The notes under the pieces were generated by a model, which saw only the letters and a list, made by a program, of their open reading frames with translations, had not been told where the DNA came from and searched no databases. Below, in pieces: positions 1 to 64,000 of a stretch of DNA of 64,000 bases (its first letter is position 1; the number at the start of each line of letters is the position of its first letter). The translations under genes and the position numbers were made by a program. The stretch comes from Trinickia symbiotica (GTDB lineage Bacteria; Pseudomonadota; Gammaproteobacteria; Burkholderiales; Burkholderiaceae), in the NCBI RefSeq assembly GCF_002934455.1, contig NZ_PTIR01000011.1, positions 1 through 64,000 of the forward strand, written 5' to 3'.

Positions 1-146
1 TTCAACGCCAGTCCGGCAATTGACGCGCCCGGCTGCAGGCAGGCGTCAATCAGCTTGCGCTTACCCTCAGCGTCAAACTTGCGCTTGCCTGCCGCCGTCA
101 CGCCGGTCACCCGCAGGGGAAGGAAATCAACTTCGTTCTGTGTCAT
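1..146 (-). CDS. IS66-family accessory protein TnpA (OrfA), N-terminal part, cut by window edge
   Basis: The complement from the ATG at 146-144 reads a 48-residue N-terminus beginning MTQNEVDFLPLRVTG and continuing with a basic, helical stretch (RKFDAEGKRKLIDACLQPG) followed by SIAGLAL. This is the pattern of the helix-turn-helix start of IS66 TnpA/OrfA proteins, small DNA-binding accessory proteins needed for IS66 transposition. The gene runs off the left edge, so whether it is intact cannot be judged. The IS66 assignment is from memory of the family. Confidence 0.65.
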   Translation of the reverse strand, partial: MTQNEVDFLPLRVTGVTAAGKRKFDAEGKRKLIDACLQPGASIAGLAL

Positions 147-231
147 CGGTTGCGTCCGCAAGTTGTAGTTGCGGACGCAAGCCTGCGCTCGTTCAGCTTC
201 CGATTCTAGGTGCGCTTAAATTCGCGCTTAC
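1..231 (-). mobile_element. End of an IS66-type insertion sequence
   Basis: Going outward from the tnpA-like start, the complement strand ends at 231 with GTAAGCGCGAATTTAAGCGC. IS66-family terminal inverted repeats typically begin GTAAGC, so 231 is the likely outer end. The 8 bp just outside (GGTCGAGC, 232-239) would be the target duplication. The other end lies outside the window, so the duplication cannot be confirmed. Confidence 0.55.
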
Positions 232-448
232 GGTCGAGCGACTGCGGCTAGCCAAAACACTACCTAGAAACGCCCCGGTATTACCTCGTTGCTGGCAATT
301 GAGGCGCCGCGTTCAGCGCGGCGTCCGAGGCCCCTTTTTGCCCGCATTTTTTGCGAATCCCCAGAAGCGTGCCGAGCCCGTACGGCAGCTTCTGGCTCGT
401 CGCATGCCGATTTTCAACAGCAAGTCCAACTCCAAGAGGAAAAGCACC

Positions 449-885
449 ATGCGCAAACAGACTCTCCCAGCGGTCTTCAGATTAACAGGATGTATGCGCT
501 GTCGGGCAATCCGGGCAATTTCGCTACGAACCGTTCATACAGCGTCGGCGCGACCTACGCGAATGGTCCGTTGCATCTGGGTGCGGCTTACGTGATGCTC
601 GATCATCCGGCCACCGACACGACAGGCGCGATTCCATCCGACAACTACTTCACGTTTCTCAAAGGTATCAGCCGGCAGCGCATTTACGGCGCGGGCGGAC
701 TGTACGACATCGGTAATGCCAGCGTCGGGCTCATGTACACGAACACCCGCTTTGAACTGACGCCCGCGAGCCAGTATCAGACGTACCAGAACGCGGAAGC
801 GAGTCTGCGCTACCGCATCACGCCCGCGTTGCGTGCCGCGGTTGGCGAAACCTATACGAATGTATCGACGAACGGGAAGGTGGAT
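449..885 (+). pseudogene. Gram-negative porin (OmpC-like), internally deleted remnant
   Basis: An ATG at 449 with a good ribosome site (AGAGGA, 8 bases upstream) starts MRKQTLPAV, like the start of a Burkholderia porin signal peptide. After nine codons the match stops. From about 490, in another frame, porin strand sequence resumes ([21 protein letters not shown], then further beta-strand pattern to about 885). Most of the N-terminal half of the barrel is missing and the two pieces are out of frame, so no porin can be made. There is no porin C-terminus because the reading frame passes into chemotaxis-receptor sequence. Confidence 0.7.
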
Positions 886-1335
886 TCAAACCGTCAGAAC
901 GCCGAGCACGCGCGCGAAGCGACGCGACTGGCCTCCGAAGCCTTGCAAGCCGCACACGAAGGCGATGGCGCAACCGCTCGAATGCTAGCGACGATGAATG
1001 ACATCAGGGACGGTTCCGCGAAAATTTCCGAAATCATGACATTGATCGAGGCTATCGCGTTCCAAACCAACATTCTCGCCCTAAACGCGGCGGTTGAAGC
1101 GGCGCGCGCCGGCGAGTCTGGGCGCGGCTTCGCCGTGGTTGCCGGCGAGGTTCGCACACTCGCTCAACGCTCGTCCAAGGCAGCAAAGGAGATCCGAGCA
1201 CTGATCCGCAGTTCCTCGTCGACGGTGCAGTTGGGTTCAACTCACATGGAAGTGGTCGGCCACACGATGGCGAATATCACTCGCGCTATTCGCCTTGTAG
1301 CAGATATCAACGCGGCGATTTCGGTGGCATCCTGT
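886..1335 (+). pseudogene. Methyl-accepting chemotaxis protein fragment fused to the porin remnant
   Basis: From about 886 the frame encodes part of the cytoplasmic signalling domain of a methyl-accepting chemotaxis protein. It includes the highly conserved hairpin tip ([19 protein letters not shown], then [23 protein letters not shown]). There is no ligand-binding domain, membrane segment or HAMP domain upstream. The similarity fades near 1335, shortly before the stop of the convergent transporter gene. The frame is open and continuous with the porin fragment, giving a chimeric reading frame without start signals of its own. This is a recombination scar. Confidence 0.75.
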
Positions 1336-1372
1336 TCAGACTGCGCCGACGAACCCTCATGGGTGTTCGGCG

Positions 1373-2410
1373 CTAGGAACGAGCGGAACCGCGTTGACGA
1401 TAACGATCCAGCGTCACCGCACCGACGATCACGAGCCCCTTGACGATGTACTGCCAAATATCCGACACGCCGAACAGCACCAGACCGTTAGATAGCACCG
1501 CGATGATCAGTGCGCCCACCAGCGTCCCGACGATCGAGCCCACACCGCCGACGAAACTCGTGCCGCCGAGAATCACGGCAGCGATGGCGTCGAGTTCATA
1601 GGACTGCCCGAGTTGAAGGCCGTTCGCCGCGTAGAGACGTGCCGCTGACATCACTGCGCCGACTCCAGCGAGCAGGCCGGAGATCGCGTAGACGAAGAGC
1701 TCAATGCCCCATACGTTGATGCCAGACAAGCGCGCCGCTTCCGGATTGCCTCCGACCGAATAGATGCGCAGGCCTAGCACGGTGCGGCGCAGAATGAACC
1801 ACGAGACGATGACTACGGCGAGCGCGATGATGACGAGCCATGGCACGCCGAACAGCGTGTCGTTGCCGATAAAGGCGAATGAGAGCTGCGGATTGAAGAT
1901 GGTCGTGTCGTGCCCGATGAGTCGTGCGATGCCACGCACTGCGGTGAGCGAGCCGAGCGTCACAATGAAAGGCGGCAGCTTGAGCAGTGCGATCAGCAGG
2001 CCGTTGATGACGCCGAAGCCGAGCCCAACCGCGAGCGCTGCCGGAAGGCCGAGCCAGCCGAGGCCCGAAATGTTCGAGGCCAGCAGCGCTGTGACGGCCG
2101 CCGCCGACAGCACCGAGCCGACCGAAAGATCGATGCCGCCCGTCAGAATCACGAAGGTCATGCCCGCCGCGAGCACGATGTTGATCGAGGCCTGCTGCGT
2201 AATGATCGACAGATTTTGGATGCTGAAAAAACCGTCCGTCAGAATGCCGAACCCGGTGCACAAGAGGATCAGCACCGGCAGCATGCCCGCCGTTCGCATC
2301 AGCGCCTGCATTCGTTCCTTGTGCTCGATGCGCGTCTTGCGCTGCGCCGTGCCCTCCGCCTTCGCAATGGGTGCACTGCCCGTTTCGTGATGTTTCGACG
2401 CGTTAGCCAT
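1373..2410 (-). CDS. Ribose-type ABC transporter permease (RbsC/BPD_transp_2 family)
   Basis: 345-residue inner-membrane permease of the carbohydrate uptake-2 (CUT2) class, which includes ribose, xylose and inositol importers. It has a polar N-terminus of about 45 residues, then eight to ten hydrophobic segments. The family signature [13 protein letters not shown] lies near residue 90, and the C-terminal block [20 protein letters not shown] is typical of RbsC. The start at 2410 (MANASKHH) lies 23 bases after the stop of the ATPase gene, so the two are co-transcribed. A homodimer would form the channel for the ATPase and binding protein next door. The substrate cannot be read from the sequence. 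Nearby kinase and aldolase genes suggest a polyol or ketose. Confidence 0.9.
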
Positions 2411-2433
2411 GTCTCTTTCCAGATATGCTTTCG

Positions 2434-3987
2434 TCAAGCCAACGGCTCGGCCTTCGAGCCCGTCGCCAGTTCGATAATTGCTTCCTGTGAAATCGGCTTG
2501 CCTGAATGGCCGCCGAGTTCGCCCGCGATTTCGCCTTCGCGCATCACTAGCACGCGGTCCGCCACGCCGATCACTTCCGGCAGTTCGCTCGAAATGACGA
2601 TCACGCCCACGCCCGAGCGCGCCAGGTCGTTGATGATTCGATAAATCTCTGACTTCGCGCCGATATCGACGCCGCGCGTAGGCTCGTCGAGGATCAGCAC
2701 TTCCGGCTTCGTTTCGAGCAGCCGCGACAGCAGCACCTTCTGCTGATTGCCGCCCGACAGCGCGCCGACATGGACGCGCATGTTCGGCACGCGAATGCTC
2801 AGCGCGGCGATTGCGTCCGTGGCGCGCGTGTTGCCGCGCGGCAAATCCATCACGCCCATCTTCGCGTCGCGTCCGGCAACCGTGATGTTGATGTTGTCGC
2901 GAACGCTCATGTCGAGGAACAGACCTTGTCCCTTGCGGTCTTCGGTGAGATAGACGAGGCCCGCGTCGATGGCGTCGCGCGGCGTGCGCAGTCGCAAGGG
3001 CTTGCCGTGCATCGACACTTCGCCGCGCGTCTTTTCTGCCGCGCCGAAGATAAGGCGCGCCAGTTCCGTGCGCCCCGCGCCGACGAGTCCAGCGATGCCG
3101 AGCACTTCGCCCTTGTGCAGATCGAGGCTGCAACCTTTCACGCAATTGTCGTCGGCGATATCGCGCACGGACAGCACGACGTTGCCAGGATCGTAGCGCG
3201 CGTGCTCCTTCTTGTAGAAGCCGGAGATATCGCGGCCGACCATCATCTTGACGAGGCTTTCGGCGGAGAGTTCGTCGCGCATCAGCGTGCCGATGTACGA
3301 GCCGTCGCGCAGCACGGAGACACGATCGCTCAATTCGTAAATCTCGGCCATCCGGTGACTGATGTAGATGATCGCGATACCTTCCGAACGTAACTGGCGC
3401 ACGAGCTCGAAAAGCCGGCCGGTTTCGCGCGACGATAGCGGCGTCGTCGGCTCGTCCATCACGAGGATGCGCGCGTTGGCGTGCACGGCGCGCGCGATTT
3501 CGACGAGTTGCCGTTCCGCGATCGACAGATCGCCAACCAGCGTATGCGGTTTGAACGGCGCGCCGAGGCGCTTCAACACGTCCTCGCAGCCGCGCTCCAT
3601 GCCCGCGCGATCGACGAGCCTGCCGCGCCGCAGTTCGCGCCCTGCGTAAATGTTCTCCGCGACGGACAGATTCGGTGCGAGACTCAATTCCTGATAGATC
3701 ACCGAGATGCCGAGCGAGCGAGCGGCAAGAGGTCCGGCGATGGCGGTGGGCTGGCCATCGATTAGAATCTCGCCGCCCGCATCGGCCTGATACGCTCCGG
3801 ACAGAATCTTCATGAGCGTGGATTTGCCCGCGCCGTTTTCGCCCATCAGCGAATGCACTTCGCCGGGATAGACTGAAAGACGCACATCGTTCAGCGCACG
3901 CACACCGGGAAACGTCTTGCTGATGCCTCGCATTTGTAGCAATGGCGTACTCTTTCGCGAACGAACCGGGGATTGCGAAATCAACAT
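2434..3987 (-). CDS. Ribose-type ABC transporter ATP-binding protein (RbsA-like, two NBDs)
   Basis: 517-residue protein with two tandem nucleotide-binding domains, the usual length for RbsA/XylG/MglA. NBD1 has Walker [10 protein letters not shown] (about 49-57), a variant signature LSIAERQ and Walker [12 protein letters not shown]2 has a degenerate Walker A ([10 protein letters not shown]) and an intact signature LSGGNQQKV with [10 protein letters not shown]. One degenerate site is normal in this class. I chose the ATG at 3987 (MLISQSP) because the AAAGAG ribosome site sits six bases upstream. The ATG at 3993 lies against that site, too close for use. It powers the adjacent permease. Confidence 0.9.
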
Positions 3988-4126
3988 GATCATCTCTTTT
4001 TTGTGCCGACGCACTGCGAAGGTCTGCTATGGCGACACGTTGGGTAAGCCAACTCGAACAGTAGATGACGACTCCCTCTTCCATCGGACAGGACGGAGAG
4101 ATGACTCGCTGATATGTTCAAGCGGC

Positions 4127-5071
4127 TTATCGTGGCGCGGTCCACCCTTTGTAACTACCGACGTTCTCACGAGTGACCAGCGTCGAAGGCATCAGCGTCA
4201 TCTCGCGCGCGGGAGCCTTCCCATTCATGATGTCGTAGCCGATAGAAATCGCCTTCTGAGCCATCAAGTATGGATCTTGACTGGCCGATGCCTGGATGAG
4301 CGAATCGGATTTCAACGCTGCTTCGACCTCGGGAGAACCGTCAACGGACGTTATGACGATACCGCTTCGGTGAAGCTGCTTCGCAGCTAAGTCGCTACCG
4401 ATTGCCTGAGGATCGTTGATTGCGAAGACTGCATCCAGCTTGGGGTAGCGCGTCAGATAGCCCTGCATGACGTTCATCCCCCCTTCTCTCGACGCTTTGC
4501 CATCTTGATCGTCGCTGAGAACTTTAATACCCGGCGCCTTCGCGAGCACAGACTTGCAGCCTTTTACCCGGTCAACGATGGATGAGACCTGGGGCCCATT
4601 TTCGATGATCATCGCGCCCTTCCCGCCCAACTTCTTCACGATGTAGTCGCAAGCGAGCTCTCCTGCTTGAACATTGTTGGTCTGAACCGTAGCGTTTGCG
4701 CCAGCAGATGCGACATCGACCGCCATGACTACGATTCCGGCAGCGCGCGCCTTCCTGACCGCCGGTTCGATGGCCTTCGGGTCTACCGAATTGAGAAAAA
4801 TCATGTCGACATGTGCCGAAATGAAGTTGTCAATCTGAGTGAACTGCTTATTCAAATCGTAGTCCGCGGAGACGGCGGTCAGCTTAACGTTCGGGTTGAT
4901 CTGTTTTGCCTTATCTTCCGCCCCTTGGACGAGCAATGTCAGATAAGGATTTCCAAGCGAGCCGACCGTCGCGCCGATGGAGGTAAGCTTTCTTTCGTCA
5001 GCGTGAGCACCGCTTGACGCAATGCCAAAGGCAATTGCAACGCTCGCGACGACAATCTTCGTTTTCAACAT
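4127..5071 (-). CDS. Periplasmic sugar-binding protein of the ribose-type ABC importer
   Basis: 314-residue substrate-binding protein of the periplasmic-binding-protein-like I fold (Peripla_BP_4). It has a Sec signal peptide of about 24 residues (cleavage near AHA-DE). The first lobe begins IGATVGSLGNPYLTLLVQG. Residues DMIFLNSVDPKAIEPAV and the hinge region VFAINDPQAIGSDLAA are typical of RbsB-like proteins. A strong AGGAG lies just before the ATG. It is the first gene of the binding protein-ATPase-permease set and should deliver the sugar to RbsA/RbsC. The 139-base gap to the ATPase holds no other gene. Confidence 0.9.
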   Translation of the reverse strand: MLKTKIVVASVAIAFGIASSGAHADERKLTSIGATVGSLGNPYLTLLVQGAEDKAKQINPNVKLTAVSADYDLNKQFTQIDNFISAHVDMIFLNSVDPKAIEPAVRKARAAGIVVMAVDVASAGANATVQTNNVQAGELACDYIVKKLGGKGAMIIENGPQVSSIVDRVKGCKSVLAKAPGIKVLSDDQDGKASREGGMNVMQGYLTRYPKLDAVFAINDPQAIGSDLAAKQLHRSGIVITSVDGSPEVEAALKSDSLIQASASQDPYLMAQKAISIGYDIMNGKAPAREMTLMPSTLVTRENVGSYKGWTAPR

Positions 5072-5324
5072 ATTCGTCTCCTAAAGACCAACAAGTGTCA
5101 ACAATTGGCTTGGACGAGCTACGGCTCTGCCAATCGCATTAATTTAAGTGGCTACCGGCGGTCAGCCGCGCGTATGACTCCAACAACAAACTGATTTTCA
5201 GAATCTCGAGCGATTCCAACCCTGCCCCCAAATTGCCATGCAGATGAACTTCGGCTGCGCGCGTAACTCGCAGACCAAACCTAACGAGTTGAAGATTGAA
5301 CGCGCCGTCAGCCGTTAAACTGGC

Positions 5325-7040
5325 TTACTTGCAATTCGCAGAAATTGCCGACTGCAACGCTCGAAGCCAGCACGTCACGGCGACTGCGCCACCGTCTGGC
5401 GAACCGACCGCCCGTTCTCCGAGGTAGCTGGCTCGGCCGGCACGCGGTTTCATGTTCGCAGTCTGCTGAGTGCCATCCTCCGCCGAGGCGACGGCGGAAC
5501 GCCATGCCCGCGCTGCCGGTTCCCCCGCATGCAGTTTTTGCTGGAATGTCGTGACTGCGGGTATGAGCGCATCAAGCATTGTGCGATCTCCAGCTTTTGC
5601 TCCGCCTAGATCACTGATTGCTTGGACAGCGTCTTCGAAGGCTTGAGCCCAATCACTCGCACTCGGTTGATCGACCTCGCCGAGGCGACGTGAGGCACGA
5701 GCGAGCGCCGTCGCGTAGAACGGGCCTGAGCTCCCCGCGATCGCGCGACGCAGTGCAGCGCTGAGGGCGGCAAGTCCATCGCTGGGTGACGAAAGCGCGC
5801 TCTCGGGTATAGCCATGATCGCCTCAGCGGCCCGCTTCATGCTCATCCCGAGATCGCCGTCACCAGCAATAGAGTCGAGCTCGGTCAGACGAGGCTCGTT
5901 TTCGCGCAGCGCCTCTGCAACGGCTACTAGTGCGGGTCTGAGAACGGCCGCCCAACGCTGCCCACTCTCGCCGCAATTTACGTTAGCCGCCTCGCGCCCC
6001 TTGGCTGGCGATTCGATACGAATACTTCGATTTACCTGACCGCCGCGCGGCCACGCGTGCGCGTCGGTCGCCGCATCGAGCAACTTGAGCCGTGCGCCGT
6101 CAACGCGGAGAATCGAAATTGAGCAGCCCGGCATGTTGAGCGCCGAAAGTAACGTTCCCGACCACGCCCGTTCGACGATGATCCCACGCTTGTTCAGCAG
6201 CTCGTATGCAGCGCGAAGAACGACGTCGAGCTCCATTTGAGTGGTGGCACCAAGCCCGTTGATGAGCAGCGCGACCTGCTCCCGCTGTGAGATCTCCATA
6301 TCATCGACGATATTGGAAATCAGCACATCGACAAGCTTGTCGGCAGGCAGCGGTACGGTGCGCTCAACACCCTTTTCGCCGTGTATCCCCAAACCAAGCT
6401 CGATTTCATTGTCCGCAAGGGTGAATCCCGACGTCTGCGAGCCAGGCAGCGTACAGCCGTCGAGCGCAACGCCCATCGTTCCAAGATCGGCCGCTGCCCC
6501 GCGTGCAGCTGCAGCAACTTGCTCGAGCGACTGACCTTCGGCCGCTGCGGCGCCAGCAATCTTGTGCACGAGTACAGTCCCGGCAATGCCGCGTCGACGA
6601 TCGCGCGTCGTGTGCCGGCGCAACGAGACGTCATCGGCGACAATCACCACCTCTACGGGGATGCCTTCTCCGCGCGCAAGCTCCGCTGCGAGGCCAAAGT
6701 TCAACCGATCGCCGGTGTAATTTTTGACGATGAGCAGCGCACCCTGCGGACCCGCAGTTGCGCGGATGGCCGCGAGCACCGCGTCTGTTGAGGGAGACGT
6801 GAACACTTCCCCGCACACTGCCGCACTCAACATTCCCGCGCCAACGTATCCACCATGTGCGGGTTCATGGCCGCTTCCACCGCCCGAAATGATCGAGACC
6901 GGACGACTGGAAACTTCTTGTAGATCTCTGCGGACAAGAACGTTCTCTTGGCCAAGAATGGCCACACCGGGCGCCTGGCGTGCAATGCCTTCAAGCATCT
7001 GCCGTACTACGTCGGACGGGTTGTTGAGGAGCTTTTTCAT
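5325..7040 (-). CDS. ATP-dependent DhaK-DhaL fusion kinase (dihydroxyacetone or related ketose kinase)
   Basis: 571-residue single-chain kinase of the ATP-dependent dihydroxyacetone kinase family, cytoplasmic. The DhaK domain (1 to about 330) has GGGSGHEP (53-60), the general-acid position D111 in YTGDRLNF, and H220 in GLGIHGEKG, the histidine that binds the ketose covalently. The DhaL domain (about 360-571) has the metal-binding acidic set D389, D394 and D396 (AGDGDLG), GGAKAGDRTMLDAL (479-492) and a GRASYLGER loop. All key residues are present, so it should be active. Family members phosphorylate dihydroxyacetone, glyceraldehyde or four-carbon ketoses such as erythrulose. Its place between two sugar importers suggests one of these arises in the pathway. 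The 46-base gap to the upstream ATPase gene suggests one transcript. Confidence 0.88.
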   Translation of the reverse strand: MKKLLNNPSDVVRQMLEGIARQAPGVAILGQENVLVRRDLQEVSSRPVSIISGGGSGHEPAHGGYVGAGMLSAAVCGEVFTSPSTDAVLAAIRATAGPQGALLIVKNYTGDRLNFGLAAELARGEGIPVEVVIVADDVSLRRHTTRDRRRGIAGTVLVHKIAGAAAAEGQSLEQVAAAARGAAADLGTMGVALDGCTLPGSQTSGFTLADNEIELGLGIHGEKGVERTVPLPADKLVDVLISNIVDDMEISQREQVALLINGLGATTQMELDVVLRAAYELLNKRGIIVERAWSGTLLSALNMPGCSISILRVDGARLKLLDAATDAHAWPRGGQVNRSIRIESPAKGREAANVNCGESGQRWAAVLRPALVAVAEALRENEPRLTELDSIAGDGDLGMSMKRAAEAIMAIPESALSSPSDGLAALSAALRRAIAGSSGPFYATALARASRRLGEVDQPSASDWAQAFEDAVQAISDLGGAKAGDRTMLDALIPAVTTFQQKLHAGEPAARAWRSAVASAEDGTQQTANMKPRAGRASYLGERAVGSPDGGAVAVTCWLRALQSAISANCK

Positions 7041-7086
7041 GGCAACCTTTGAGGATCAGTGACGTTCAGTCGGGCGTAACGGGTAG

Positions 7087-8223
7087 TTAGGCGGCACGGA
7101 CCAGCGAGGCCCGGTCTTCTTCAGCGATCTCGGCGAGGAAAGAGCGCTCGCCTTCCGGGTTGAAGGCATGCGGCGTGTCCTCCTTGTGCTTGAGGGTGAT
7201 CGACTGTCCCAGTTCTAGACCAGGCTGTCGCTCAAACTGAGCCATGACGATCGCGCTGCCAGTTGAAACCTGAATCATGACCTGTGAGCCAAGCGGCTCG
7301 ATGAGTTCGATCTTGCCGCGCACCCAACCACAACCTTCCAGCGGTCCTGCTTCTGCCGGAAATAGATGCTCCGGCCTGATACCGGCAATCATTTTGTGCG
7401 AGTCGGAGCGCGCAAGAGCTTTGGCAAGACGATCCGACGTACGTAATTCGAAGCCGGGACCACGCAAGACTTTGCCATTCTCCTCCGACGTCGCATACAA
7501 GAAATTCATGGCCGGACTACCAATGAAGCTCGCAACGAACTTATTGACTGGTTCGTCGTAAATGCGCTGCGGCGTGTCGATCTGCTGCGCAACGCCGTTG
7601 CGCATGACAACGACGCGATGCCCCATTGTCAGCGCTTCCAGCTGATCGTGAGTAACATAGAAAGTTGTGACTTTTAGACGACGGCACAGTTTAATGATTT
7701 CGCCGCGCATATCGACGCGCAGTTTGGCATCGAGATTGGAAAGCGGTTCGTCCATGATGAAGATGCGCGGCTCTCGCACGATCGCTCGACCCAAGGCGAC
7801 GCGCTGACGTTGTCCGCCCGAAAGTGCGGCGGGCTTGCGATCCAGATACTGCGACAGCGCAAGCGATTCCGCGACTTGCCGAACACGCTGGCCGATACGC
7901 TCTTTCGACCATTTCCGCACCTGGAGGCAGAAGGCGATGTTGTCGTAGACGGTCAGATGCGGGTACAACGCATAGTTCTGGAAGACCATCGCGACATCAC
8001 GCTCGGTCGGCGACAATTCGGTCACGTCCGCACCATCGATAAGAATCTTTCCGGACGACACCTCTTCAAGGCCAGCAATCATTCGCATGGTCGTCGATTT
8101 GCCACAACCGGATGGTCCGACGATAACGATAAACTCGCCATCTTTCGTCGTGAGGTTGAGCGCGTCGACAGCGTCAACGCCTGCAAACGACTTCTTAATG
8201 TTCCGCAATTCGACGACAGCCAC
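7087..8223 (-). CDS. CUT1-type sugar ABC transporter ATP-binding protein (MalK/UgpC-like)
   Basis: 378-residue ATPase of the carbohydrate uptake-1 class. Walker A GPSGCGKSTT is at 36-45, the Q-loop at VFQNYALYPH, the signature LSGGQRQRV at 134-142, Walker B IFIMDEPLSNLDAK, and the switch histidine in THDQLEAL. The region after about 240 is the TOBE/OB-fold regulatory domain usual in MalK, UgpC and polyol transporters. It is separated from the two matching permeases by the dehydrogenase and kinase genes, but all lie on the same strand. It most likely energises the permeases at 10.8-12.5 kb. Confidence 0.9.
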   Translation of the reverse strand: MAVVELRNIKKSFAGVDAVDALNLTTKDGEFIVIVGPSGCGKSTTMRMIAGLEEVSSGKILIDGADVTELSPTERDVAMVFQNYALYPHLTVYDNIAFCLQVRKWSKERIGQRVRQVAESLALSQYLDRKPAALSGGQRQRVALGRAIVREPRIFIMDEPLSNLDAKLRVDMRGEIIKLCRRLKVTTFYVTHDQLEALTMGHRVVVMRNGVAQQIDTPQRIYDEPVNKFVASFIGSPAMNFLYATSEENGKVLRGPGFELRTSDRLAKALARSDSHKMIAGIRPEHLFPAEAGPLEGCGWVRGKIELIEPLGSQVMIQVSTGSAIVMAQFERQPGLELGQSITLKHKEDTPHAFNPEGERSFLAEIAEEDRASLVRAA

Positions 8224-8276
8224 GATAGTCTCCTAAAATTGCAACCGGCCCAATCTTCAGCCGTCATCCCGAGCCA

Positions 8277-9722
8277 TTATTCGGCTGGCGCTCCCTTGCT
8301 CTCGCTAATGAACCGCGTGGCACCAGCATGGAGTCGTTCGTAAGCGTCTTGCCATTCGGGAACCGGCTGAACGACGCGGGACTTTCTTGAAAACGGCTCG
8401 CATATAAGGCTCGGTCCCAGCGCATCTCGCGCAACGAGCGCAACGCCTAGCGCGGTCAACTCATCTTCTTCCACTGCGAATACAGACTCTCCGAAGATGC
8501 TTGCCCGCAGTTGTAGCAGCGCATCCGAACGGGCCCATCCTCCCACGGCGTAGATTGGGCTTGCTGCCGCCCCAGCCTTTTGAATCGCTTGGCGCATACA
8601 CTTGGCGTAGAAACACGCTGCTTCAAGAGTCGCCCGCAACTGTTGAGGATCAGCCGTGCCCATAATGTCTGTTTGACGCCGGATTGCACGATCTATCGCC
8701 TCTCGGATATCGGGTAATGCACTCGGCGCCCCCCGCGCGCGGGAACTGGCGAGGAACGCTCGTAACGACGCACCGGAGTCTGATGCGCGGAACGGCTCGA
8801 TCGACGCCGCGAATTCGAACACACCAAGGCACGCTACTCCCGGAGTACCCAAGGCAGGAACCGAGAAGGCGACGTAGGGGTCGCCATGCGGCTCAAGCGC
8901 AGGAACCTCGTCGTAGACCAAGTTCGCTGTCCCGAGCGAATCAATCATCGCGTGCTGCTTCAAACGCCTTACGGCCGAGGCGGCAATTGGGTGATCATGG
9001 CCGCCCGCAACCAGAAGCGTGGACTGAGTAGCGGCCCCGCTTTTCAGCAGGCAGCCTGTAGCGACGGTACCAATAACAGTGCCTGCTGTCACAACCTTTG
9101 GCAGATCTGGCGCACCACTGGCTTCGAGCAAGCCAGAAATCCATGTACGGGAAAAGACGTCATAGCACGCTGTGCGTGCAGCAAGCGTCTGACTCATGAA
9201 CGGAGTTTGGCCCCACCAGACAGTCGGATAGTCAGTCAAGGCGATCCAGAAGCTTGCCTCCCGCATTGCATTCGCGCGGTTCGCGCGCAGCCACGACCAT
9301 TTCGCTGCAGTACGCGAGTAATCGATCGGTAGCCCAGCTCGAATGTCGTCTCCGGTCAACTCTCGTAACGTTCGAGCCTCTTGCTCGGCCCGCCGATCAA
9401 ACCAAGGAATGGCAAGATCCAGCGGACGCAGATCTCGTCCGACCGCCAACCCGTCTTCGCCAACGCCAGTGACGGAAATTGCGGTCAAGGGCACCTTTGT
9501 ACCAACAGCTTGCCAGCCCTCAATCACTAGCTGCTCAAGTTTCTCAACCAGGACCATCGCGTCTGTTACTGGCCCAAAGCCTTGCATAACCCGTGGGACC
9601 GGGATGGCTTTGGTCCAGAGCGTCTGTGCCTGACCATCGACCAATATGACTTTCAGATTGGTCGAGCCCAAGTCAATCCCACATAGAAGGACGTCCATTG
9701 CAGGAGTCACGGTCGCGCTCAC
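8277..9722 (-). CDS. FGGY-family carbohydrate kinase
   Basis: 481-residue cytoplasmic sugar kinase of the FGGY/actin-like ATPase fold (glycerokinase, xylulokinase, erythritol kinase). The N-terminal phosphate loop is GIDLGSTNLKVILVD. The first-domain catalytic region includes SVTGVGEDGLAV, and IPWFDRRAEQEA matches the xylulokinase-like WxDxR motif. The second domain has LLVAGGHDHPIAA and the C-terminal ADP-binding block IYAVGGWARSDALLQLRASI. I start at the GTG at 9722 because AGGA lies six bases upstream. The ATG at 9698, eight codons later, has no visible ribosome site. The substrate is probably the ketose made by the adjacent dehydrogenase. Confidence 0.87.
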   Translation of the reverse strand: MSATVTPAMDVLLCGIDLGSTNLKVILVDGQAQTLWTKAIPVPRVMQGFGPVTDAMVLVEKLEQLVIEGWQAVGTKVPLTAISVTGVGEDGLAVGRDLRPLDLAIPWFDRRAEQEARTLRELTGDDIRAGLPIDYSRTAAKWSWLRANRANAMREASFWIALTDYPTVWWGQTPFMSQTLAARTACYDVFSRTWISGLLEASGAPDLPKVVTAGTVIGTVATGCLLKSGAATQSTLLVAGGHDHPIAASAVRRLKQHAMIDSLGTANLVYDEVPALEPHGDPYVAFSVPALGTPGVACLGVFEFAASIEPFRASDSGASLRAFLASSRARGAPSALPDIREAIDRAIRRQTDIMGTADPQQLRATLEAACFYAKCMRQAIQKAGAAASPIYAVGGWARSDALLQLRASIFGESVFAVEEDELTALGVALVARDALGPSLICEPFSRKSRVVQPVPEWQDAYERLHAGATRFISESKGAPAE

Positions 9723-9756
9723 TCTCGTTCCTAGCTCAAGGCGGCAAATGTCACGA

Positions 9757-10746
9757 TTAGTCGAAGCGCAGTTGCGTTTTGACCGCGCTGCTCGATGCCA
9801 TTTTCTGGACGGCCGCACCAAAATCCCACACTGAGTACGTCTCGCCGATGAGCTTGCCGGCGGGTTGCGCAATGTCGTACATCAGATCTACCGCTGCAGG
9901 GAATTGGTTGGCCAAAGAGTTCGACCCAATGATGCGTAACTCGTGCTCGTAAATCGTGAACGGATTGACTTCAACAATTGCCTCGACGTTGTGGACGCCT
10001 ACCTGCACCAACACGCCCGTCTTGCGGATGTGGTTGAGAGCCATGCGCAAGGCCGGCATCGCGCCAGCGGCTTCAAAAACGACTTCATATCGCTCGTCGC
10101 CGAGCTGTTCAGGCGTCGCAACTTTGTGCGCACCGACGTCCACGGCGATCGGGTGCTTGCCCTGGTTCGGATCAATCACCGTTACTTCCGCCGCGCCGTG
10201 GTGCCGTGCGATGATCGAAGTGAGCAATCCCATAGTCCCTGCACCGATCACGAGCACTCGCCGATCCCTGACGCCTTGCGATGATTCAACCGCGTGCAGC
10301 GCACAGGCGAGCGGTTCTATCAGAGCGGCCACTCCGTAACCGATGCTCTCTCGAACCACATGAGCGTTCTGTCCCGGAACCACGACCTGTTCAGCGGCGG
10401 CACCTGGGCGCCCTACTCCGATGGGGGTGAGCGCGTTGCAAAGATGAGGCTTGCCCTCCTTGCACCATTCGCACGCGCCGCACGAAACGTTGGGGTTGAC
10501 CGCGACAAAATCGCCTTCCTTGATTCCCTTGACTTCACGGCCGGCCGCGACAACGTGGCCAGCGAACTCGTGACCAGGCGTGACCGGATAATTGGTTCCA
10601 GGAAAGCCGTGCTGGCAAATATGAAGGTCCGTTCCGCAGATTCCGCATGCGACCGGTCGGACAACAATTTCCCTATCCTTGGCAATCGGCGCAGGAAGCT
10701 CGATGACGTCAATCTTGTGGTTACTTTCAATACGGACGGCACGCAT
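9757..10746 (-). CDS. Zinc-binding medium-chain alcohol/polyol dehydrogenase
   Basis: 329-residue MDR-superfamily dehydrogenase. The catalytic zinc ligand is in CGICGTDLH (C34/C37 region) with H59-E60 in TPGHEFAGHV. The four structural-zinc cysteines C89, C92, C95 and C103 are all present. The NAD-binding Rossmann motif VLVIGAGTMGLL lies near residue 165. This is the layout of sorbitol, threonine and other polyol dehydrogenases. It probably oxidises the imported polyol to a ketose for the FGGY kinase. It sits 34 bases from the kinase gene and 35 from the permease gene, inside one operon. It is slightly short for the family (usually 340-350) but ends naturally. Confidence 0.88.
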   Translation of the reverse strand: MRAVRIESNHKIDVIELPAPIAKDREIVVRPVACGICGTDLHICQHGFPGTNYPVTPGHEFAGHVVAAGREVKGIKEGDFVAVNPNVSCGACEWCKEGKPHLCNALTPIGVGRPGAAAEQVVVPGQNAHVVRESIGYGVAALIEPLACALHAVESSQGVRDRRVLVIGAGTMGLLTSIIARHHGAAEVTVIDPNQGKHPIAVDVGAHKVATPEQLGDERYEVVFEAAGAMPALRMALNHIRKTGVLVQVGVHNVEAIVEVNPFTIYEHELRIIGSNSLANQFPAAVDLMYDIAQPAGKLIGETYSVWDFGAAVQKMASSSAVKTQLRFD

Positions 10747-10781
10747 TGCTCAACCTCAATGGATGTATTCAGTTATGGCGT

Positions 10782-11606
10782 TTATCGGACCGCCCCAAAT
10801 GTCAGACCTCGCGTCAGGCTCTTTTGAGCGAGCCAACCAGCTGCCACGACCGGAATATTGAGCAGCACCGCGACAGCCGCGACTTGTGCCGTGTACAACT
10901 GTCCGAAGCTCAGGAACTTCTGCAAGAAAACAGGAAGGGTGCTTGACGTCGTCGTCAAATTCACAGCAAGGAAGAACTCGTTCCATGCAAAAATGCCGCA
11001 CAACAACGCTGTTGACGCGAGTCCAGGCATGATGAGCGGGACCACCACCAGCAGGAGTTCCCGGAAGAAGCCCGCGCCGTCGACGCGAACCGCCTCAAAA
11101 ATTTCGACTGGAATCTCGATCATGAAAGATCGAATCATCCACACAGCAAGGGGCAAGTTCATCGACGTGTATACGATGACGAGGAGCGAGACCGAATTCA
11201 ACAATCCCAGGCTTTGCGCCACAAGGTAGATCGGGACGATGCCAGCCGCAACCGGCATCATCTTCGTGGAGATCAAAAAGAAGAGCACATCGCGCCATTT
11301 TTCGACCGGTCGCACACATAATGCGTATGCCGCGGGCACTGCCAAGCAGATCACAATCGCCGTGGAGACGCCAGTTGCAATCACCGAATGCAGAGCGAAG
11401 TCGAGGAAATCGTTGTCGAAAATGCGCGCATAGTGCTCCAGCGTCGGGCGGAAGATCAGCAGCGGCGGAGAGCTCACCGCGTCCTGTTCCGTCTTGAAGC
11501 TCGTCAGCACCATCCATGCAATCGGCGCGAACATTGTGAGCGCACCGCCCCACGTCAGAACACTCAAAAGGATGTCGAAAGAAGCGCTTATAGTCTTGCG
11601 GCTCAT
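10782..11606 (-). CDS. CUT1 sugar ABC transporter permease (MalG-like)
   Basis: 274-residue inner-membrane permease with about six transmembrane segments. The cytoplasmic EAA loop, EAVRVDGAGFFRELLLVVVP, is the docking site for the MalK-like ATPase. The N-terminus places WMVLTSFKT after the first helix, as in MalG and SmoG proteins. Its ATG overlaps the stop of the upstream permease by one base (TAATG), so translation is probably coupled and the two form the heterodimeric channel. Confidence 0.9.
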   Translation of the reverse strand: MSRKTISASFDILLSVLTWGGALTMFAPIAWMVLTSFKTEQDAVSSPPLLIFRPTLEHYARIFDNDFLDFALHSVIATGVSTAIVICLAVPAAYALCVRPVEKWRDVLFFLISTKMMPVAAGIVPIYLVAQSLGLLNSVSLLVIVYTSMNLPLAVWMIRSFMIEIPVEIFEAVRVDGAGFFRELLLVVVPLIMPGLASTALLCGIFAWNEFFLAVNLTTTSSTLPVFLQKFLSFGQLYTAQVAAVAVLLNIPVVAAGWLAQKSLTRGLTFGAVR

Positions 11607-12547
11607 TATCGGCCCCCAGCACGGAAGATCCCAGCGACGACTTTAAGCATCGGCATCACAAGGGCGATCGCGATCGCGAGGGTTATGACGCCGTAAGCGG
11701 ATGCCTGACCGAGATCGAATGCGCTGAAAGCTTCAAGATAGACGTAGTACGAAAGATTGGTCGTCGCGTAGGCTGGGCCACCTGCCGTCAGCGTCGCAAT
11801 GGCCGCAAAGTTCTCAAGAACGTACATCGATGCGAGGAGCGCAGTCAGCTCGAAGAAAGGGCGCAGGTGAGGCAGCATTAACCGTCGGAAGGTGAGCCAA
11901 CGACCCGCCCCGTCAATTGATGCGGCTTCCGTCACTTCGACCGGGAACGATTGCATCCCTGCCAGCAGAATGAGAAGAGCGAACGAGGCCCACTGCCAAG
12001 CGGTCAAGATGATGATCGATAAGCGCGGATATTCGCTGACCCAATTGAGCTTCCCTAGGCCCAGCGCCGACGTCGACCATCCGAGCAATCCGAAAGTCGG
12101 ATCAAAAAGACCGGCCTTCCAAAACAGCGCCGCTGCAACAGGCATGACGAAGAAAGGCGTGATCGCCAGCGTTCTAGCAATTGCACGGCCCCGAAAAGTG
12201 CGGTGCAATCCAAGCGCGAGCAGCGTTCCGACAACAATCGCGCCGACGACGATACTGATCGTCATGAACGCTGTGTTCGCGATCGCCTTCAGGAACACCG
12301 GATCCGAAATGGCGTCGATGTAGTTGTTCAAGCCGACGAATCGCTTCGCACTTGTAGACACCAGATTCCAGCGAAACAGGCTATAGAAAGCCGTGATAAA
12401 AAATGGAGCTTGCGTGACGGCGACCACGACGATCACCGCCGGTAACAATGGAGCTCTGCGCAACCAGGCCTTTCGCTGTTGCTGCTTGTTGCGCCCTACC
12501 GCACGAGTCTCGTCGGTCGGGACAGCATTTGCACTTGAGTAAGCCAT
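11606..12547 (-). CDS. CUT1 sugar ABC transporter permease (MalF-like)
   Basis: 313-residue permease with about six transmembrane helices after a basic N-terminal tail. The EAA loop reads EAASIDGAGRWLTFRRLMLP. The family phrase FRWNLVSTSAKRFVGLNNY precedes the first periplasmic loop. The ATG at 12547 (MAYSSANA) is preferred: GGGA lies eight bases before it, while the ATG at 12553 sits almost on that site. It pairs with the MalG-like permease and takes substrate from the binding protein encoded 88 bases upstream. Confidence 0.88.
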   Translation of the reverse strand: MAYSSANAVPTDETRAVGRNKQQQRKAWLRRAPLLPAVIVVVAVTQAPFFITAFYSLFRWNLVSTSAKRFVGLNNYIDAISDPVFLKAIANTAFMTISIVVGAIVVGTLLALGLHRTFRGRAIARTLAITPFFVMPVAAALFWKAGLFDPTFGLLGWSTSALGLGKLNWVSEYPRLSIIILTAWQWASFALLILLAGMQSFPVEVTEAASIDGAGRWLTFRRLMLPHLRPFFELTALLASMYVLENFAAIATLTAGGPAYATTNLSYYVYLEAFSAFDLGQASAYGVITLAIAIALVMPMLKVVAGIFRAGGR

Positions 12548-12635
12548 GAGCATCTTCCCAGTTTGTTTCCGCCGGTGCCGAGCGTACTTGAGCGCTATTC
12601 GCACCGGCGATTACCACATCAGCTTCCGCTCGTGG

Positions 12636-13982
12636 TTATTTGATGTAACCGGCGTCTTGCATGATGTCGGTCATCTTCTTCTGGGATGCATTGATGGCCT
12701 CATCAACCGTCACTTGTCCGCTAATCGCACCTGAGATTTGCTGTGACGTGAAGTCGCCGATTTGCTCGAACTCCGGGATATCTACGTATTGAACACCCGA
12801 GTACGGAACCGGCTCGATCGTGGGACGCAGCGGGTCGGCCGAATTGATCGACTGGAGCGTCAAGTCGCCGAACGACGCAACGGCCTTCTTATATTCGGGA
12901 ATCTGGTAAGTCGAAGTCCGCGAACCGGGCGGCACTTGGCCCCAACCGGCTTTTTCGCCTGCCAACTTGATGTATTCCTGGCTCGTGAGCCACGAGATCA
13001 GCTTCCATGCTGCGTCCCGGTTCTTACTCGTGGTAGGAATCGACAGACCCCACGCCCACAACCAGCCCGAAGCCTTTGTTGCCTTCACCGGGGCCATCGC
13101 AAAGCCGACGTTGTCCTTCACGCCCGGACCCGCTTGATCGAGCACCGGGCCTGCAAAGACGGTGTCGTCGTACCACATCGCCGCATGACCTTGCGAGAAC
13201 AGCTGCAGACACTCCTGCCAGCCGTCTTTCGCCGCGTCCGGTTGGCCGTGCTGGCGAATCAAGTTCACGTAGAAATTGATAGCGGCTTTCGATTCGGGTT
13301 CGGAAAGTGCGGGCTGCCACTTTTGATCGAACCAGCGACCGCCGAATGTGTTGATTACGGTGGTGAGCGATGCGAGGTTTTGGCCCCAGCCGGGAACGCC
13401 GCGAAGACAGATGCCGGAGACACCAGCCTTCTTGTCGTCCAGCTTCGCCGCAAACTGAGCAACCTGATTCCAAGTAGGTGTCTCGGGCATTGTCAGACCA
13501 GCTTTTGCAAACAGGTCCTTCCGATAAAACATGAATGAAGACGAACCGTAAAACGGCGTCGCGAACAGATTTCCCTTATAGGAAACCAGATTGCGGATCG
13601 GCCTCAGAAGATCCCCTTCGTTCCAGGCGGTGTCCGCCTTAGCGTACTGACTGAGGTCGACGATCCAGCCCTTCTGTGCCCACAGCGGCACTTCATACGC
13701 GCCGATCATCACCACGTCGTATTGGCCGGACTTCGTTGCGACGTCCTTCAGCACGGCGGGACGCAGCTGATTTTCCGGAAGCGTCTGAAAGCGAACCTTG
13801 ATATCCGGGTATTTCTTCTCGAAGTTGCCGATAAGCTTCGCCGCGGTCTGCATTTGCGGGTTGGCGGCGAGCGCAACTGTCAGTATGGTTTCGCTGTATG
13901 CAAGCGTTGCAAATCCCAATCCCAAAGAAGCAATGAGGCCGGTTTGCACAGCGAGCAAGCGCAGTCGAGCCGAGTATTTCAT
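12636..13982 (-). CDS. Extracellular sugar-binding lipoprotein-like/periplasmic protein (MalE-type, CUT1)
   Basis: 448-residue periplasmic binding protein of the type II fold (SBP_bac_1). A Sec signal peptide of about 30 residues ends near AYS-E. There is no lipobox cysteine, so it is a soluble periplasmic protein. The mature part has NFEKKYPDIKVRFQTLPENQ and PFYGSSSFMFYRKDLFAKAG, the pattern of sorbitol/mannitol-type binding proteins such as SmoE. PTTSKNRDAAWKLISWLTSQ is the usual late helix. It is the first transport gene after the regulator and the likely specificity component. A polyol ligand is inferred from family resemblance and from the dehydrogenase next door. Confidence 0.88.
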   Translation of the reverse strand: MKYSARLRLLAVQTGLIASLGLGFATLAYSETILTVALAANPQMQTAAKLIGNFEKKYPDIKVRFQTLPENQLRPAVLKDVATKSGQYDVVMIGAYEVPLWAQKGWIVDLSQYAKADTAWNEGDLLRPIRNLVSYKGNLFATPFYGSSSFMFYRKDLFAKAGLTMPETPTWNQVAQFAAKLDDKKAGVSGICLRGVPGWGQNLASLTTVINTFGGRWFDQKWQPALSEPESKAAINFYVNLIRQHGQPDAAKDGWQECLQLFSQGHAAMWYDDTVFAGPVLDQAGPGVKDNVGFAMAPVKATKASGWLWAWGLSIPTTSKNRDAAWKLISWLTSQEYIKLAGEKAGWGQVPPGSRTSTYQIPEYKKAVASFGDLTLQSINSADPLRPTIEPVPYSGVQYVDIPEFEQIGDFTSQQISGAISGQVTVDEAINASQKKMTDIMQDAGYIK

Positions 13983-14008
13983 TTAGTACTCCTAATTTAT
14001 TGGGCGGG

Positions 14009-14029
14009 TACGCCGGTCTGTTCGGCGTA
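14009..14029 (-). promoter_or_regulatory. Stem-loop between regulator and binding-protein genes
   Basis: A perfect 7-bp stem (TACGCCG / CGGCGTA) with a 7-base loop lies in the 59-base gap between the GntR gene and the binding-protein gene. There is no T tract, so it is not a simple terminator. Hairpins here often stabilise or set processing of the abundant binding-protein message. That role is inference. Confidence 0.35.
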
Positions 14030-14041
14030 GTACGTTGGACC

Positions 14042-14815
14042 TTAGTCGTTGTTCAAACCTGCCTGCGCGTCTACCGTCACCTTCACGACGTCACTGCGCA
14101 GCCATGACGTATAGAAATCAAAAGGCTTGCCGTCGGCGCCCCACGAGACGGAGGTCACGAGCAGCAGCGGTGAGCCAGCTGGCACCTCTAGCAGAGCGGA
14201 CAACGGCTCAGTCGCCGCTACTGCCTCGACGCCACGGCGAGCACGGGTCACGTCGTAACCTGCCGCCCTCAGGGTGCGGTTGAGCGAGGCACCGCCGGTC
14301 AACGCTTCGCTGGAGCGCAGGACGCTTTCGATTTCCAGCAACATATAGTTGACCGAGTACAGCGCCAGCTCACCGTCGAGTCGGCGCAGTCGAGCCAACT
14401 TGAAGCCACCGCTACCCGATTTGAGATCCAGCGCTTGCGCAACGTGATCCGGCAAGATGCATCGCTCAGCTTCGAGAACCTTCGTTTCCACCGAACGGTG
14501 CTGTTCAACTTCCACTTCAAAGAAGCCCTCAGCAACTTGTAACGTCCAGCCGGATTGCGCCTGGTCCGCCACGAAAGCCCCCCGGCGCGGCACCATTTTG
14601 ATCCTGCCTTGGTCCGCCAGATGTCGAAGCATCTCGCGCACCGTCGAGCGTGCCAACTCGTAGTCACGGCAAAGATCGCTTTCAGAGGGCAGCCGGTCGC
14701 CGGGCGCATAGTCGCCGCGATCGATCGCTTGCTCCAGCAATTGCGAGAGCTGCAAATAGTAGGGAACCGGCGATGAGCGGTCGATTCCCGGCGCAAGCGG
14801 AGTAACGGCTTTCAT
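14042..14815 (-). CDS. GntR-family transcriptional regulator (HutC/UTRA subfamily)
   Basis: 257-residue regulator. The N-terminal winged helix-turn-helix covers about 20-85 (DRLPSESDLCRDYELARSTV, then a REMLRHLADQG recognition region and a PRRGAFV wing). The rest is a UTRA effector-binding domain of the HutC type, with LARLRRLDGELALYSVNYML and a C-terminal DFYTSWLRSDVVKVTVD. It leads the long leftward operon and faces the aldolase gene. Two perfect palindromes upstream are its probable operators, so it likely represses itself, the operon and the aldolase until a pathway sugar phosphate binds. Confidence 0.9.
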   Translation of the reverse strand: MKAVTPLAPGIDRSSPVPYYLQLSQLLEQAIDRGDYAPGDRLPSESDLCRDYELARSTVREMLRHLADQGRIKMVPRRGAFVADQAQSGWTLQVAEGFFEVEVEQHRSVETKVLEAERCILPDHVAQALDLKSGSGGFKLARLRRLDGELALYSVNYMLLEIESVLRSSEALTGGASLNRTLRAAGYDVTRARRGVEAVAATEPLSALLEVPAGSPLLLVTSVSWGADGKPFDFYTSWLRSDVVKVTVDAQAGLNND

Positions 14816-14835
14816 ATCGGTTCGTGATGTAGGTG

Positions 14836-14847
14836 TTGTACGTACAA
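14836..14847. promoter_or_regulatory. Putative GntR operator 1 (perfect palindrome TTGTACGTACAA)
   Basis: Twelve-base perfect palindrome located 21-32 bases upstream of the regulator start codon, within its leader. The same 12-mer recurs at 14943. HutC-type regulators bind short palindromes with a GT-N-AC core, which this fits. Confidence 0.6.
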
Positions 14848-14927
14848 GATGGAGGCGAGTATAGGCGTCGCGAAATCGAAAAAGAAGATGGGGTTCTCAC
14901 CTACTTTTGTACGTTCTGTTCGTGTGT

Positions 14928-14954
14928 ATCATACGGTACGTCTTGTACGTACAA
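14928..14954 (-). promoter_or_regulatory. Candidate promoter of the leftward GntR operon overlapping operator 2
   Basis: On the complement strand TTGTAC (part of operator 2) is followed after 15 bases by TATGAT, a plausible sigma70 -35/-10 pair with a short spacer. The start would lie near 14921, about 105 bases before the GntR start codon, so operator 1 would sit inside the transcribed leader. Operator binding would cover the -35 box. Confidence 0.35.
14943..14954. promoter_or_regulatory. Putative GntR operator 2 (perfect palindrome TTGTACGTACAA)
   Basis: Second exact copy of the 12-mer, 107 bases from the first, close to ten helical turns. A half-site (TTGTACGT) lies between them at 14908-14915. 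TACACT at 14959-14964 could be the -10 box for the rightward aldolase gene, putting this operator in its promoter spacer. Confidence 0.6.
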
Positions 14955-15024
14955 CACGTACACTTTTCCAACTGGGTCGCTTCGATTTAGCTTTCGCACC
15001 CAAATCTTCGCTAGGGACGCTCTT

Positions 15025-15807
15025 ATGTCTATGGAATACCGCCTTCGTCGTACGCTGCCCAGTAACCGTGTGGCGATCATCATGCCGGTCGATCACGGCC
15101 TTATTTTTGACCGCATCGAAGGCCTCGAGACGCCGTCCGCGCCGTTTGCCGCGTGGGGCGAGAGCGACGTGACCGGCTTCATGATGACGCCGGGCCAAGT
15201 ACGTCAAACTGCGCGGTACTTTGCAGCTCACCCTCATCTCACGCGGGTTCTGACGATCGACACCTACTACGACTACCGGAACCTGGATGGCGGCGGCTCA
15301 CACGGCCTGATCACCAATGTGGAAGAAGCTGTTCGTATGGGCGTCGACGCAGTCAAAATGTTGTTCCCCTGGAACATGTCTCGTGCTGAACAAGTCGCCA
15401 TGTGCACGCGCGTCGGGCAAGTGGTAAACGAGTGCAATCGCTGGGAGATCCCGCTCGTGCTCGAACCGGTCATCATAGGTGCGCCGCGTACCGAGGAAGT
15501 CATCAAGCAGGAAGAGAAGGTCGCGCGCATTGCTTACGATTTGGGCGCGCACGTCATCAAGATTGCATTCCCCGGCGAAGAGCGCACCAAACGTCTCGTC
15601 GACGAATTGAAAGTACCGCTGGTCATCGCAGGCGGCCCGCTGACTGGCACCCCTGCCGACACGATCGATGCGGTCGCGCAGACCATTCGTTCGGGCGCGC
15701 GCGGCGTGATCGTTGGCCGCAACATCTGGCAGCGGGAACGCGCCGAGGGTCTGCAGGTCCTGTCCGAAGTGGCCAAGTTGACCCGCGCGCAAAAGTTCAA
15801 CGACTGA
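15025..15807 (+). CDS. Class I aldolase of the DhnA/FbaB/LsrF family
   Basis: 260-residue cytoplasmic aldolase of the DeoC/FbaB/LacD group (Schiff-base TIM barrel). The barrel shows IIMPVDHGLIF, GVDAVKMLFPWNMS, IPLVLEPV, AHVIKIAFPG and PLVIAGGPLTGT. The lysine in HVIKIAF is in the position of the Schiff-base lysine of DhnA-type enzymes. RGVIVGRNIWQR is the phosphate-binding end seen in LsrF and DhnA. I start at 15025 (MSMEYRL), seven bases after AGGGA. An ATG at 15031 is also possible. It is divergent from the GntR operon and shares its operators. It likely cleaves a ketose phosphate into dihydroxyacetone phosphate and an aldehyde. Confidence 0.82.
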   Translation: MSMEYRLRRTLPSNRVAIIMPVDHGLIFDRIEGLETPSAPFAAWGESDVTGFMMTPGQVRQTARYFAAHPHLTRVLTIDTYYDYRNLDGGGSHGLITNVEEAVRMGVDAVKMLFPWNMSRAEQVAMCTRVGQVVNECNRWEIPLVLEPVIIGAPRTEEVIKQEEKVARIAYDLGAHVIKIAFPGEERTKRLVDELKVPLVIAGGPLTGTPADTIDAVAQTIRSGARGVIVGRNIWQRERAEGLQVLSEVAKLTRAQKFND

Positions 15808-15899
15808 GCTCTGCCGCCAAAGATGCTCGAACTCGCGCAGCCTCCTGATCGAGCGCTGCGCCGGTTTCAGTTCCGCGTACGCATCACTCCCACTCGGCA

Positions 15900-16793
15900 T
15901 CAACGTTTCCTGCGTTCTCCTTCTCGCGCCAATACATGCTCGGCGCATTCAAGAAGCCCGTTGATCAAACGTGCGCGAGGCGATGCCCTGTGCCAAAGCA
16001 CACCAAAGCGCCGCGGTTCAGTCTTGCTCGGTAGTACCATCCTTGCGATGGCGAGCCCCGCTGTCAAAGGCGAGATGATGTCCGGTACGAGCGACACCCC
16101 GAGCCCACGGTCGACCATCATCGCGATGGCCGTCAGCGAATTCAGTTCGAACAACTCGTGCGGAACGATTTTCGCCGCGCGGAGGTATTGATCAGCTTGC
16201 TTGCCGCCGCCGAGCGAACGGTCATAGCGAATAAATGGCTCGCGGCGCAGCAATTCGTGCGGTTCCTCATCCTTCATTCGCAAGGGCGCCAGCACGACAA
16301 TCGGCTCCTCGCGCAACAGATGCCAGTCATAAGCCTTGGGGAGCGCAAATGCCGGATGAAGGCAGATCGCCACATCGAGGTCTCCGCGCTGCAGCGTCTC
16401 GTACAACTCCATCGACGTCCCTGCACGGATCAGTACCTTGGCTCGAGGAAACGCAGCCGCGAAGTTTGCAAGCACGTCAGGCAAGAGGCTTAGGAGCGCC
16501 GTGGTAATCGTGCCGATCCGCAACTCACCCGCCGCTTCGCCTTCCAGCGCGAAGGCCTTGAGTTCCGAGCATTCACGCACGAGTCCCCGCGCCTTGTCGA
16601 TCACGCGATGCCCGGCTTCCGTGGGAATGACCGTGCGCCCGGCGCGCACGAAAAGCGACACGCCCAGTTCGCGCTCGAGCGCTTGAATCTGCTGGGCGAC
16701 GGCCGCCGGCGTCACACCGATACGACGCGCCGCTTCGGCCATTGAACCGCTATCGACCACGAGCAGCAGATTGGCGAGAAAATCGATGTCCAT
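15900..16793 (-). CDS. LysR-family transcriptional regulator
   Basis: 297-residue LysR regulator of normal length. The winged helix-turn-helix (1 to about 60) has SMAEAARRIGVTPAAVAQQI, then LERELGVSLFVRAGRTVIPT. The C-terminal two-lobed effector domain begins GELRIGTITTALLSLLPDVL, and MMVDRGLGVSLVPDIIS is the usual late motif. It is divergent from the lyase-transferase-transporter operon with 97 bases between start codons, the classic arrangement in which it activates its neighbour. The effector is probably the imported hydroxy acid or its CoA ester. Confidence 0.92.
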   Translation of the reverse strand: MDIDFLANLLLVVDSGSMAEAARRIGVTPAAVAQQIQALERELGVSLFVRAGRTVIPTEAGHRVIDKARGLVRECSELKAFALEGEAAGELRIGTITTALLSLLPDVLANFAAAFPRAKVLIRAGTSMELYETLQRGDLDVAICLHPAFALPKAYDWHLLREEPIVVLAPLRMKDEEPHELLRREPFIRYDRSLGGGKQADQYLRAAKIVPHELFELNSLTAIAMMVDRGLGVSLVPDIISPLTAGLAIARMVLPSKTEPRRFGVLWHRASPRARLINGLLECAEHVLAREGERRKR

Positions 16794-16795
16794 GA

Positions 16796-16841
16796 AGATA
16801 GTTTATCTATTATTTGAAGATAGACGTAGATAGTTCATCTA
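16796..16841. promoter_or_regulatory. LysR-type operator region with repeated AGATAG half-sites
   Basis: The divergent gap contains AGATAGTTTATCT (16796-16808, a dyad with a 3-base centre) and TAGATAGTTCATCTA (16827-16841, a dyad with a 5-base centre), plus a lone AGATAG at 16818. The paired sites, one next to the regulator start and one towards the operon, match the recognition and activation sites of LysR proteins. Confidence 0.5.
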
Positions 16842-16890
16842 AATCCATAACAGTCTTAGACTCCTTTCCAGACATAGAAGGACTGGAGAC

Positions 16891-17817
16891 ATGAGAAGCA
16901 AGCTCTTCGTGCCGGCATCGCGTCCGGAGCTTTTTGCCAAGGCGTTCGCGAGCGCCGCCGATGCGCTGTCCTTTGATCTGGAGGATTCAGTCGCCGCCGA
17001 ACGCAAGCAGCAGGCGCGCGATGCGCTTTGCGAACTGCTGCGCTCGAACGAGATTGCCGGCCATACGAAAGTGCTGATCGTTCGCGTGAATGCGTTGGAC
17101 ACGCCGCATTTCGCCGCCGACATTGACGCCGTGGTTCAGCAAGGCCTGGAATACATCAATCTTCCGAAGCCCGAGACGGTCGATGACGTTCGTGCGGCCG
17201 CATCGGCGATTGAGCGGGCGGAGCGGGCGAACACCATCAGCCGGCCCATAAAACTGCTGCTTAACATAGAGTCGCCGAAAGCGTTTCGCCACGCAGCCGA
17301 ACTGGCGAGCGCCCATCCGCGCGTGGCGGGGCTGCAACTGGGTCTCGGCGATCTGTTCGAGCCGCTCGGCGTCGGTCGCGGTGACGTGGCCGCAGTCCAG
17401 CAGGCCATGTTCGGGTTGCGTATCGCGGCGGGCGAAGCCGGCGTCTTCGCCTACGACTCCGCATTCGCCAATATCAAGGACGAAGCCGGCTTCCGCGCCG
17501 AGGCGCAACTCGCGCGATCGATGGGCTTTCTCGGCAAGAGTTGCATTCACCCGCGCCAGATCGCGCTCGCGAACGAGGTCTTTCGCCCCTCTGACGAAGA
17601 CATCGCGCATGCGGTGCGTGTCGTCGAGGCGGCGCGCGACGCTGACGCGAAGGGCATCGCCGCCTATGTGGTCGACGGCCGCATGATCGATCCTCCTTTC
17701 ATCGAACGCGCACGCGCGCTCATCGCCCAGGCACAGCGGCTCGGCTTGCTGACGGGCGAACAGCGCCTCGCACTCGCAAGCGCGCATGCCGAAATCTGCG
17801 ATGCGCAAGCACGCTGA
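16891..17817 (+). CDS. HpcH/HpaI aldolase / CitE-family acyl-CoA lyase
   Basis: 308-residue enzyme of the citrate lyase beta / malyl-CoA and citramalyl-CoA lyase family. Motifs are RSKLFVPASRPELFAKA at the start, the acidic metal-site strand LSFDLEDSV (about 29-37), LLLNIESPKAF with the metal-binding glutamate, YDSAFANIKDEAGF, and the C-terminal GKSCIHPRQI. These are the standard catalytic blocks. It should cleave a hydroxyacyl-CoA to acetyl-CoA plus a keto acid (glyoxylate, pyruvate or similar). GGAG lies before the ATG. The CoA-transferase gene follows 25 bases later, so the two probably act in sequence. Confidence 0.87.
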   Translation: MRSKLFVPASRPELFAKAFASAADALSFDLEDSVAAERKQQARDALCELLRSNEIAGHTKVLIVRVNALDTPHFAADIDAVVQQGLEYINLPKPETVDDVRAAASAIERAERANTISRPIKLLLNIESPKAFRHAAELASAHPRVAGLQLGLGDLFEPLGVGRGDVAAVQQAMFGLRIAAGEAGVFAYDSAFANIKDEAGFRAEAQLARSMGFLGKSCIHPRQIALANEVFRPSDEDIAHAVRVVEAARDADAKGIAAYVVDGRMIDPPFIERARALIAQAQRLGLLTGEQRLALASAHAEICDAQAR

Positions 17818-17842
17818 CTCACTCGAACGGAAGGAGAATTTC

Positions 17843-19048
17843 ATGCAAGCATCGGCCAATCACGCCAGTGCCGCGAGCGCGGACCCGCTCACGGGCGTGC
17901 GCGTGCTCGATCTGAGCGCTTATATCGCCGGCCCGTACGGATGCACGCTGCTCGCCGATCAGGGCGCCGACGTCATCAAAATCGAACCGCCCACGGGCGA
18001 CAATCTGCGCAAATATCCGTCGACGCTCGAAGCAGAAAGCCGCGCATTCCTCGGCGTGAATCGCGGCAAGCGTGGCCTCGTGCTCGATCTCAAGCAGCCG
18101 GAGGCGCTCGCGGTGCTGATGCGCCTTGTTGAAGCCGCCGATGTGCTTATCCACAACTTTCGCCCGAGCGTGCCCGAGCGGCTCGGTATCGCCTATGAGC
18201 AGTTGCGCGCGGTCAATCCGCGCCTGATCTATTGCGCGGTGACCGGCTACGGCGACACCGGCCCGAACAAGGACAAGGCGGGATACGATCAGGTGCTGCA
18301 AACGATGACGGGTATGTGCACGCTGCAAGGCAAGCGCGGCGGACCGCCCGAGATACTGTACGGATCGGTGGTCGACTACTACGCTGCCGCCCTCGTGGCG
18401 GCGGGTGTGTCGTCGGCGCTCTTCGAGCGCGAGCGTAGCGGCGCCGGACAATATGTCGGCGTATCACTGTTGCGCAGCGCGCTGGCGATGCAATCGGCTC
18501 GCATGATCTGGGCCGAGGGCGAACCGAAGGACATCAGCCGCGACATGCGCTCTGGCGGCATCACCGGCATCCATCCGACACGCGAAGGCTATCTGTACAT
18601 TTCGGCCAACACGCCGCATTTCTGGCAATCGCTCTGCGAGAAGACCGGCCTAGCATCGCTGGCGCAGAACGAACGCTATGACTCGGTACGCAAGCGCGCA
18701 CTGCATTGCGACGAAATCATTCCGCAGTTGCACGCTGCACTTCAGGCGCGCACCGCGCTCGAATGGGAAGCGCACTTCGGCGACGCCGTACCCTGTGCGG
18801 CCGCGCGCAGTGTCGAAGATATGTTCGACGACCCGCAAGTGTTGGCGGAAGACATGGTGACCCGCTTCGACTATCCGGGCATCGGCACCTATCGCGGCAT
18901 CAAGCATCCGATTCGATTCGGCACAACGCCTGGACGCGATCCCGCAGCCGCGCCCGCATTCGGCCAGCACTCCGATGCGCTTTTGCGCGAGTTCGGCTGG
19001 ACGGACGACGCGATCGAGTCGCTGCGCGCGAAGCGCGCGGTGTTGTGA
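17843..19048 (+). CDS. CaiB/BaiF (class III) CoA-transferase
   Basis: 401-residue class III CoA-transferase, usual length for the family. It starts TGVRVLDLSAYIAGPYGCTL, continues GADVIKIEPPTGD and LDLKQPEALAVLMRLVEAAD, and has the catalytic aspartate D149 in KAGYDQVLQTMTG, which forms the acyl anhydride and CoA thioester intermediates. The ATG at 17843 follows AAGGAG. It likely moves CoA from succinyl-CoA to the hydroxy acid brought in by the transporter downstream, making the substrate for the CitE-like lyase upstream. The exact acid is unknown. Confidence 0.88.
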   Translation: MQASANHASAASADPLTGVRVLDLSAYIAGPYGCTLLADQGADVIKIEPPTGDNLRKYPSTLEAESRAFLGVNRGKRGLVLDLKQPEALAVLMRLVEAADVLIHNFRPSVPERLGIAYEQLRAVNPRLIYCAVTGYGDTGPNKDKAGYDQVLQTMTGMCTLQGKRGGPPEILYGSVVDYYAAALVAAGVSSALFERERSGAGQYVGVSLLRSALAMQSARMIWAEGEPKDISRDMRSGGITGIHPTREGYLYISANTPHFWQSLCEKTGLASLAQNERYDSVRKRALHCDEIIPQLHAALQARTALEWEAHFGDAVPCAAARSVEDMFDDPQVLAEDMVTRFDYPGIGTYRGIKHPIRFGTTPGRDPAAAPAFGQHSDALLREFGWTDDAIESLRAKRAVL

Positions 19049-19059
19049 GGAGATACGCG

Positions 19060-19143
19060 ATGCCGTTCGATCTACCCGCGCACGCGTGCGACTTTTCTGA
19101 TCGGCCCGGTGGTCTACGGCGGGCGCTGTTGCTGCTGGTCTGA
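19060..19143 (+). CDS. Very short ORF between CoA-transferase and transporter genes (27 aa)
   Basis: A 27-codon frame beginning MPFDLPAHACDF follows a GAGGAG sequence right after the CoA-transferase stop. It has no recognisable domain. It may be a true small peptide, a decayed piece of a lost gene in this operon, or chance. The frame fills most of the 131-base gap. Confidence 0.2.
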   Translation: MPFDLPAHACDFSDRPGGLRRALLLLV

Positions 19144-19179
19144 CGGACGCGCATGAACAAATCGAACGGAGACAGACGT

Positions 19180-20520
19180 ATGGAATCAGCGACGACTCAA
19201 CCAACACGGGCACACGCCCATCCTAAATCGCTGACGGAGCGCTGGTGGGGCCTGTTCGACACGCGCGTCGGCGCGCTGCCCGTACCGGTGTTTTTAGCGC
19301 TATTGGCCGTGCTCGCCGCGATGACGCTAAAGGGCAAGCTCGCTTCGGACCTGCCCACCGGTATTGCGCTGGTGGCGGTCGGCGGTTTCGCATGCGCCGA
19401 ACTCGCAAAACGCATTCCGTGGATTCGCCACATCGGCGCGGCATCGATTTTCGCAGCGTTCATTCCGTCGATGCTCGTCTACTACAAGCTGATGCCCGCG
19501 CCAGTCGTCAAGGCGGTCACCGACTTCACGAAGAGTTCCAATTTCCTCTATCTCTTCATCGCGGCGATCATTGTGGGCAGCGTACTCAGCATGGACCGGC
19601 AGACGTTGATTAAAGGCTTCGTGCGCATTTTCATTCCGGTTGCGAGCGGCTCCGTGGTCGCGGCCCTCGTGGGGACTGGCGTGGGCGTTGCGCTCGGCAT
19701 GCAAGCAAAGCACGCGCTTTTCTTCGTCGTCGTGCCGATCATGGCGGGCGGTGTCGGCGAGGGCGCGCTTCCGCTCTCCGCGGGCTATGCGCAGATTCTG
19801 GGTGTCGAACGAGGACCGCTCTTTGCGCAGGTGCTCTCGGCCGTCATGCTCGGTAACATCGCTGCAATCTGCTGCGCGGGTCTGCTGAGCTACCTCGGCG
19901 CACGCAAGCCCAGTCTGACCGGGAATGGCCAACTCACCATCGCCGGATCGGCTGAGGACACCGCCCACGCGGCCGCGCCTTCGTTCGAATTCGATGTGAG
20001 TTCGGTCGCCGCAGCGGGTGCGACGGCGATCACGCTCTATCTGCTCGGCGTGCTGAGCCATCAACTGTTCGGCTGGCCCGCTCCGGTCGTCATGCTGGTG
20101 CTCGTGGTCGCGGCGCAGTGCTTTCAGGTGGTGTCGCCGCGCGTGCGCGGCGGGGCACGCTTCATGTATGGCTTCTTCTCGACGGCCGTCACCTATCCGC
20201 TGATGTTCGCCATCAGCGTCGCGATGACACCGTGGGGCGAAATTGTCACCGCGTTTCAGTGGATCAATATCGTGACGGCTGTGTCGACGGTGCTTGCGCT
20301 GACTGCGACCGGATTCTTCGTTGGACGCATGGTAGGGATGTATCCCGTGGAAGCGGCGATCGTGAACGCGACGCATAGCGGCCTCGGCGGCACCGGCGAT
20401 GTCGCGATCCTGACAGCCGCCAACCGAATGGAGTTGATGCCGTTCGCGCAGATCGCGACGCGCATCGGCGGCGGCGTTACCGTGATGACCGCGCTGGCCG
20501 TGTTCGCTTACTTGCGTTAG
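19180..20520 (+). CDS. 2-hydroxycarboxylate transporter family protein (CitS/MleP-like symporter)
   Basis: 446-residue inner-membrane protein with about eleven hydrophobic segments and the two re-entrant GGxG signatures of the 2-hydroxycarboxylate transporter family: GGVGEGALPLSAGYA in the N half and GGTGDVAIL in the C half. Characterised members carry citrate, malate or lactate with Na+ or H+, or by exchange. I start at 19180 (MESATT) because GGAG lies eight bases upstream. The earlier ATG at 19153 has no clear site. Operon context suggests it imports the acid activated by the CoA-transferase. Confidence 0.87.
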   Translation: MESATTQPTRAHAHPKSLTERWWGLFDTRVGALPVPVFLALLAVLAAMTLKGKLASDLPTGIALVAVGGFACAELAKRIPWIRHIGAASIFAAFIPSMLVYYKLMPAPVVKAVTDFTKSSNFLYLFIAAIIVGSVLSMDRQTLIKGFVRIFIPVASGSVVAALVGTGVGVALGMQAKHALFFVVVPIMAGGVGEGALPLSAGYAQILGVERGPLFAQVLSAVMLGNIAAICCAGLLSYLGARKPSLTGNGQLTIAGSAEDTAHAAAPSFEFDVSSVAAAGATAITLYLLGVLSHQLFGWPAPVVMLVLVVAAQCFQVVSPRVRGGARFMYGFFSTAVTYPLMFAISVAMTPWGEIVTAFQWINIVTAVSTVLALTATGFFVGRMVGMYPVEAAIVNATHSGLGGTGDVAILTAANRMELMPFAQIATRIGGGVTVMTALAVFAYLR

Positions 20521-20619
20521 GCATGAGGCGGCGCACCCAAGTGTCCGGCGCGGAATCGCCGATCGAACCAAAAATGGGTTGGTCAGCCAGCGGCGGGAAG
20601 AGACTTCGCGTCAACGCCA

Positions 20620-20860
20620 GCGCTGGCTCGTTGCTAGCCATCGCAGCAATCATCGTCGCCATTACAATCTGGCGGTCGGTTAGCTACCCAAGATGGAGCG
20701 GCATCCCCTTGGCGATTGGCCTCGCGCTCTATAATCCCGCAGTTCTTTGGAACGTAGCCGCTCCGCCTCGCTCACGGGCTGCTCGTCGGTATAGGATGCT
20801 GGTGGATTGCAGCAGGGATGTTGAACCGGGGCACGAGGCAATGCCCTCAAGTTGCGCAAT
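20620..20860 (+). pseudogene. Remnant of a small integral membrane protein gene
   Basis: One frame gives a hydrophobic stretch (SLLAIAAIIVAITIW, then PRWSGIPLAIGLALY). It continues in the next frame, after one inserted base and across a stop, as LRLAHGLLVGIGCWWIAAGM. Together they read like the last helices of a small hypothetical membrane protein. With a frameshift and an in-frame stop it is broken. The rest of 20521-20965 shows no gene. The family is not identified. Confidence 0.45.
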
Positions 20861-20965
20861 GTCAACATCGCTGACTGTATCGGCGAGATCGTCGATATGT
20901 AAGGCATGCCACTTCAGAAGGAGTCATCATGCGGCACGTCAACTCGCCATTCCGCCCTGCCTTGC

Positions 20966-21873
20966 TCACGGCCGACGTCCGATGTCGCAGGCATGAAGAA
21001 TCTTCGGGACATGGTTCTGGCAGAAGGTCAGGTATGTCCGAACAATAGTCGAGGGATGGCGATGGGATGGATAAAGGAGGTTGATGGGCTGCTCGGGCAA
21101 CGGAAACTGCGGCAGCAATTGCACGAGGCGCTTCTCCTGAATAGGCGCAGCCGCTAGAAAAGGCGGCAACTCAGTTAGCACATCATTAGCGAGCGCACGC
21201 ACGCACGCACGCACAAGTGATGATAATCGTTGGTGGACAGAAGGGCCTTTGGCTCGATGATATGCCCAGCCAAGTCCCATCGTGCCGGGGCATCGACACT
21301 CGACATCCATACAGCGCACGGGAACCGATAGAGTTCGTCGGGTAGTGCCGGCACGCCGAGGCGCTCCACTAGCTTCGGGTTAGCTACTAGAACATGGCGA
21401 TAGGACAAGATGTGTCGCGCCACCATAGCCTCGTGAACGATCGAGCCGACACGCAGGGCGACGTCGATGCCGTCCTCGATTAAATCCACCCGACGTTCAG
21501 TTGAGTAGACGTGGACTTGGATGTCCGGATAGCGGCGCTGGAACGCCGCAAGCAAATCCCACCATGGCTCAAAAGACTGAGGGAACGATAGCCGTAAGCG
21601 CCCTTTCAACTGCGCCTGATCGCTTACGATGGCTTGCTCGGCCTCAAGTAGCGCCTCGATGCCACGACTAGCCTGCTCGTACAGCTTTGTTCCGGCATCA
21701 GTCAGCCTCACCCCTCGCGCCGAGCGCTCCAGCAACTGCACCATAAGCTGCCGTTCCAGCTCCCGTATCCGACGGCTCAGCGTTGGCAATGGGATTCCAA
21801 GACGGCTCGCCGCCGCCGAAAGACTACCCGCCGGGACGACGGTAACGAACATGTGAGTGGCGTTCAGGTCCAT
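20966..21873 (-). pseudogene. LysR-family regulator, frameshifted in a GTGC tetranucleotide repeat
   Basis: The N-terminal 225 residues (start 21873, MDLNATHMFVTVVPAGSLSA) form a normal LysR helix-turn-helix and first effector lobe. The frame then breaks in a run of GTGC units (21195-21214) and ends after a few codons (LCVRACVRSLMMC). The missing C-terminus continues in another frame as LANDVLTELPPFL, then RLVQLLPQFPLPEQPINLLYPS to a stop at 20966. Removing two repeat units (8 bases) would give a 299-residue protein of exact family length with the expected NDxxxL-ALA-LPPFL spacing. It is divergent from the metallo-hydrolase gene, which it probably regulated. Confidence 0.8.
21195..21214 (-). 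repeat. Five tandem GTGC tetranucleotide units inside the LysR gene
   Basis: The plus strand reads five perfect GCAC units (GTGC on the coding strand). The LysR frame is open through the repeat only if the unit number is a multiple of three. Five copies put it out of frame. Tetranucleotide tracts of this kind change length by slipped-strand mispairing. Confidence 0.85.
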
Positions 21874-21987
21874 ACGGCATGCCTCTCATAACTGAGAGGC
21901 GGCTTCCAATTTTTGACAATGTTAATTCATTTATGGCAACGATATCCTGTTGCCTTAAAGATCTCAATTCCAAGAATGAGGACGCGT

Positions 21988-23361
21988 ATGCAACAGACGT
22001 GGACATGTCGAATGAGGACATTTATGGCGATAGTCACAACCATAGCGACGCTAACTGCAACAAATGGCGTGGCCGCACCTGACGAATTCGCGGGGAGCGA
22101 GAAGCTGAAGGCGCACTCCGAGGAATTTCGGAAGCGCGTCGTCGAAGTAACGGATGGCGTGTACACCGCCATCGGCTACTCCGCCAGCAACGTCACGCTG
22201 ATCCAGGCCGACAACGGGTCGATCATCGTCGATACCTCGGCCAACCCGGTCGATGCTCAAGCGATCATCAATGCCTTCGGGGATCGCATGACCAGACCTG
22301 TGCGTGCGATCATCTACACGCACAACCACCCCGACCATTCCGGCGGTGCGACGATATTCGCGGGCAATGACAAGCCCGAGATCTACAGCCACCAATTGCT
22401 GGTCTCGGCTAAACCCGACACGGGACGCGGCCGGCGCGATGGCGGCGATGTATTCGGAACCGCTCTGCCCGACGACCAGTTCATCAATGCCGGCACCCAG
22501 CTCGAATACGGCAGGAAGACGCCGCACGCGCGCGAGGGTTTTCTCCCGCCTACGAAAACCTTCGACGGCGAGCAACAAAGCCTGACGATTGCCGGCGTGC
22601 GGATGCAGCTCATCCTCACCCCCGGCGAGGCTGACGAAAACATCTCCGTCTGGCTGCCGGACCGCAAGGTACTGATCGCTGGCGACGTATTTCTGAAGAC
22701 ATTCCCCAACATTGCCCCCCTTCGCGGACTCCCCACGCGTCCGGCGGACAAATGGGTCGCCAGCCTAGACAAGCTGATCGCTCTGAATGCCAAATATGTC
22801 ATTCCCGGCCATATGAGCACACTAGCCGGCGCGGACAAAGTCAGGGACGCTCTCACGGCTTATCGGGACGGTATCAAGTTCGTCTATGACAAAACCATGG
22901 AAGGGATCAGCAGGGGGAAGACCCCAGATGAGTTGGTTCAGGAAGTAAAACTTCCAGCGCGGCTAGCGCAACACCCATATCTACAAGAGTATTACGGCAC
23001 TGTAGCTTGGTCAGTGCGCGGCATCTATTCGCAAAATGCTGGTTGGTTCGACGGCAACCCAACGCATATCTTCCCGCTGACCGAGAAGGAACGAGCGGAA
23101 AAAGTCATTGCGCTGGCAGGTGGAAAAGAAAAAATGTTGGAAGGCGCGGAAGCATCGCTTTCTGTCGGTGAGTTTCAGTGGGCCGCCGAGCAGGCCGACT
23201 ATGTTCTTGCCATCGCACCGCAGAGCAATCGGACAACCATAATAAAGGTGCGCGCGCTTAGAGAACTGGGCGGGCGTCAGATGAATGCCACGGCGCGCAA
23301 TTACTATCTGACAGTCGCGCAGAGCCTAGAGAAAGGCCTCCAAGCCGGTGGCTCAAAATAA
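21988..23361 (+). CDS. Secreted metallo-beta-lactamase-fold hydrolase with alkyl-sulfatase dimerisation domain
   Basis: 457-residue protein with a hydrophobic signal region ending near VAA-PDEF. The metallo-beta-lactamase domain has the zinc motif HNHPDH at 112-117 (THNHPDHSGG), SIIVDTSANP before it, and ISVWLPDRKVLIAGDVF after it. From about 280 it resembles the dimerisation domain of SdsA-type alkyl sulfatases (GTVAWSVRGIYSQNAGWFDG). It ends there, without the C-terminal SCP2-like domain of full-length SdsA enzymes of about 650 residues. I chose the ATG at 21988, after GAGGA. ATGs at 22012 and 22024 are alternatives. A periplasmic sulfate-ester or related hydrolase is likely, with the substrate unknown. 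Confidence 0.75.
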   Translation: MQQTWTCRMRTFMAIVTTIATLTATNGVAAPDEFAGSEKLKAHSEEFRKRVVEVTDGVYTAIGYSASNVTLIQADNGSIIVDTSANPVDAQAIINAFGDRMTRPVRAIIYTHNHPDHSGGATIFAGNDKPEIYSHQLLVSAKPDTGRGRRDGGDVFGTALPDDQFINAGTQLEYGRKTPHAREGFLPPTKTFDGEQQSLTIAGVRMQLILTPGEADENISVWLPDRKVLIAGDVFLKTFPNIAPLRGLPTRPADKWVASLDKLIALNAKYVIPGHMSTLAGADKVRDALTAYRDGIKFVYDKTMEGISRGKTPDELVQEVKLPARLAQHPYLQEYYGTVAWSVRGIYSQNAGWFDGNPTHIFPLTEKERAEKVIALAGGKEKMLEGAEASLSVGEFQWAAEQADYVLAIAPQSNRTTIIKVRALRELGGRQMNATARNYYLTVAQSLEKGLQAGGSK

Positions 23362-23410
23362 GAGCAGCTAACAGAACTAGGACGTCGTCCCTGCGTAGGT
23401 TTGTGGGCGC

Positions 23411-23459
23411 GATACCGTCCACCGTCACCCTCTTTCGAATGCGCTCCGCGATACCGTCA
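23411..23459. repeat. GATACCGTC repeat pair
   Basis: GATACCGTCC at 23411 and GATACCGTCA at 23450 lie in non-coding DNA after the hydrolase gene. A further GATACCGTCA is near 23895. The same 10-mer is clustered beside guaA at 27.0 kb. Confidence 0.55.
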
Positions 23460-23622
23460 CGACCGCGATGCGAGCCCAAAAGACCCCTTGAATGTCGGGT
23501 GGCGGTTCGAGGCAGCCCCTGATTCAAACTCTTGTGGACACCAGCGAATCGGATTCGGATGGTCGCGATCGAGAAGAACACGCGCCTTATTCGACGGATC
23601 TGATCGACGAGAATGGTCGCAG

Positions 23623-23930
23623 GTTGAAGGACTTCTGCCGAAACTCCGGAAGACCACCGAAGACACGGAACTGGCACAGCAGGCGACGGTGTCGCCCGCT
23701 ACCACCTCCCAAGTGTTGACCGAACTGGAGCGCTTCGACTGGCTGTTGGCGCGAGGGCAAGGCCCGAGCAAGGAGCGTCATCACGAAGGCCAAAATGCTG
23801 GCGGTGCGGATTGGTGAAGTCTTTGACATGCACGACGTCGAGTATGAAGTCAGCCACGAGGCCGCCGCGCAACGTTACCGTCGTCGATACCGTCATCTTC
23901 AACGCCTCTCAGAGAGCTACTGCTGCCTCG
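23623..23930 (+). pseudogene. Remnant of a helix-turn-helix regulatory protein
   Basis: One frame (23623 to about 23790) reads LAQQATVSPATTSQVLTELE, then RFDWLLARGQGPSKERH, a clear winged-helix type segment. The next frame (23795-23930) reads YEVSHEAAAQRYRRRY. Both look like pieces of one DNA-binding protein, possibly an AbiEi-type antitoxin or related regulator, broken by frameshift and without a start. The remainder of 23362-24007 shows no gene. Confidence 0.4.
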
Positions 23931-24007
23931 TCGGAGTGCCGATCGTCCGCCAAGCGTCATGCTCCCGCGATTCATTGGCTAGTCTTTTATTGGCAATCAA
24001 CTAAAAA

Positions 24008-24643
24008 ATGCAACACACTCCGGGTACGATGCCTTCCACTGATAAGACGCTCGAACAAGCGGTCCTGGCGCTCGCTGAGCGCCAGCCGCTGCTGCGCGCC
24101 CGCGATCTGGTCGAACAAGGGCTGCCGACCATGGTGCTCAGCCGGCTCGTTGCGGCGGGCAAGCTGGAACGCGTCGCCCGCGGCGTCTACAGCCTGCAAG
24201 GGCGCGCCCCGAGCGAGCATCGATCTCTGGCCGAGTCCGCACTGCGCGTGCCACGCGGCGTGGTGTGCCTGCTGTCGGCACTGCGCGTTCACGGCATCGG
24301 CACACAGGCCCCCTTCGAGGTCTGGATGGCGATTCCCCCACATACACCCACGCCGCGCCTAGATCAGCCGGCCCTACGCGTGGTGCGCATGTCAGGCGAA
24401 GCCCTGACCGAAGGCGTCGAGCACATGGAGATCGATGGCGTACAGGTGCCCGTATTTAACTTGGCCAAGACGGTGGCGGACTGCTTCAAGTACCGCAACA
24501 AGATCGGCCTTGACGTAGCCCTGGAAGCGCTGCGCGATGGCTGGTCGCAGCGCAGGCTCACGATGGACACGCTCTGGCACTACGCGACAGTCAACCGCGT
24601 GACCAATGTCATGCGCCCCTATCTCGAGAGCGTGACTATATGA
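24008..24643 (+). CDS. Type IV toxin-antitoxin system antitoxin AbiEi
   Basis: 211-residue AbiEi-type antitoxin and transcriptional regulator. The N-terminal winged helix (RARDLVEQGLPTMVLSRLVA, then GKLERVARGVYSL) is the AbiEi_4 DNA-binding domain. The C-terminal part (VFNLAKTVADCFKYRNKIGL, then DVALEALRDGW) is the characteristic antitoxin domain. AbiEi proteins bind inverted repeats upstream of their own operon and block toxicity of the AbiEii nucleotidyltransferase without lasting contact. The stop overlaps the AbiEii start (ATGA). An internal ATG at 24029 is a possible alternative start. This protein looks intact, unlike its partner. Confidence 0.85.
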   Translation: MQHTPGTMPSTDKTLEQAVLALAERQPLLRARDLVEQGLPTMVLSRLVAAGKLERVARGVYSLQGRAPSEHRSLAESALRVPRGVVCLLSALRVHGIGTQAPFEVWMAIPPHTPTPRLDQPALRVVRMSGEALTEGVEHMEIDGVQVPVFNLAKTVADCFKYRNKIGLDVALEALRDGWSQRRLTMDTLWHYATVNRVTNVMRPYLESVTI

Positions 24644-25161
24644 GCCGCAACCTCGCCGCCTCCATCCGGGCCCGCCTGAAGCAGCACGCGGATGCCTCGC
24701 TGGATGGCGCGCGCATTGCGCTGCAGGTGGATATCGGTTTCGGTGATGCCGTCACGCCGGCACCTGAATCCGTCAACTACCCCGTGCTGCTCGACGATCT
24801 GCCGGCTCCACAACTGCGGGCCTATCCGAAGTACACCGTGGTGGCAGAGAAGTTTCACGCAGTGTGCCTGCTGGGCATGGCCAACACCAGCATGAAGGAT
24901 TACTTCGATCTCTGGGTGTTGCTGACCGAGGAGAGCTTGGACCCTGCCGCACTGCATCGCGCATTCCAAGCCACGTTCGCCCGGCGAAGGCTGACCATCC
25001 CCGAAGCGATCCCCGCGGGCCTGAGCGACGCCTTTGCGCAGGACGCCACGAAGCAGAAGCAGTGGGCAGCCTTCCTGAAGAAGAACCGCCTGCAGCCTTT
25101 GGACCTTGTCCAAGTCGTGGGGCGGATGCGCGATGAGTTCCAGCGACTTCAAGCGCGCTGA
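24640..25161 (+). CDS. AbiEii-type nucleotidyltransferase toxin with its catalytic region deleted
   Basis: 173-residue protein. Residues 1-20 (MSRNLAASIRARLKQHADAS) match the AbiEii N-terminus. The sequence then jumps straight to LDGARIALQVDIGFGD and follows the family to its end (YPKYTVVAEKFHAVCLLGM, then KDYFDLWVLL). Full-length relatives have about 300 residues, so roughly 110-120 are missing. The missing part carries the nucleotidyltransferase GS-x-R/DxD catalytic motif. The deletion is in frame, with the junction near 24700. The gene start overlaps the antitoxin stop. The product should be catalytically dead but may still fold in part. Confidence 0.8.
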   Translation: MSRNLAASIRARLKQHADASLDGARIALQVDIGFGDAVTPAPESVNYPVLLDDLPAPQLRAYPKYTVVAEKFHAVCLLGMANTSMKDYFDLWVLLTEESLDPAALHRAFQATFARRRLTIPEAIPAGLSDAFAQDATKQKQWAAFLKKNRLQPLDLVQVVGRMRDEFQRLQAR

Positions 25162-25554
25162 ACGCGGCCTCGCCCGTTCAAACGGCCGAGCCTATGAGCT
25201 TCACCGGAGCCCAACAAGTCCTCGACGATCACATGCAGGAACGCCCTGTATCTTGAATTCAAGAGAGGCGAAGCACTGGTGCCGGTCGAACGCATCGAGG
25301 CAGGAACTGATGCTGGTTGAACGAGACGCCCAAACGCACGGACCGCGTGCTCGCGCATATATATGAGAGCGACGCGAAGGGCGGCAGGCCGGCCCTGAGC
25401 GGCGGTGTCGTCCCGACGCCCGGCGTCTTGTTAGGTCGCAGCCCGACCCGATTGAGTCGTTCGATTACATGCAACGACTGACCGTTACGCGCTGATGGAT
25501 GGAGGATCACCGTCGGCCGGATAAAATCTCTACTCTTAACCTGGCATCGATCCC
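25162..25554. other. Non-coding stretch with no recognisable gene
   Basis: No open frame here has a believable start, codon pattern or motif. Fragments such as YLEFKRGEALVPVERIEAG can be pieced together only by switching frames near 25260-25300 and may be the debris of a gene, but I cannot name a family. Confidence 0.4.
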
Positions 25555-26742
25555 ATGACGAACGACCACTGCAGTTGGGTCGCGACACCCATCAGCGGGC
25601 AGCTTTTGCGTGGCGCCCTTGAACTCGAACAGACAGAACGGGGAGTATTGCCGCACCGTCTGCCCGCCTGGGCTCGCGTTCAATGCACTGACCCTCAGTT
25701 GGCGATGGCCGAATCGCAACCCTCCGGCGTGCGGCTGGCGTTCCGCACCCAGGCTACGGATATTGAACTTGATGTCCTGCCGACACGGTACGTCTATGCC
25801 GGTGTCCCGCCCAGGGCCGCCGGCGTGTATGACCTGCTCATCGACGGTCACCTTGTCCGCCAGAACAGCGCTGCCGGTGGAGACATTGTGACGATCAACA
25901 TGGCCGCCGGCACAACCTCCAAAGAGGCCGGCCCGATCGCTACCCTCCGATTTGCCGACCTGCCCAGCCACGACAAGAAAGTCGAAATCTGGTTGCCGCA
26001 CAATGAGACCACGGAACTCGTCACGCTGCGTGCCAATGCCTGCGTTGAGCTTGAGGCCGACTCCAGTCGCAAGGTCTGGTTGCACCACGGCAGCTCCATC
26101 AGTCACGGTTCCAGCGGAGACAGCCCCACCTCGATCTGGCCAGCTCTTGCCGCGTCCCTCGGCGACGTGGAACTGATAAATCTTGGTTTAGGCGGCAGCG
26201 CTCTACTCGATCCCTTTACCGCTCGAACCATACGAGGCACGCCTGCTGACCTGATCAGCCTTAAAATCGGCATCAACCTCGTCAACACGGATCTAATGCG
26301 CCTGCGCGCCTTTACGCCCGCGGTGCACGGTTTCCTCGACACGATCCGCGAAGGCCATCCAACCACGCCATTGCTGATCATTTCGCCGCTCTACTGCCCG
26401 ATTCATGAAGATACGCCTGGCCCTGGGGCGTTCGATGTTAGTGCGCTGGCCACAGGGCGGGTGTCGTTTCGGGCGACGGGCGATCCGGCCGAGCGTAAGG
26501 CTGGGAAACTAACGCTGACCATCATCCGAGACGAGTTGCGACGCGTCGTGCTGCAGCGTGCGACAAACGATCCACATCTGCACTATCTCGATGGTCTTGA
26601 GCTCTACGGTCAACGGGATTTCGCCGATCTGCCGCTTCCCGATCAACTCCACCCAGATGGGCCGACGCATCGTCGCATTGGCGAACGGTTCGCCAAGCTT
26701 GCGTTCGGCCGCAACGGTCCTTTTTCGGTCGAATGCGCATAG
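25555..26742 (+). CDS. SGNH/GDSL hydrolase with N-terminal beta-domain (SsfX3-like)
   Basis: 395-residue two-domain esterase. Residues 1 to about 165 form a beta-rich domain like the N-domain of SsfX3-type SGNH hydrolases. The catalytic domain has block I GSSISHGSSG with nucleophile S181, block II NLGLGGSAL (glycine), block III GINLVN (asparagine) and block V DQLHPDG with D363 and H366, so the full Ser-Gly-Asn-His set is present. No signal peptide is seen, so it is probably cytoplasmic. It stands alone between decayed genes and the guaA-side repeats. It would deacylate a sugar or small-molecule ester. The substrate is unknown. Confidence 0.8.
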   Translation: MTNDHCSWVATPISGQLLRGALELEQTERGVLPHRLPAWARVQCTDPQLAMAESQPSGVRLAFRTQATDIELDVLPTRYVYAGVPPRAAGVYDLLIDGHLVRQNSAAGGDIVTINMAAGTTSKEAGPIATLRFADLPSHDKKVEIWLPHNETTELVTLRANACVELEADSSRKVWLHHGSSISHGSSGDSPTSIWPALAASLGDVELINLGLGGSALLDPFTARTIRGTPADLISLKIGINLVNTDLMRLRAFTPAVHGFLDTIREGHPTTPLLIISPLYCPIHEDTPGPGAFDVSALATGRVSFRATGDPAERKAGKLTLTIIRDELRRVVLQRATNDPHLHYLDGLELYGQRDFADLPLPDQLHPDGPTHRRIGERFAKLAFGRNGPFSVECA

Positions 26743-26999
26743 CTGTGAAATTGGCATAGGCTCGCCAGCTGACATTCAAGCGCAAAGTGTGAATGTCCCT
26801 TCCTGGCTGATTTCCGCCCCATGCGAAAAGACGGCTCGAACTCGGCATCCGGCGCAACGCGATCACCGAGCGAAGTCCCCGTTGCACATCAATTCCGGCT
26901 ACCCGCCAGTTGAGGTCCTGACCGGGCTCCCGAGCACCGCTGCAACTTCTGCCCCTTCAATTCTCCCGATGGCACGAAGCGCCTAACCCACCGCTCGCC

Positions 27000-27088
27000 G
27001 ATACCGTCACTGATACCGTCAACGCCCCTGACGGTATCAAGCCAGCCTCTACACATACCGCCCATCGATACCGTCAGCAATACCGTCA
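27000..27088. repeat. Cluster of GATACCGTCA repeats next to the 3' end of guaA
   Basis: GATACCGTCA occurs at 27000 and 27012, inverted (TGACGGTATC) at about 27029, again at 27067, and as AATACCGTCA at 27079. The array is about 160 bases from the guaA stop codon. Repeats beside a common integration gene suggest integrase arm sites or an excisionase/replication-type binding array from a mobile island. The rest of 26743-27245 has no gene that I can support. Confidence 0.55.
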
Positions 27089-27245
27089 AATATCGGCTGC
27101 TCGGGACTACATGCAAGCACCAACGAAGGTTTATTTCTTCCATACAATCAACGACTTGCGGACCCCCATCGTGCAATTTAGAATTGGACACACGCAATTT
27201 ACCGATCACCGCAAGCCATTGATTCAAAGGGAATTTTAAAAAACC

Positions 27246-28829
27246 TCATTCCCACTCAATCGTCGCCGGCGGCTTCCCCGAGATGTCATAAACGACGCGA
27301 TTGATCCCGCGCACTTCGTTGATGATCCGATTCGACACATGCCCGAGCAACTCATGTGGCAAATGCGCCCAGTGCGCCGTCATGAAATCGAGCGTCTGGA
27401 CCGCCCTCAGCGCGACGACAAACTCATAAGTCCGCCCATCGCCCATCACGCCCACGCTGCGCACCGGCAAGAACACGGCGAACGCCTGACTCGTGAGGTC
27501 GTACCATGACTTGCCCGTCTCTTTGTCGATGGTGTTGCGCAGCGTCTCGATGAAGATCGCATCGGCACGCCGCAACAAATCGGCGTACTCGCGCTTCACT
27601 TCCCCGAGAATCCGCACACCGAGCCCCGGCCCGGGGAACGGATGCCGATAGACCATCTCATGCGGCAAGCCGAGCTTCACGCCGAGCTCGCGCACCTCAT
27701 CCTTGAACAACTCGCGCAGCGGCTCGAGCAGCTTCAAGTTCAACGTCTCGGGCAGACCGCCCACGTTGTGGTGGCTCTTGATCGTATGGGCCGCCTTCTT
27801 GCCCTTGCCGGCCGATTCGATGACGTCCGGATAGATCGTCCCCTGCGCGAGCCACTTCGCATCTTTGAGCTTGCCTGCCTCGACCTGGAAGACCTCGACA
27901 AACTCTGCTCCGATGATCTTGCGCTTCTGCTCGGGATCGGTCACGCCCGCCAGCTTGGAGAGGAACGCTTCGCTCGCATCGACATGAATGACGCGCACGC
28001 CAAGGTGATCGGCAAACGTCGCCATCACCTGCTCCGCTTCGTTCAAACGAAGCAACCCGTGATCGACGAACACGCAAGTCAGCTGATCGCCGATCGCACG
28101 GTGCAGGAGCGCCGCCGCGACCGACGAATCGACGCCGCCCGACAGACCCAAAATCACATGCTCGCTGCCCACTTGCGCGCGAATCTTTTCGACGGCTTCG
28201 TCGATGTAATGCCCCATTTCCCAATCGGCCTTCGCGCCGCAGATCGACAGCACGAAGCGCTCGAGCATCGCGCGCCCTTGCACCGTATGCGTGACCTCCG
28301 GGTGCCACTGCACGCCGTAGAAATGGCGCGATTCGTCGGCAATCGCCGCGATCGGACACGACTCCGTCGACGCCATCATCTTGAATCCCTCGGGCATCTC
28401 GGTGACCTTGTCGCCGTGGCTCATCCAGACCTTCAGCATCCCGTGCCCTTCGGGCGTGCGGAAGTCCTCGATGCCTTCGAGCAGGCTCGTATGGTTGCGC
28501 GCCCGCACTTCCGCATAGCCGAATTCACGCACGTGCCCCCCGTCGACTTTGCCGCCGAGCTGCTCGGCCATCGTCTGCATTCCGTAGCAGATTCCCAGCA
28601 TGGGCACGCCGAGCTCGAAAACGGCTTGCGGCGCACGTGGCGTATCGGACTCCGTAACGGAGTTCGGCCCGCCCGACAGGATCACGCCCTTCGGCGCGAA
28701 CTCGCGGATGAACGCGTCGTCGACATCGTACGGATGAATCTCCGAATAGACGTGCGCTTCGCGAATGCGGCGCGCAATCAGTTGGGTGACTTGCGAGCCG
28801 AAATCGAGGATCAGGATCTTGTCATGCAT
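27246..28829 (-). CDS. guaA: GMP synthase (glutamine-hydrolysing)
   Basis: 527-residue GMP synthetase that converts XMP, ATP and glutamine to GMP in purine synthesis. The class I glutamine amidotransferase domain (1 to about 200) has C81 in LGICYGMQ and the catalytic HPE in WHPEVTHT. The ATP-pyrophosphatase domain has the P-loop [12 protein letters not shown]. The C-terminal dimerisation domain ends [15 protein letters not shown], as in most GuaA proteins. I start at the ATG at 28829 ([13 protein letters not shown]), the conserved start. It follows guaB on the same strand. The 3' end is intact although mobile-element repeats lie just beyond it. Confidence 0.97.
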
Positions 28830-28894
28830 GGCGGGCGCGTAACTCAAATGGGCAAATGGAATTCAATTCATTGGCCGCCGTCACGGCGACCGAA

Positions 28895-28946
28895 CATAAA
28901 CAAATTGCGCCTTCCCGCCGGAAGCTCTTTCGGCTGAAAGGCGCAA
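28895..28946 (-). terminator. Stem-loop between guaB and guaA
   Basis: A perfect 9-bp stem (TTGCGCCTT / AAGGCGCAA, 28905-28913 with 28938-28946) and a further inner CCG/CGG helix lie in the guaB-guaA gap. Reading leftwards it is followed by TTTGTTTATG, a loose T tract. It could stop or attenuate transcripts from guaB before guaA. Confidence 0.4.
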
Positions 28947-29052
28947 CGTCCGATGGCACGCGGCGTGCGTCATCGAAGACTGCGAGGCAGGAACATCGAT
29001 CGATCGAGATACCCACGCGCCGCGACGCTCTCATCGGCCGTCGTGGCCGTCG

Positions 29053-30513
29053 TCAATCGATGTGGTAATTCGGCGCTTCTTTCGTGATCTGCACATCGTG
29101 AACATGCGATTCGCGCATGCCTGCCGCCGTGATTTCGACGAACTGCGCCTTCTCATGCATCTCTGCGATCGTCTTGCAGCCGCAGTAGCCCATGCTCGCG
29201 CGCACACCGCCGATGAGCTGGAACAGGATCGCGTTGACCGAGCCTTTGTAAGCCACGCGGCCCTCGATGCCTTCGGGCACGAGCTTGTCGATATTCGCCG
29301 AGTTGTCCTGGAAGTAACGGTCCGCGGCGCCATCCTTCATCGCGCCCACCGAGCCCATGCCGCGATACGACTTGTACTGTCGGCCCTGATAAAGGAACAC
29401 GTCGCCGGGCGCCTCTTCGGTGCCTGCGAGCATGCTGCCCATCATCACCGCGTCCGCCCCGGCCGCGATCGCCTTCGAGACGTCGCCCGAATAGCGCACG
29501 CCGCCGTCGCCGATGACGGGCACGCCCGATCCCTTCAGCGCTTCGGAGACGTTCGCGATCGCCGTGATTTGCGGCACGCCGACACCCGCCACGATCCGCG
29601 TCGTGCAAATCGAGCCGGGCCCGATGCCGACCTTCACGCCGTCCGCCCCGTATTCGACGAGCGCACGCGCGGCATCCGCCGTGGCGATGTTGCCGCCGAT
29701 GACTTCCACGTGCGGGAAGTTCTTTTTGACCCAGCGCACACGCTCGAGCACGCCCTTGCTGTGGCCATGAGCCGTATCGACGACGATCACGTCAACGCCC
29801 GCCGCCGCGAGCAGCGTCACGCGCTCTTCGTTATCGGGACCGACGCCGACGGCTGCGCCGACGCGCAGCTTGCCGTGCTCGTCCTTGCAGGCGGCCGGGT
29901 GCTCAGTCTGCTTCGTGATGTCCTTGACGGTCATGAGCCCGCGCAACTCGAAGGCGTCGTTCACGACGAGCACGCGCTCGAGGCGGTGGCTATGCATGAG
30001 CGCCTTCGCATCGGCGAGCGAGGTGCCCTCCTTGACCGTCACGAGCCGATCCCGCGGCGTCATGATGCTGCGCACGGGCTCATCGAGCCTTGTTTCGAAG
30101 CGCAGGTCGCGATTCGTCACGATCCCGACCAGTTTCGGGCCCTCGACGACCGGGAAGCCGGAAATGCCATGCTGCTGCGAGAGCGCGATGACGTCGCTCA
30201 CCTTCATTTCGGGCGGGATCGTGATCGGATCGCGAACGACCCCCGATTCGAAGCGCTTAACCTTCGCCACTTCACGTGCCTGCTCGGCGGCGGTCAGGTT
30301 CTTGTGAACGATGCCGACGCCGCCCTGCTGCGCCATCGCGATTGCCAGGCGCCCCTCGGTGACCGTATCCATCGCGGCGGATACGAGCGGGATATTCAGG
30401 GAGATATTGCGGGTCAACCGGGTCTTGAGGCTGGTGTCGCGCGGCAAAACCTCGGAGAAGGCCGGGACGAGGAGCACGTCATCGAACGTGAGTGCTTTCT
30501 GGATCAGACGCAT
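29053..30513 (-). CDS. guaB: Inosine-5'-monophosphate dehydrogenase
   Basis: 486-residue IMP dehydrogenase, the NAD-dependent step from IMP to XMP that feeds GuaA. The N-terminal part is the start of the TIM barrel ([17 protein letters not shown]). A pair of CBS domains is inserted at about 95-205. The active-site loop [11 protein letters not shown] carries the catalytic cysteine, the phosphate site is [18 protein letters not shown], and the flap region ends [19 protein letters not shown]. Length and motifs are complete. The gene has its own promoter-like TATAAT upstream. Confidence 0.97.
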
Positions 30514-30539
30514 GGCAAATCCTATAGGCGCAAAACCGA

Positions 30540-30568
30540 ATTATACGCGATACCTCCCTGGTTTTTCA
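30540..30568 (-). promoter_or_regulatory. Probable sigma70 promoter of guaB
   Basis: On the complement strand a consensus TATAAT (-10) lies at 30545-30540, about 27 bases before the guaB start codon. The -35 position (TGAAAA-like, 17 bases away) is weak. No transcript data are available. Confidence 0.45.
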
Positions 30569-30776
30569 CTGTGCGAACAGCAAGTTAGCGATTTTTGCGG
30601 CCGATTCGCGCCCTCGCTTTCGGTTCTTCGTTCGGTCGATGTTCGTTCGTTTTTCGGAGCGCGAGGCCGCGCAACTGGAAAGAACGAAGGGCCGCGATTG
30701 CAGAATCGAACAAGACATCGCCGCTCAGGACCGCCTAGACTGCGAGCCGGTCCATAAGAGAAACGGGGAAGCGACA

Positions 30777-31853
30777 ATGCGACGCGGGGTGATGTACGGC
30801 ATGATGGCGGGAGCGCTCTGGGGCACGGCCTTTCTCGTGCCGCGGCTCCTGGCCGATTTTTCCCCGGCCCTGCTCGCCGCGGCGCGCTGCATGATGTACG
30901 GGGTGGTCTCGCTGGCCGCCGCGCTGCCGATCGCTCGGCGCATCGCTGCCAAGCTCACACGTGCCGACCTCGTGGCGCTCGCCCGCCTCGCCTTGATCGG
31001 CAATCTCGTCTACTACGTGTTCCTGACTGCCGCCGTGCATCATGTCGGCATCGGGCCCACGTCGCTGATCGTCGGTGTGCTGCCCGTCACGGTGACGCTC
31101 GCGGGCCGGCGCGATCACGGCGCCGTGCCGCTCGGCCGCCTGATTTGGCCGCTCGCGCTCGTCATGGCCGGTATCGTCTGCATCAATGTGGACGTCTTTG
31201 CGAACGCCCCGGCGCCGACGCCGGACGCGGAATCGGTGTCGGGCAAGCTCCTTGGCCTCGTCTGTGCGCTCGGTGCACTCGCGAGCTGGACGTGGTTCGC
31301 CGTCGAGAATGCGCGCACGCTGCGGCGTCTCAATGCGCAGGAGACGAAGTTCGACAGCAACGAATGGTCCGTGCTGCTCGGCATCCTGACGGGCCTCTTC
31401 GGCGCGATGCTGTGGTTCCCCGCTTCCGCGCTGACCGGCGGGCCGGCCGGCATCGCGAAGGCGGGCGCGATAGCGGCGGCCGGCGCGGGCGACGCCCGCT
31501 GGCAGGTCTTCTGGCTATTGAACCTGGGGCTCGCCGTCGGTGCCTCGTGGCTCGGCAACGGCCTCTGGAATGCCGCCGCGACGCGGCTGCCGCTGACGCT
31601 TTCGGGTCAGATGATCGTCTTCGAAACGCTGTTCGCCCTGCTTTATGGCTTCATCTACGATAGTCGCCTGCCGAGACCGCTCGAAGCGGCCGCGATCTTG
31701 CTGCTGCTCGCGGGCGTCGTCTGGGCGGTGCGCCGGCACAGCGGAGGGCAAGCGGGAAAGCGTCCAGAGCAGGACGTTACCGTGCTGGATGCGCATCTGG
31801 CGCGCGAAGCCGCGGCCCCATCCCGGGATGAGGCGCGCAGCCCTTCAGCGTGA
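30777..31853 (+). CDS. DMT-superfamily (EamA) transporter
   Basis: 358-residue inner-membrane protein with about ten transmembrane helices in two EamA repeats. It begins GVMYGMMAGALWGTAFLVPR, typical of drug/metabolite exporters. The second repeat includes LNLGLAVGASWLGNGLWNAA and LPLTLSGQMIVFETLFALLY. The start at 30777 follows GGGGAA. The substrate cannot be told; family members export amino acids or other metabolites. Its stop overlaps the convergent rnfH gene by nine bases. Confidence 0.85.
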   Translation: MRRGVMYGMMAGALWGTAFLVPRLLADFSPALLAAARCMMYGVVSLAAALPIARRIAAKLTRADLVALARLALIGNLVYYVFLTAAVHHVGIGPTSLIVGVLPVTVTLAGRRDHGAVPLGRLIWPLALVMAGIVCINVDVFANAPAPTPDAESVSGKLLGLVCALGALASWTWFAVENARTLRRLNAQETKFDSNEWSVLLGILTGLFGAMLWFPASALTGGPAGIAKAGAIAAAGAGDARWQVFWLLNLGLAVGASWLGNGLWNAAATRLPLTLSGQMIVFETLFALLYGFIYDSRLPRPLEAAAILLLLAGVVWAVRRHSGGQAGKRPEQDVTVLDAHLAREAAAPSRDEARSPSA

Positions 31854-32177
31854 ATCCTTGGGCAGCCACTTGCGCCCTTCGATCGATCCTTCACGGCGCG
31901 TCTTGTCGACGCGCCGCTGCCGCGCGACCTTCGGATCGACGATGAGCGCGCGATAGATCTCGACGCGGTCATGATCGGCAAGCGGCGCATCGAGCGGCTT
32001 CAGCTTGCCATAGATGCCGACCTTCGCCGTCGCCAGGTCGATCTCGGGATGGCGCTCGACGATGCGGCTGGCCTCGAGCGCATCTCGCACGGTCGAGCCG
32101 GCGGGCACATACACTTCGATCAGCGTCTGCGCCTTGGCGAGCGCGTAAGAAACCTCGACCGTCAACTCCGTACTCAT
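31845..32177 (-). CDS. RnfH/RatB-family ubiquitin-like protein (UPF0125)
   Basis: 110-residue protein with the RnfH beta-grasp fold: VEVSYALAKAQTLIEVYVPA at the start, GSTVRDALEAS, then VGIYGKLKPLDAPLADHDRV and EIYRALIVDPK. The C-terminus is short and basic. The gene start overlaps the ratA stop by four bases (ATGA), the conserved ratA-ratB arrangement. Its biochemical role is not established. Confidence 0.88.
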   Translation of the reverse strand: MSTELTVEVSYALAKAQTLIEVYVPAGSTVRDALEASRIVERHPEIDLATAKVGIYGKLKPLDAPLADHDRVEIYRALIVDPKVARQRRVDKTRREGSIEGRKWLPKDSR

Positions 32178-32611
32178 GATTTTCCGTAGCGCTGATTGGC
32201 GCGCTTCACGAACGATTCGACGAAAGTATTCGCGATGTGATGGAAAACCGGCCCGATGAGCTTCTCGAGGATGACGCTCGCAAACTCGTAGTGGAGCGCG
32301 AATTCGATCTTGCAGGCGTCGGTGCGCAGCGGCGTGAAGCGCCAGTAGCCCGTGAACTTGCGAAACGGGCCGTCGGTGAACTCCATGTCGATGCGAGTCG
32401 GCCGCTGCTGGGTATTGTGCGTGGCAAAGTGCTGCTTGATGCCCTTGAAATTGATGTCGATCCGCGCCTCCATGCTGTGCTCGTCCTGGTGCCGGATCTG
32501 CACGCCTCCGCACCACGGCAGGAAGTTCGGATAGTCGTTCACGTCCGTGACGAGGTCGAACATCTCCTCAGCCGAATGACGGATCAATACGGTTTTCTGG
32601 ACATCTGCCAT
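32174..32611 (-). CDS. RatA-family protein (START/SRPBCC, COQ10-like)
   Basis: 145-residue single-domain SRPBCC protein: VQKTVLIRHSAEEMFDLVTD at the start, then VNDYPNFLPWCGGV and a C-terminal helix (LIGPVFHHIANTFVESFVKR, then ANQRYG). In E. coli RatA is described as a toxin that blocks 70S assembly, while the mitochondrial COQ10 homologue binds ubiquinone, so its true role is open. I start at 32611 (MADVQKT), the conserved start. It is divergent from smpB, as in most proteobacteria. Confidence 0.9.
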   Translation of the reverse strand: MADVQKTVLIRHSAEEMFDLVTDVNDYPNFLPWCGGVQIRHQDEHSMEARIDINFKGIKQHFATHNTQQRPTRIDMEFTDGPFRKFTGYWRFTPLRTDACKIEFALHYEFASVILEKLIGPVFHHIANTFVESFVKRANQRYGKS

Positions 32612-32670
32612 AAAATTGCACCGCGCGAGGCGAAAGTGAGTCGGCGCTACGGCCTCTCGAGGCACCGCTT

Positions 32671-32679
32671 TGCTAAAAT
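32671..32679 (+). promoter_or_regulatory. Extended -10 promoter element of smpB
   Basis: TGCTAAAAT (32671-32679) resembles an extended -10 element and lies 34 bases before the smpB start codon. No convincing -35 box is visible, which is acceptable for extended -10 promoters. Confidence 0.35.
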
Positions 32680-32712
32680 TGCGATTTTAAACGAGTTCGC
32701 CGCCGGTCATTC

Positions 32713-33159
32713 ATGAGCATCATCGACAACAGAAAAGCCTTCTTCGATTACTTCATCGAAGAACGCTACGAGGCAGGGCTCGTGCTCGAGGGATGGGAGG
32801 TCAAGGCGCTGCGCGCCGGCCGCGCCCAGATCAAGGAGGGCTACGTGGTGGTGAAGGACGCCGAGCTCTTTCTGATCGGCGCGCACATCAGTCCGCTGCC
32901 CGAAGCGTCGACGCACGTGAACCCCGATCCCGTGCGCACGCGCAAGCTGCTTTTGCACGCCGACGAGATCAAGAAGCTCATCGGCAAGGTCGAGCAGCGT
33001 GGCTATACGCTCGTGCCGCTCAACTTTCACTACAAGGGGGGCCGCGTCAAATGCGAAATCGGTCTCGCCAAGGGCAAGAAGCTGCACGACAAGCGCGAAA
33101 CCGAGAAGAAGCGCGATTGGGAGCGCGAAAAAGCGCGGCTCATGCGCACGGCCGGCTGA
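32713..33159 (+). CDS. smpB: SsrA (tmRNA)-binding protein
   Basis: 148-residue SmpB, which brings tmRNA to stalled ribosomes for trans-translation. The OB-fold core reads [20 protein letters not shown], then [12 protein letters not shown], and [10 protein letters not shown]. The C-terminal tail, needed in the decoding centre, has [20 protein letters not shown]. Start and length match the family. The tmRNA gene itself is not in this window. Confidence 0.96.
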
Positions 33160-33174
33160 CGAAGGGGCGCTCGC

Positions 33175-33215
33175 GGCCACGGCGCCCAGCTTTCGCCGAA
33201 ACGCCAGCCGTGGCC
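33175..33215. terminator. Inverted repeat between convergent smpB and SPFH genes
   Basis: A perfect 9-bp inverted repeat, GGCCACGGC / GCCGTGGCC, with a 23-base loop fills the gap between the two convergent stop codons. There is no T tract. It may still halt or stabilise both transcripts. Confidence 0.35.
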
Positions 33216-33219
33216 TAAC

Positions 33220-34158
33220 TCAGCGGATTTCGGCCGCCTGCGCGTTTTTGCCGCGACTGACAATCGTGAGCGCCGACGCGATCATCGTGCTCAGATCCGA
33301 CAGATTGCCCGGGACGATCAGCGAATTGCCTGCCTTGGCCAGATTCCCGAACGCGTTCACGTACTGCTCGGCCACTTTGAGGTTCACGGCGTCCATGCCG
33401 CCCGTCGACTGAATCGCCTCGGCAATCTTCCTGATCGCCTGTGCGTTGGCTTCGGCCACGGCGAGAATTGCGGCGGCCTCGCCCTGCGCCTGATTGATCG
33501 CCGCCTGCCGCTCGCCCTCCGAGCGCTGAATGGCCGCCTCGCGGCCGCCCGACGCGATATTGATCTGCTCCTGCTTGCGGCCTTCCGAGGCCGCGATCAG
33601 CGCCCGCTTCTCGCGCTCGGCCGTGATCTGCGCCTGCATCGCATGAAGGATTTCCTTCGGCGGCGTCAGGTCCTTGATCTCGTAGCGCAGTACCTTCACG
33701 CCCCAGCTCTCGGCGGCTTCGTCGAGAGCCGCGACGATACTGCGGTTGATGAGATCGCGCTCCTCGAACGTCTTGTCGAGCTCGAGCCGGCCGATGACCG
33801 AGCGCAGCGTCGTCTGCGCGAGCTGCGTGATTGCGAGCACGAAGTTACTCGAGCCATACGACGCCTTCATCGGGTCCGTGACCTGGAAGTACAGCACCCC
33901 GTCCACCTGCAGCTGCGTATTGTCACGCGTGATGCAGACCTGCGCCGGGACATCGAGCGGAATCTCCTTGAGAACGTGCCGGTAGGCTACGCGGTCCACG
34001 AACGGCAGCACGAGGTTCAAGCCCGGCGCGAGCGTCGCATGATAGCGGCCGAACCGCTCGACGACCCACGCATGCTGCTGCGGCACGATCTTGATCGTCT
34101 GCGCGGCGATCACGATCACGACCACGAGCAACACGGCTGCGACGATGGTCATGTCCAT
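33220..34158 (-). CDS. SPFH/band-7 membrane protein (stomatin/QmcA-like)
   Basis: 312-residue membrane protein. One N-terminal helix (MTIVAAVLLVVVIVIAA) is followed by the SPFH domain: VPQQHAWVVERFGRYHATLA, PGLNLVLPFVDRVAY, IPLDVPAQVCITRDN and LRSVIGRLELDKTF. A long coiled-coil region rich in Glu/Ala/Gln (about 190-260) drives oligomer formation. I start at 34158, where AGGAG lies seven bases upstream. An earlier in-frame start would overlap the NfeD gene. It follows NfeD by five bases, the usual SPFH-NfeD pair thought to organise membrane microdomains or quality control. Confidence 0.92.
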   Translation of the reverse strand: MDMTIVAAVLLVVVIVIAAQTIKIVPQQHAWVVERFGRYHATLAPGLNLVLPFVDRVAYRHVLKEIPLDVPAQVCITRDNTQLQVDGVLYFQVTDPMKASYGSSNFVLAITQLAQTTLRSVIGRLELDKTFEERDLINRSIVAALDEAAESWGVKVLRYEIKDLTPPKEILHAMQAQITAEREKRALIAASEGRKQEQINIASGGREAAIQRSEGERQAAINQAQGEAAAILAVAEANAQAIRKIAEAIQSTGGMDAVNLKVAEQYVNAFGNLAKAGNSLIVPGNLSDLSTMIASALTIVSRGKNAQAAEIR

Positions 34159-34163
34159 TGTTT

Positions 34164-34634
34164 TTACTCCTTCGTTGTTGACAGAGGATGGTCGGATCGC
34201 GCCGGCTTCTTCTCCACGACGATCAGGCGGTTCGCCCGCACGGCGGCGATCTCGTAGACGCGCGCATCGGCACTCGCGCCGGGCGCGAGCTCCACGTCCC
34301 ATTCGGCCCCACGGTATGGGACGCGGGCACGGCCGTCATGCCAGACATGAACCTCGAGCGTCGCTCCGATATCGGGATTCACGTCGGGATTCGACGACGC
34401 GTCGCGCCGCGCCTTGCGGCGCCCGAATCGCGAGCGCCGCAGCACGATCACGGCCGCCAGCGCGACGAGCGCGGCGGCCAGATATTGCTCGGCCGCGCTC
34501 GCGCCAGCCCAGTGTGCGATCGCGCCGGCGATGAAGCCGAGCGCGATCATGAGCAGGTAGAACGTCCCCGTTAGCAGCTCGGCGACGATCAGCGCCCCCG
34601 CGCCAACCCACCAGATAAAGTCGCTCGGCGACAT
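34164..34634 (-). CDS. NfeD-family membrane protein
   Basis: 156-residue short NfeD protein. Three or four N-terminal hydrophobic segments (FIWWVGAGALIVAELL, then TFYLLMIALGFIAGAIAHW and ALVALAAVIVL) are followed by a soluble OB-fold domain (about 85-145; IGATLEVHVW, then ARVPYRGAEWDVEL). It lacks the ClpP-like protease domain of long NfeD forms. It is paired with the SPFH gene downstream. Confidence 0.88.
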   Translation of the reverse strand: MSPSDFIWWVGAGALIVAELLTGTFYLLMIALGFIAGAIAHWAGASAAEQYLAAALVALAAVIVLRRSRFGRRKARRDASSNPDVNPDIGATLEVHVWHDGRARVPYRGAEWDVELAPGASADARVYEIAAVRANRLIVVEKKPARSDHPLSTTKE

Positions 34635-34713
34635 AGTGGTCTCCCTTTTTTCCGATGCGGCTCAAAACGGTCGAGGACGCTCTCACCGCGGCTCATCGAT
34701 GCCGGCCACACCA

Positions 34714-34747
34714 TAAAAAAACGCCCCGGTCCTACTACCGAGGCGTT
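34714..34747 (-). terminator. Rho-independent terminator of ppsA
   Basis: Reading leftwards, AACGCCTCGGT pairs with ACCGGGGCGTT (one mismatch), followed by a run of seven T residues. It lies 56 bases after the ppsA stop codon. Confidence 0.85.
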
Positions 34748-34802
34748 ATAGCATGAAGCCGTTGCACCGATGACGTGCAACCTGGAAATCAGACGATTCC
34801 GA

Positions 34803-37211
34803 TCAATGGGTCACCGTAGCCTTTGCGAGTGCCTGCCATGTCTCGATGACCGTGTCCGGGTTCAGCGAGATCGACGAAATACCCTCGTCGGTCAACCACT
34901 GCGCGAAGTCGGGGTGATCGGAGGGACCCTGACCGCAGATGCCGACGTACTTGTTCTGGCTCCGGCATGCTTCGATGGCCCGCTTCAACAGGAACTTGAC
35001 CGCATCGTCGCGCTCGTCGAAATCCGCGGCCAGCAGCTCCATGCCGGAATCGCGGTCGAGCCCGAGCGTCAGCTGCGTCAGGTCGTTCGAGCCGATCGAG
35101 AAGCCGTCGAAGTGCTCGAGGAACCGCTCGGCCAGAATCGCATTCGACGGAATCTCGCACATCATGATGAGGCGCAGGCCGTTCACGCCACGCTTTAGGC
35201 CGAACTTCGCGAGCAGCCCGATCACGCGCTCGGCCTGCTTCAGCGTCCGCACGAACGGCACCATGATCTCGACGTTCGTGAGCCCCATGTCCTCGCGCAC
35301 ACGCTTGAGCGCGATGCATTCCATCTCGAACGCTTGAGCGAACTCCTGCGCGACGTAACGCGAAGCGCCGCGGAAACCGAGCATTGGGTTTTCCTCGTCC
35401 GGCTCATAACGCGAGCCGCCGATCAGCTTTTTGTACTCGTTCGACTTGAAGTCCGACAGGCGCACGATGACGGGACGCGGATAGAACGCGGCCGCGATCG
35501 TCGCCACGCCCTCGGCGAGCTTGTCGACATAGAACGCGCGCGGCGACGCATGGCCGCGCGCCACGCTCTCGACGGCCTTCTTCAAGTCCGGATCGACGTT
35601 CGGATACTCGAGGATCGCCTTCGGGTGCACGCCGATGTTGTTGTTGATGATGAACTCGAGCCGCGCGAGGCCGACGCCGGCGCTCGGCAACTGCGCGAAA
35701 TCGAACGCGAGCTGCGGATTGCCGACGTTCATCGCGATCTTGACCGGAATCGGCGGCAGATCGCCGCGGTCGATCTCGGTCACTTCCGTCTCGAGCAGAC
35801 CGTCGTAGATCTTGCCCTCGTCGCCCTCGGCGCATGAGACCGTCACGAGCGTGCCGTCCTTCAGCACGTCGGTGGCGTCGCCGCAGCCGACCACGGCCGG
35901 CACGCCGAGCTCGCGCGCGATGATTGCCGCATGGCAGGTGCGCCCGCCGCGATTCGTGACGATCGCCGATGCCCGCTTCATGACGGGCTCCCAGTTCGGG
36001 TCCGTCATGTCGGCAACGAGCACGTCGCCCGGTTGCACGCGATCCATTTCAGACGGGTCGCGAATGACGCAGACGCGCCCCGCACCGATCTTTTGGCCGA
36101 TCGCGCGGCCCGTTGCGAGCACCTGCGACTGCCCCTTCAGCTTGAAGCGCTGCTCGACCTTGCCGGCGTTCTGGCTCTTCACGGTCTCAGGGCGCGCCTG
36201 CAAAATGAAGATCTTGCCGTCGCGGCCGTCCTTGCCCCATTCGATGTCCATCGGGCGCTTGTAGTGCTGCTCGATGATGACGGCGTACTTCGCGAGCTCG
36301 ATCACATCGTCGTCCGTGATCGAGAAACGGTTGCGCTGCTCGTGCGCCACGTCCACCGTCTTCACGCGGCCCGGCTCGCCCGGCTGCGTGAACTCCATCT
36401 TGATCAGCTTCGAGCCGATCGAGCGCCGGATGATCGGGTACTTGCCCTGGGCCAGCGTCGTCTTGAAGACGTAGAACTCGTCCGGGTTCACCGCGCCCTG
36501 CACCACCGTTTCGCCAAGACCGTAGCTCGACGTGATGAAGACGGCGTCCTTGAAGCCCGATTCGGTATCGAGGGTAAACATCACGCCGGCCGCGCCGACA
36601 TCGGAGCGCACCATGCGCTGCACGCCGGCCGAAAGCGCGACCTCGGCATGCGTGAAGCCTTTGTGGACGCGGTAAGAGATCGCGCGGTCGTTATAGAGCG
36701 ACGCGAAGACGTGCTTCATGCGATCGAGCACTTCCTCGATGCCGACCACGTTCAAATAGGTTTCCTGCTGGCCCGCGAAAGACGCGTCCGGCAAGTCTTC
36801 GGCCGTCGCCGACGAGCGCACGGCAAAAGACAGCTCTTCGGGCGAGCTCTTTTGCAACGTCTCGAAATGGGCGCGAATCTCGGCTTCGAGGCGCGGTTGC
36901 AGCGGCGCGTCCGCGATCCATTGCCGGATTTCCTTTCCCGCGGCCGCGAGCGCCTTTACATCGTCGACGTCGAGCGATTCGAGCCGTGCGGCGATCCGCT
37001 CGGTCAGCTGGTTGTGCTCGAGGAAATCGCGAAAGGCGAGCGCGGTCGTTGCGAAGCCGGTCGGCACGCGAACGCCCGCCTCGGCCAGCTGGCTGATCAT
37101 CTCGCCGAGCGACGCATTCTTGCCGCCGACGATTTCGACATCAGTCATTCGCAACTGCTCGAACGGAATTACATACGCCTGGTCCTTTACGACGTTTGCT
37201 GCGTTAGACAT
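34803..37211 (-). CDS. ppsA: Phosphoenolpyruvate synthase
   Basis: 802-residue PEP synthase, converting pyruvate and ATP to PEP, AMP and phosphate in gluconeogenesis. The N-terminal nucleotide-binding domain starts [16 protein letters not shown] and contains [20 protein letters not shown]. The phosphohistidine is in [20 protein letters not shown]. The C-terminal TIM barrel has [19 protein letters not shown] and the catalytic cysteine in [13 protein letters not shown] start at 37211 (MSNAANV), with AGGGG upstream. It is divergent from ppsR, its regulator, the standard arrangement. Confidence 0.97.
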
Positions 37212-37298
37212 ACAAGCCCCTAAGTGTGAAAAAAATTCTCGGCTGCGCACGCGGGCTTGGATGCGGGAACCGGGCAACCGGCTCCCCGCATCATGCGC

Positions 37299-37357
37299 AA
37301 CCTGTTCGATAAGCAATCGCCAGCGCGTTTTGATAGCAATGGCTTATCGAACAGGTT
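37299..37357. promoter_or_regulatory. 16-bp inverted repeat in the ppsA-ppsR intergenic region
   Basis: AACCTGTTCGATAAGC (37299-37314) is repeated in perfect inverted form at 37342-37357 with a 27-base spacer. A second imperfect dyad, ATGCGGG...CCCGCAT, lies at about 37261-37291. The region must hold the divergent promoters. The long dyad could be a regulator site or a leader hairpin. Confidence 0.5.
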
Positions 37358-37466
37358 CGTCGCTATTTTACCGTGCCGACTCGCCAAACGGTGGCGGCGG
37401 CGCGATAATTGCCGCGCTTCGTCTTTGAAAAGGCCGATCGGCCTTCCCCCACTCGAGCTTTTGTCG

Positions 37467-38285
37467 ATGCCGCCGCCCACCGTATTCATCGTCTCCGACG
37501 GTACTGGAATCACTGCCGAAACGTTCGCGCATTCGATCCTGTCCCAGTTCGACCAAAAATTCCGCCTCGTGCGCGTGCCGTTCGTCGATTCGGCCGACAA
37601 GGCCTTTGCGACTGTTGAAAAGATCAGCGAATCGGCCGTCCTGGACGGCCGCCGGCCGATCGTCTTCACCACGCTCGTCGATAGTTCGTCGAACTCGATC
37701 GTGAAGAACTCGAACGCGCTCGTGCTCGATATCTTCCAGCAGTTCGTCGAACCGCTCGAGCTCGAACTCGACATGAAATCGACGCACGCCGTCGGGCGCG
37801 GGCACCAGAACGCCGATACCGAGGAGTACAAGAAGCGGATCGAGGCCATCAATTTCTCCCTGGCCCACGACGACGGTCAATCGAACCGGAATCTTGCCGA
37901 AGCCGACGTCATCCTGATCGGCGTCTCGCGCAGCGGCAAAACGCCGACGAGCCTCTATCTGGCCATGCAATATGGCGTGAAGGCAGCGAACTATCCGTTG
38001 ATCCCCGAGGATTTCGAGCGCGGCAAACTGCCGACGCCGCTTTTGCAACATCGCGACAAGCTGTTCGGCCTCTCGATCGACGCGCAACGCCTTTCCGAGA
38101 TCCGCAACGAGCGGCGCCCCGGCAGCAAGTACGCTGCGCTCGAGAATTGCCGCTACGAGATCAACGAGGCGGAGGTGATGATGCGGCGCGAAGGCGTCAA
38201 GTGGCTTTCGTCAACGCACAAATCGATCGAGGAAATCGCGACCACGATCTTGCAGGAGATCAAGCTCGATCGACCGGCTTATTGA
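37467..38285 (+). CDS. ppsR: PEP synthase regulatory protein (kinase/pyrophosphorylase, DUF299)
   Basis: 272-residue bifunctional regulator that phosphorylates (ADP-dependent) and dephosphorylates (Pi-dependent) the PEP synthase active-site region. It starts [20 protein letters not shown], the family hallmark. The P-loop-like [19 protein letters not shown] is near the middle and [10 protein letters not shown] follows. The C-terminal block is [20 protein letters not shown]. Length and motifs are normal. It faces ppsA across a 255-base gap. Confidence 0.95.
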
Positions 38286-38310
38286 GCGGCAGCGAAGACA
38301 CGCGCAGTGC

Positions 38311-39090
38311 TCAGCCGCGCCGCTGGCGGCACTGCTCGAAAAGACAGATGGCTGCGGCCGCCGCCACGTTCAGCGACTCCATGCCGCCCGGCTGCGGAAT
38401 CGTCAGCCGGTAGGTCACCGCTTCGCGCCAGGCGAGTGAGACGCCCGCCCCTTCGTTGCCGAACACCCAAGCAACCGGCCCTGACAGATCGCAGTCGTAA
38501 AGCGCCGCATCGGCGTGAGAATCGGTGATCGCCACGGGCACTGCGAGCCGCTCGACGAGCGTGCGCGGCTCGATGTCCTCGTGCACGTCGAGCAGAAAGT
38601 GCGCGCCCATGCCCGAGCGCAGGACTTTCGACGACCACGCGTAAGCAGTCCCCGGTCCGCAAAACACGTGCTTCACGCCGGCCGCGGCCGCGCTGCGCAG
38701 AATGGAGCCGACGTTGCCTGCGTCTTGCACCCCGTCAAGCACGACGCAGGTCGTCTCGATCCGCTCCGGCAGTGTCGGCGCAAGCTTCGGTACGACGAAA
38801 AGCAACCCAACGCCGTTGACCACGTTCGAAACCTGGCCGAAAAGCGCCGCCGGCAGCGTAGCGACGCGCGACGGATCGATCCGGCCGACGATCGCCTGTG
38901 CCTCCGCATGCCGCATGGCCTCGTCCGTCACGACGCAGGTCTCGGGCTCCCCGGCGACGTCGAGATAAGCGCTCGCAAGATGAAAGCCCTCGAGCAGCGC
39001 CTGGCCGCTCTTGCGCTGCTGGTGCGTCGAGCCGGCGAGCGCCTTCAGGCGCTTGTAGAGCGGGTTGTCGCGCGAGGTGATCGCTTTCAC
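38311..39090 (-). CDS. SpoU/TrmH-family RNA 2'-O-methyltransferase
   Basis: 259-residue knotted (SPOUT) methyltransferase. The N-terminal substrate-binding domain begins [20 protein letters not shown]. The three catalytic motifs are present: [26 protein letters not shown], and [20 protein letters not shown]. It most likely methylates 23S rRNA or tRNA; the exact target is not clear. Its ATG overlaps the rnhB stop (ATGA), so it is the last gene of the lpx-rnhB transcript. Confidence 0.9.
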
Positions 39091-40130
39091 GGGCGGCGCT
39101 CGGCGTCGCGCTCGGCGTCGCGCTCGGTCGCCGCGCCGTCGCTGCCGGCCACGGCCGCGCGCCCGGCCGTCTCGTCGGCGGCGAAATCCGCGAAAGGTGC
39201 CGCGTCGGGCGCGCCGGGCTCTCGCGCAAACTCGCCGGCGCCAGCATCCGCCTCCGCCCGCGCGTCCGCATCGACGAGATCGAACGCCTCCTCGATCGTC
39301 GCCGGTGCGACGATGGCGACGCCCCGCGGCAGCTCCACTCGAATGCCGAGCCGCTCATACGCCTCGCGCACGGGCGCGAAAGAGCGCCGATGATGCTCGC
39401 AGGGGCCGTGGGCAAGAAGCGCGGCCAAATGCTGCGGCGTGCTGTAGCCGACATGCGAATCGAACCCATAGACCGGAAACCGCTCGTGCAGCTCGGCCAA
39501 CATCCGATCGCGCGTGACCTTGGCCAGAATCGACGCGGCCGAAATCGCGGGCACGAGCGCATCGCCGCCGATGATCGCCTCGCTGCGCACGGACAGCGTC
39601 GGGCAACGGTTGCCGTCGATCTTGGCCAGCGTCGGCGTGACGGCCAGCCCTTCGACCGCGCGTTTCATCGCGAGCATCGTCGCATGCAGGATGTTGAGCG
39701 TATCGATTTCCTCGACGCTCGCGGAAGCGACGCAATAGGCGATCGAGCGCTCGACGATCTTCTTGTAGAGCGCCTCGCGCGTCTTCGCATTGAGCACCTT
39801 CGAATCGTCGAGCCCGCGAATGCGGCGTTTGGGATCGAGAATCACCGCCGCCGCGACGACCGGTCCCGCAAGGGGCCCGCGGCCTGCTTCGTCGACGCCG
39901 CAGACGATATCGAGCGGCGACTCGAAATTGAGCGCGGCTTGAGCGAGCTTGGCCGCTCTCACGGTTGCCGCCTTGCCTGTTTTCATCGTCGCTTTCATCG
40001 CCGTCTTCGCCGATGCAGGGGACTTGGCGGACGGGTTCGAATCCGCCTTCGCATTCTTCGCAGCACTGCGCGCCGGTGCATTCGCGGTGGCTGATACGCC
40101 GGTGCGCCGCTTCGTTGCCGACGCTGTCAT
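39087..40130 (-). CDS. rnhB: Ribonuclease HII with long N- and C-terminal extensions
   Basis: 347-residue RNase HII, which removes RNA from RNA/DNA hybrids and starts ribonucleotide repair. The catalytic core (about 72-275) has the metal-binding [43 protein letters not shown] and [15 protein letters not shown]. Usual enzymes are about 200-215 residues. Here about 70 residues of Ala/Lys/Ser-rich sequence precede the core, and about 75 acidic, Ala-rich residues with an [12 protein letters not shown] end follow it. Both look disordered. The ATG overlaps the lpxB stop (ATGA). Confidence 0.93.
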
Positions 40131-41296
40131 CTGCGCAGCTTCCTTGCATCGATCACGCGCTCGACGGCCTCGGCCGCGCTTTGCGCCGTGTTCCGCCGCA
40201 GCGTGTGGTGCATCTGAGTGAATACGTCCACGAGCGTGCGCCGATTCGCCTCGTCGTGCAACTGGGTCAGCGTCGCGTCGGCAAGCGCTTCCGGTGTCGC
40301 GAAGTGCTGCAGGATCTCGGGCACGACGAAGCGCCCGGCGAGGATGTTCGGCAGGCCGACGTACGGCAGATAGCCCTGCCGCCGCATGATCTGTCCCGTC
40401 AGCCAGGGCACCTTGTACGAAATCACCATTGGCTTTTTGAGCAGCGCGGCCTCCAGCGTCACGGTGCCGCTCTTGACGAGCACCGCGTCGGCGCTCGTCA
40501 TCGCGCGCTGCGCATCGCCATCGGTGAGCGTCAGCGCCAGGCCGGGGTGCGCGTCGACGAGCGGCTGCAACAACGCGCGCAACGCCGGGGTCGCGGCCGG
40601 CATCACGAAACGAACGCCCGGCTCACGCTGCTGGATCAGCGCCATCGTGTCGAAGAAAGTCGGACCGATCAGTGCGATTTCGGAGCGCCGACTGCCGGGC
40701 AGCACGGCGATGACGGTGCCGCCTTCGGGCAAGTCCAGCGCCCGGCGCGCGCCGGCCATATCAGGCTCGAGCGGAATGTCGTCGGCAAGAGGATGGCCGA
40801 CATAGGTGGCCGCCACGCCCGCCTTCTCGAGCAGTTCGATCTCGAATGGAAACACGCAGAGCATGTGATCCACGGCCTTGACGATCTTCTTGATGCGGCC
40901 GCCGCGCCAGGCCCAGATCGATGGGCAGACGAAATGGATCGTGGGAATGCCCGCCGCGCGCAGCGCCTCTTCCAGCCCGAAGTTGAAATCGGGGGCATCG
41001 ACACCGATAAACGCATTCGGCCGCTCGGCGAGCAGCTGACGCTTGAGCTCGCCGCGAATGCCGAGGATTTCGGGGATGTGCCGCAGCGCCTCGACATAGC
41101 CGCGTACGGTCAGCTTCTCCATCGGCCAATGCGCCTCGAAGCCGTGAGCGATCATGCGCGGACCGCCGATACCGTAGTAGCGCGTCTCTTCGGGCAAGCG
41201 TCGCGCCAGGCCGCCCAACAGCGCGCCTCCGAGCAAGTCGCCCGACGGCTCGCCCGCCACCAGGGCGATGCGCAGCGGACTCGTCTCCAACGGCAT
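40127..41296 (-). CDS. lpxB: Lipid-A-disaccharide synthase
   Basis: 389-residue glycosyltransferase that joins UDP-2,3-diacylglucosamine and lipid X to lipid A disaccharide, at the inner face of the cytoplasmic membrane. Motifs are [56 protein letters not shown] and [20 protein letters not shown]. Length is usual. Adjacent to lpxA and overlapping rnhB. Confidence 0.96.
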
Positions 41297-42085
41297 TTAG
41301 CGAATGATGCCGCGCTGCGACGTCTCGATGAACGCAATCAGCTTGCGCACATGCTCGTCGCCATCGCCGCCCGCCGACGCGAGTTCGGCAAGCTGGGCCT
41401 TCGCGTCTTCGAGCGAAAGGCCGTTTTTGTAGAGCAAACGATAAGCCGTGCGCAACGCCGAGATCGAATCGGCGGAAAAGCCGCGGCGGCGCAAGCCTTC
41501 GACGTTGATGCCGTGCGGCTCCGCCTTGTTGCCGGCCGCCATGACGAACGGCGGCACGTCCTGCACGACGGCCGATGCGCCTCCGAGCATCGCGTGATCG
41601 CCGATCTTGACGAACTGATGGACGCCCGACATCGCCCCGACGATCGCCCAATCGCCGACGGTCACGTGTCCGGCCATCTGCGCGTTGTTCGAGAGGATCA
41701 CGTGGCTGCCGACACGGCAGTCGTGGGCGATATGAACGTACGCCATGATCCAGTTGTCGTCGCCGACCGTCGTCACGCCGCCGTCCTGGGTCGTGCCCGT
41801 GTGAATCGTCGTGAACTCGCGGATCGTATTGCGATCGCCGACGACGAGGCGCGTCGGCTCGCCCTGATACTTCATGTCCTGCGGCCGGCCGCCGATCGAC
41901 GCGTAGTGGCCGATCCGGTTGGCGGCGCCGAGGGTCGTATGGCCTTCGATCACACTGTGCGAGCCGACGACGGTGCCTGCTCCGATCACGACATGCGCGC
42001 CGACGATGGAGTACGGACCGATCTCGACATCGTCGGCGAGTTCGGCGCCGGTCTCGACGATTGCGGTGGGATGAATCTTGCTCAT
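41297..42085 (-). CDS. lpxA: UDP-N-acetylglucosamine O-acyltransferase
   Basis: 262-residue first enzyme of lipid A synthesis, a left-handed parallel beta-helix made of hexapeptide repeats (about 1-185) plus a C-terminal helical part. It begins [20 protein letters not shown]. The catalytic histidine region is [40 protein letters not shown] and [16 protein letters not shown] complete the pattern. One base from lpxB and 16 from fabZ. Confidence 0.96.
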
Positions 42086-42101
42086 GCGGCTTGGCCCTTC
42101 C

Positions 42102-42563
42102 TTATTGATCGCCTGTGTGCTTCACGGTGCACATGAGGTCCGCTTCCGCGGCGGTCACGCCGTCCACTTCCGCGCGCGCCTTGAATTTCCAGATGCCGCG
42201 CATGTAGCGCTCGAACGACGCATGCAGGATCAACTGGTCGCCCGGCTCGACGACCCGCTTGAAGCGCGCGCCGTCGATGCCGACGAAGTAATAAAGCGTC
42301 TTCGTCGGATCGTGCGGCTCCTCGGCGAAAGTCAGCAGCGCCGCCGTCTGAGCGAGCGCCTCGAGGATCAGCACGCCCGGCATCACCGGTCGTTGTGGGA
42401 AATGCCCCATGAAATAGGGCTCGTTGATCGACACGTTCTTGAGCGCCTTGATGCTCTTGTGCGGCTCCAGCTCGAGCACCCGATCGACGAGCAAGATCGG
42501 ATAGCGATGCGGCAGCAGGGTAAGAATCTTGTGAATGTCGAGATTGATTTTTTCGGTGCTCAT
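42102..42563 (-). CDS. fabZ: 3-hydroxyacyl-ACP dehydratase FabZ
   Basis: 153-residue hot-dog-fold dehydratase of fatty acid synthesis. The active-site histidine lies in [20 protein letters not shown] with the glutamate in [11 protein letters not shown]. The start [20 protein letters not shown] is typical. Between lpxD and lpxA as in most proteobacteria, which balances acyl supply between phospholipid and lipid A. Confidence 0.96.
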
Positions 42564-42644
42564 GGTCTGTCTACTCCACGCCTGACTGCGCGGATGGTAA
42601 CTGCGGATACTTCAGGCGCAGCGCTCCCGTGGCCGATGACGGCG

Positions 42645-43718
42645 CTACGCGGCGCCGTCGCGCTTTTCGACTGCCGCCTCCAATGCCTTGATGCGCTCGC
42701 GCAGCTTGTCGAGATTGCGCATCAGCGCGGCACTCTTGTTCCATTCCGCGTGCTCGACGGCCGGGAACGCGCTCGTGTAGATGCCCGCCTTCGGCAACGA
42801 TTTGGATACACCCGACTTCGCCGTGACGATCACGTAATCGCCGAGCGTCACATGCCCCGCGATGCCGACCGCGCCGCCGATCATGCAGTGCTTGCCGATC
42901 GTCGTGCTGCCCGCGATGCCGGCACAACCCGCGATCACCGTATAGGCGCCAATGCGGCAGTTGTGGCCGATCTGGACGAGGTTGTCGATCTTGACGCACT
43001 CCTCGATGACGGTATCGGCCATCGCGCCGCGATCGATCGTCGTGTTCGCGCCAATTTCGACATCGGCCGCGATCGTTACGCCGCCGACCTGCGGAATCTT
43101 GACCCAGGTGCCGGTACGCGCGTCCCCGGCACCCGTGAAGTCGGGAGCGAAACCGAAACCATCGGAGCCGATGACGGCGCCCGCATGGACGATCGCGCGC
43201 GGCCCTATCTTGCAACCGTGATAGACGGTCACGTTCGGGTAGAGATGCGAGCCTTCGCCGATTGTGGTGCCCCGTCCGACGAAGACGTTTGCGTCGAGCC
43301 GCGCGCCCTCGTCGACGATCGCACCGGCTTCGATCACGACATGCGGTCCGATGACGGCCGTTTTCGCCACTTGCGCGGAAGGATCGACGACGGCGCTCGG
43401 ATGCACGCCGTGCGGCAATGCCGGCGCCGCGAGATCGATGAACATCTGCGCGACGCGAGCGAAGTAAGCGTAAGGATTCGGCGTGACGATGAAGTTACGC
43501 CCTTCGTGCGACGAGAGCTTTTCGAGATCCGCCGGCGCGATGAGGACCGCGCCCGCGCGCGTCGCTTCCACTTGTGCGAGGTACTTCGGATTGGCGAGAA
43601 ACGCGAGCTGATGCGGCTGCGCCTGATCGAGCGGCGCCAGCCCACCGACGCGCACCGTGGCGTCGCCTACGATCTCACCGCCGAAACGCTGAGCGATTTC
43701 TTCCAGCGTCAATGCCAT
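42645..43718 (-). CDS. lpxD: UDP-3-O-acylglucosamine N-acyltransferase
   Basis: 357-residue third enzyme of lipid A synthesis. The N-terminal uridine-binding domain ([20 protein letters not shown]) is followed by a hexapeptide-repeat beta-helix. The catalytic histidine is in [32 protein letters not shown] and the C-terminal helix ([20 protein letters not shown]) are also typical. Slightly longer than E. coli LpxD (341). Confidence 0.95.
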
Positions 43719-43738
43719 TGCCCTGCGACTCCCGCGGT

Positions 43739-44278
43739 TCAGTTCGTTGCGGCCGGCTGCGATGCCGCGAGCGCCTTCAGCACCTGATCGGTGATGTCGA
43801 TGCGCGGGCTCACGTAGACGGCTTCCTGCACGATCAGATCGTAATGCTGCTGCTCGGCGATCTGCTTGATGACCTTGTTGGCCTTGTCGAGCACGGCGGC
43901 GAGCTCTTCGTTGCGGCGCTGGTTCAGATCCTCGTTGAACTCGCGGCGCTTGCGCTGGAAATCGCTATCGAGATTCGACAGGTCGCGCTGCTTGTCCGCC
44001 CGCTCGGTCGGCGACAACGACGCACCGTTCTTGTCGAGCGCATCCGACATCGTCTTCAACCGCTGCGCCATGTCGCGCAGATCCTTGTCCCGCTTCGCGA
44101 ACTCGGCCTCGAGCTTCTTTTGCGCGGCTTGCGCGGCAGCCGATTCGCGCAGGATGCGATCGGAGTTGACGGCCGCGATGCGCGCTTCCTGGCCGACCGC
44201 CTGCGCGCTGCCCGCAGCGAGCGCGGCGATCAACGTCGCGGCGCACATCAAGCGTTTCGAAAACGAACCGGTTAGCAA
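43739..44278 (-). CDS. skp: Periplasmic chaperone Skp (OmpH family)
   Basis: 179-residue secreted chaperone for outer-membrane proteins. The signal peptide ends near AQA-VGQ. The mature protein starts [20 protein letters not shown], then has a long charged coiled-coil (about 50-135) forming the tentacles, and a C-terminal [20 protein letters not shown] strand. It lies directly downstream of bamA. Confidence 0.94.
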
Positions 44279-44312
44279 AATCTTCCTCTCGATGCTGTTT
44301 GAGCCGACGCGA

Positions 44313-46616
44313 TCAGAACGCCGTCCCGATCTGGAACTGGAACTTCTGGTATTGGTCGCCCGTATGTTTCTGGAGGGGGAAGCCGAGGCTCAGCTTCAGC
44401 GGGCCAATCGGCGAGATCCAGGCGAGACCGACACCATAGCCGTACCGCAGGCCGTTCGCCCCCGTACTGTTGCCCAAGCTGCCCCAGACGTTGCCGCCGT
44501 CCAGGAACGTAAACACGCGCAGCGTGCGGTCGTAGCCGGTGCCCGGCAGCGGGAACGTCAGCTCGATGTTGCCGACGACCATCCGTGAGCCGCCGATCGG
44601 GTCGCCCGTCGTTTGGTCGCGCGGACCGAGCGAACTCGGCTCGTAGCCCCGCACCGAGCCGATACCGCCCGCGAAGTAGTTCTTGAAGATCGGAAAAGGC
44701 TTGCCGCCGAGACCGTTGCCGTAGCCGCCCTGGAGGTTCAGGCCGAGCACGAAGCCGCGCGCGAACGAGTAGTAGTACTGCGCCTGCACGTCGGCCTTGT
44801 AGTACTCCGTCGCGCCGATCGGCGTGCCGTATTCGGCGTTCGCCTGCGTGTAGTAGCCGCGGCTCGGTACGAGCGCGCTGTCGCGCGCGTCCCGGGACCA
44901 GCCCACGGTCAGCGGAATGTTGTTCGAGACGCGCCCGAACGAGCTCACGTAGTCCTTGTAGCTTTGCGGCGTGTTCGCATCCGTATCGAGCCGGTTCTGC
45001 TCGAAGCCCGCGCCGAAGTAGACCGTATCCACTTCGGAGAACGGAATGCCGAATTTCAGGTCGCCGCCCGCCGTGATGATCCGGAAGCTCGAAGTCGTCG
45101 AGTAATAGAGCGGCTCGGTCGTGCGGTAGTAGACATCCGTGATTCGCTTGATGCCGTCCACCGTGAAGTACGGATCGACTTGGGTGACCGTCAGCGTCCG
45201 GTAAGTGCGCGCCGTGTTGACGTTGACGGAAAGGCTCGTGCCCGAGCCGAAGACGTTGTCCTGCGAGACGCCGGCCGACAGCACGACCTTGTCCGTCGAC
45301 GAGAAGCCGGCACCGAGTGTGATCGCGCCCGTCGGCTTCTCCGCCACCTTCACGTCGACGTCGACCTGGTCCGCCGTGCCTTCCACGGGCACCGTGGTTA
45401 CATCGACATCGGTGAAGTAGCCGAGCCGGTTGATGCGGTCTTTCGAGAGCGCGAGGCGGCTCGAATCGAACCACGAGCTTTCGAGCTGGCGCATCTCACG
45501 GCGGATCACCTCGTCGCGCGTGCGCGTGTTGCCGTTGATGTTGACGCGCCGCACATAGACGCGCCGGCTCGGATCGACCTGCAACGTCAGGGCCACCTTG
45601 TGGTGCTGCTGATCGATATCGGGCTGCGCGTTGACGGTCGCGAACGCATAGCCGTACTCGCCGAGCTTGTCGACGATCGCCTTTGTGGTGGCCTGCAGCT
45701 TGTCGGCCGAGAAACGCTCGCCCGGCTTGATCTTGATGAGCTTTTGCAGCTCCGGCCCCCGATCGAGCAGGTTACCGGCGAGCTTGATGCTCGAAATCGT
45801 GTAGGGCTCGCCCTCATGCACCGTCAGCGTGAGGTACATGTCTTTCTTGTCGGGCGAGATCGAGACCTGCGTCGACTCGATGTTGAACTCGAGGTAGCCG
45901 CGGTTCAGATAGTACTTGCGGACGTTTTCGAGGTCGGTCGTCAGCTTGTCCTTCGCATAGAGGTCGTTCTTCGTGTACCACGAGAACCAGTTCGGCGTGG
46001 ATAGCTGCATTTCGTCGCGCAGCGTGCTCGTGCTGAACGCGTGGTTGCCGACGAAGTTGACCTGGCGAATCTTGGCTTTCGGCCCTTCGGCCACGGAGAA
46101 CAGAACCGACACACGGTTCTGGTCGAGCGGCGTGACCGTCGTCGTCACTTCGGCCGCGTAAAAGCCGCGCGTCAGATATTGACGCTTCAACTCCTGCTCC
46201 GCACGATCGACGAGCGACTTGTCGTAATAGCGGCCCTGCGACAAGCCGACGGTCTTCAACGCCTTCAGCAGCGCATCCTTCTCGAACTCGTGCAGCCCCG
46301 AGAAGTCGATCGAGGCGATGGCGGGCCGCTCGATCACGTTGACGACGACGACCTGGCCTTCGGTCGAAATGCGTACGTCGTTGAAGAAACCCGTCGCATA
46401 GAGTGCGCGAATGGCCTCCGATGCCTTGTCGTCCGTGAACGTATCGCCTTGCTTGATCGGCAGGTAGGCGAACACCGTGCCGGGTTCGATCCGTTGCAGC
46501 CCTTCGATTCGGATGTCTTTCACCACGAAAGGCGTCGTTGCATGAGCGACGAGCCCATGAGCGGCGAGCGCCGCGGCCGCGACGGTACTACGAGCAAAGC
46601 GATGAGGTTTCAACAA
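44313..46616 (-). CDS. bamA: Outer membrane protein assembly factor BamA
   Basis: 767-residue essential insertase of the BAM complex. Signal peptide to about residue 26 (ending AHA-TTP), five POTRA domains (about 27-425; the first begins FVVKDIRIEGLQRIEPGTVF), then a 16-strand Omp85 barrel. Barrel marks include FAGGIGSVRGYEPSSLGPRD, containing the conserved VRGY loop motif, and the C-terminal strand ending FQFQIGTAF with a terminal phenylalanine. Complete. Confidence 0.97.
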   Translation of the reverse strand: MLKPHRFARSTVAAAALAAHGLVAHATTPFVVKDIRIEGLQRIEPGTVFAYLPIKQGDTFTDDKASEAIRALYATGFFNDVRISTEGQVVVVNVIERPAIASIDFSGLHEFEKDALLKALKTVGLSQGRYYDKSLVDRAEQELKRQYLTRGFYAAEVTTTVTPLDQNRVSVLFSVAEGPKAKIRQVNFVGNHAFSTSTLRDEMQLSTPNWFSWYTKNDLYAKDKLTTDLENVRKYYLNRGYLEFNIESTQVSISPDKKDMYLTLTVHEGEPYTISSIKLAGNLLDRGPELQKLIKIKPGERFSADKLQATTKAIVDKLGEYGYAFATVNAQPDIDQQHHKVALTLQVDPSRRVYVRRVNINGNTRTRDEVIRREMRQLESSWFDSSRLALSKDRINRLGYFTDVDVTTVPVEGTADQVDVDVKVAEKPTGAITLGAGFSSTDKVVLSAGVSQDNVFGSGTSLSVNVNTARTYRTLTVTQVDPYFTVDGIKRITDVYYRTTEPLYYSTTSSFRIITAGGDLKFGIPFSEVDTVYFGAGFEQNRLDTDANTPQSYKDYVSSFGRVSNNIPLTVGWSRDARDSALVPSRGYYTQANAEYGTPIGATEYYKADVQAQYYYSFARGFVLGLNLQGGYGNGLGGKPFPIFKNYFAGGIGSVRGYEPSSLGPRDQTTGDPIGGSRMVVGNIELTFPLPGTGYDRTLRVFTFLDGGNVWGSLGNSTGANGLRYGYGVGLAWISPIGPLKLSLGFPLQKHTGDQYQKFQFQIGTAF

Positions 46617-46687
46617 CGTGCATCCCCAGTATTTTTAGCTGCAACCATCCTTGAGCGGCCTGCCGAGGACAGGAGCCGCCGGACGCA

Positions 46688-48064
46688 TTAGAAGTGGATT
46701 AACCGAGCCAGATCGTTGAATAGCGCGATGGCCGACAAGGCGACGATGCAAACGAGGCCGGCTCTTTGCAAAACGAGCTGCCAGCGTTCCGATACAGCTT
46801 TGCCGGTCGCGGCTTCAACCAAATAATATAACAGATGCCCCCCGTCCAATACCGGAATCGGCAATAAGTTCAACACGCCGAGGCTGATGCTCACGAGCGA
46901 AAGAAAGGACAGGAAAGGCTCCCATCCGAGGCGCGCGCTCTTGCCCGCATAGTCGGCGATCGTCACGGGACCCGACAGATTCTTGATCGAGGCCTCGCCC
47001 GTCAGCATCCGCCCGAACATCCGCAGCGAGTACACGCCGATCTCCCAGGTGCGCCGCGCGCCGCGCGCGACGCTCTCCAGCGGGCCATAGCGGACATCGA
47101 CCGTCGAGACTTTGGTCGCCAGCGCGGCGCCGATGCGGCCGACCTCGAGGCCCGTCTCGCGATCGCGGCGCGCTTCCGGCGTGACCGTCACGGCGATCGG
47201 TTCCTTCGATGCGCCGCCACGTTCGATGCGCAGGACGATCGGGCGTCCGGCGTGCGACTTGACATAGGCAATGAACGCCTGAGCCCCATCGACGCGCCGG
47301 CCATCGACGCCGCGCAGCGAATCCCCCGGGGCCAGGCCGGCGCGCGCGGCCGCGCTGCCGGGCTCGACGGCGGCGACCGAGAGCGTCCCGCCTTCGTCGA
47401 AGCCGAGTTTCGACATGAAATCGTCGTCGACGTCGCGATCGGAAACCTTGCTGAGATCGACCTGAAAGTCGTAGACGCCGTGCCCGTCGCGTGCGCGCAT
47501 GACCACGCGCTTGTGATCGAATGCCGCATCGAGCAGCTTCCAGCGCAAGTCCGACCACGACCGCACGGGCTCGATATCCGCGCCGTGTTCGTCGCCGATC
47601 GAGAGGATCGTCTCGCCGCCTTCGAAGCCCGCGCGCGCGGCGACGGTGCCGGCCGGCGGCGTCGCCAGGGTCGCCGTCGGCTCGACGACGCCCGTCGCGA
47701 AGACGACCGCGAAGAGCACGATCGCCAACACGAAGTTGGCAAGCGGACCGGCGAGCACGATCGCGATACGTTTCACCACGGATTGCCGGTTGAACGCGAA
47801 CGGCAGGTCCTTCTCGTCGATGCCCGGACCGGGGTCGCGCTCGTCGAGCATCTTCACGTACCCGCCTAGCGGCAAAGCGGAAATCGTCCACTCCGTCCCG
47901 CTCTTTTTGCCGACCCAGCGCACGAGCGGGCTGCCGAAGCCGATCGAAAACCGCAGCACCTTGACGCCGCACAGCCGCGCGACACTGAAGTGCCCGTACT
48001 CGTGTACGACCACGAGCACGCCGATTGCAACGGCGAATGCGGCGATTTCGATCAGCACGTTCAT
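46688..48064 (-). CDS. rseP: Site-2 intramembrane zinc protease RseP
   Basis: 458-residue inner-membrane protease that cleaves anti-sigma factor RseA and remnant signal peptides. The zinc site HEYGH is at residues 21-25, inside the first helix. Two PDZ domains lie at about 115-300 (ARAGFEGGETILSIGDEHGA, AARAGLAPGDSLRGVDGRRV). The second active-site motif, NLLPIPVLDGGHLLYY, is in the third helix. Eight bases from dxr. Confidence 0.95.
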   Translation of the reverse strand: MNVLIEIAAFAVAIGVLVVVHEYGHFSVARLCGVKVLRFSIGFGSPLVRWVGKKSGTEWTISALPLGGYVKMLDERDPGPGIDEKDLPFAFNRQSVVKRIAIVLAGPLANFVLAIVLFAVVFATGVVEPTATLATPPAGTVAARAGFEGGETILSIGDEHGADIEPVRSWSDLRWKLLDAAFDHKRVVMRARDGHGVYDFQVDLSKVSDRDVDDDFMSKLGFDEGGTLSVAAVEPGSAAARAGLAPGDSLRGVDGRRVDGAQAFIAYVKSHAGRPIVLRIERGGASKEPIAVTVTPEARRDRETGLEVGRIGAALATKVSTVDVRYGPLESVARGARRTWEIGVYSLRMFGRMLTGEASIKNLSGPVTIADYAGKSARLGWEPFLSFLSLVSISLGVLNLLPIPVLDGGHLLYYLVEAATGKAVSERWQLVLQRAGLVCIVALSAIALFNDLARLIHF

Positions 48065-48071
48065 CGATGCC

Positions 48072-49310
48072 TCACTGCACCGCGCGATCGGCCGAGCCGG
48101 CGCTGCCCAGGCGACGGCCGGCGGCCGGCCGCGCCGCGATGAAATCGAGCGCCGCGCGCCGCGCCGCGGCGTCGGCGTCGAGCACGTCCGAAAGACCGTT
48201 CGGCGTGCGGTTCGGCAGCGCGTCGAGCACGGCGGCGACCGTTTCCGCGATCGTCGTGAACGCGATGCGCCGCGTGAGGAACGCCTCGACGGCCACCTCG
48301 TTCGCGGCGTTGAGCGCCGCGCTCGCGATGCCGCCCGCTGCTAGCGCCTGCATCGCGAGCGCGAGACACGGAAAGCGCTCATAGTCGGGTTTCTCGAACG
48401 AGAGCGATGCGACCTGGGCCAGGTCGAGCTGCGGGACGCCCGAATCGACGCGCTCGGGGAACGCGAGCGCATGAGCGATCGGCGTGCGCATGTCGGGATT
48501 GCCGAGTTGGGCGAGGACCGAGCCGTCCGCATAGGAGACGAGCGAATGAATCACGCTCTGCGGATGGATCAGCACGTCGATACGCTCGCCGGGCAAATCG
48601 AATAGCCAGTGCGCCTCGATGACTTCGAGGCCCTTGTTCATCATCGTCGCCGAATCGACCGAAATCTTGCGGCCCATGACCCAGTTGGGGTGCTTGCACG
48701 CCTCGTCGGGCGTCACGTCGGTGAGCGTCGCCGGATCGCGCGTCCGAAACGGCCCGCCCGACGCGGTCAAAATGATCTTCGCGACCCCGCCGTGCAGCGG
48801 AGCGCCGCCCGACGCCACTTCACGCGGCAAGCATTGGAAAATGGCGTTGTGCTCGCTGTCGACGGGCAAAAGCGTCGCGCCGTGATCGTGCACGGCATCC
48901 ATGAAGATTGCGCCCGACATGACGAGCGCTTCCTTGTTCGCCAGTAAAATCCGCTTGCCCGCCATGGCCGCCGCGAGCGTCGGCGCGAGACCGGCGGCGC
49001 CGACGATTGCCGCCACCACCGTATCGCAGCCGGCGCTTTTCGCCACCTCGACGAGCGCCTCCTGGCCGTAGGCCACTTGCGTGGCCGAGCCGGCGGCGCG
49101 CAGTTGCAACTCGACGCTCGCCGCCGTATCGGCATCGCCGACCACCGCGACATCGGGCTGGAATTTCAGACATTGCGCGACGAGCTTTTCGCCGTTGCGA
49201 TGGGCGGTCAGCGCGTGGACCTCGAAGCGTTCCGGGTGGCGGGCGACGACGTCGAGCGTGCTGTCGCCGATCGAGCCCGTGGAACCGAGCAGTGTCAAAC
49301 GTTTTTTCAT
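48072..49310 (-). CDS. dxr: 1-deoxy-D-xylulose 5-phosphate reductoisomerase
   Basis: 412-residue enzyme of the MEP isoprenoid pathway (IspC), the fosmidomycin target. The NADPH site is [20 protein letters not shown]. Metal and substrate residues are in [47 protein letters not shown] and [11 protein letters not shown]. Length is normal plus a short alanine-rich tail. It supplies the precursor for UppS two genes upstream. Confidence 0.96.
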
Positions 49311-49376
49311 ATCTCTTTCCCGAGGCCTCAGCGCAGCTTGCCTGAGGCCCTAACCCTCATCCTCCGACGCAGCGCG

Positions 49377-50198
49377 CTAGCCGATGAAGAGCATCGCGAG
49401 CGGCAACGCCGGCAGCAATGCATCGACACGGTCCAGCACGCCACCGTGCCCCGGTAGCAGCCCGCTCGAGTCCTTGACGCCGGCCTGGCGCTTCAGCATC
49501 GATTCGAACAGGTCGCCAACGATGCTGAACGCGACGATGAGCGTCAGCACGAGCACCGCGCGCGCCCATCCGAGGCGTGCACCGAGCGTCGTGAAAAGCG
49601 TTGGCGCGAGCGCATGCGTGGCGAGCGCGGCCACCCCTACGACGATTACGGCGATCCAGCCGCCGAAGGCCCCCTCCCACGTCTTGCCGGGGCTGATCGC
49701 CGGCGCGAGCTTGTGTTTCCCGAATGCCTTGCCCGAAAAGTATGCGCCGATGTCGGCGAGCCAGACGACGATCAGTATCGACAGGACAAACGATACCCCG
49801 ATCGCCCGCGCCACGACGAGCGCATGCCAGCACGCCGTGAAGACGACGATCCCGGCCAGAAACAGAAAGACGCGCCATGCCCCGTGCGCGAGCCGCGGCT
49901 TGCGTGCGAGCACGAACGGCCCCGTCAGCAGCCAGAATACCGCCGCCGCCTCGAACAGCGGCCGCGCGGCGCGCATCCCGGGGCCGAGCCTCGTGCTCGC
50001 GAGCACCGCGAGCGCTGCGATCGCGGCATAGCCCACCGCCGTCATGCCGTTAAGATTCAAAAGACGTGCCCATTCCCAGGCCGCCAGTACAACTACGAGC
50101 CCGATCAGCGCGCCGAACCCGGCCGCCGGCGCATAGAGCGTCACCGGAACGAACACCGCCAGCAGCACGACGGCTGTGACGACACGGGTCTTCAGCAT
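49377..50198 (-). CDS. cdsA: Phosphatidate cytidylyltransferase
   Basis: 273-residue inner-membrane enzyme making CDP-diacylglycerol. About seven hydrophobic segments. The family signature near the C-terminus is present: [20 protein letters not shown], then [38 protein letters not shown], then [10 protein letters not shown], is the other conserved block. The start overlaps the uppS end by seven bases. Confidence 0.95.
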
Positions 50199-50974
50199 GG
50201 GAGCGAATCGGCGTCCTGCGATTGCGGCTCGAGCTGAGCGCTCGTCCGGCCGAACCGGCGCTCGCGCCGCCCAAACGAGGCGATGGCGTCGGCCAACGTA
50301 TCGGCGTTGAAATCGGGCCAGAACGCGTCGGTGAAGTAGAGTTCCGTGTAAGCGAGTTGCCAGAGCAAAAAGTTGCTGATGCGCGTTTCGCCGCCCGTAC
50401 GGATGAAAAGGTCCGGCTCGGGCGCGTAGGCCATCGCCAGGTGCTCGGCGAATGCCTGCTCGTCGATGACGCCGGCGCTGCCTTCGCGCGCGGCCTGTTC
50501 GGCGACTTTCCGGGCCGCCTGCAGAATGTCCCAGCGACCGCCGTAGTTCGCCGCGATCGTCAGCGTAAGGCGCTTATTGCCGGCCGTTTTCGTTTCGGCC
50601 CGGCGAATGAGGTCCTGAATGCGCGAATCGAATTGCGAGAGATCGCCGATCACGCGCAGCCGGATGCCGTTCGCGTGCAGCTTGCCGACTTCGCGCTCGA
50701 GCGCCGTCACGAAGAGACGCATGAGGAACGAGACCTCTTCGACGGGCCGGCGCCAGTTCTCGGAGCTGAACGCGAAGAGCGTCAGATATTCAACGCCGGC
50801 TCGCGCGCACGCTTCGACGCAGGCGCGCACGGCATCGACGCCGCGCGTGTGGCCGGCCACGCGCGGCAAGCGGCGCTGCGTTGCCCAGCGCCCGTTGCCA
50901 TCCATGATGATCGCGATATGGCGCGGGACCGCTGCGACATCAGGCACGCGAACAGTTGAGCTGGTATATGTCAT
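50192..50974 (-). CDS. uppS: Undecaprenyl diphosphate synthase
   Basis: 260-residue cis-prenyltransferase producing the C55 lipid carrier for peptidoglycan and O-antigen. The catalytic aspartate is in [38 protein letters not shown], then [20 protein letters not shown], and [14 protein letters not shown] are all present. Normal length. Confidence 0.96.
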
Positions 50975-51039
50975 GGCCGCCGATACGAAAAACTGCTGGA
51001 AAGAGTGAGATCCGACGAGTCGGTCGAGACCCGGAGGCC

Positions 51040-51600
51040 TCAGACGGTCATGATCTCGGCTTCCTTCGTATGAACGAGCTTGTCGATTTCCGCGACGTAT
51101 TTGTCGGTCAGCTTCTGGACTTCATCGCCGGCGCGGCGCTCGTCGTCTTCCGAGATTTCCTTGTCCTTCACGAGCTTCTTCAACTGCTCGTTCGCGTCGC
51201 GGCGCAAATTGCGTACGGCGACTTTGGCCGTTTCACCCTCGCTCTTCACGACTTTCGTCAGCTCGCGGCGACGCTCCTCGGTGAGCGCCGGCATCGGCAC
51301 GCGGATGAGATCGCCCTGCGTGGCCGGGTTGAGACCGAGATCCGATTCGCGAATCGCCTTCTCGACGACGGCGACCATCTTCTTCTCCCACGGCTGCACG
51401 CCGATCGTCCGCGCGTCGATGAGCGTCAGATTCGCGACCTGGGAAATCGGCACGTTCGAGCCGTAATAATCGACCTGAATGTGGTCGAGGAGCCCGGTAT
51501 GCGCGCGCCCCGTGCGAATCTTGGCCAGATCGCTCTTGAACGCCTCGATCGAGCGCTGCATTTTCTGATCGACGCTCTTCTTTATCTCTGCGACACTCAT
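51040..51600 (-). CDS. frr: Ribosome recycling factor
   Basis: 186-residue factor that splits post-termination ribosomes with EF-G. Starts [20 protein letters not shown], then [39 protein letters not shown] and the C-terminal long helix ([20 protein letters not shown]) are typical. I start at 51600 because a perfect GGAGGT lies seven bases upstream. Confidence 0.97.
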
Positions 51601-51692
51601 TTGGACCTCCGAACCTTCATGGCAGTACGGGCCGGCCACACCAGCGGCCTCGAACGCCGCTGGCGCGAGGCGCGCCCGCGCCCTGCGAGAGT

Positions 51693-52700
<1,008 letters not shown>

Positions 52701-53582
52701 TTACTGTTGACGCGCCGCGGCGACCTGCGCGGCCACTTCGGCCGCGAAATCGTCCTGCCGCTTTTCGATGCCTTCGCCGACGACGAAAAGCGCGAACCGC
52801 TGGACCGACGAGCCAGCCGCCTTCAGCATCTGCTCGACTGTCTGTTTGTCATTCTTCACGAACGTTTGGTTCAACAGCGACACTTCCTTCAGGTACTTCT
52901 GGACGCTGCCTTCGACCATCTTCGCGACGATCTCGGCCGGCTTGCCCGATTCGGCCGCCTTCTGCTCGGCGATGCTGCGCTCCTTGGCGATGAGCTCGGC
53001 CGGAACGTCGTCGGCCGACACCGAGACCGGCTTCATCGCGGCCACGTGCATCGCGACGTCCTTGCCGACCTGCTCGTCCGCGCCCGTGTACTCGACGATC
53101 ACGCCGATACGCGTGCCGTGCAGGTAGGTGGCCAGCTTGTTCGCGGTCTCGTAGCGCTCGAAACGACGGATCGACAGGTTTTCGCCGATCTTGCCGACGA
53201 GCGCCAGGCGAACGGCGTCGACGGTCTGGCCGTCGAGCGTCAGCGCCGAAAGCGCCGCGACGTCGGCCGGGTTTTGCTGGACGACGAGCTCGGCCACTTG
53301 CTTGGCGAATGCGTTGAAATCGTCGTTCTTCGCAACGAAGTCCGTTTCGCAGTTGAGCTCGACGAGCGCGCCCTTGCCGCCGCTCACGAACGCGGCGATG
53401 ACGCCTTCCGCCGTCACGCGCGAAGCGGCCTTGCTGGCCTTGTTGCCAAGCTTCACGCGCAGCAGCTCTTCGGCACGCCCCATGTCGCCGTCCGCTTCGG
53501 TCAGCGCCTTCTTGCATTCCATCATCGGCGCGTCGGTTTTCGCGCGCAGTTCTGCCACCATGCTTGCGGTAATTGCCGCCAT
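52701..53582 (-). CDS. tsf: Elongation factor Ts
   Basis: 293-residue nucleotide-exchange factor for EF-Tu. Starts [20 protein letters not shown], then [20 protein letters not shown] (UBA-like N-domain). The core includes [20 protein letters not shown] and the C-terminus carries [20 protein letters not shown] start at 53582, where AGGAG is six bases upstream. The ATG at 53585 is too close to it. Confidence 0.97.
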
Positions 53583-53613
53583 CATTCGCTCCTTGAGACT
53601 TGTCTCGTAACTT

Positions 53614-53647
53614 AAAAAAAGGGGGCCTTTAAGAAGCCCCCTTTTTT
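53614..53647. terminator. Bidirectional intrinsic terminator between rpsB and tsf
   Basis: GGGGGC...GCCCCC with a 9-base loop is flanked by seven A residues on one side and six T residues on the other, so it can act in both directions. On the coding (leftward) strand it lies right after rpsB and before tsf. Partial termination here would set the S2 to EF-Ts ratio. Confidence 0.85.
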
Positions 53648-53665
53648 GCCGGCTGAGGGATTGCG

Positions 53666-54415
53666 TTACGCTTCCCCGTTGACCTCGACGAACTCGTCGC
53701 CGTCGCCGCGCACGGCTTGCACGACTTCATTCACCGCGTTCGCACGGCCTTCGAGGATCGCATCGGCCACGCCTTGCGCGTAAAGCGCCACGGCCTTGCT
53801 TGCATCGTCGTTGCCCGGGATCACGTAGTCGACGCCCTCGGGGGAGTGATTCGTATCGACAACGGCAATCACCGGCACGCCGAGCTTGTTCGCTTCGGTC
53901 ACGGCGATCTTGTGATAGCCGACGTCGACGACGAAGATCGCGTCCGGAATCCCGCCCATGTCCTTCACACCGCCGATCGACTTCTGCAGCTTGGCGATTT
54001 CGCGCTCGAACAGCAACGCTTCCTTCTTGCTCATGCGCTCGAGCTCACCCGCCTCGACCGCGGTTTCCATGTCCTTCAGACGCTTGATGGACTGCTTGAG
54101 CGTCTTGAAGTTGGTCAGCATGCCGCCGAGCCAGCGCTGGTTCACGTACGGCATGCCGGCGCGCGCCGCCTCTTCCGCGATCGTGTCGCGCGACTGACGC
54201 TTCGTGCCGACGAAGAGGATCGTGCCGCGATTGGCCGCCAGCTGACGCACGTACTTCAGTGCGTCGTTGTACATCGGCAGCGTCTTTTCGAGGTTGATGA
54301 TGTGAATCTTGTTGCGATGGCCGAAAATGAACGGGGCCATCTTGGGGTTCCAGAAGCGCGTCTGGTGTCCGAAATGGACGCCGGCTTCCAGCATCTGACG
54401 CATGGTGACTGCCAT
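53666..54415 (-). CDS. rpsB: 30S ribosomal protein S2
   Basis: 249-residue S2. Starts [20 protein letters not shown], then [34 protein letters not shown], then [20 protein letters not shown] and [20 protein letters not shown] are all typical. I start at 54415 with GGAG six bases upstream. The leader from the predicted promoter is about 240 bases, long enough for S2 autoregulation, as known in other proteobacteria. Confidence 0.97.
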
Positions 54416-54653
54416 GAAATTCTCCACGAGGGTTGGGACTTAAGCCGGCTGCCGCACCGGTCGCGCTCGCGCTCTGCCTCCCGCATCGGGAAAGCCCGCC
54501 CGCTCGCGGCGGACTACGCGCTCGTCGCAACCGGCACCCTTGGATGCCCCGGCTTGCGAATCAGCCGCCGACAGACGGAATGTTCGACTCACATCCGATC
54601 CATCCAATTCCGGATCGAATCGGGCCGAACTTCCACTCGACGACTAGCCCGAG

Positions 54654-54683
54654 AGTATAGCACGCGCGCCGAAGGTGCCTCAA
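54654..54683 (-). promoter_or_regulatory. Probable promoter of the rpsB-tsf operon
   Basis: On the complement strand TTGAGG (-35) is followed after 18 bases by TATACT (-10), with TGC just before it as an extended -10. The start point would lie near 54647, giving a 5' leader of about 230 bases. The gap 54416-54820 otherwise holds no gene. Confidence 0.6.
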
Positions 54684-54820
54684 GGCCGGACTGGGAATGC
54701 CAACCTTGCCGCCACCGTAGCTCGAAACCGGCGCCGCGAAGGCGCGCGGCCCGGCATAGACCCTGCCAGCGGCCGAATATGGTGCGATAATCGCCGGATC
54801 CACGTTTCAGGCACGAATCC

Positions 54821-55627
54821 ATGGCCATTACGATCAAAAACGAACACGACATCGCCAAAATGCGCGTCGCGTGCCGGCTTGCGAGCGAAGTGCTCGATTA
54901 CATCACGCCGCACGTCAAGCCAGGGGTGACGACGGGCGAGCTCGACCGCCTCTGCCACAACTACATGCTCGACGTGCAAGGCACGGTGCCCGCGCCGCTC
55001 AACTATCAGCCGCCCGGTTATCCGCCCTATCCGAAGGCCACGTGCATTTCCGTCAACGACGTGATTTGCCACGGCATTCCGGGCGACAAGATCGTCAAGA
55101 ACGGCGATGCGCTCAACATCGACATCACCGTCATCAAGGACGGCTATTTCGGCGATACGAGCCGAATGTTCATCGCCGGCGAAGGCTCGATCCTCGCGAA
55201 GCGGCTCGTGCAGGTCACCTACGAGTGCATGTGGCTCGGCATCGAACAGGTCCGCCCAGGCGCGCACCTCGGCGACATCGGCCACGCGATCCAGCGGCAC
55301 GCCGAGGCGAGCGGCTACAGCGTCGTGCGCGAGTACTGCGGACACGGGATCGGCACCGTGTTCCACGAGGATCCGCAGATCCTCCATTACGGCCGCCCGG
55401 GCGCCGGTCTGGAACTGCAGCCGGGCATGATCTTCACGATCGAGCCGATGATCAATGCCGGACGCCGCGAAATCCGCACGATGCCTGATCAGTGGACCGT
55501 CAAGACGCGCGACCGCAGCCTCTCGGCGCAGTGGGAGCATACGGTGCTCGTCACCGATTCCGGTTTCGACGTGCTGACCGTCTCGGCGGGAACGCCCGAG
55601 CGGCCGCGCTTGCCCGTCGCCGCATGA
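54821..55627 (+). CDS. map: Type I methionine aminopeptidase
   Basis: 268-residue enzyme that removes the N-terminal methionine from new proteins. The two-metal site residues lie in [51 protein letters not shown] and [18 protein letters not shown]. Normal length. A GATAAT sequence at 54786 may be its -10 box. Its stop overlaps the glnD start (ATGA). Confidence 0.96.
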
Positions 55628-58206
55628 GCGGGGAGATGAGCGTCGCCGCCGCCCTGCCCGATCCCCTTTCGCTGAAAGCCGATTATCGGGTCGCCAAAAC
55701 CGCGTTGCTCGAGCGCTTCAAGACCGCGAGCAACGTCGACACGGCGATGCGCGCGCTCGCCCGCGCGACGGACGACGCCTTGCGGCGCGCCTGGGTCGGC
55801 TGCGAGATGCCTGCCTCGCTCGCGCTCGTCGCCGTCGGCGGCTATGGGCGCGGCGAGCTCGCTCCGTTCTCCGACATCGACATCCTGGTGTTGCTGCCCG
55901 AATCGCCCGAGCCCGCGCTCGAGGCGCGCATCGAGCGGTTCATCGGCCTCGCCTGGGATCTCGGGCTCGAGATCGGCAGCAGCGTGCGCACCGTCGGCGA
56001 ATGCCTCGAGGAGGCAGAGCGCGACATTACGGTGCGCACTTCGCTCATCGAAGCGCGGCGCATCGTCGGCAGCACGACGCTCTTTCAGCGTTTCGCGTTG
56101 CGCCTGAACGAAACGCTCGATGCGCGCGCGTTCTTCCAGGCGAAAGTCCTCGAGATGCGCCAGCGTCACGCGAAGTTTCAGGACTCGCCGTACAGCCTCG
56201 AGCCGAACGTCAAGGAAAGCCCCGGCGGGCTGCGCGATTTACAGCTGATCCTCTGGATCACCCGCGCGGCGGGATTCGGCAGCAGCTGGCGCGAGCTCGA
56301 CGAGCGCGGGCTCATCACGGCGCGCGAAGCGCGCGAGCTGCGCCGCAACGAGGCGTTCCTGAAGGCATTGCGCGCGCGCCTGCACCTGATCGCGGGGCGG
56401 CGCCAGGATATGCTCGTCTTCGATCTGCAGACGGCGGCGGCCGAAAGCTTCGGCTACAAGGCGACGGCGGCGCGCCGCGCGAGCGAGCAGCTCATGCGCC
56501 GCTACTACTGGGCGGCCAAGGCGGTGACGCAGTTGGCCACGATCCTGATCCAGAACATCGAAGCGCAGCTCTTTCCGCGCACGAGCGGCGTGACGCGCGT
56601 GCTGTCCGAGCGTTTCGTCGAAAAGCAGGGCATGATCGAAATCGTCAGCGACGACGTTTTCGAGCGCACGCCCACCGCAATCCTCGAGGCGTTCCTGCTC
56701 TACGAGGCCACGCCGGGCACGAAAGGTCTGTCGGCGCGCACGCTGCGCGCGCTCTACAACGTGCGTGACGCGATGGATGCCATTTGGCGCAAGAACCCCG
56801 AGAACCGGCGCCTCTTCATGGAGATCCTCAAGCAGCCGCATGGCATCACGCATGCGCTGCGGCTCATGAATCAGACGAGCGTGCTCGGGCGCTATCTGCT
56901 GAATTTCCGGCGCATCGTCGGGCAAATGCAGCACGACCTCTATCACGTCTACACGGTCGATCAGCACATCCTGATGGTGCTGCGCAATCTGCGCCGCTTC
57001 GCGCTCGCGGAGCATGCGCACGAGTATCCGTTCTGCAGCCAGCTCATGGCGAACTTCGAACGCCAATGGGTGCTCTATGTCGCGGCGCTCTTTCACGACA
57101 TCGCCAAGGGCCGCGGCGGCGATCATTCGACGCTCGGCATGGCCGACGCGCGCCGCTTTTGCCGCGAGCACGGCATCACGGGCGACGACGCGGCGCTCAT
57201 CGTCTGGCTCGTTCAGCATCATTTGACGATGAGCCAGGTTGCGCAAAAGCAGGACACGAGCGATCCGGCGGTCATCAAGCAGTTTGCCGAGCTCGTCGGC
57301 AGCGAGCGGCGCCTGACGGCGCTCTACCTGCTCACCGTGGCCGACATTCGCGGCACGAGCCCGAAGGTCTGGAACACCTGGAAGGGCAAGCTGCTCGAGG
57401 ATCTCTATCGCACGACGCTCGCCGTGCTCGGGGGCGCGCATCCGGACCAGCATTCGGAGCTCAAGATGCGGCAGGAGGAAGCGATCGCACTGCTGCGCCT
57501 CGAGACCGTGCCCGAAAACGCGCATCGCGCACTTTGGGATCAGCTCGACGTCGGCTACTTCCTGCGGCACGATGCTGCCGACATCGCCTGGCAGACGCGC
57601 GTGCTCTACCGCCATGTCGCGGCGGACGCGCCGATCGTCCGCGCGCGCCCCTCGCCTATCGGAGAGGCGCTGCAAGTGCTGGTCTATACGCGCGATCGGC
57701 CCGATCTCTTCGCCGGCATTTGCGCTTATTTCGACCGCAACGGCCTTTCGGTGCTCGACGCGCGCGTGAACACGACGCGTCACGGCTATGCGCTCGACAA
57801 TTTCATCGTTGCCCATACCGAAGAGGACGTGCAGTACCGCAACATCGCCAATCTCGTCGAGCAGCAGCTCGCGGCCTGGCTCGCCTCCGAGGCGACGCTG
57901 CCGGAACCGTCGAAGGGCCGCCTCTCGCGGCTCTCGCGAACGTTTCCGATCACGCCGCGCGTCGACCTGCGAGCCGACGAGCGCGGGCAGTACTACATCC
58001 TGTCGATTTCGGCGAACGACCGCCTCGGTCTGCTCTACGCCATCTCGCGCGTGCTCGCGGAGCATCGCGTCGGCGTGCACGCGGCGCGCATCAACACGCT
58101 TGGCGAGCGCGTCGAGGACGTGTTCCTGCTCGACGGTCGAGGGCTTTCCGACAATCGGCTGCAGATTCAGGTCGAAACGGAGCTGCTGCGCGCGATCGCC
58201 CTTTGA
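55624..58206 (+). CDS. glnD: Bifunctional [PII] uridylyltransferase / uridylyl-removing enzyme
   Basis: 860-residue nitrogen sensor that adds or removes UMP on PII according to glutamine. The nucleotidyltransferase domain has [20 protein letters not shown] with D84 and D86. The HD hydrolase domain has [15 protein letters not shown], and two C-terminal ACT domains (about 700-780 and 800-860; [34 protein letters not shown]) sense glutamine. I start at 55624, overlapping map by four bases. The ATG at 55636 sits directly on its GGGGAG and is less likely. Confidence 0.96.
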
Positions 58207-58279
58207 GCCGTAAGCCCGCGCGGCTACTCTGCCGTCGATAATCGGGCTTCCTCTGTTATTGCATCTTTTTCGAGAATTT

Positions 58280-59968
58280 ATGCGCGTCAAGTTGACAGCC
58301 AAGCATCCGCGACCGGCCGCGCCGGATCGCGCGCCTGTCCGTGCCGGCAGCCCTTCCGGACGAAAACCGGTTCGCGCCGCCGCCCCCGCCAAGCCGGCGG
58401 GAGCGGCGGCGTCCGGAGGCCGACAGGACCGCTCGCCGGCCAAGGCGCCAGGCGCCGCGCCGAAGCCGAAGCCAAGCAGTAGCGCTCGCCCCGATCGCGC
58501 ACCGGCCAGGAAGACGCCGCGTGCGAGCGATTCCGCGACACAACCCGCGAAGGCGAAACCGGCCGGCCGCAAAGTGACGCCCGGCGCGCGCCGGAGCGAA
58601 ACCGAGGCGGGAAACGGCGCGCGGAAGACCGGCAGTCCAGTCAAGCGCTCGGGCGACGGGTTCGCTGCCCGATCCGCGCACACTGAACGCCGGGACCGCG
58701 ACGAGCGCAGACCGCAGGCGGTCGAACGCGCGAGCGGCGAGCAGGCCACGCGATCGAGGCAGCCAGAGCGTCGGGAAGGCGAAGCGCGCAAGCCGCAATC
58801 CACCAAGCGCTCGATTGGCGAGCGGGCCGCACGCTCGACGCAGACCGATCGTGGGGAAGGCGAACAGCGCAGGCCTCAATCGGCCAAACGCGCGAGCGGC
58901 GAGCGGGTCGCGCGCGCAACGCACACAGAACGTGGGGAACGCGAGCAGCGCCGGCCTCAACCCGTCAAACGCGCCAGCGGCGAGCGAGCCGCCCTCGCAA
59001 CCCACGCCGAACGTGGGGAACGCGGGGAACGCAGGCCTCAACCCGTCAAACGCGCCAGCGGCGAGCGGGCCGCGCGCGCAACCCACGCCGAACGTGGGGA
59101 ACGCGAGCAGCGCAGGCCTCAACCCGTTAAGCGCGCCAGCGGCGAGCGAGCCGCGCGACGCTCCACGCACACCGAAGGCCCGGAACGCGAGCAGCACGAC
59201 GGCGACACGTCCGGCACCCTGCGCCTATCGAAGCGGATGTCCGAGCTCGGCCTTTGCTCGCGCCGTGAGGCCGACGAGTGGATCGAGAACGGCTGGGTGA
59301 GCGTCGATGGCGTACGCGTCGATACGCTCGGCGCGCGCGTGCGTCCCGACCAGCGCATCGAAGTCAGCGCCGATGCGCGCGCGGTGCAGGCGCGCCAGGT
59401 GACGGTCCTGCTGCACAAGCCTGTCGGCTACGTTTCGGGCCAGGCCGAAGACGGCTACGAACCCGCGATCACGCTCGTTACGGCGGCGAATCGCTGGGAT
59501 GGCGATCGCTCGCCGCTGCGGTTTTCGGCAACCCACCTGCGTGGCTTGGCGCCGGCGGGCCGGCTCGACATCGATTCGACAGGGCTCCTCGTGCTGACGC
59601 AGGACGGCCGTATTGCCAAGCTGCTCATCGGCGAGCATTCGGGCGTGGAAAAGGAGTATCTCGTGCGCGTCGCCTATGGCGAGCGCACGACCGACGTCGC
59701 GCAGCACTTTCCGGCGGACAAGCTCGCGTTGCTGCGGTACGGCCTCTCGCTCGACGGCAGCCAGCTAAAGCCGGCCAAGGTCAGCTGGCAAAACGGAGAG
59801 CAGCTGCGCTTCGTGCTTCGCGAAGGCAAGAAGCGGCAGATCCGCCGCATGTGCGAACTGGTCGGCCTGCAGGTGGTGGGATTGAAGCGCGTGCGGATGG
59901 GCAGTGTAACGCTCGGCGCCCTGCCGCCGGGGAAATGGCGCTATCTGCTGCCGAACGAGGCGTTTTGA
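58280..59968 (+). CDS. 23S rRNA pseudouridine synthase (RluB/RluF type) with long repeat-rich N-terminus
   Basis: 562-residue protein. Residues about 320-562 are a complete RsuA-family synthase. The S4 RNA-binding domain reads RLSKRMSELGLCSRREADEW. The catalytic aspartate is in GRLDIDSTGLLVLTQDG. KEYLVRVAYGERTTDV and GKKRQIRRMCELVGLQVVGL follow. The CSRREAD and RQIRRMCE wording resembles RluF as well as RluB. The first 310 residues are low-complexity Ala/Pro/Lys/Arg sequence with six tandem 27-residue repeats. That tail is probably disordered and RNA-binding. It follows glnD by 73 bases. Confidence 0.9.
   Translation: MRVKLTAKHPRPAAPDRAPVRAGSPSGRKPVRAAAPAKPAGAAASGGRQDRSPAKAPGAAPKPKPSSSARPDRAPARKTPRASDSATQPAKAKPAGRKVTPGARRSETEAGNGARKTGSPVKRSGDGFAARSAHTERRDRDERRPQAVERASGEQATRSRQPERREGEARKPQSTKRSIGERAARSTQTDRGEGEQRRPQSAKRASGERVARATHTERGEREQRRPQPVKRASGERAALATHAERGERGERRPQPVKRASGERAARATHAERGEREQRRPQPVKRASGERAARRSTHTEGPEREQHDGDTSGTLRLSKRMSELGLCSRREADEWIENGWVSVDGVRVDTLGARVRPDQRIEVSADARAVQARQVTVLLHKPVGYVSGQAEDGYEPAITLVTAANRWDGDRSPLRFSATHLRGLAPAGRLDIDSTGLLVLTQDGRIAKLLIGEHSGVEKEYLVRVAYGERTTDVAQHFPADKLALLRYGLSLDGSQLKPAKVSWQNGEQLRFVLREGKKRQIRRMCELVGLQVVGLKRVRMGSVTLGALPPGKWRYLLPNEAF
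58679..59164 (+). repeat. Six tandem 81-bp repeats coding 27-residue units in the pseudouridine synthase
   Basis: Units follow the pattern HxERGEREQRRPQPVKRASG then ERAARAT. They start at about 58679 and every 81 bases after it, ending at 59164. The later three units are nearly identical and the earlier ones more diverged, consistent with recent in-frame duplication from one side. Confidence 0.85.
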
Positions 59969-60044
59969 GCGGGGCAGCGCCGGCGCTCGAGCGGACTCGG
60001 CGCTCGAGCGCGACCCGGGTGCTCCAAAGCCGGCGCAGCCAAGC

Positions 60045-60072
60045 GCTGCTGCATCACAGGCGATGCAGCAGC
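60045..60072. terminator. Stem-loop between convergent pseudouridine synthase and def genes
   Basis: GCTGCTGCATC pairs perfectly with GATGCAGCAGC (11 bp, 6-base loop) in the 132-base convergent gap. There is no T tract. A two-way terminator or mRNA 3'-end stabiliser is likely. Confidence 0.55.
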
Positions 60073-60100
60073 CACGGCCGCCCGGCACCTGCGCTGTACG

Positions 60101-62703
<2,603 letters not shown>

Positions 62704-62759
62704 TCAGTTGATCCCGCATTATCGCAGGCAAGCCCGGGCTTGCGTTCACCGGGGCAGGA

Positions 62760-63998
62760 TCATTGGCTGAATAGCCGACGCGTTGCCGCCGAGCCGGCCG
62801 GAATGCCGGCCTCCTCGAGCTTCGCATAGAGCGTCATGAGCTGCTTCTCGATCGCGAGCAATGCCGCTTCGGGCAGCGGCCGCCGCTGATCGTCGACGAC
62901 GCGTCCCCCGATGCGCTCGGCGAGCGACTTCGCGTAGTCGCACATGAGCCTGAACGGCAAGATGTCTTCGTCGGCGACGGGCACGTCGAGAATCAGCGTG
63001 ATCGTCTGCCCTCCCTTGTAGGTGAGGTCGTCGCGCAGAAAATTGGTATCGCCGAACTGCAGCATGAAGACGGGGCTTTGCTTCGCATCGAGCTTCACGA
63101 AGCGCGTGCCGTCGCGTGAGAGCAGCAAGCCGTCTTGAGAAGCGACGGCCTGCACGTAGTTCGCCGACCATGGCGCGCCGTCGGAAAGCACGTTGATCGA
63201 GAGCTGCGCATCGCACTGCGCCGAGAATGCGTCGAGCTCGCGCGCCATCGAGACCGTCTCGAGCATGTCGGGAAACTCCGGCCCGCCGTCTACCGCGTCG
63301 GCAAACTGCTGCACGCCCGAGACGAATTCGGAAAACTCGAGCTCGTTGAGCGCGCCCGATCGATTCGCGAGCTGCACGGCCGCGCGCATCTCTTCATAGC
63401 GATGCCCGCTTTGCAGCAGCTCCCAGCCGGCCCCGCCTTCGGGCTTGCCTTCGATATAGACGGGCTTGCTGCCCGCACGCCGCAGCCTTTGCGCAAACGG
63501 CATCGCCTTGTCGCCGGCAATGGGGCCGCCGAGGCGGATCGGCACGACGCAGTCGATGCGCCGATCGACGACGTGCGGCGGCGCGGCCGAGATCGTCGTC
63601 GCGGCCGGAGCGATCGGCTCCTCGGGCTTCGCGGCGCCACTCTCGTCGATCGAGGGCTCCGCTTCGTCCAGATAGCCGTTCGGTATCGTACTGTCGGCTT
63701 GGATGTCGGCCGGTGTGTCGAGCGGCGCGGCGCCGCCGAAGCTCGGCTCGATGCGCCCGCTCGCCCCTTGGCGCGGGGCCTCCCCCACATCCGGCTCGCG
63801 CCGCGCGGTCGGACGCGCGGGCTCGATGAACGGCCGCTCTTCCTCGTGATCGTGGCGCGTATGCGGATCGACAGTATCGGGCGGCATTGGTCTCGGCATC
63901 CGGCGACGGACCTTCGCCGCAGCCCACGCGTTGTACACGACCACGCCCCCTACCACCACGGCACCCGCGCCGATCAATCCGAGTGTCAACTCGTCCAT
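62760..63998 (-). CDS. zipA: Cell division protein ZipA
   Basis: 412-residue inner-membrane division protein that tethers FtsZ. One N-terminal helix (LTLGLIGAGAVVVGGVVVYN), a long charged and proline-rich linker (about 30-145), and the C-terminal FtsZ-binding domain (about 255-390; FSAQCDAQLSINVLSDGAPW, ITLILDVPVADEDILPFRLM). It is 80 bases upstream of ligA, the usual zipA-ligA order. The start codon lies three bases from the window edge, so an upstream start cannot be excluded. Confidence 0.88.
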   Translation of the reverse strand: MDELTLGLIGAGAVVVGGVVVYNAWAAAKVRRRMPRPMPPDTVDPHTRHDHEEERPFIEPARPTARREPDVGEAPRQGASGRIEPSFGGAAPLDTPADIQADSTIPNGYLDEAEPSIDESGAAKPEEPIAPAATTISAAPPHVVDRRIDCVVPIRLGGPIAGDKAMPFAQRLRRAGSKPVYIEGKPEGGAGWELLQSGHRYEEMRAAVQLANRSGALNELEFSEFVSGVQQFADAVDGGPEFPDMLETVSMARELDAFSAQCDAQLSINVLSDGAPWSANYVQAVASQDGLLLSRDGTRFVKLDAKQSPVFMLQFGDTNFLRDDLTYKGGQTITLILDVPVADEDILPFRLMCDYAKSLAERIGGRVVDDQRRPLPEAALLAIEKQLMTLYAKLEEAGIPAGSAATRRLFSQ

Positions 63999-64000
63999 GC

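What the first reader, a model, noticed from the sequence alone, without database searches (positions are those of the whole stretch)
16796..20520. Compact LysR-controlled hydroxy-acid pathway: transporter, CoA-transferase and CitE-like lyase
A 2-hydroxycarboxylate symporter, a class III CoA-transferase and a CitE-family lyase form one operon. They would import an acid, make its CoA ester and split it to acetyl-CoA and a keto acid. There is no hydratase, so the substrate is likely already hydroxylated (malate, citramalate or a methylated relative) rather than itaconate.
Basis: inference. Interest (0 to 1): 0.52.

Follow-up and report, generated by a model that had tools for sequence, protein, structure and literature searches.

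The report
Shortened hydroxy-acid breakdown operon, lactonase lost
This bacterium carries a small gene set that probably imports a hydroxy acid, tags it with coenzyme A and splits it; comparison with relatives shows that two genes were lost by a clean deletion, one of them probably opening a ring-shaped (lactone) form of the food molecule, which narrows down what that molecule can be.

Summary
In detail: a divergent LysR gene, a CitE-type lyase, a class III CoA-transferase and a 2-hydroxycarboxylate (2HCT) transporter lie at 15900-20520. The inference that the operon is naturally compact fails. In Caballeronia arvi (88-90% DNA identity) two more genes lie between transferase and transporter: a COG3618 lactonase-like amidohydrolase and an AtoE-type carrier. 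The window keeps the first 32 bases of one fused to the last 55 (one now lost) of the other: a deletion of about 2.17 kb. Of 70 related loci, 70 have the transferase and 54 the amidohydrolase; 53 of those 54 have AtoE or a TctC gene directly behind it, while 0 of the 16 others has AtoE or TctC at that place. I read this as two entries: a lactone, opened by the lost enzyme, and the open acid, the only entry left here. Transporter pocket residues lean towards a 2-hydroxy dicarboxylate but do not exclude citrate. Lyase, transporter and lactonase constraints together suggest 2-hydroxyparaconate/itatartarate, a fungal itaconate derivative; malate or citramalate remains at least as likely for the open acid. 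No substrate is proven. It is a new variant of a known kind of pathway (CoA activation plus CitE-type cleavage).

The parts
15900..16793 (-). LysR-family regulator, divergent from the operon
   Evidence: Pfam LysR_substrate 4.3e-34, HTH_1 6.2e-18; 95% identical gene beside the operon in L045/L101
16797..16810 (+). Operator-like site 1 (one mismatch to the 14-base consensus of relatives)
   Evidence: coordinates counted by me from the offset printed there
16829..16842 (+). Operator-like site 2, at the place of the site shared by relatives (one mismatch to the consensus, by eye)
   Evidence: sequences shown; a site with at most one mismatch in 27 of 29 relatives that have AtoE or 2HCT, 0 of 45 other relatives, 0 of 3,700 shuffles
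16891..17817 (+). CitE/HpcH-type acyl-CoA lyase (308 aa)
   Evidence: Pfam HpcH_HpaI 1.1e-41; R65, E127, D154 identical in 75 of 75 sequences aligned
17843..19048 (+). Class III (CaiB/Frc) CoA-transferase (401 aa; an in-frame start at 17786 overlaps the lyase and is less likely)
   Evidence: Pfam CoA_transf_3 4.5e-118; Asp of the GYD motif identical in 71 of 71 aligned
19060..19091 (+). Remnant: first 32 bases of the lost lactonase-like amidohydrolase gene
   Evidence: blastn: window 15893-19091 = L101 3100-6294, 88.3%; alignment
19090..19091 (.). Deletion junction (2-bp overlap); about 2.17 kb missing relative to Caballeronia arvi
19090..19143 (+). Remnant: end of the AtoE-type carrier gene up to its stop codon (54 bases here, 55 in L101)
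   Evidence: blastn: window 19090-20520 = L101 8465-9897, 90.5%; window 19090-19143 = L100 14381-14435, 81.8%; alignment
19180..20520 (+). 2-hydroxycarboxylate transporter (446 aa; another in-frame ATG at 19153)
   Evidence: Pfam 2HCT 5.3e-138; solved relative CitS, E 7e-53

Best explanation
This is a deletion-shortened copy of a conserved, LysR-controlled catabolic operon for a 2-hydroxy acid of the form HOOC-C(OH)(R)-CH2-COOH. In the full operon of relatives one carrier (AtoE-type, or a tripartite tricarboxylate binding protein) brings in a monocarboxylate lactone and the COG3618 amidohydrolase opens it; a second carrier (2HCT, or another tripartite binding protein) brings in the open diacid. 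The class III CoA-transferase moves CoA from a donor such as succinyl-CoA onto the CH2-COOH end, and the CitE-type lyase cleaves the 3-hydroxyacyl-CoA into acetyl-CoA and a 2-oxo acid. In the window about 2.17 kb was deleted, taking the lactonase and its carrier, so only the open-acid route remains. Shown: gene content, conserved operator-like site, the deletion and its two remnants, co-occurrence of amidohydrolase and its neighbouring carrier in relatives, conserved catalytic residues. Inferred: the reactions, the CoA donor, the roles of the two carriers, the substrate.
For: Deletion: window 15893-19091 = L101 3100-6294 and 19090-20520 = L101 8465-9897; the right remnant also matches Collimonas L100. 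In 17 of 20 family loci read, transferase and transporter lie 2.2-2.6 kb apart; in 3 (L058, L060, L062) they are adjacent. Operon: transferase 70 of 70, amidohydrolase 54 of 70; 53 of 54 amidohydrolase loci have AtoE (25) or TctC (28) directly behind it, 0 of 16 others have AtoE or TctC there (4 of these 16 have 2HCT behind the transferase). Amidohydrolase of relatives: nearest solved sequences are 2-pyrone-4,6-dicarboxylate lactonase (E 7e-34); model pLDDT 88.8, 4mup Z 33.9 and LigI 4di8 Z 32.8; the His, His, His, Asp set is invariant in 23 of 23 aligned. Transporter: sites of CitS N186, Y348, R402 are V, M, L, S405 is T, Q424 and R428 kept in 22 of 22 Burkholderiales operon proteins aligned, the window's included. 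Lyase residues 75 of 75. Operator-like site 27 of 29. dN/dS against L101 0.07-0.16 for all four genes.
Against: No activity is measured. The COG3618 relative 4mup (Atu3138) may isomerise rather than hydrolyse lactones (recalled). Variovorax SRS16 has an amidase and an isochorismatase-type hydrolase and no amidohydrolase annotated in the stretch; Sphingopyxis FD7 and Roseomonas haemaphysalidis have a lyase of this family without it. Sixteen of 70 loci lack it. Homologous amidohydrolases (45-57%) also stand without a lyase. Low dN/dS mostly reflects time before the deletion. One draft assembly; reads were not seen. Many of the 70 loci are close relatives, and one deletion can remove both neighbours, so the co-occurrence counts are not independent.
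Confidence: 0.74

Rival explanations
1. The substrate is 2-hydroxyparaconate / itatartarate, the lactone and open form of a hydroxylated itaconate made by smut fungi: lactone in, opened to itatartarate, CoA ester formed, cleaved to acetyl-CoA and hydroxypyruvate.
For: It is the smallest compound I can draw that meets three constraints: a monocarboxylate gamma-lactone (the LigI carboxylate-clamp Arg130 and Arg217, roles recalled, are Pro and a gap in L045 while Arg124 is kept), a 2-hydroxy dicarboxylate, and HOOC-C(OH)(R)-CH2-CO-CoA for the lyase. A different bacterial protein opens this lactone, and itatartarate is then a dead end in Pseudomonas (PMC9875883, section 2.3 read). Hosts include Collimonas, a genus known for feeding on fungi (recalled).
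Against: The pocket residues V, M, L suit H or CH3 better than CH2OH (my judgement). Genes for hydroxypyruvate are not enriched nearby: Hyi matched 1 of 80 loci, GlxR 2, Gcl 2 (weakly), GlxK 0. A 2024 paper treats the opening of the lactone in Ustilago as possibly abiotic (PMC11626831, passages), which would lessen the need for an enzyme. The hosts are not specific to smuts.
Confidence: 0.22
2. The substrate is malate or citramalate; the amidohydrolase in relatives makes that acid from some other precursor.
For: Pocket resembles carriers that take malate. Use of (S)-citramalate through the itaconate transferase and lyase is reported for Burkholderia xenovorans (passage of PMC9875883). Loci without the amidohydrolase exist (16 of 70).
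Against: Neither acid has an ordinary gamma-lactone, yet 54 of 70 loci carry the lactonase-type gene. Malate is already a central metabolite and needs no CoA route.
Confidence: 0.33
3. The substrate is a tricarboxylate such as citrate or homocitrate (homocitrate has a known lactone).
For: The lyase's best NCBIfam match is CitE (208 bits, cut-off 443). CitP, with a similar V/L/M pocket, carries citrate as well as malate (PMC5451387), and a Klebsiella 2HCT beside citX has V, I, Q at the three sites, so the pocket does not exclude citrate. In Methylobacterium nodulans a citrate-synthase-fold lyase sits with a CoA-transferase, a DASS carrier and an amidohydrolase.
Against: The three CitS residues that hold the third carboxylate are replaced, and at the R402 site the operon's proteins have Leu where four transporters outside it have Gln. 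The M. nodulans amidohydrolase did not match this clade's at E 1e-5 and its transferase is 33% identical. A homocitrate lactone would keep two carboxylates, against the single clamp suggested for the amidohydrolase.
Confidence: 0.15
4. It is the known itaconate pathway with its hydratase elsewhere.
For: Same reaction types for the first and last enzyme; the lyase matches RipC at 161 bits.
Against: 161 bits is far below the 375 cut-off. One MaoC-family dehydratase used as query gave no retained hit in the 80 loci; this is one query only. A 2025 study set aside a Cupriavidus necator lyase-transferase pair of this layout as not itaconate-related (PMC12290011, section read; that it is this clade is my inference).
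Confidence: 0.05
5. The deletion left a non-functional remnant; the remaining genes are decaying.
For: Two genes are gone and the second remnant has lost a further base.
Against: The three remaining operon genes, the regulator and the operator-like sites are intact; dN/dS 0.07-0.16, though mostly from before the deletion. Four Pandoraea loci of 70 have lyase, transferase and 2HCT without the amidohydrolase.
Confidence: 0.1

Closest known systems
Itaconate / (S)-citramalate degradation (Ict, Ich, Ccl; RipABC)
   Same: CoA-transferase followed by a CitE-type lyase giving acetyl-CoA and a 2-oxo acid; citramalate can enter without the hydratase
   Different: No hydratase in the window operon; lyase and transferase score below the NCBIfam cut-offs of the itaconate and mesaconate enzymes; other transporters; lactonase-type gene in most relatives
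Second lyase-transferase pair of Cupriavidus necator, left unassigned in PMC12290011
   Same: Lyase gene beside a CoA-transferase, no hydratase; Cupriavidus necator loci belong to this clade
   Different: No function assigned there; the Cupriavidus layout uses tripartite tricarboxylate binding proteins instead of 2HCT; identity of the two loci not checked
2-hydroxyparaconate lactonase RdoPA (PA0880)
   Same: Opens a monocarboxylate lactone and lies in a cluster with a CoA-transferase and a CitE-type lyase
   Different: [quoted passage not shown] its product was not used further (PMC9875883)
2-pyrone-4,6-dicarboxylate lactonase LigI (COG3618)
   Same: Fold and His/Asp set of the amidohydrolase that the window lost
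   Different: About 30% identity; two of three recalled carboxylate-binding Arg absent; whether LigJ/LigK-type partners occur in these genomes was not searched
CitP / MleP of the 2HCT family
   Same: Uncharged residues at the CitS third-carboxylate sites, Thr at S405, Arg428 kept
   Different: Leu instead of Met at the R402 site; linked here to a CoA route

Membership tests
HpcH/HpaI (CitE-type) acyl-CoA lyase superfamily | Domain match with Mg-ligand Glu and Asp and substrate Arg (roles recalled) | tested here: met
   PF03328 1.1e-41; E127, D154, R65 in 75 of 75 aligned, in register with solved relatives
NCBIfam citE / RipC / haloarchaeal malyl-CoA lyase equivalogs | Score over curated cut-off | tested here: not met
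   208 of 443, 161 of 375, 66 of 500 bits
Class III CoA-transferase | PF02515 with catalytic Asp (role recalled) | tested here: met
   395 bits; Asp in 71 of 71 aligned
Named class III CoA-transferases in NCBIfam (succinate-glutarate, mesaconate, formyl-CoA, oxalate, carnitine) | Score over curated cut-off | tested here: not met
   seven families listed, all under cut-off; best 222 bits against 750
2HCT transporter family | PF03390 and conserved Arg428 | tested here: met
   460.5 bits; Arg in 23 of 23 aligned
Citrate carrier CitS | N186, Y348, R402 for the third carboxylate | tested here: not met
   V, M, L; this does not exclude citrate, see CitP
COG3618 lactonase (lost gene, seen in relatives) | Fold and catalytic residues of LigI | tested here: met
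   residue roles recalled apart from D248
COG3618 lactonase (lost gene, seen in relatives) | Hydrolysis of a lactone | not testable with these tools
   needs an enzyme assay
Itaconate degradation pathway | Itaconyl-CoA hydratase in the cluster | tested here: not met
   no hydratase among the window operon genes. In relatives the test was partial: one MaoC query without a retained hit in 80 loci, eight recurrent neighbours typed, one of them MmgE/PrpD, a family that includes dehydratases
2-hydroxyparaconate catabolism | Activity on 2-hydroxyparaconate and itatartarate | not testable with these tools
   needs an enzyme assay

The most novel reading that the evidence does not exclude
The full operon of relatives is a complete route for the antimicrobial fungal lactone 2-hydroxyparaconate and its open form itatartarate, ending in hydroxypyruvate and acetyl-CoA, with separate carriers for lactone and acid; the window's bacterium has kept only the itatartarate half.
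Probability: 0.2. Interest if true: 0.72.

Novelty: new variant of a known kind. Interest (0 to 1): 0.46.

Why it matters
A conserved catabolic operon of Burkholderiales to which I found no assigned function becomes testable: the lost lactonase-type gene, and the pairing of each proposed entry step with its own carrier, restrict the substrate more than the three remaining genes do. If the substrate is the fungal lactone, this would be a route that consumes it rather than only detoxifying it; the papers seen describe itatartarate as a dead end in Pseudomonas. It also warns that a 'compact' operon can be a deletion product, so a missing enzyme should not be used to infer the substrate before relatives are read.

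Tried and rejected
Reading it as an itaconate cluster: rejected, scores far below cut-offs and no hydratase in the window operon. Hydroxypyruvate-related neighbours as support for itatartarate: E. coli Gcl, Hyi, GlxR and GlxK as queries gave 2, 1, 2 and 0 of 80 loci, the Gcl hits at 26% identity; this counts mildly against. Another copy of the lost genes in the same draft genome: best amidohydrolase 36% identical, best AtoE-type carrier 50%. Amidohydrolase in a phylum-wide sample: 3 of 398 genomes at E 1e-70, contexts not read. A fungal-interaction transcriptome (PMC5209427, passages) showed nothing on this operon. Methylobacterium nodulans looked like an analogous operon with a citrate-synthase-fold lyase, but its amidohydrolase did not match this clade at E 1e-5, so I do not lean on it. 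Amidohydrolase homologues at 45-57% identity occur without an annotated lyase beside them (the plasmid gene tables are incomplete), so this lactonase type is not tied to this pathway alone. The transporter pocket as proof against citrate: dropped, because CitP with a similar pocket carries citrate and a Klebsiella 2HCT beside citX has V, I, Q; the odds for a tricarboxylate were raised from 0.12 to 0.15 and those for the best explanation lowered from 0.75 to 0.74 on this recheck.

Literature: searches of the open-licence library; two returned no paper; of 36, 67, 70, 96 and 97 only the first 20, 15, 10, 10 and 10 of 26, 72, 32, 95 and 14,542 papers were listed. No description of this operon was seen in those listings or in the passages read. 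Subscription papers are not in that library; I saw no LigI structure paper, and LigI residue roles are recalled except D248, which PDB titles support.

Rows dropped before counts: 10 of 80 loci with less than 6 kb downstream; 6 of 80 loci without a clean lyase frame and 7 of 80 without a clean transferase frame under my rules, then 3 of 73 transferases over 450 aa; 23 of 57 amidohydrolases were aligned; 21 clean 2HCT frames plus the window and L041 were aligned. In one search recurrent neighbour groups were listed only down to four loci, and one representative each of eight groups was typed.


Full report
What is in the window. Four genes with intact frames match the finding: LysR (15900-16793, minus), a CitE/HpcH-type lyase (16891-17817), a class III CoA-transferase (17843-19048) and a 2HCT transporter (19180-20520), the last three co-directional. 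The transporter has in-frame ATGs at 19153 and 19180; a GGAGA motif precedes the second, which is also the start in L101. The 97-bp space between regulator and lyase carries two 14-base palindrome-like sites. A site with at most one mismatch to the consensus occurs within 110 bp upstream of the lyase in 27 of 29 relatives that have AtoE or 2HCT, in 0 of 45 other relatives and in 0 of 3,700 single-base shuffles. The consensus came from these relatives, so the count shows conservation, not an independent discovery. It supports LysR control in this branch.

The operon is shortened. Among 398 genomes of the family, 164 have a transporter match and 76 a lyase match at the thresholds used. In 20 loci read around the best transporters, transferase and transporter lie 2.2-2.6 kb apart in 17 and are adjacent in 3 (L058, L060, L062). 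Between them lie an amidohydrolase (PF04909, 3e-47) and a carrier of the short-chain fatty acid type (PF02667, 2e-111), typed in L045. Against Caballeronia arvi (L101, by length and matches the same contig as L045) the window aligns as 15893-19091 = 3100-6294 (88.3%) and 19090-20520 = 8465-9897 (90.5%): about 2.17 kb is missing, with a 2-bp overlap at the junction. The left remnant is the first 32 bases of the amidohydrolase gene, the right one the last 55 bases of the carrier gene, one base of which is lost here. The same right remnant matches Collimonas silvisoli (L100). Best matches to the two lost proteins elsewhere in the draft genome are 36% and 50% identical.

How general the full operon is. 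The lyase clade was fetched with organism names (80 loci kept of 390 that matched). Of 70 with at least 6 kb downstream: transferase 70, divergent LysR 60, amidohydrolase 54, TctC-type binding protein 37, AtoE 25, 2HCT 19. Layouts: lyase-TctC-transferase-amidohydrolase-TctC (23, mostly Variovorax and Cupriavidus), lyase-transferase-amidohydrolase-AtoE-2HCT (15), the same without 2HCT (10), lyase-transferase-2HCT (4, Pandoraea), and smaller groups. By position, 53 of 54 amidohydrolase loci have a carrier gene directly behind it (AtoE 25, TctC 28; in L131 none was found). Of the 16 loci without the amidohydrolase none has AtoE or TctC at that place, 4 have 2HCT behind the transferase, 8 have a TctC on the lyase side only and 4 have no carrier among those queried. 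So two unrelated carrier families travel with the same enzyme. Close relatedness of many rows, and adjacency (one deletion removes both), limit the statistical weight. My reading: one carrier feeds the amidohydrolase, the other feeds the transferase directly. More distant loci that keep amidohydrolase and lyase together are Methylobacterium NMS14P, Pseudoroseomonas, Alloyangia and Marinibacterium. Against this, Variovorax SRS16 has an amidase and an isochorismatase-type hydrolase instead, and Roseomonas haemaphysalidis and Sphingopyxis FD7 show a lyase without it in the stretch read (gene tables incomplete).

The lost enzyme. In L045 it is nearest to 2-pyrone-4,6-dicarboxylate lactonase by sequence (E 7e-34) and, by an AlphaFold model from 23 relatives (pLDDT 88.8), to Atu3138 (4mup, Z 33.9) and that lactonase (4di8, Z 32.8), about a tie. 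The His-x-His, third His and Asp (LigI H31, H33, H180, D248) are invariant in 23 of 23; the residue at LigI R124 is invariant too, but in L045 R130 is Pro and R217 falls in a gap (residue roles recalled apart from D248). That fits a lactone with one free carboxylate. A lactone isomerase is not excluded.

The transporter. In CitS the third carboxylate of citrate is held by N186, Y348 and R402; homology models of CitP and MleP have V, L, M and M, L, M there. CitP carries malate and citrate, MleP malate only (PMC5451387, passages read). The window's protein, placed on CitS by the alignment, has V, M, L, with Thr at S405 and Gln424 and Arg428 kept; the same holds for the 21 relatives aligned, and Methylobacterium differs only by Leu at the Y348 site. 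Four 2HCT proteins outside the operon share V at the first site and M or I at the second but have Gln at the R402 site; one of them lies beside citX. So only the Leu sets the operon's proteins apart. This leans towards a dicarboxylate with an uncharged side group but does not exclude citrate.

The lyase and transferase. The lyase keeps R65, E127 and D154 in 75 of 75 aligned and lacks an insertion seen in malyl-CoA lyases, its best solved relatives. It meets none of the three NCBIfam cut-offs listed. The transferase keeps the Asp of its GYD motif in 71 of 71 and meets none of the seven cut-offs listed. Against L101 dN/dS is 0.09 (LysR), 0.16 (lyase), 0.07 (transferase) and 0.11 (transporter); most of that divergence is probably older than the deletion, so it shows past constraint.

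Substrate. Three limits combine: a CitE-type lyase needs HOOC-C(OH)(R)-CH(R')-CO-CoA (family knowledge); the transporter leans to an uncharged R; the lost enzyme suggests a monocarboxylate lactone. The simplest compound I can draw that meets all three is 2-hydroxyparaconate (R = CH2OH), which opens to itatartarate. It is made by Ustilago from itaconate; a Pseudomonas lactonase opens it, but itatartarate is then not used (PMC9875883, abstract, passages and section 2.3 read). A 2024 paper describes its production, raises an arms race between itaconate-producing fungi and competitors, and treats the opening of the lactone as possibly abiotic (PMC11626831, passages). Against it: the pocket is rather hydrophobic, and hydroxypyruvate genes are not enriched nearby. 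Malate or citramalate fits the transporter as well or better but leaves the lactonase-type gene unexplained. My odds: malate/citramalate 0.33, itatartarate 0.22, tricarboxylate 0.15, itaconate 0.05, other 2-hydroxy acids the rest.

Origin. Of 11 genomes of the window's genus in the sample (this one and ten listed without a match), only this one has the lyase clade at E 1e-60, and the closest lyases with names are from Collimonas and Caballeronia, which suggests horizontal acquisition. The window's genus is unnamed in the data.

Relation to what is printed. A 2025 study of Cupriavidus necator noted a second citramalyl-CoA-lyase homologue beside a CoA-transferase and set it aside as not itaconate-related (PMC12290011, section 'Genome analysis' and passages read). 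A C. necator locus of this clade (L146) carries lyase, transferase and amidohydrolase, so that unassigned pair may be this operon; I did not check locus tags. The searches named in Tried and rejected showed no description of the operon.

Noticed in passing
window 12636-15807: A solute-binding protein of an ABC transporter, a GntR/UTRA regulator and a DeoC/LacD-family aldolase lie just upstream; they may be part of a separate sugar or sugar-acid operon.
   Followed up: no
window 21175-21873: A second LysR gene downstream looks truncated: its substrate domain stops at profile position 142 of 209, near a short CACG-rich repeat.
   Followed up: no
window 24008-25161: An AbiEi/AbiEii type IV toxin-antitoxin pair (Pfam 7.5e-11 and 8.7e-28).
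   Followed up: no
window 21913-23361: A metallo-beta-lactamase-fold protein with an alkyl sulfatase dimerisation domain; 1.3 kb of it is 82% identical in DNA to a Sinorhizobium americanum replicon.
   Followed up: no
L173 9069-13175: In Variovorax sp. J22P240 a DHDPS-family gene overlaps the lyase gene by four bases and a DAO-family FAD oxidase (resembling L-2-hydroxyglutarate oxidase, recalled) sits between transferase and amidohydrolase.
   Followed up: partly
L136 14527-16011: An MmgE/PrpD-family gene stands behind AtoE where other loci have 2HCT; its sequence group spans six of the 80 loci, five of them within 6.5 kb of the lyase (only L136 typed). The family includes the methylsuccinate isomerase of the itaconate cluster (PMC9875883).
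   Followed up: partly
L193 11866-16621: Methylobacterium nodulans: DASS carrier, CoA-transferase, citrate-synthase-fold lyase and an amidohydrolase in a row, a possible analogue with an unrelated lyase.
   Followed up: partly
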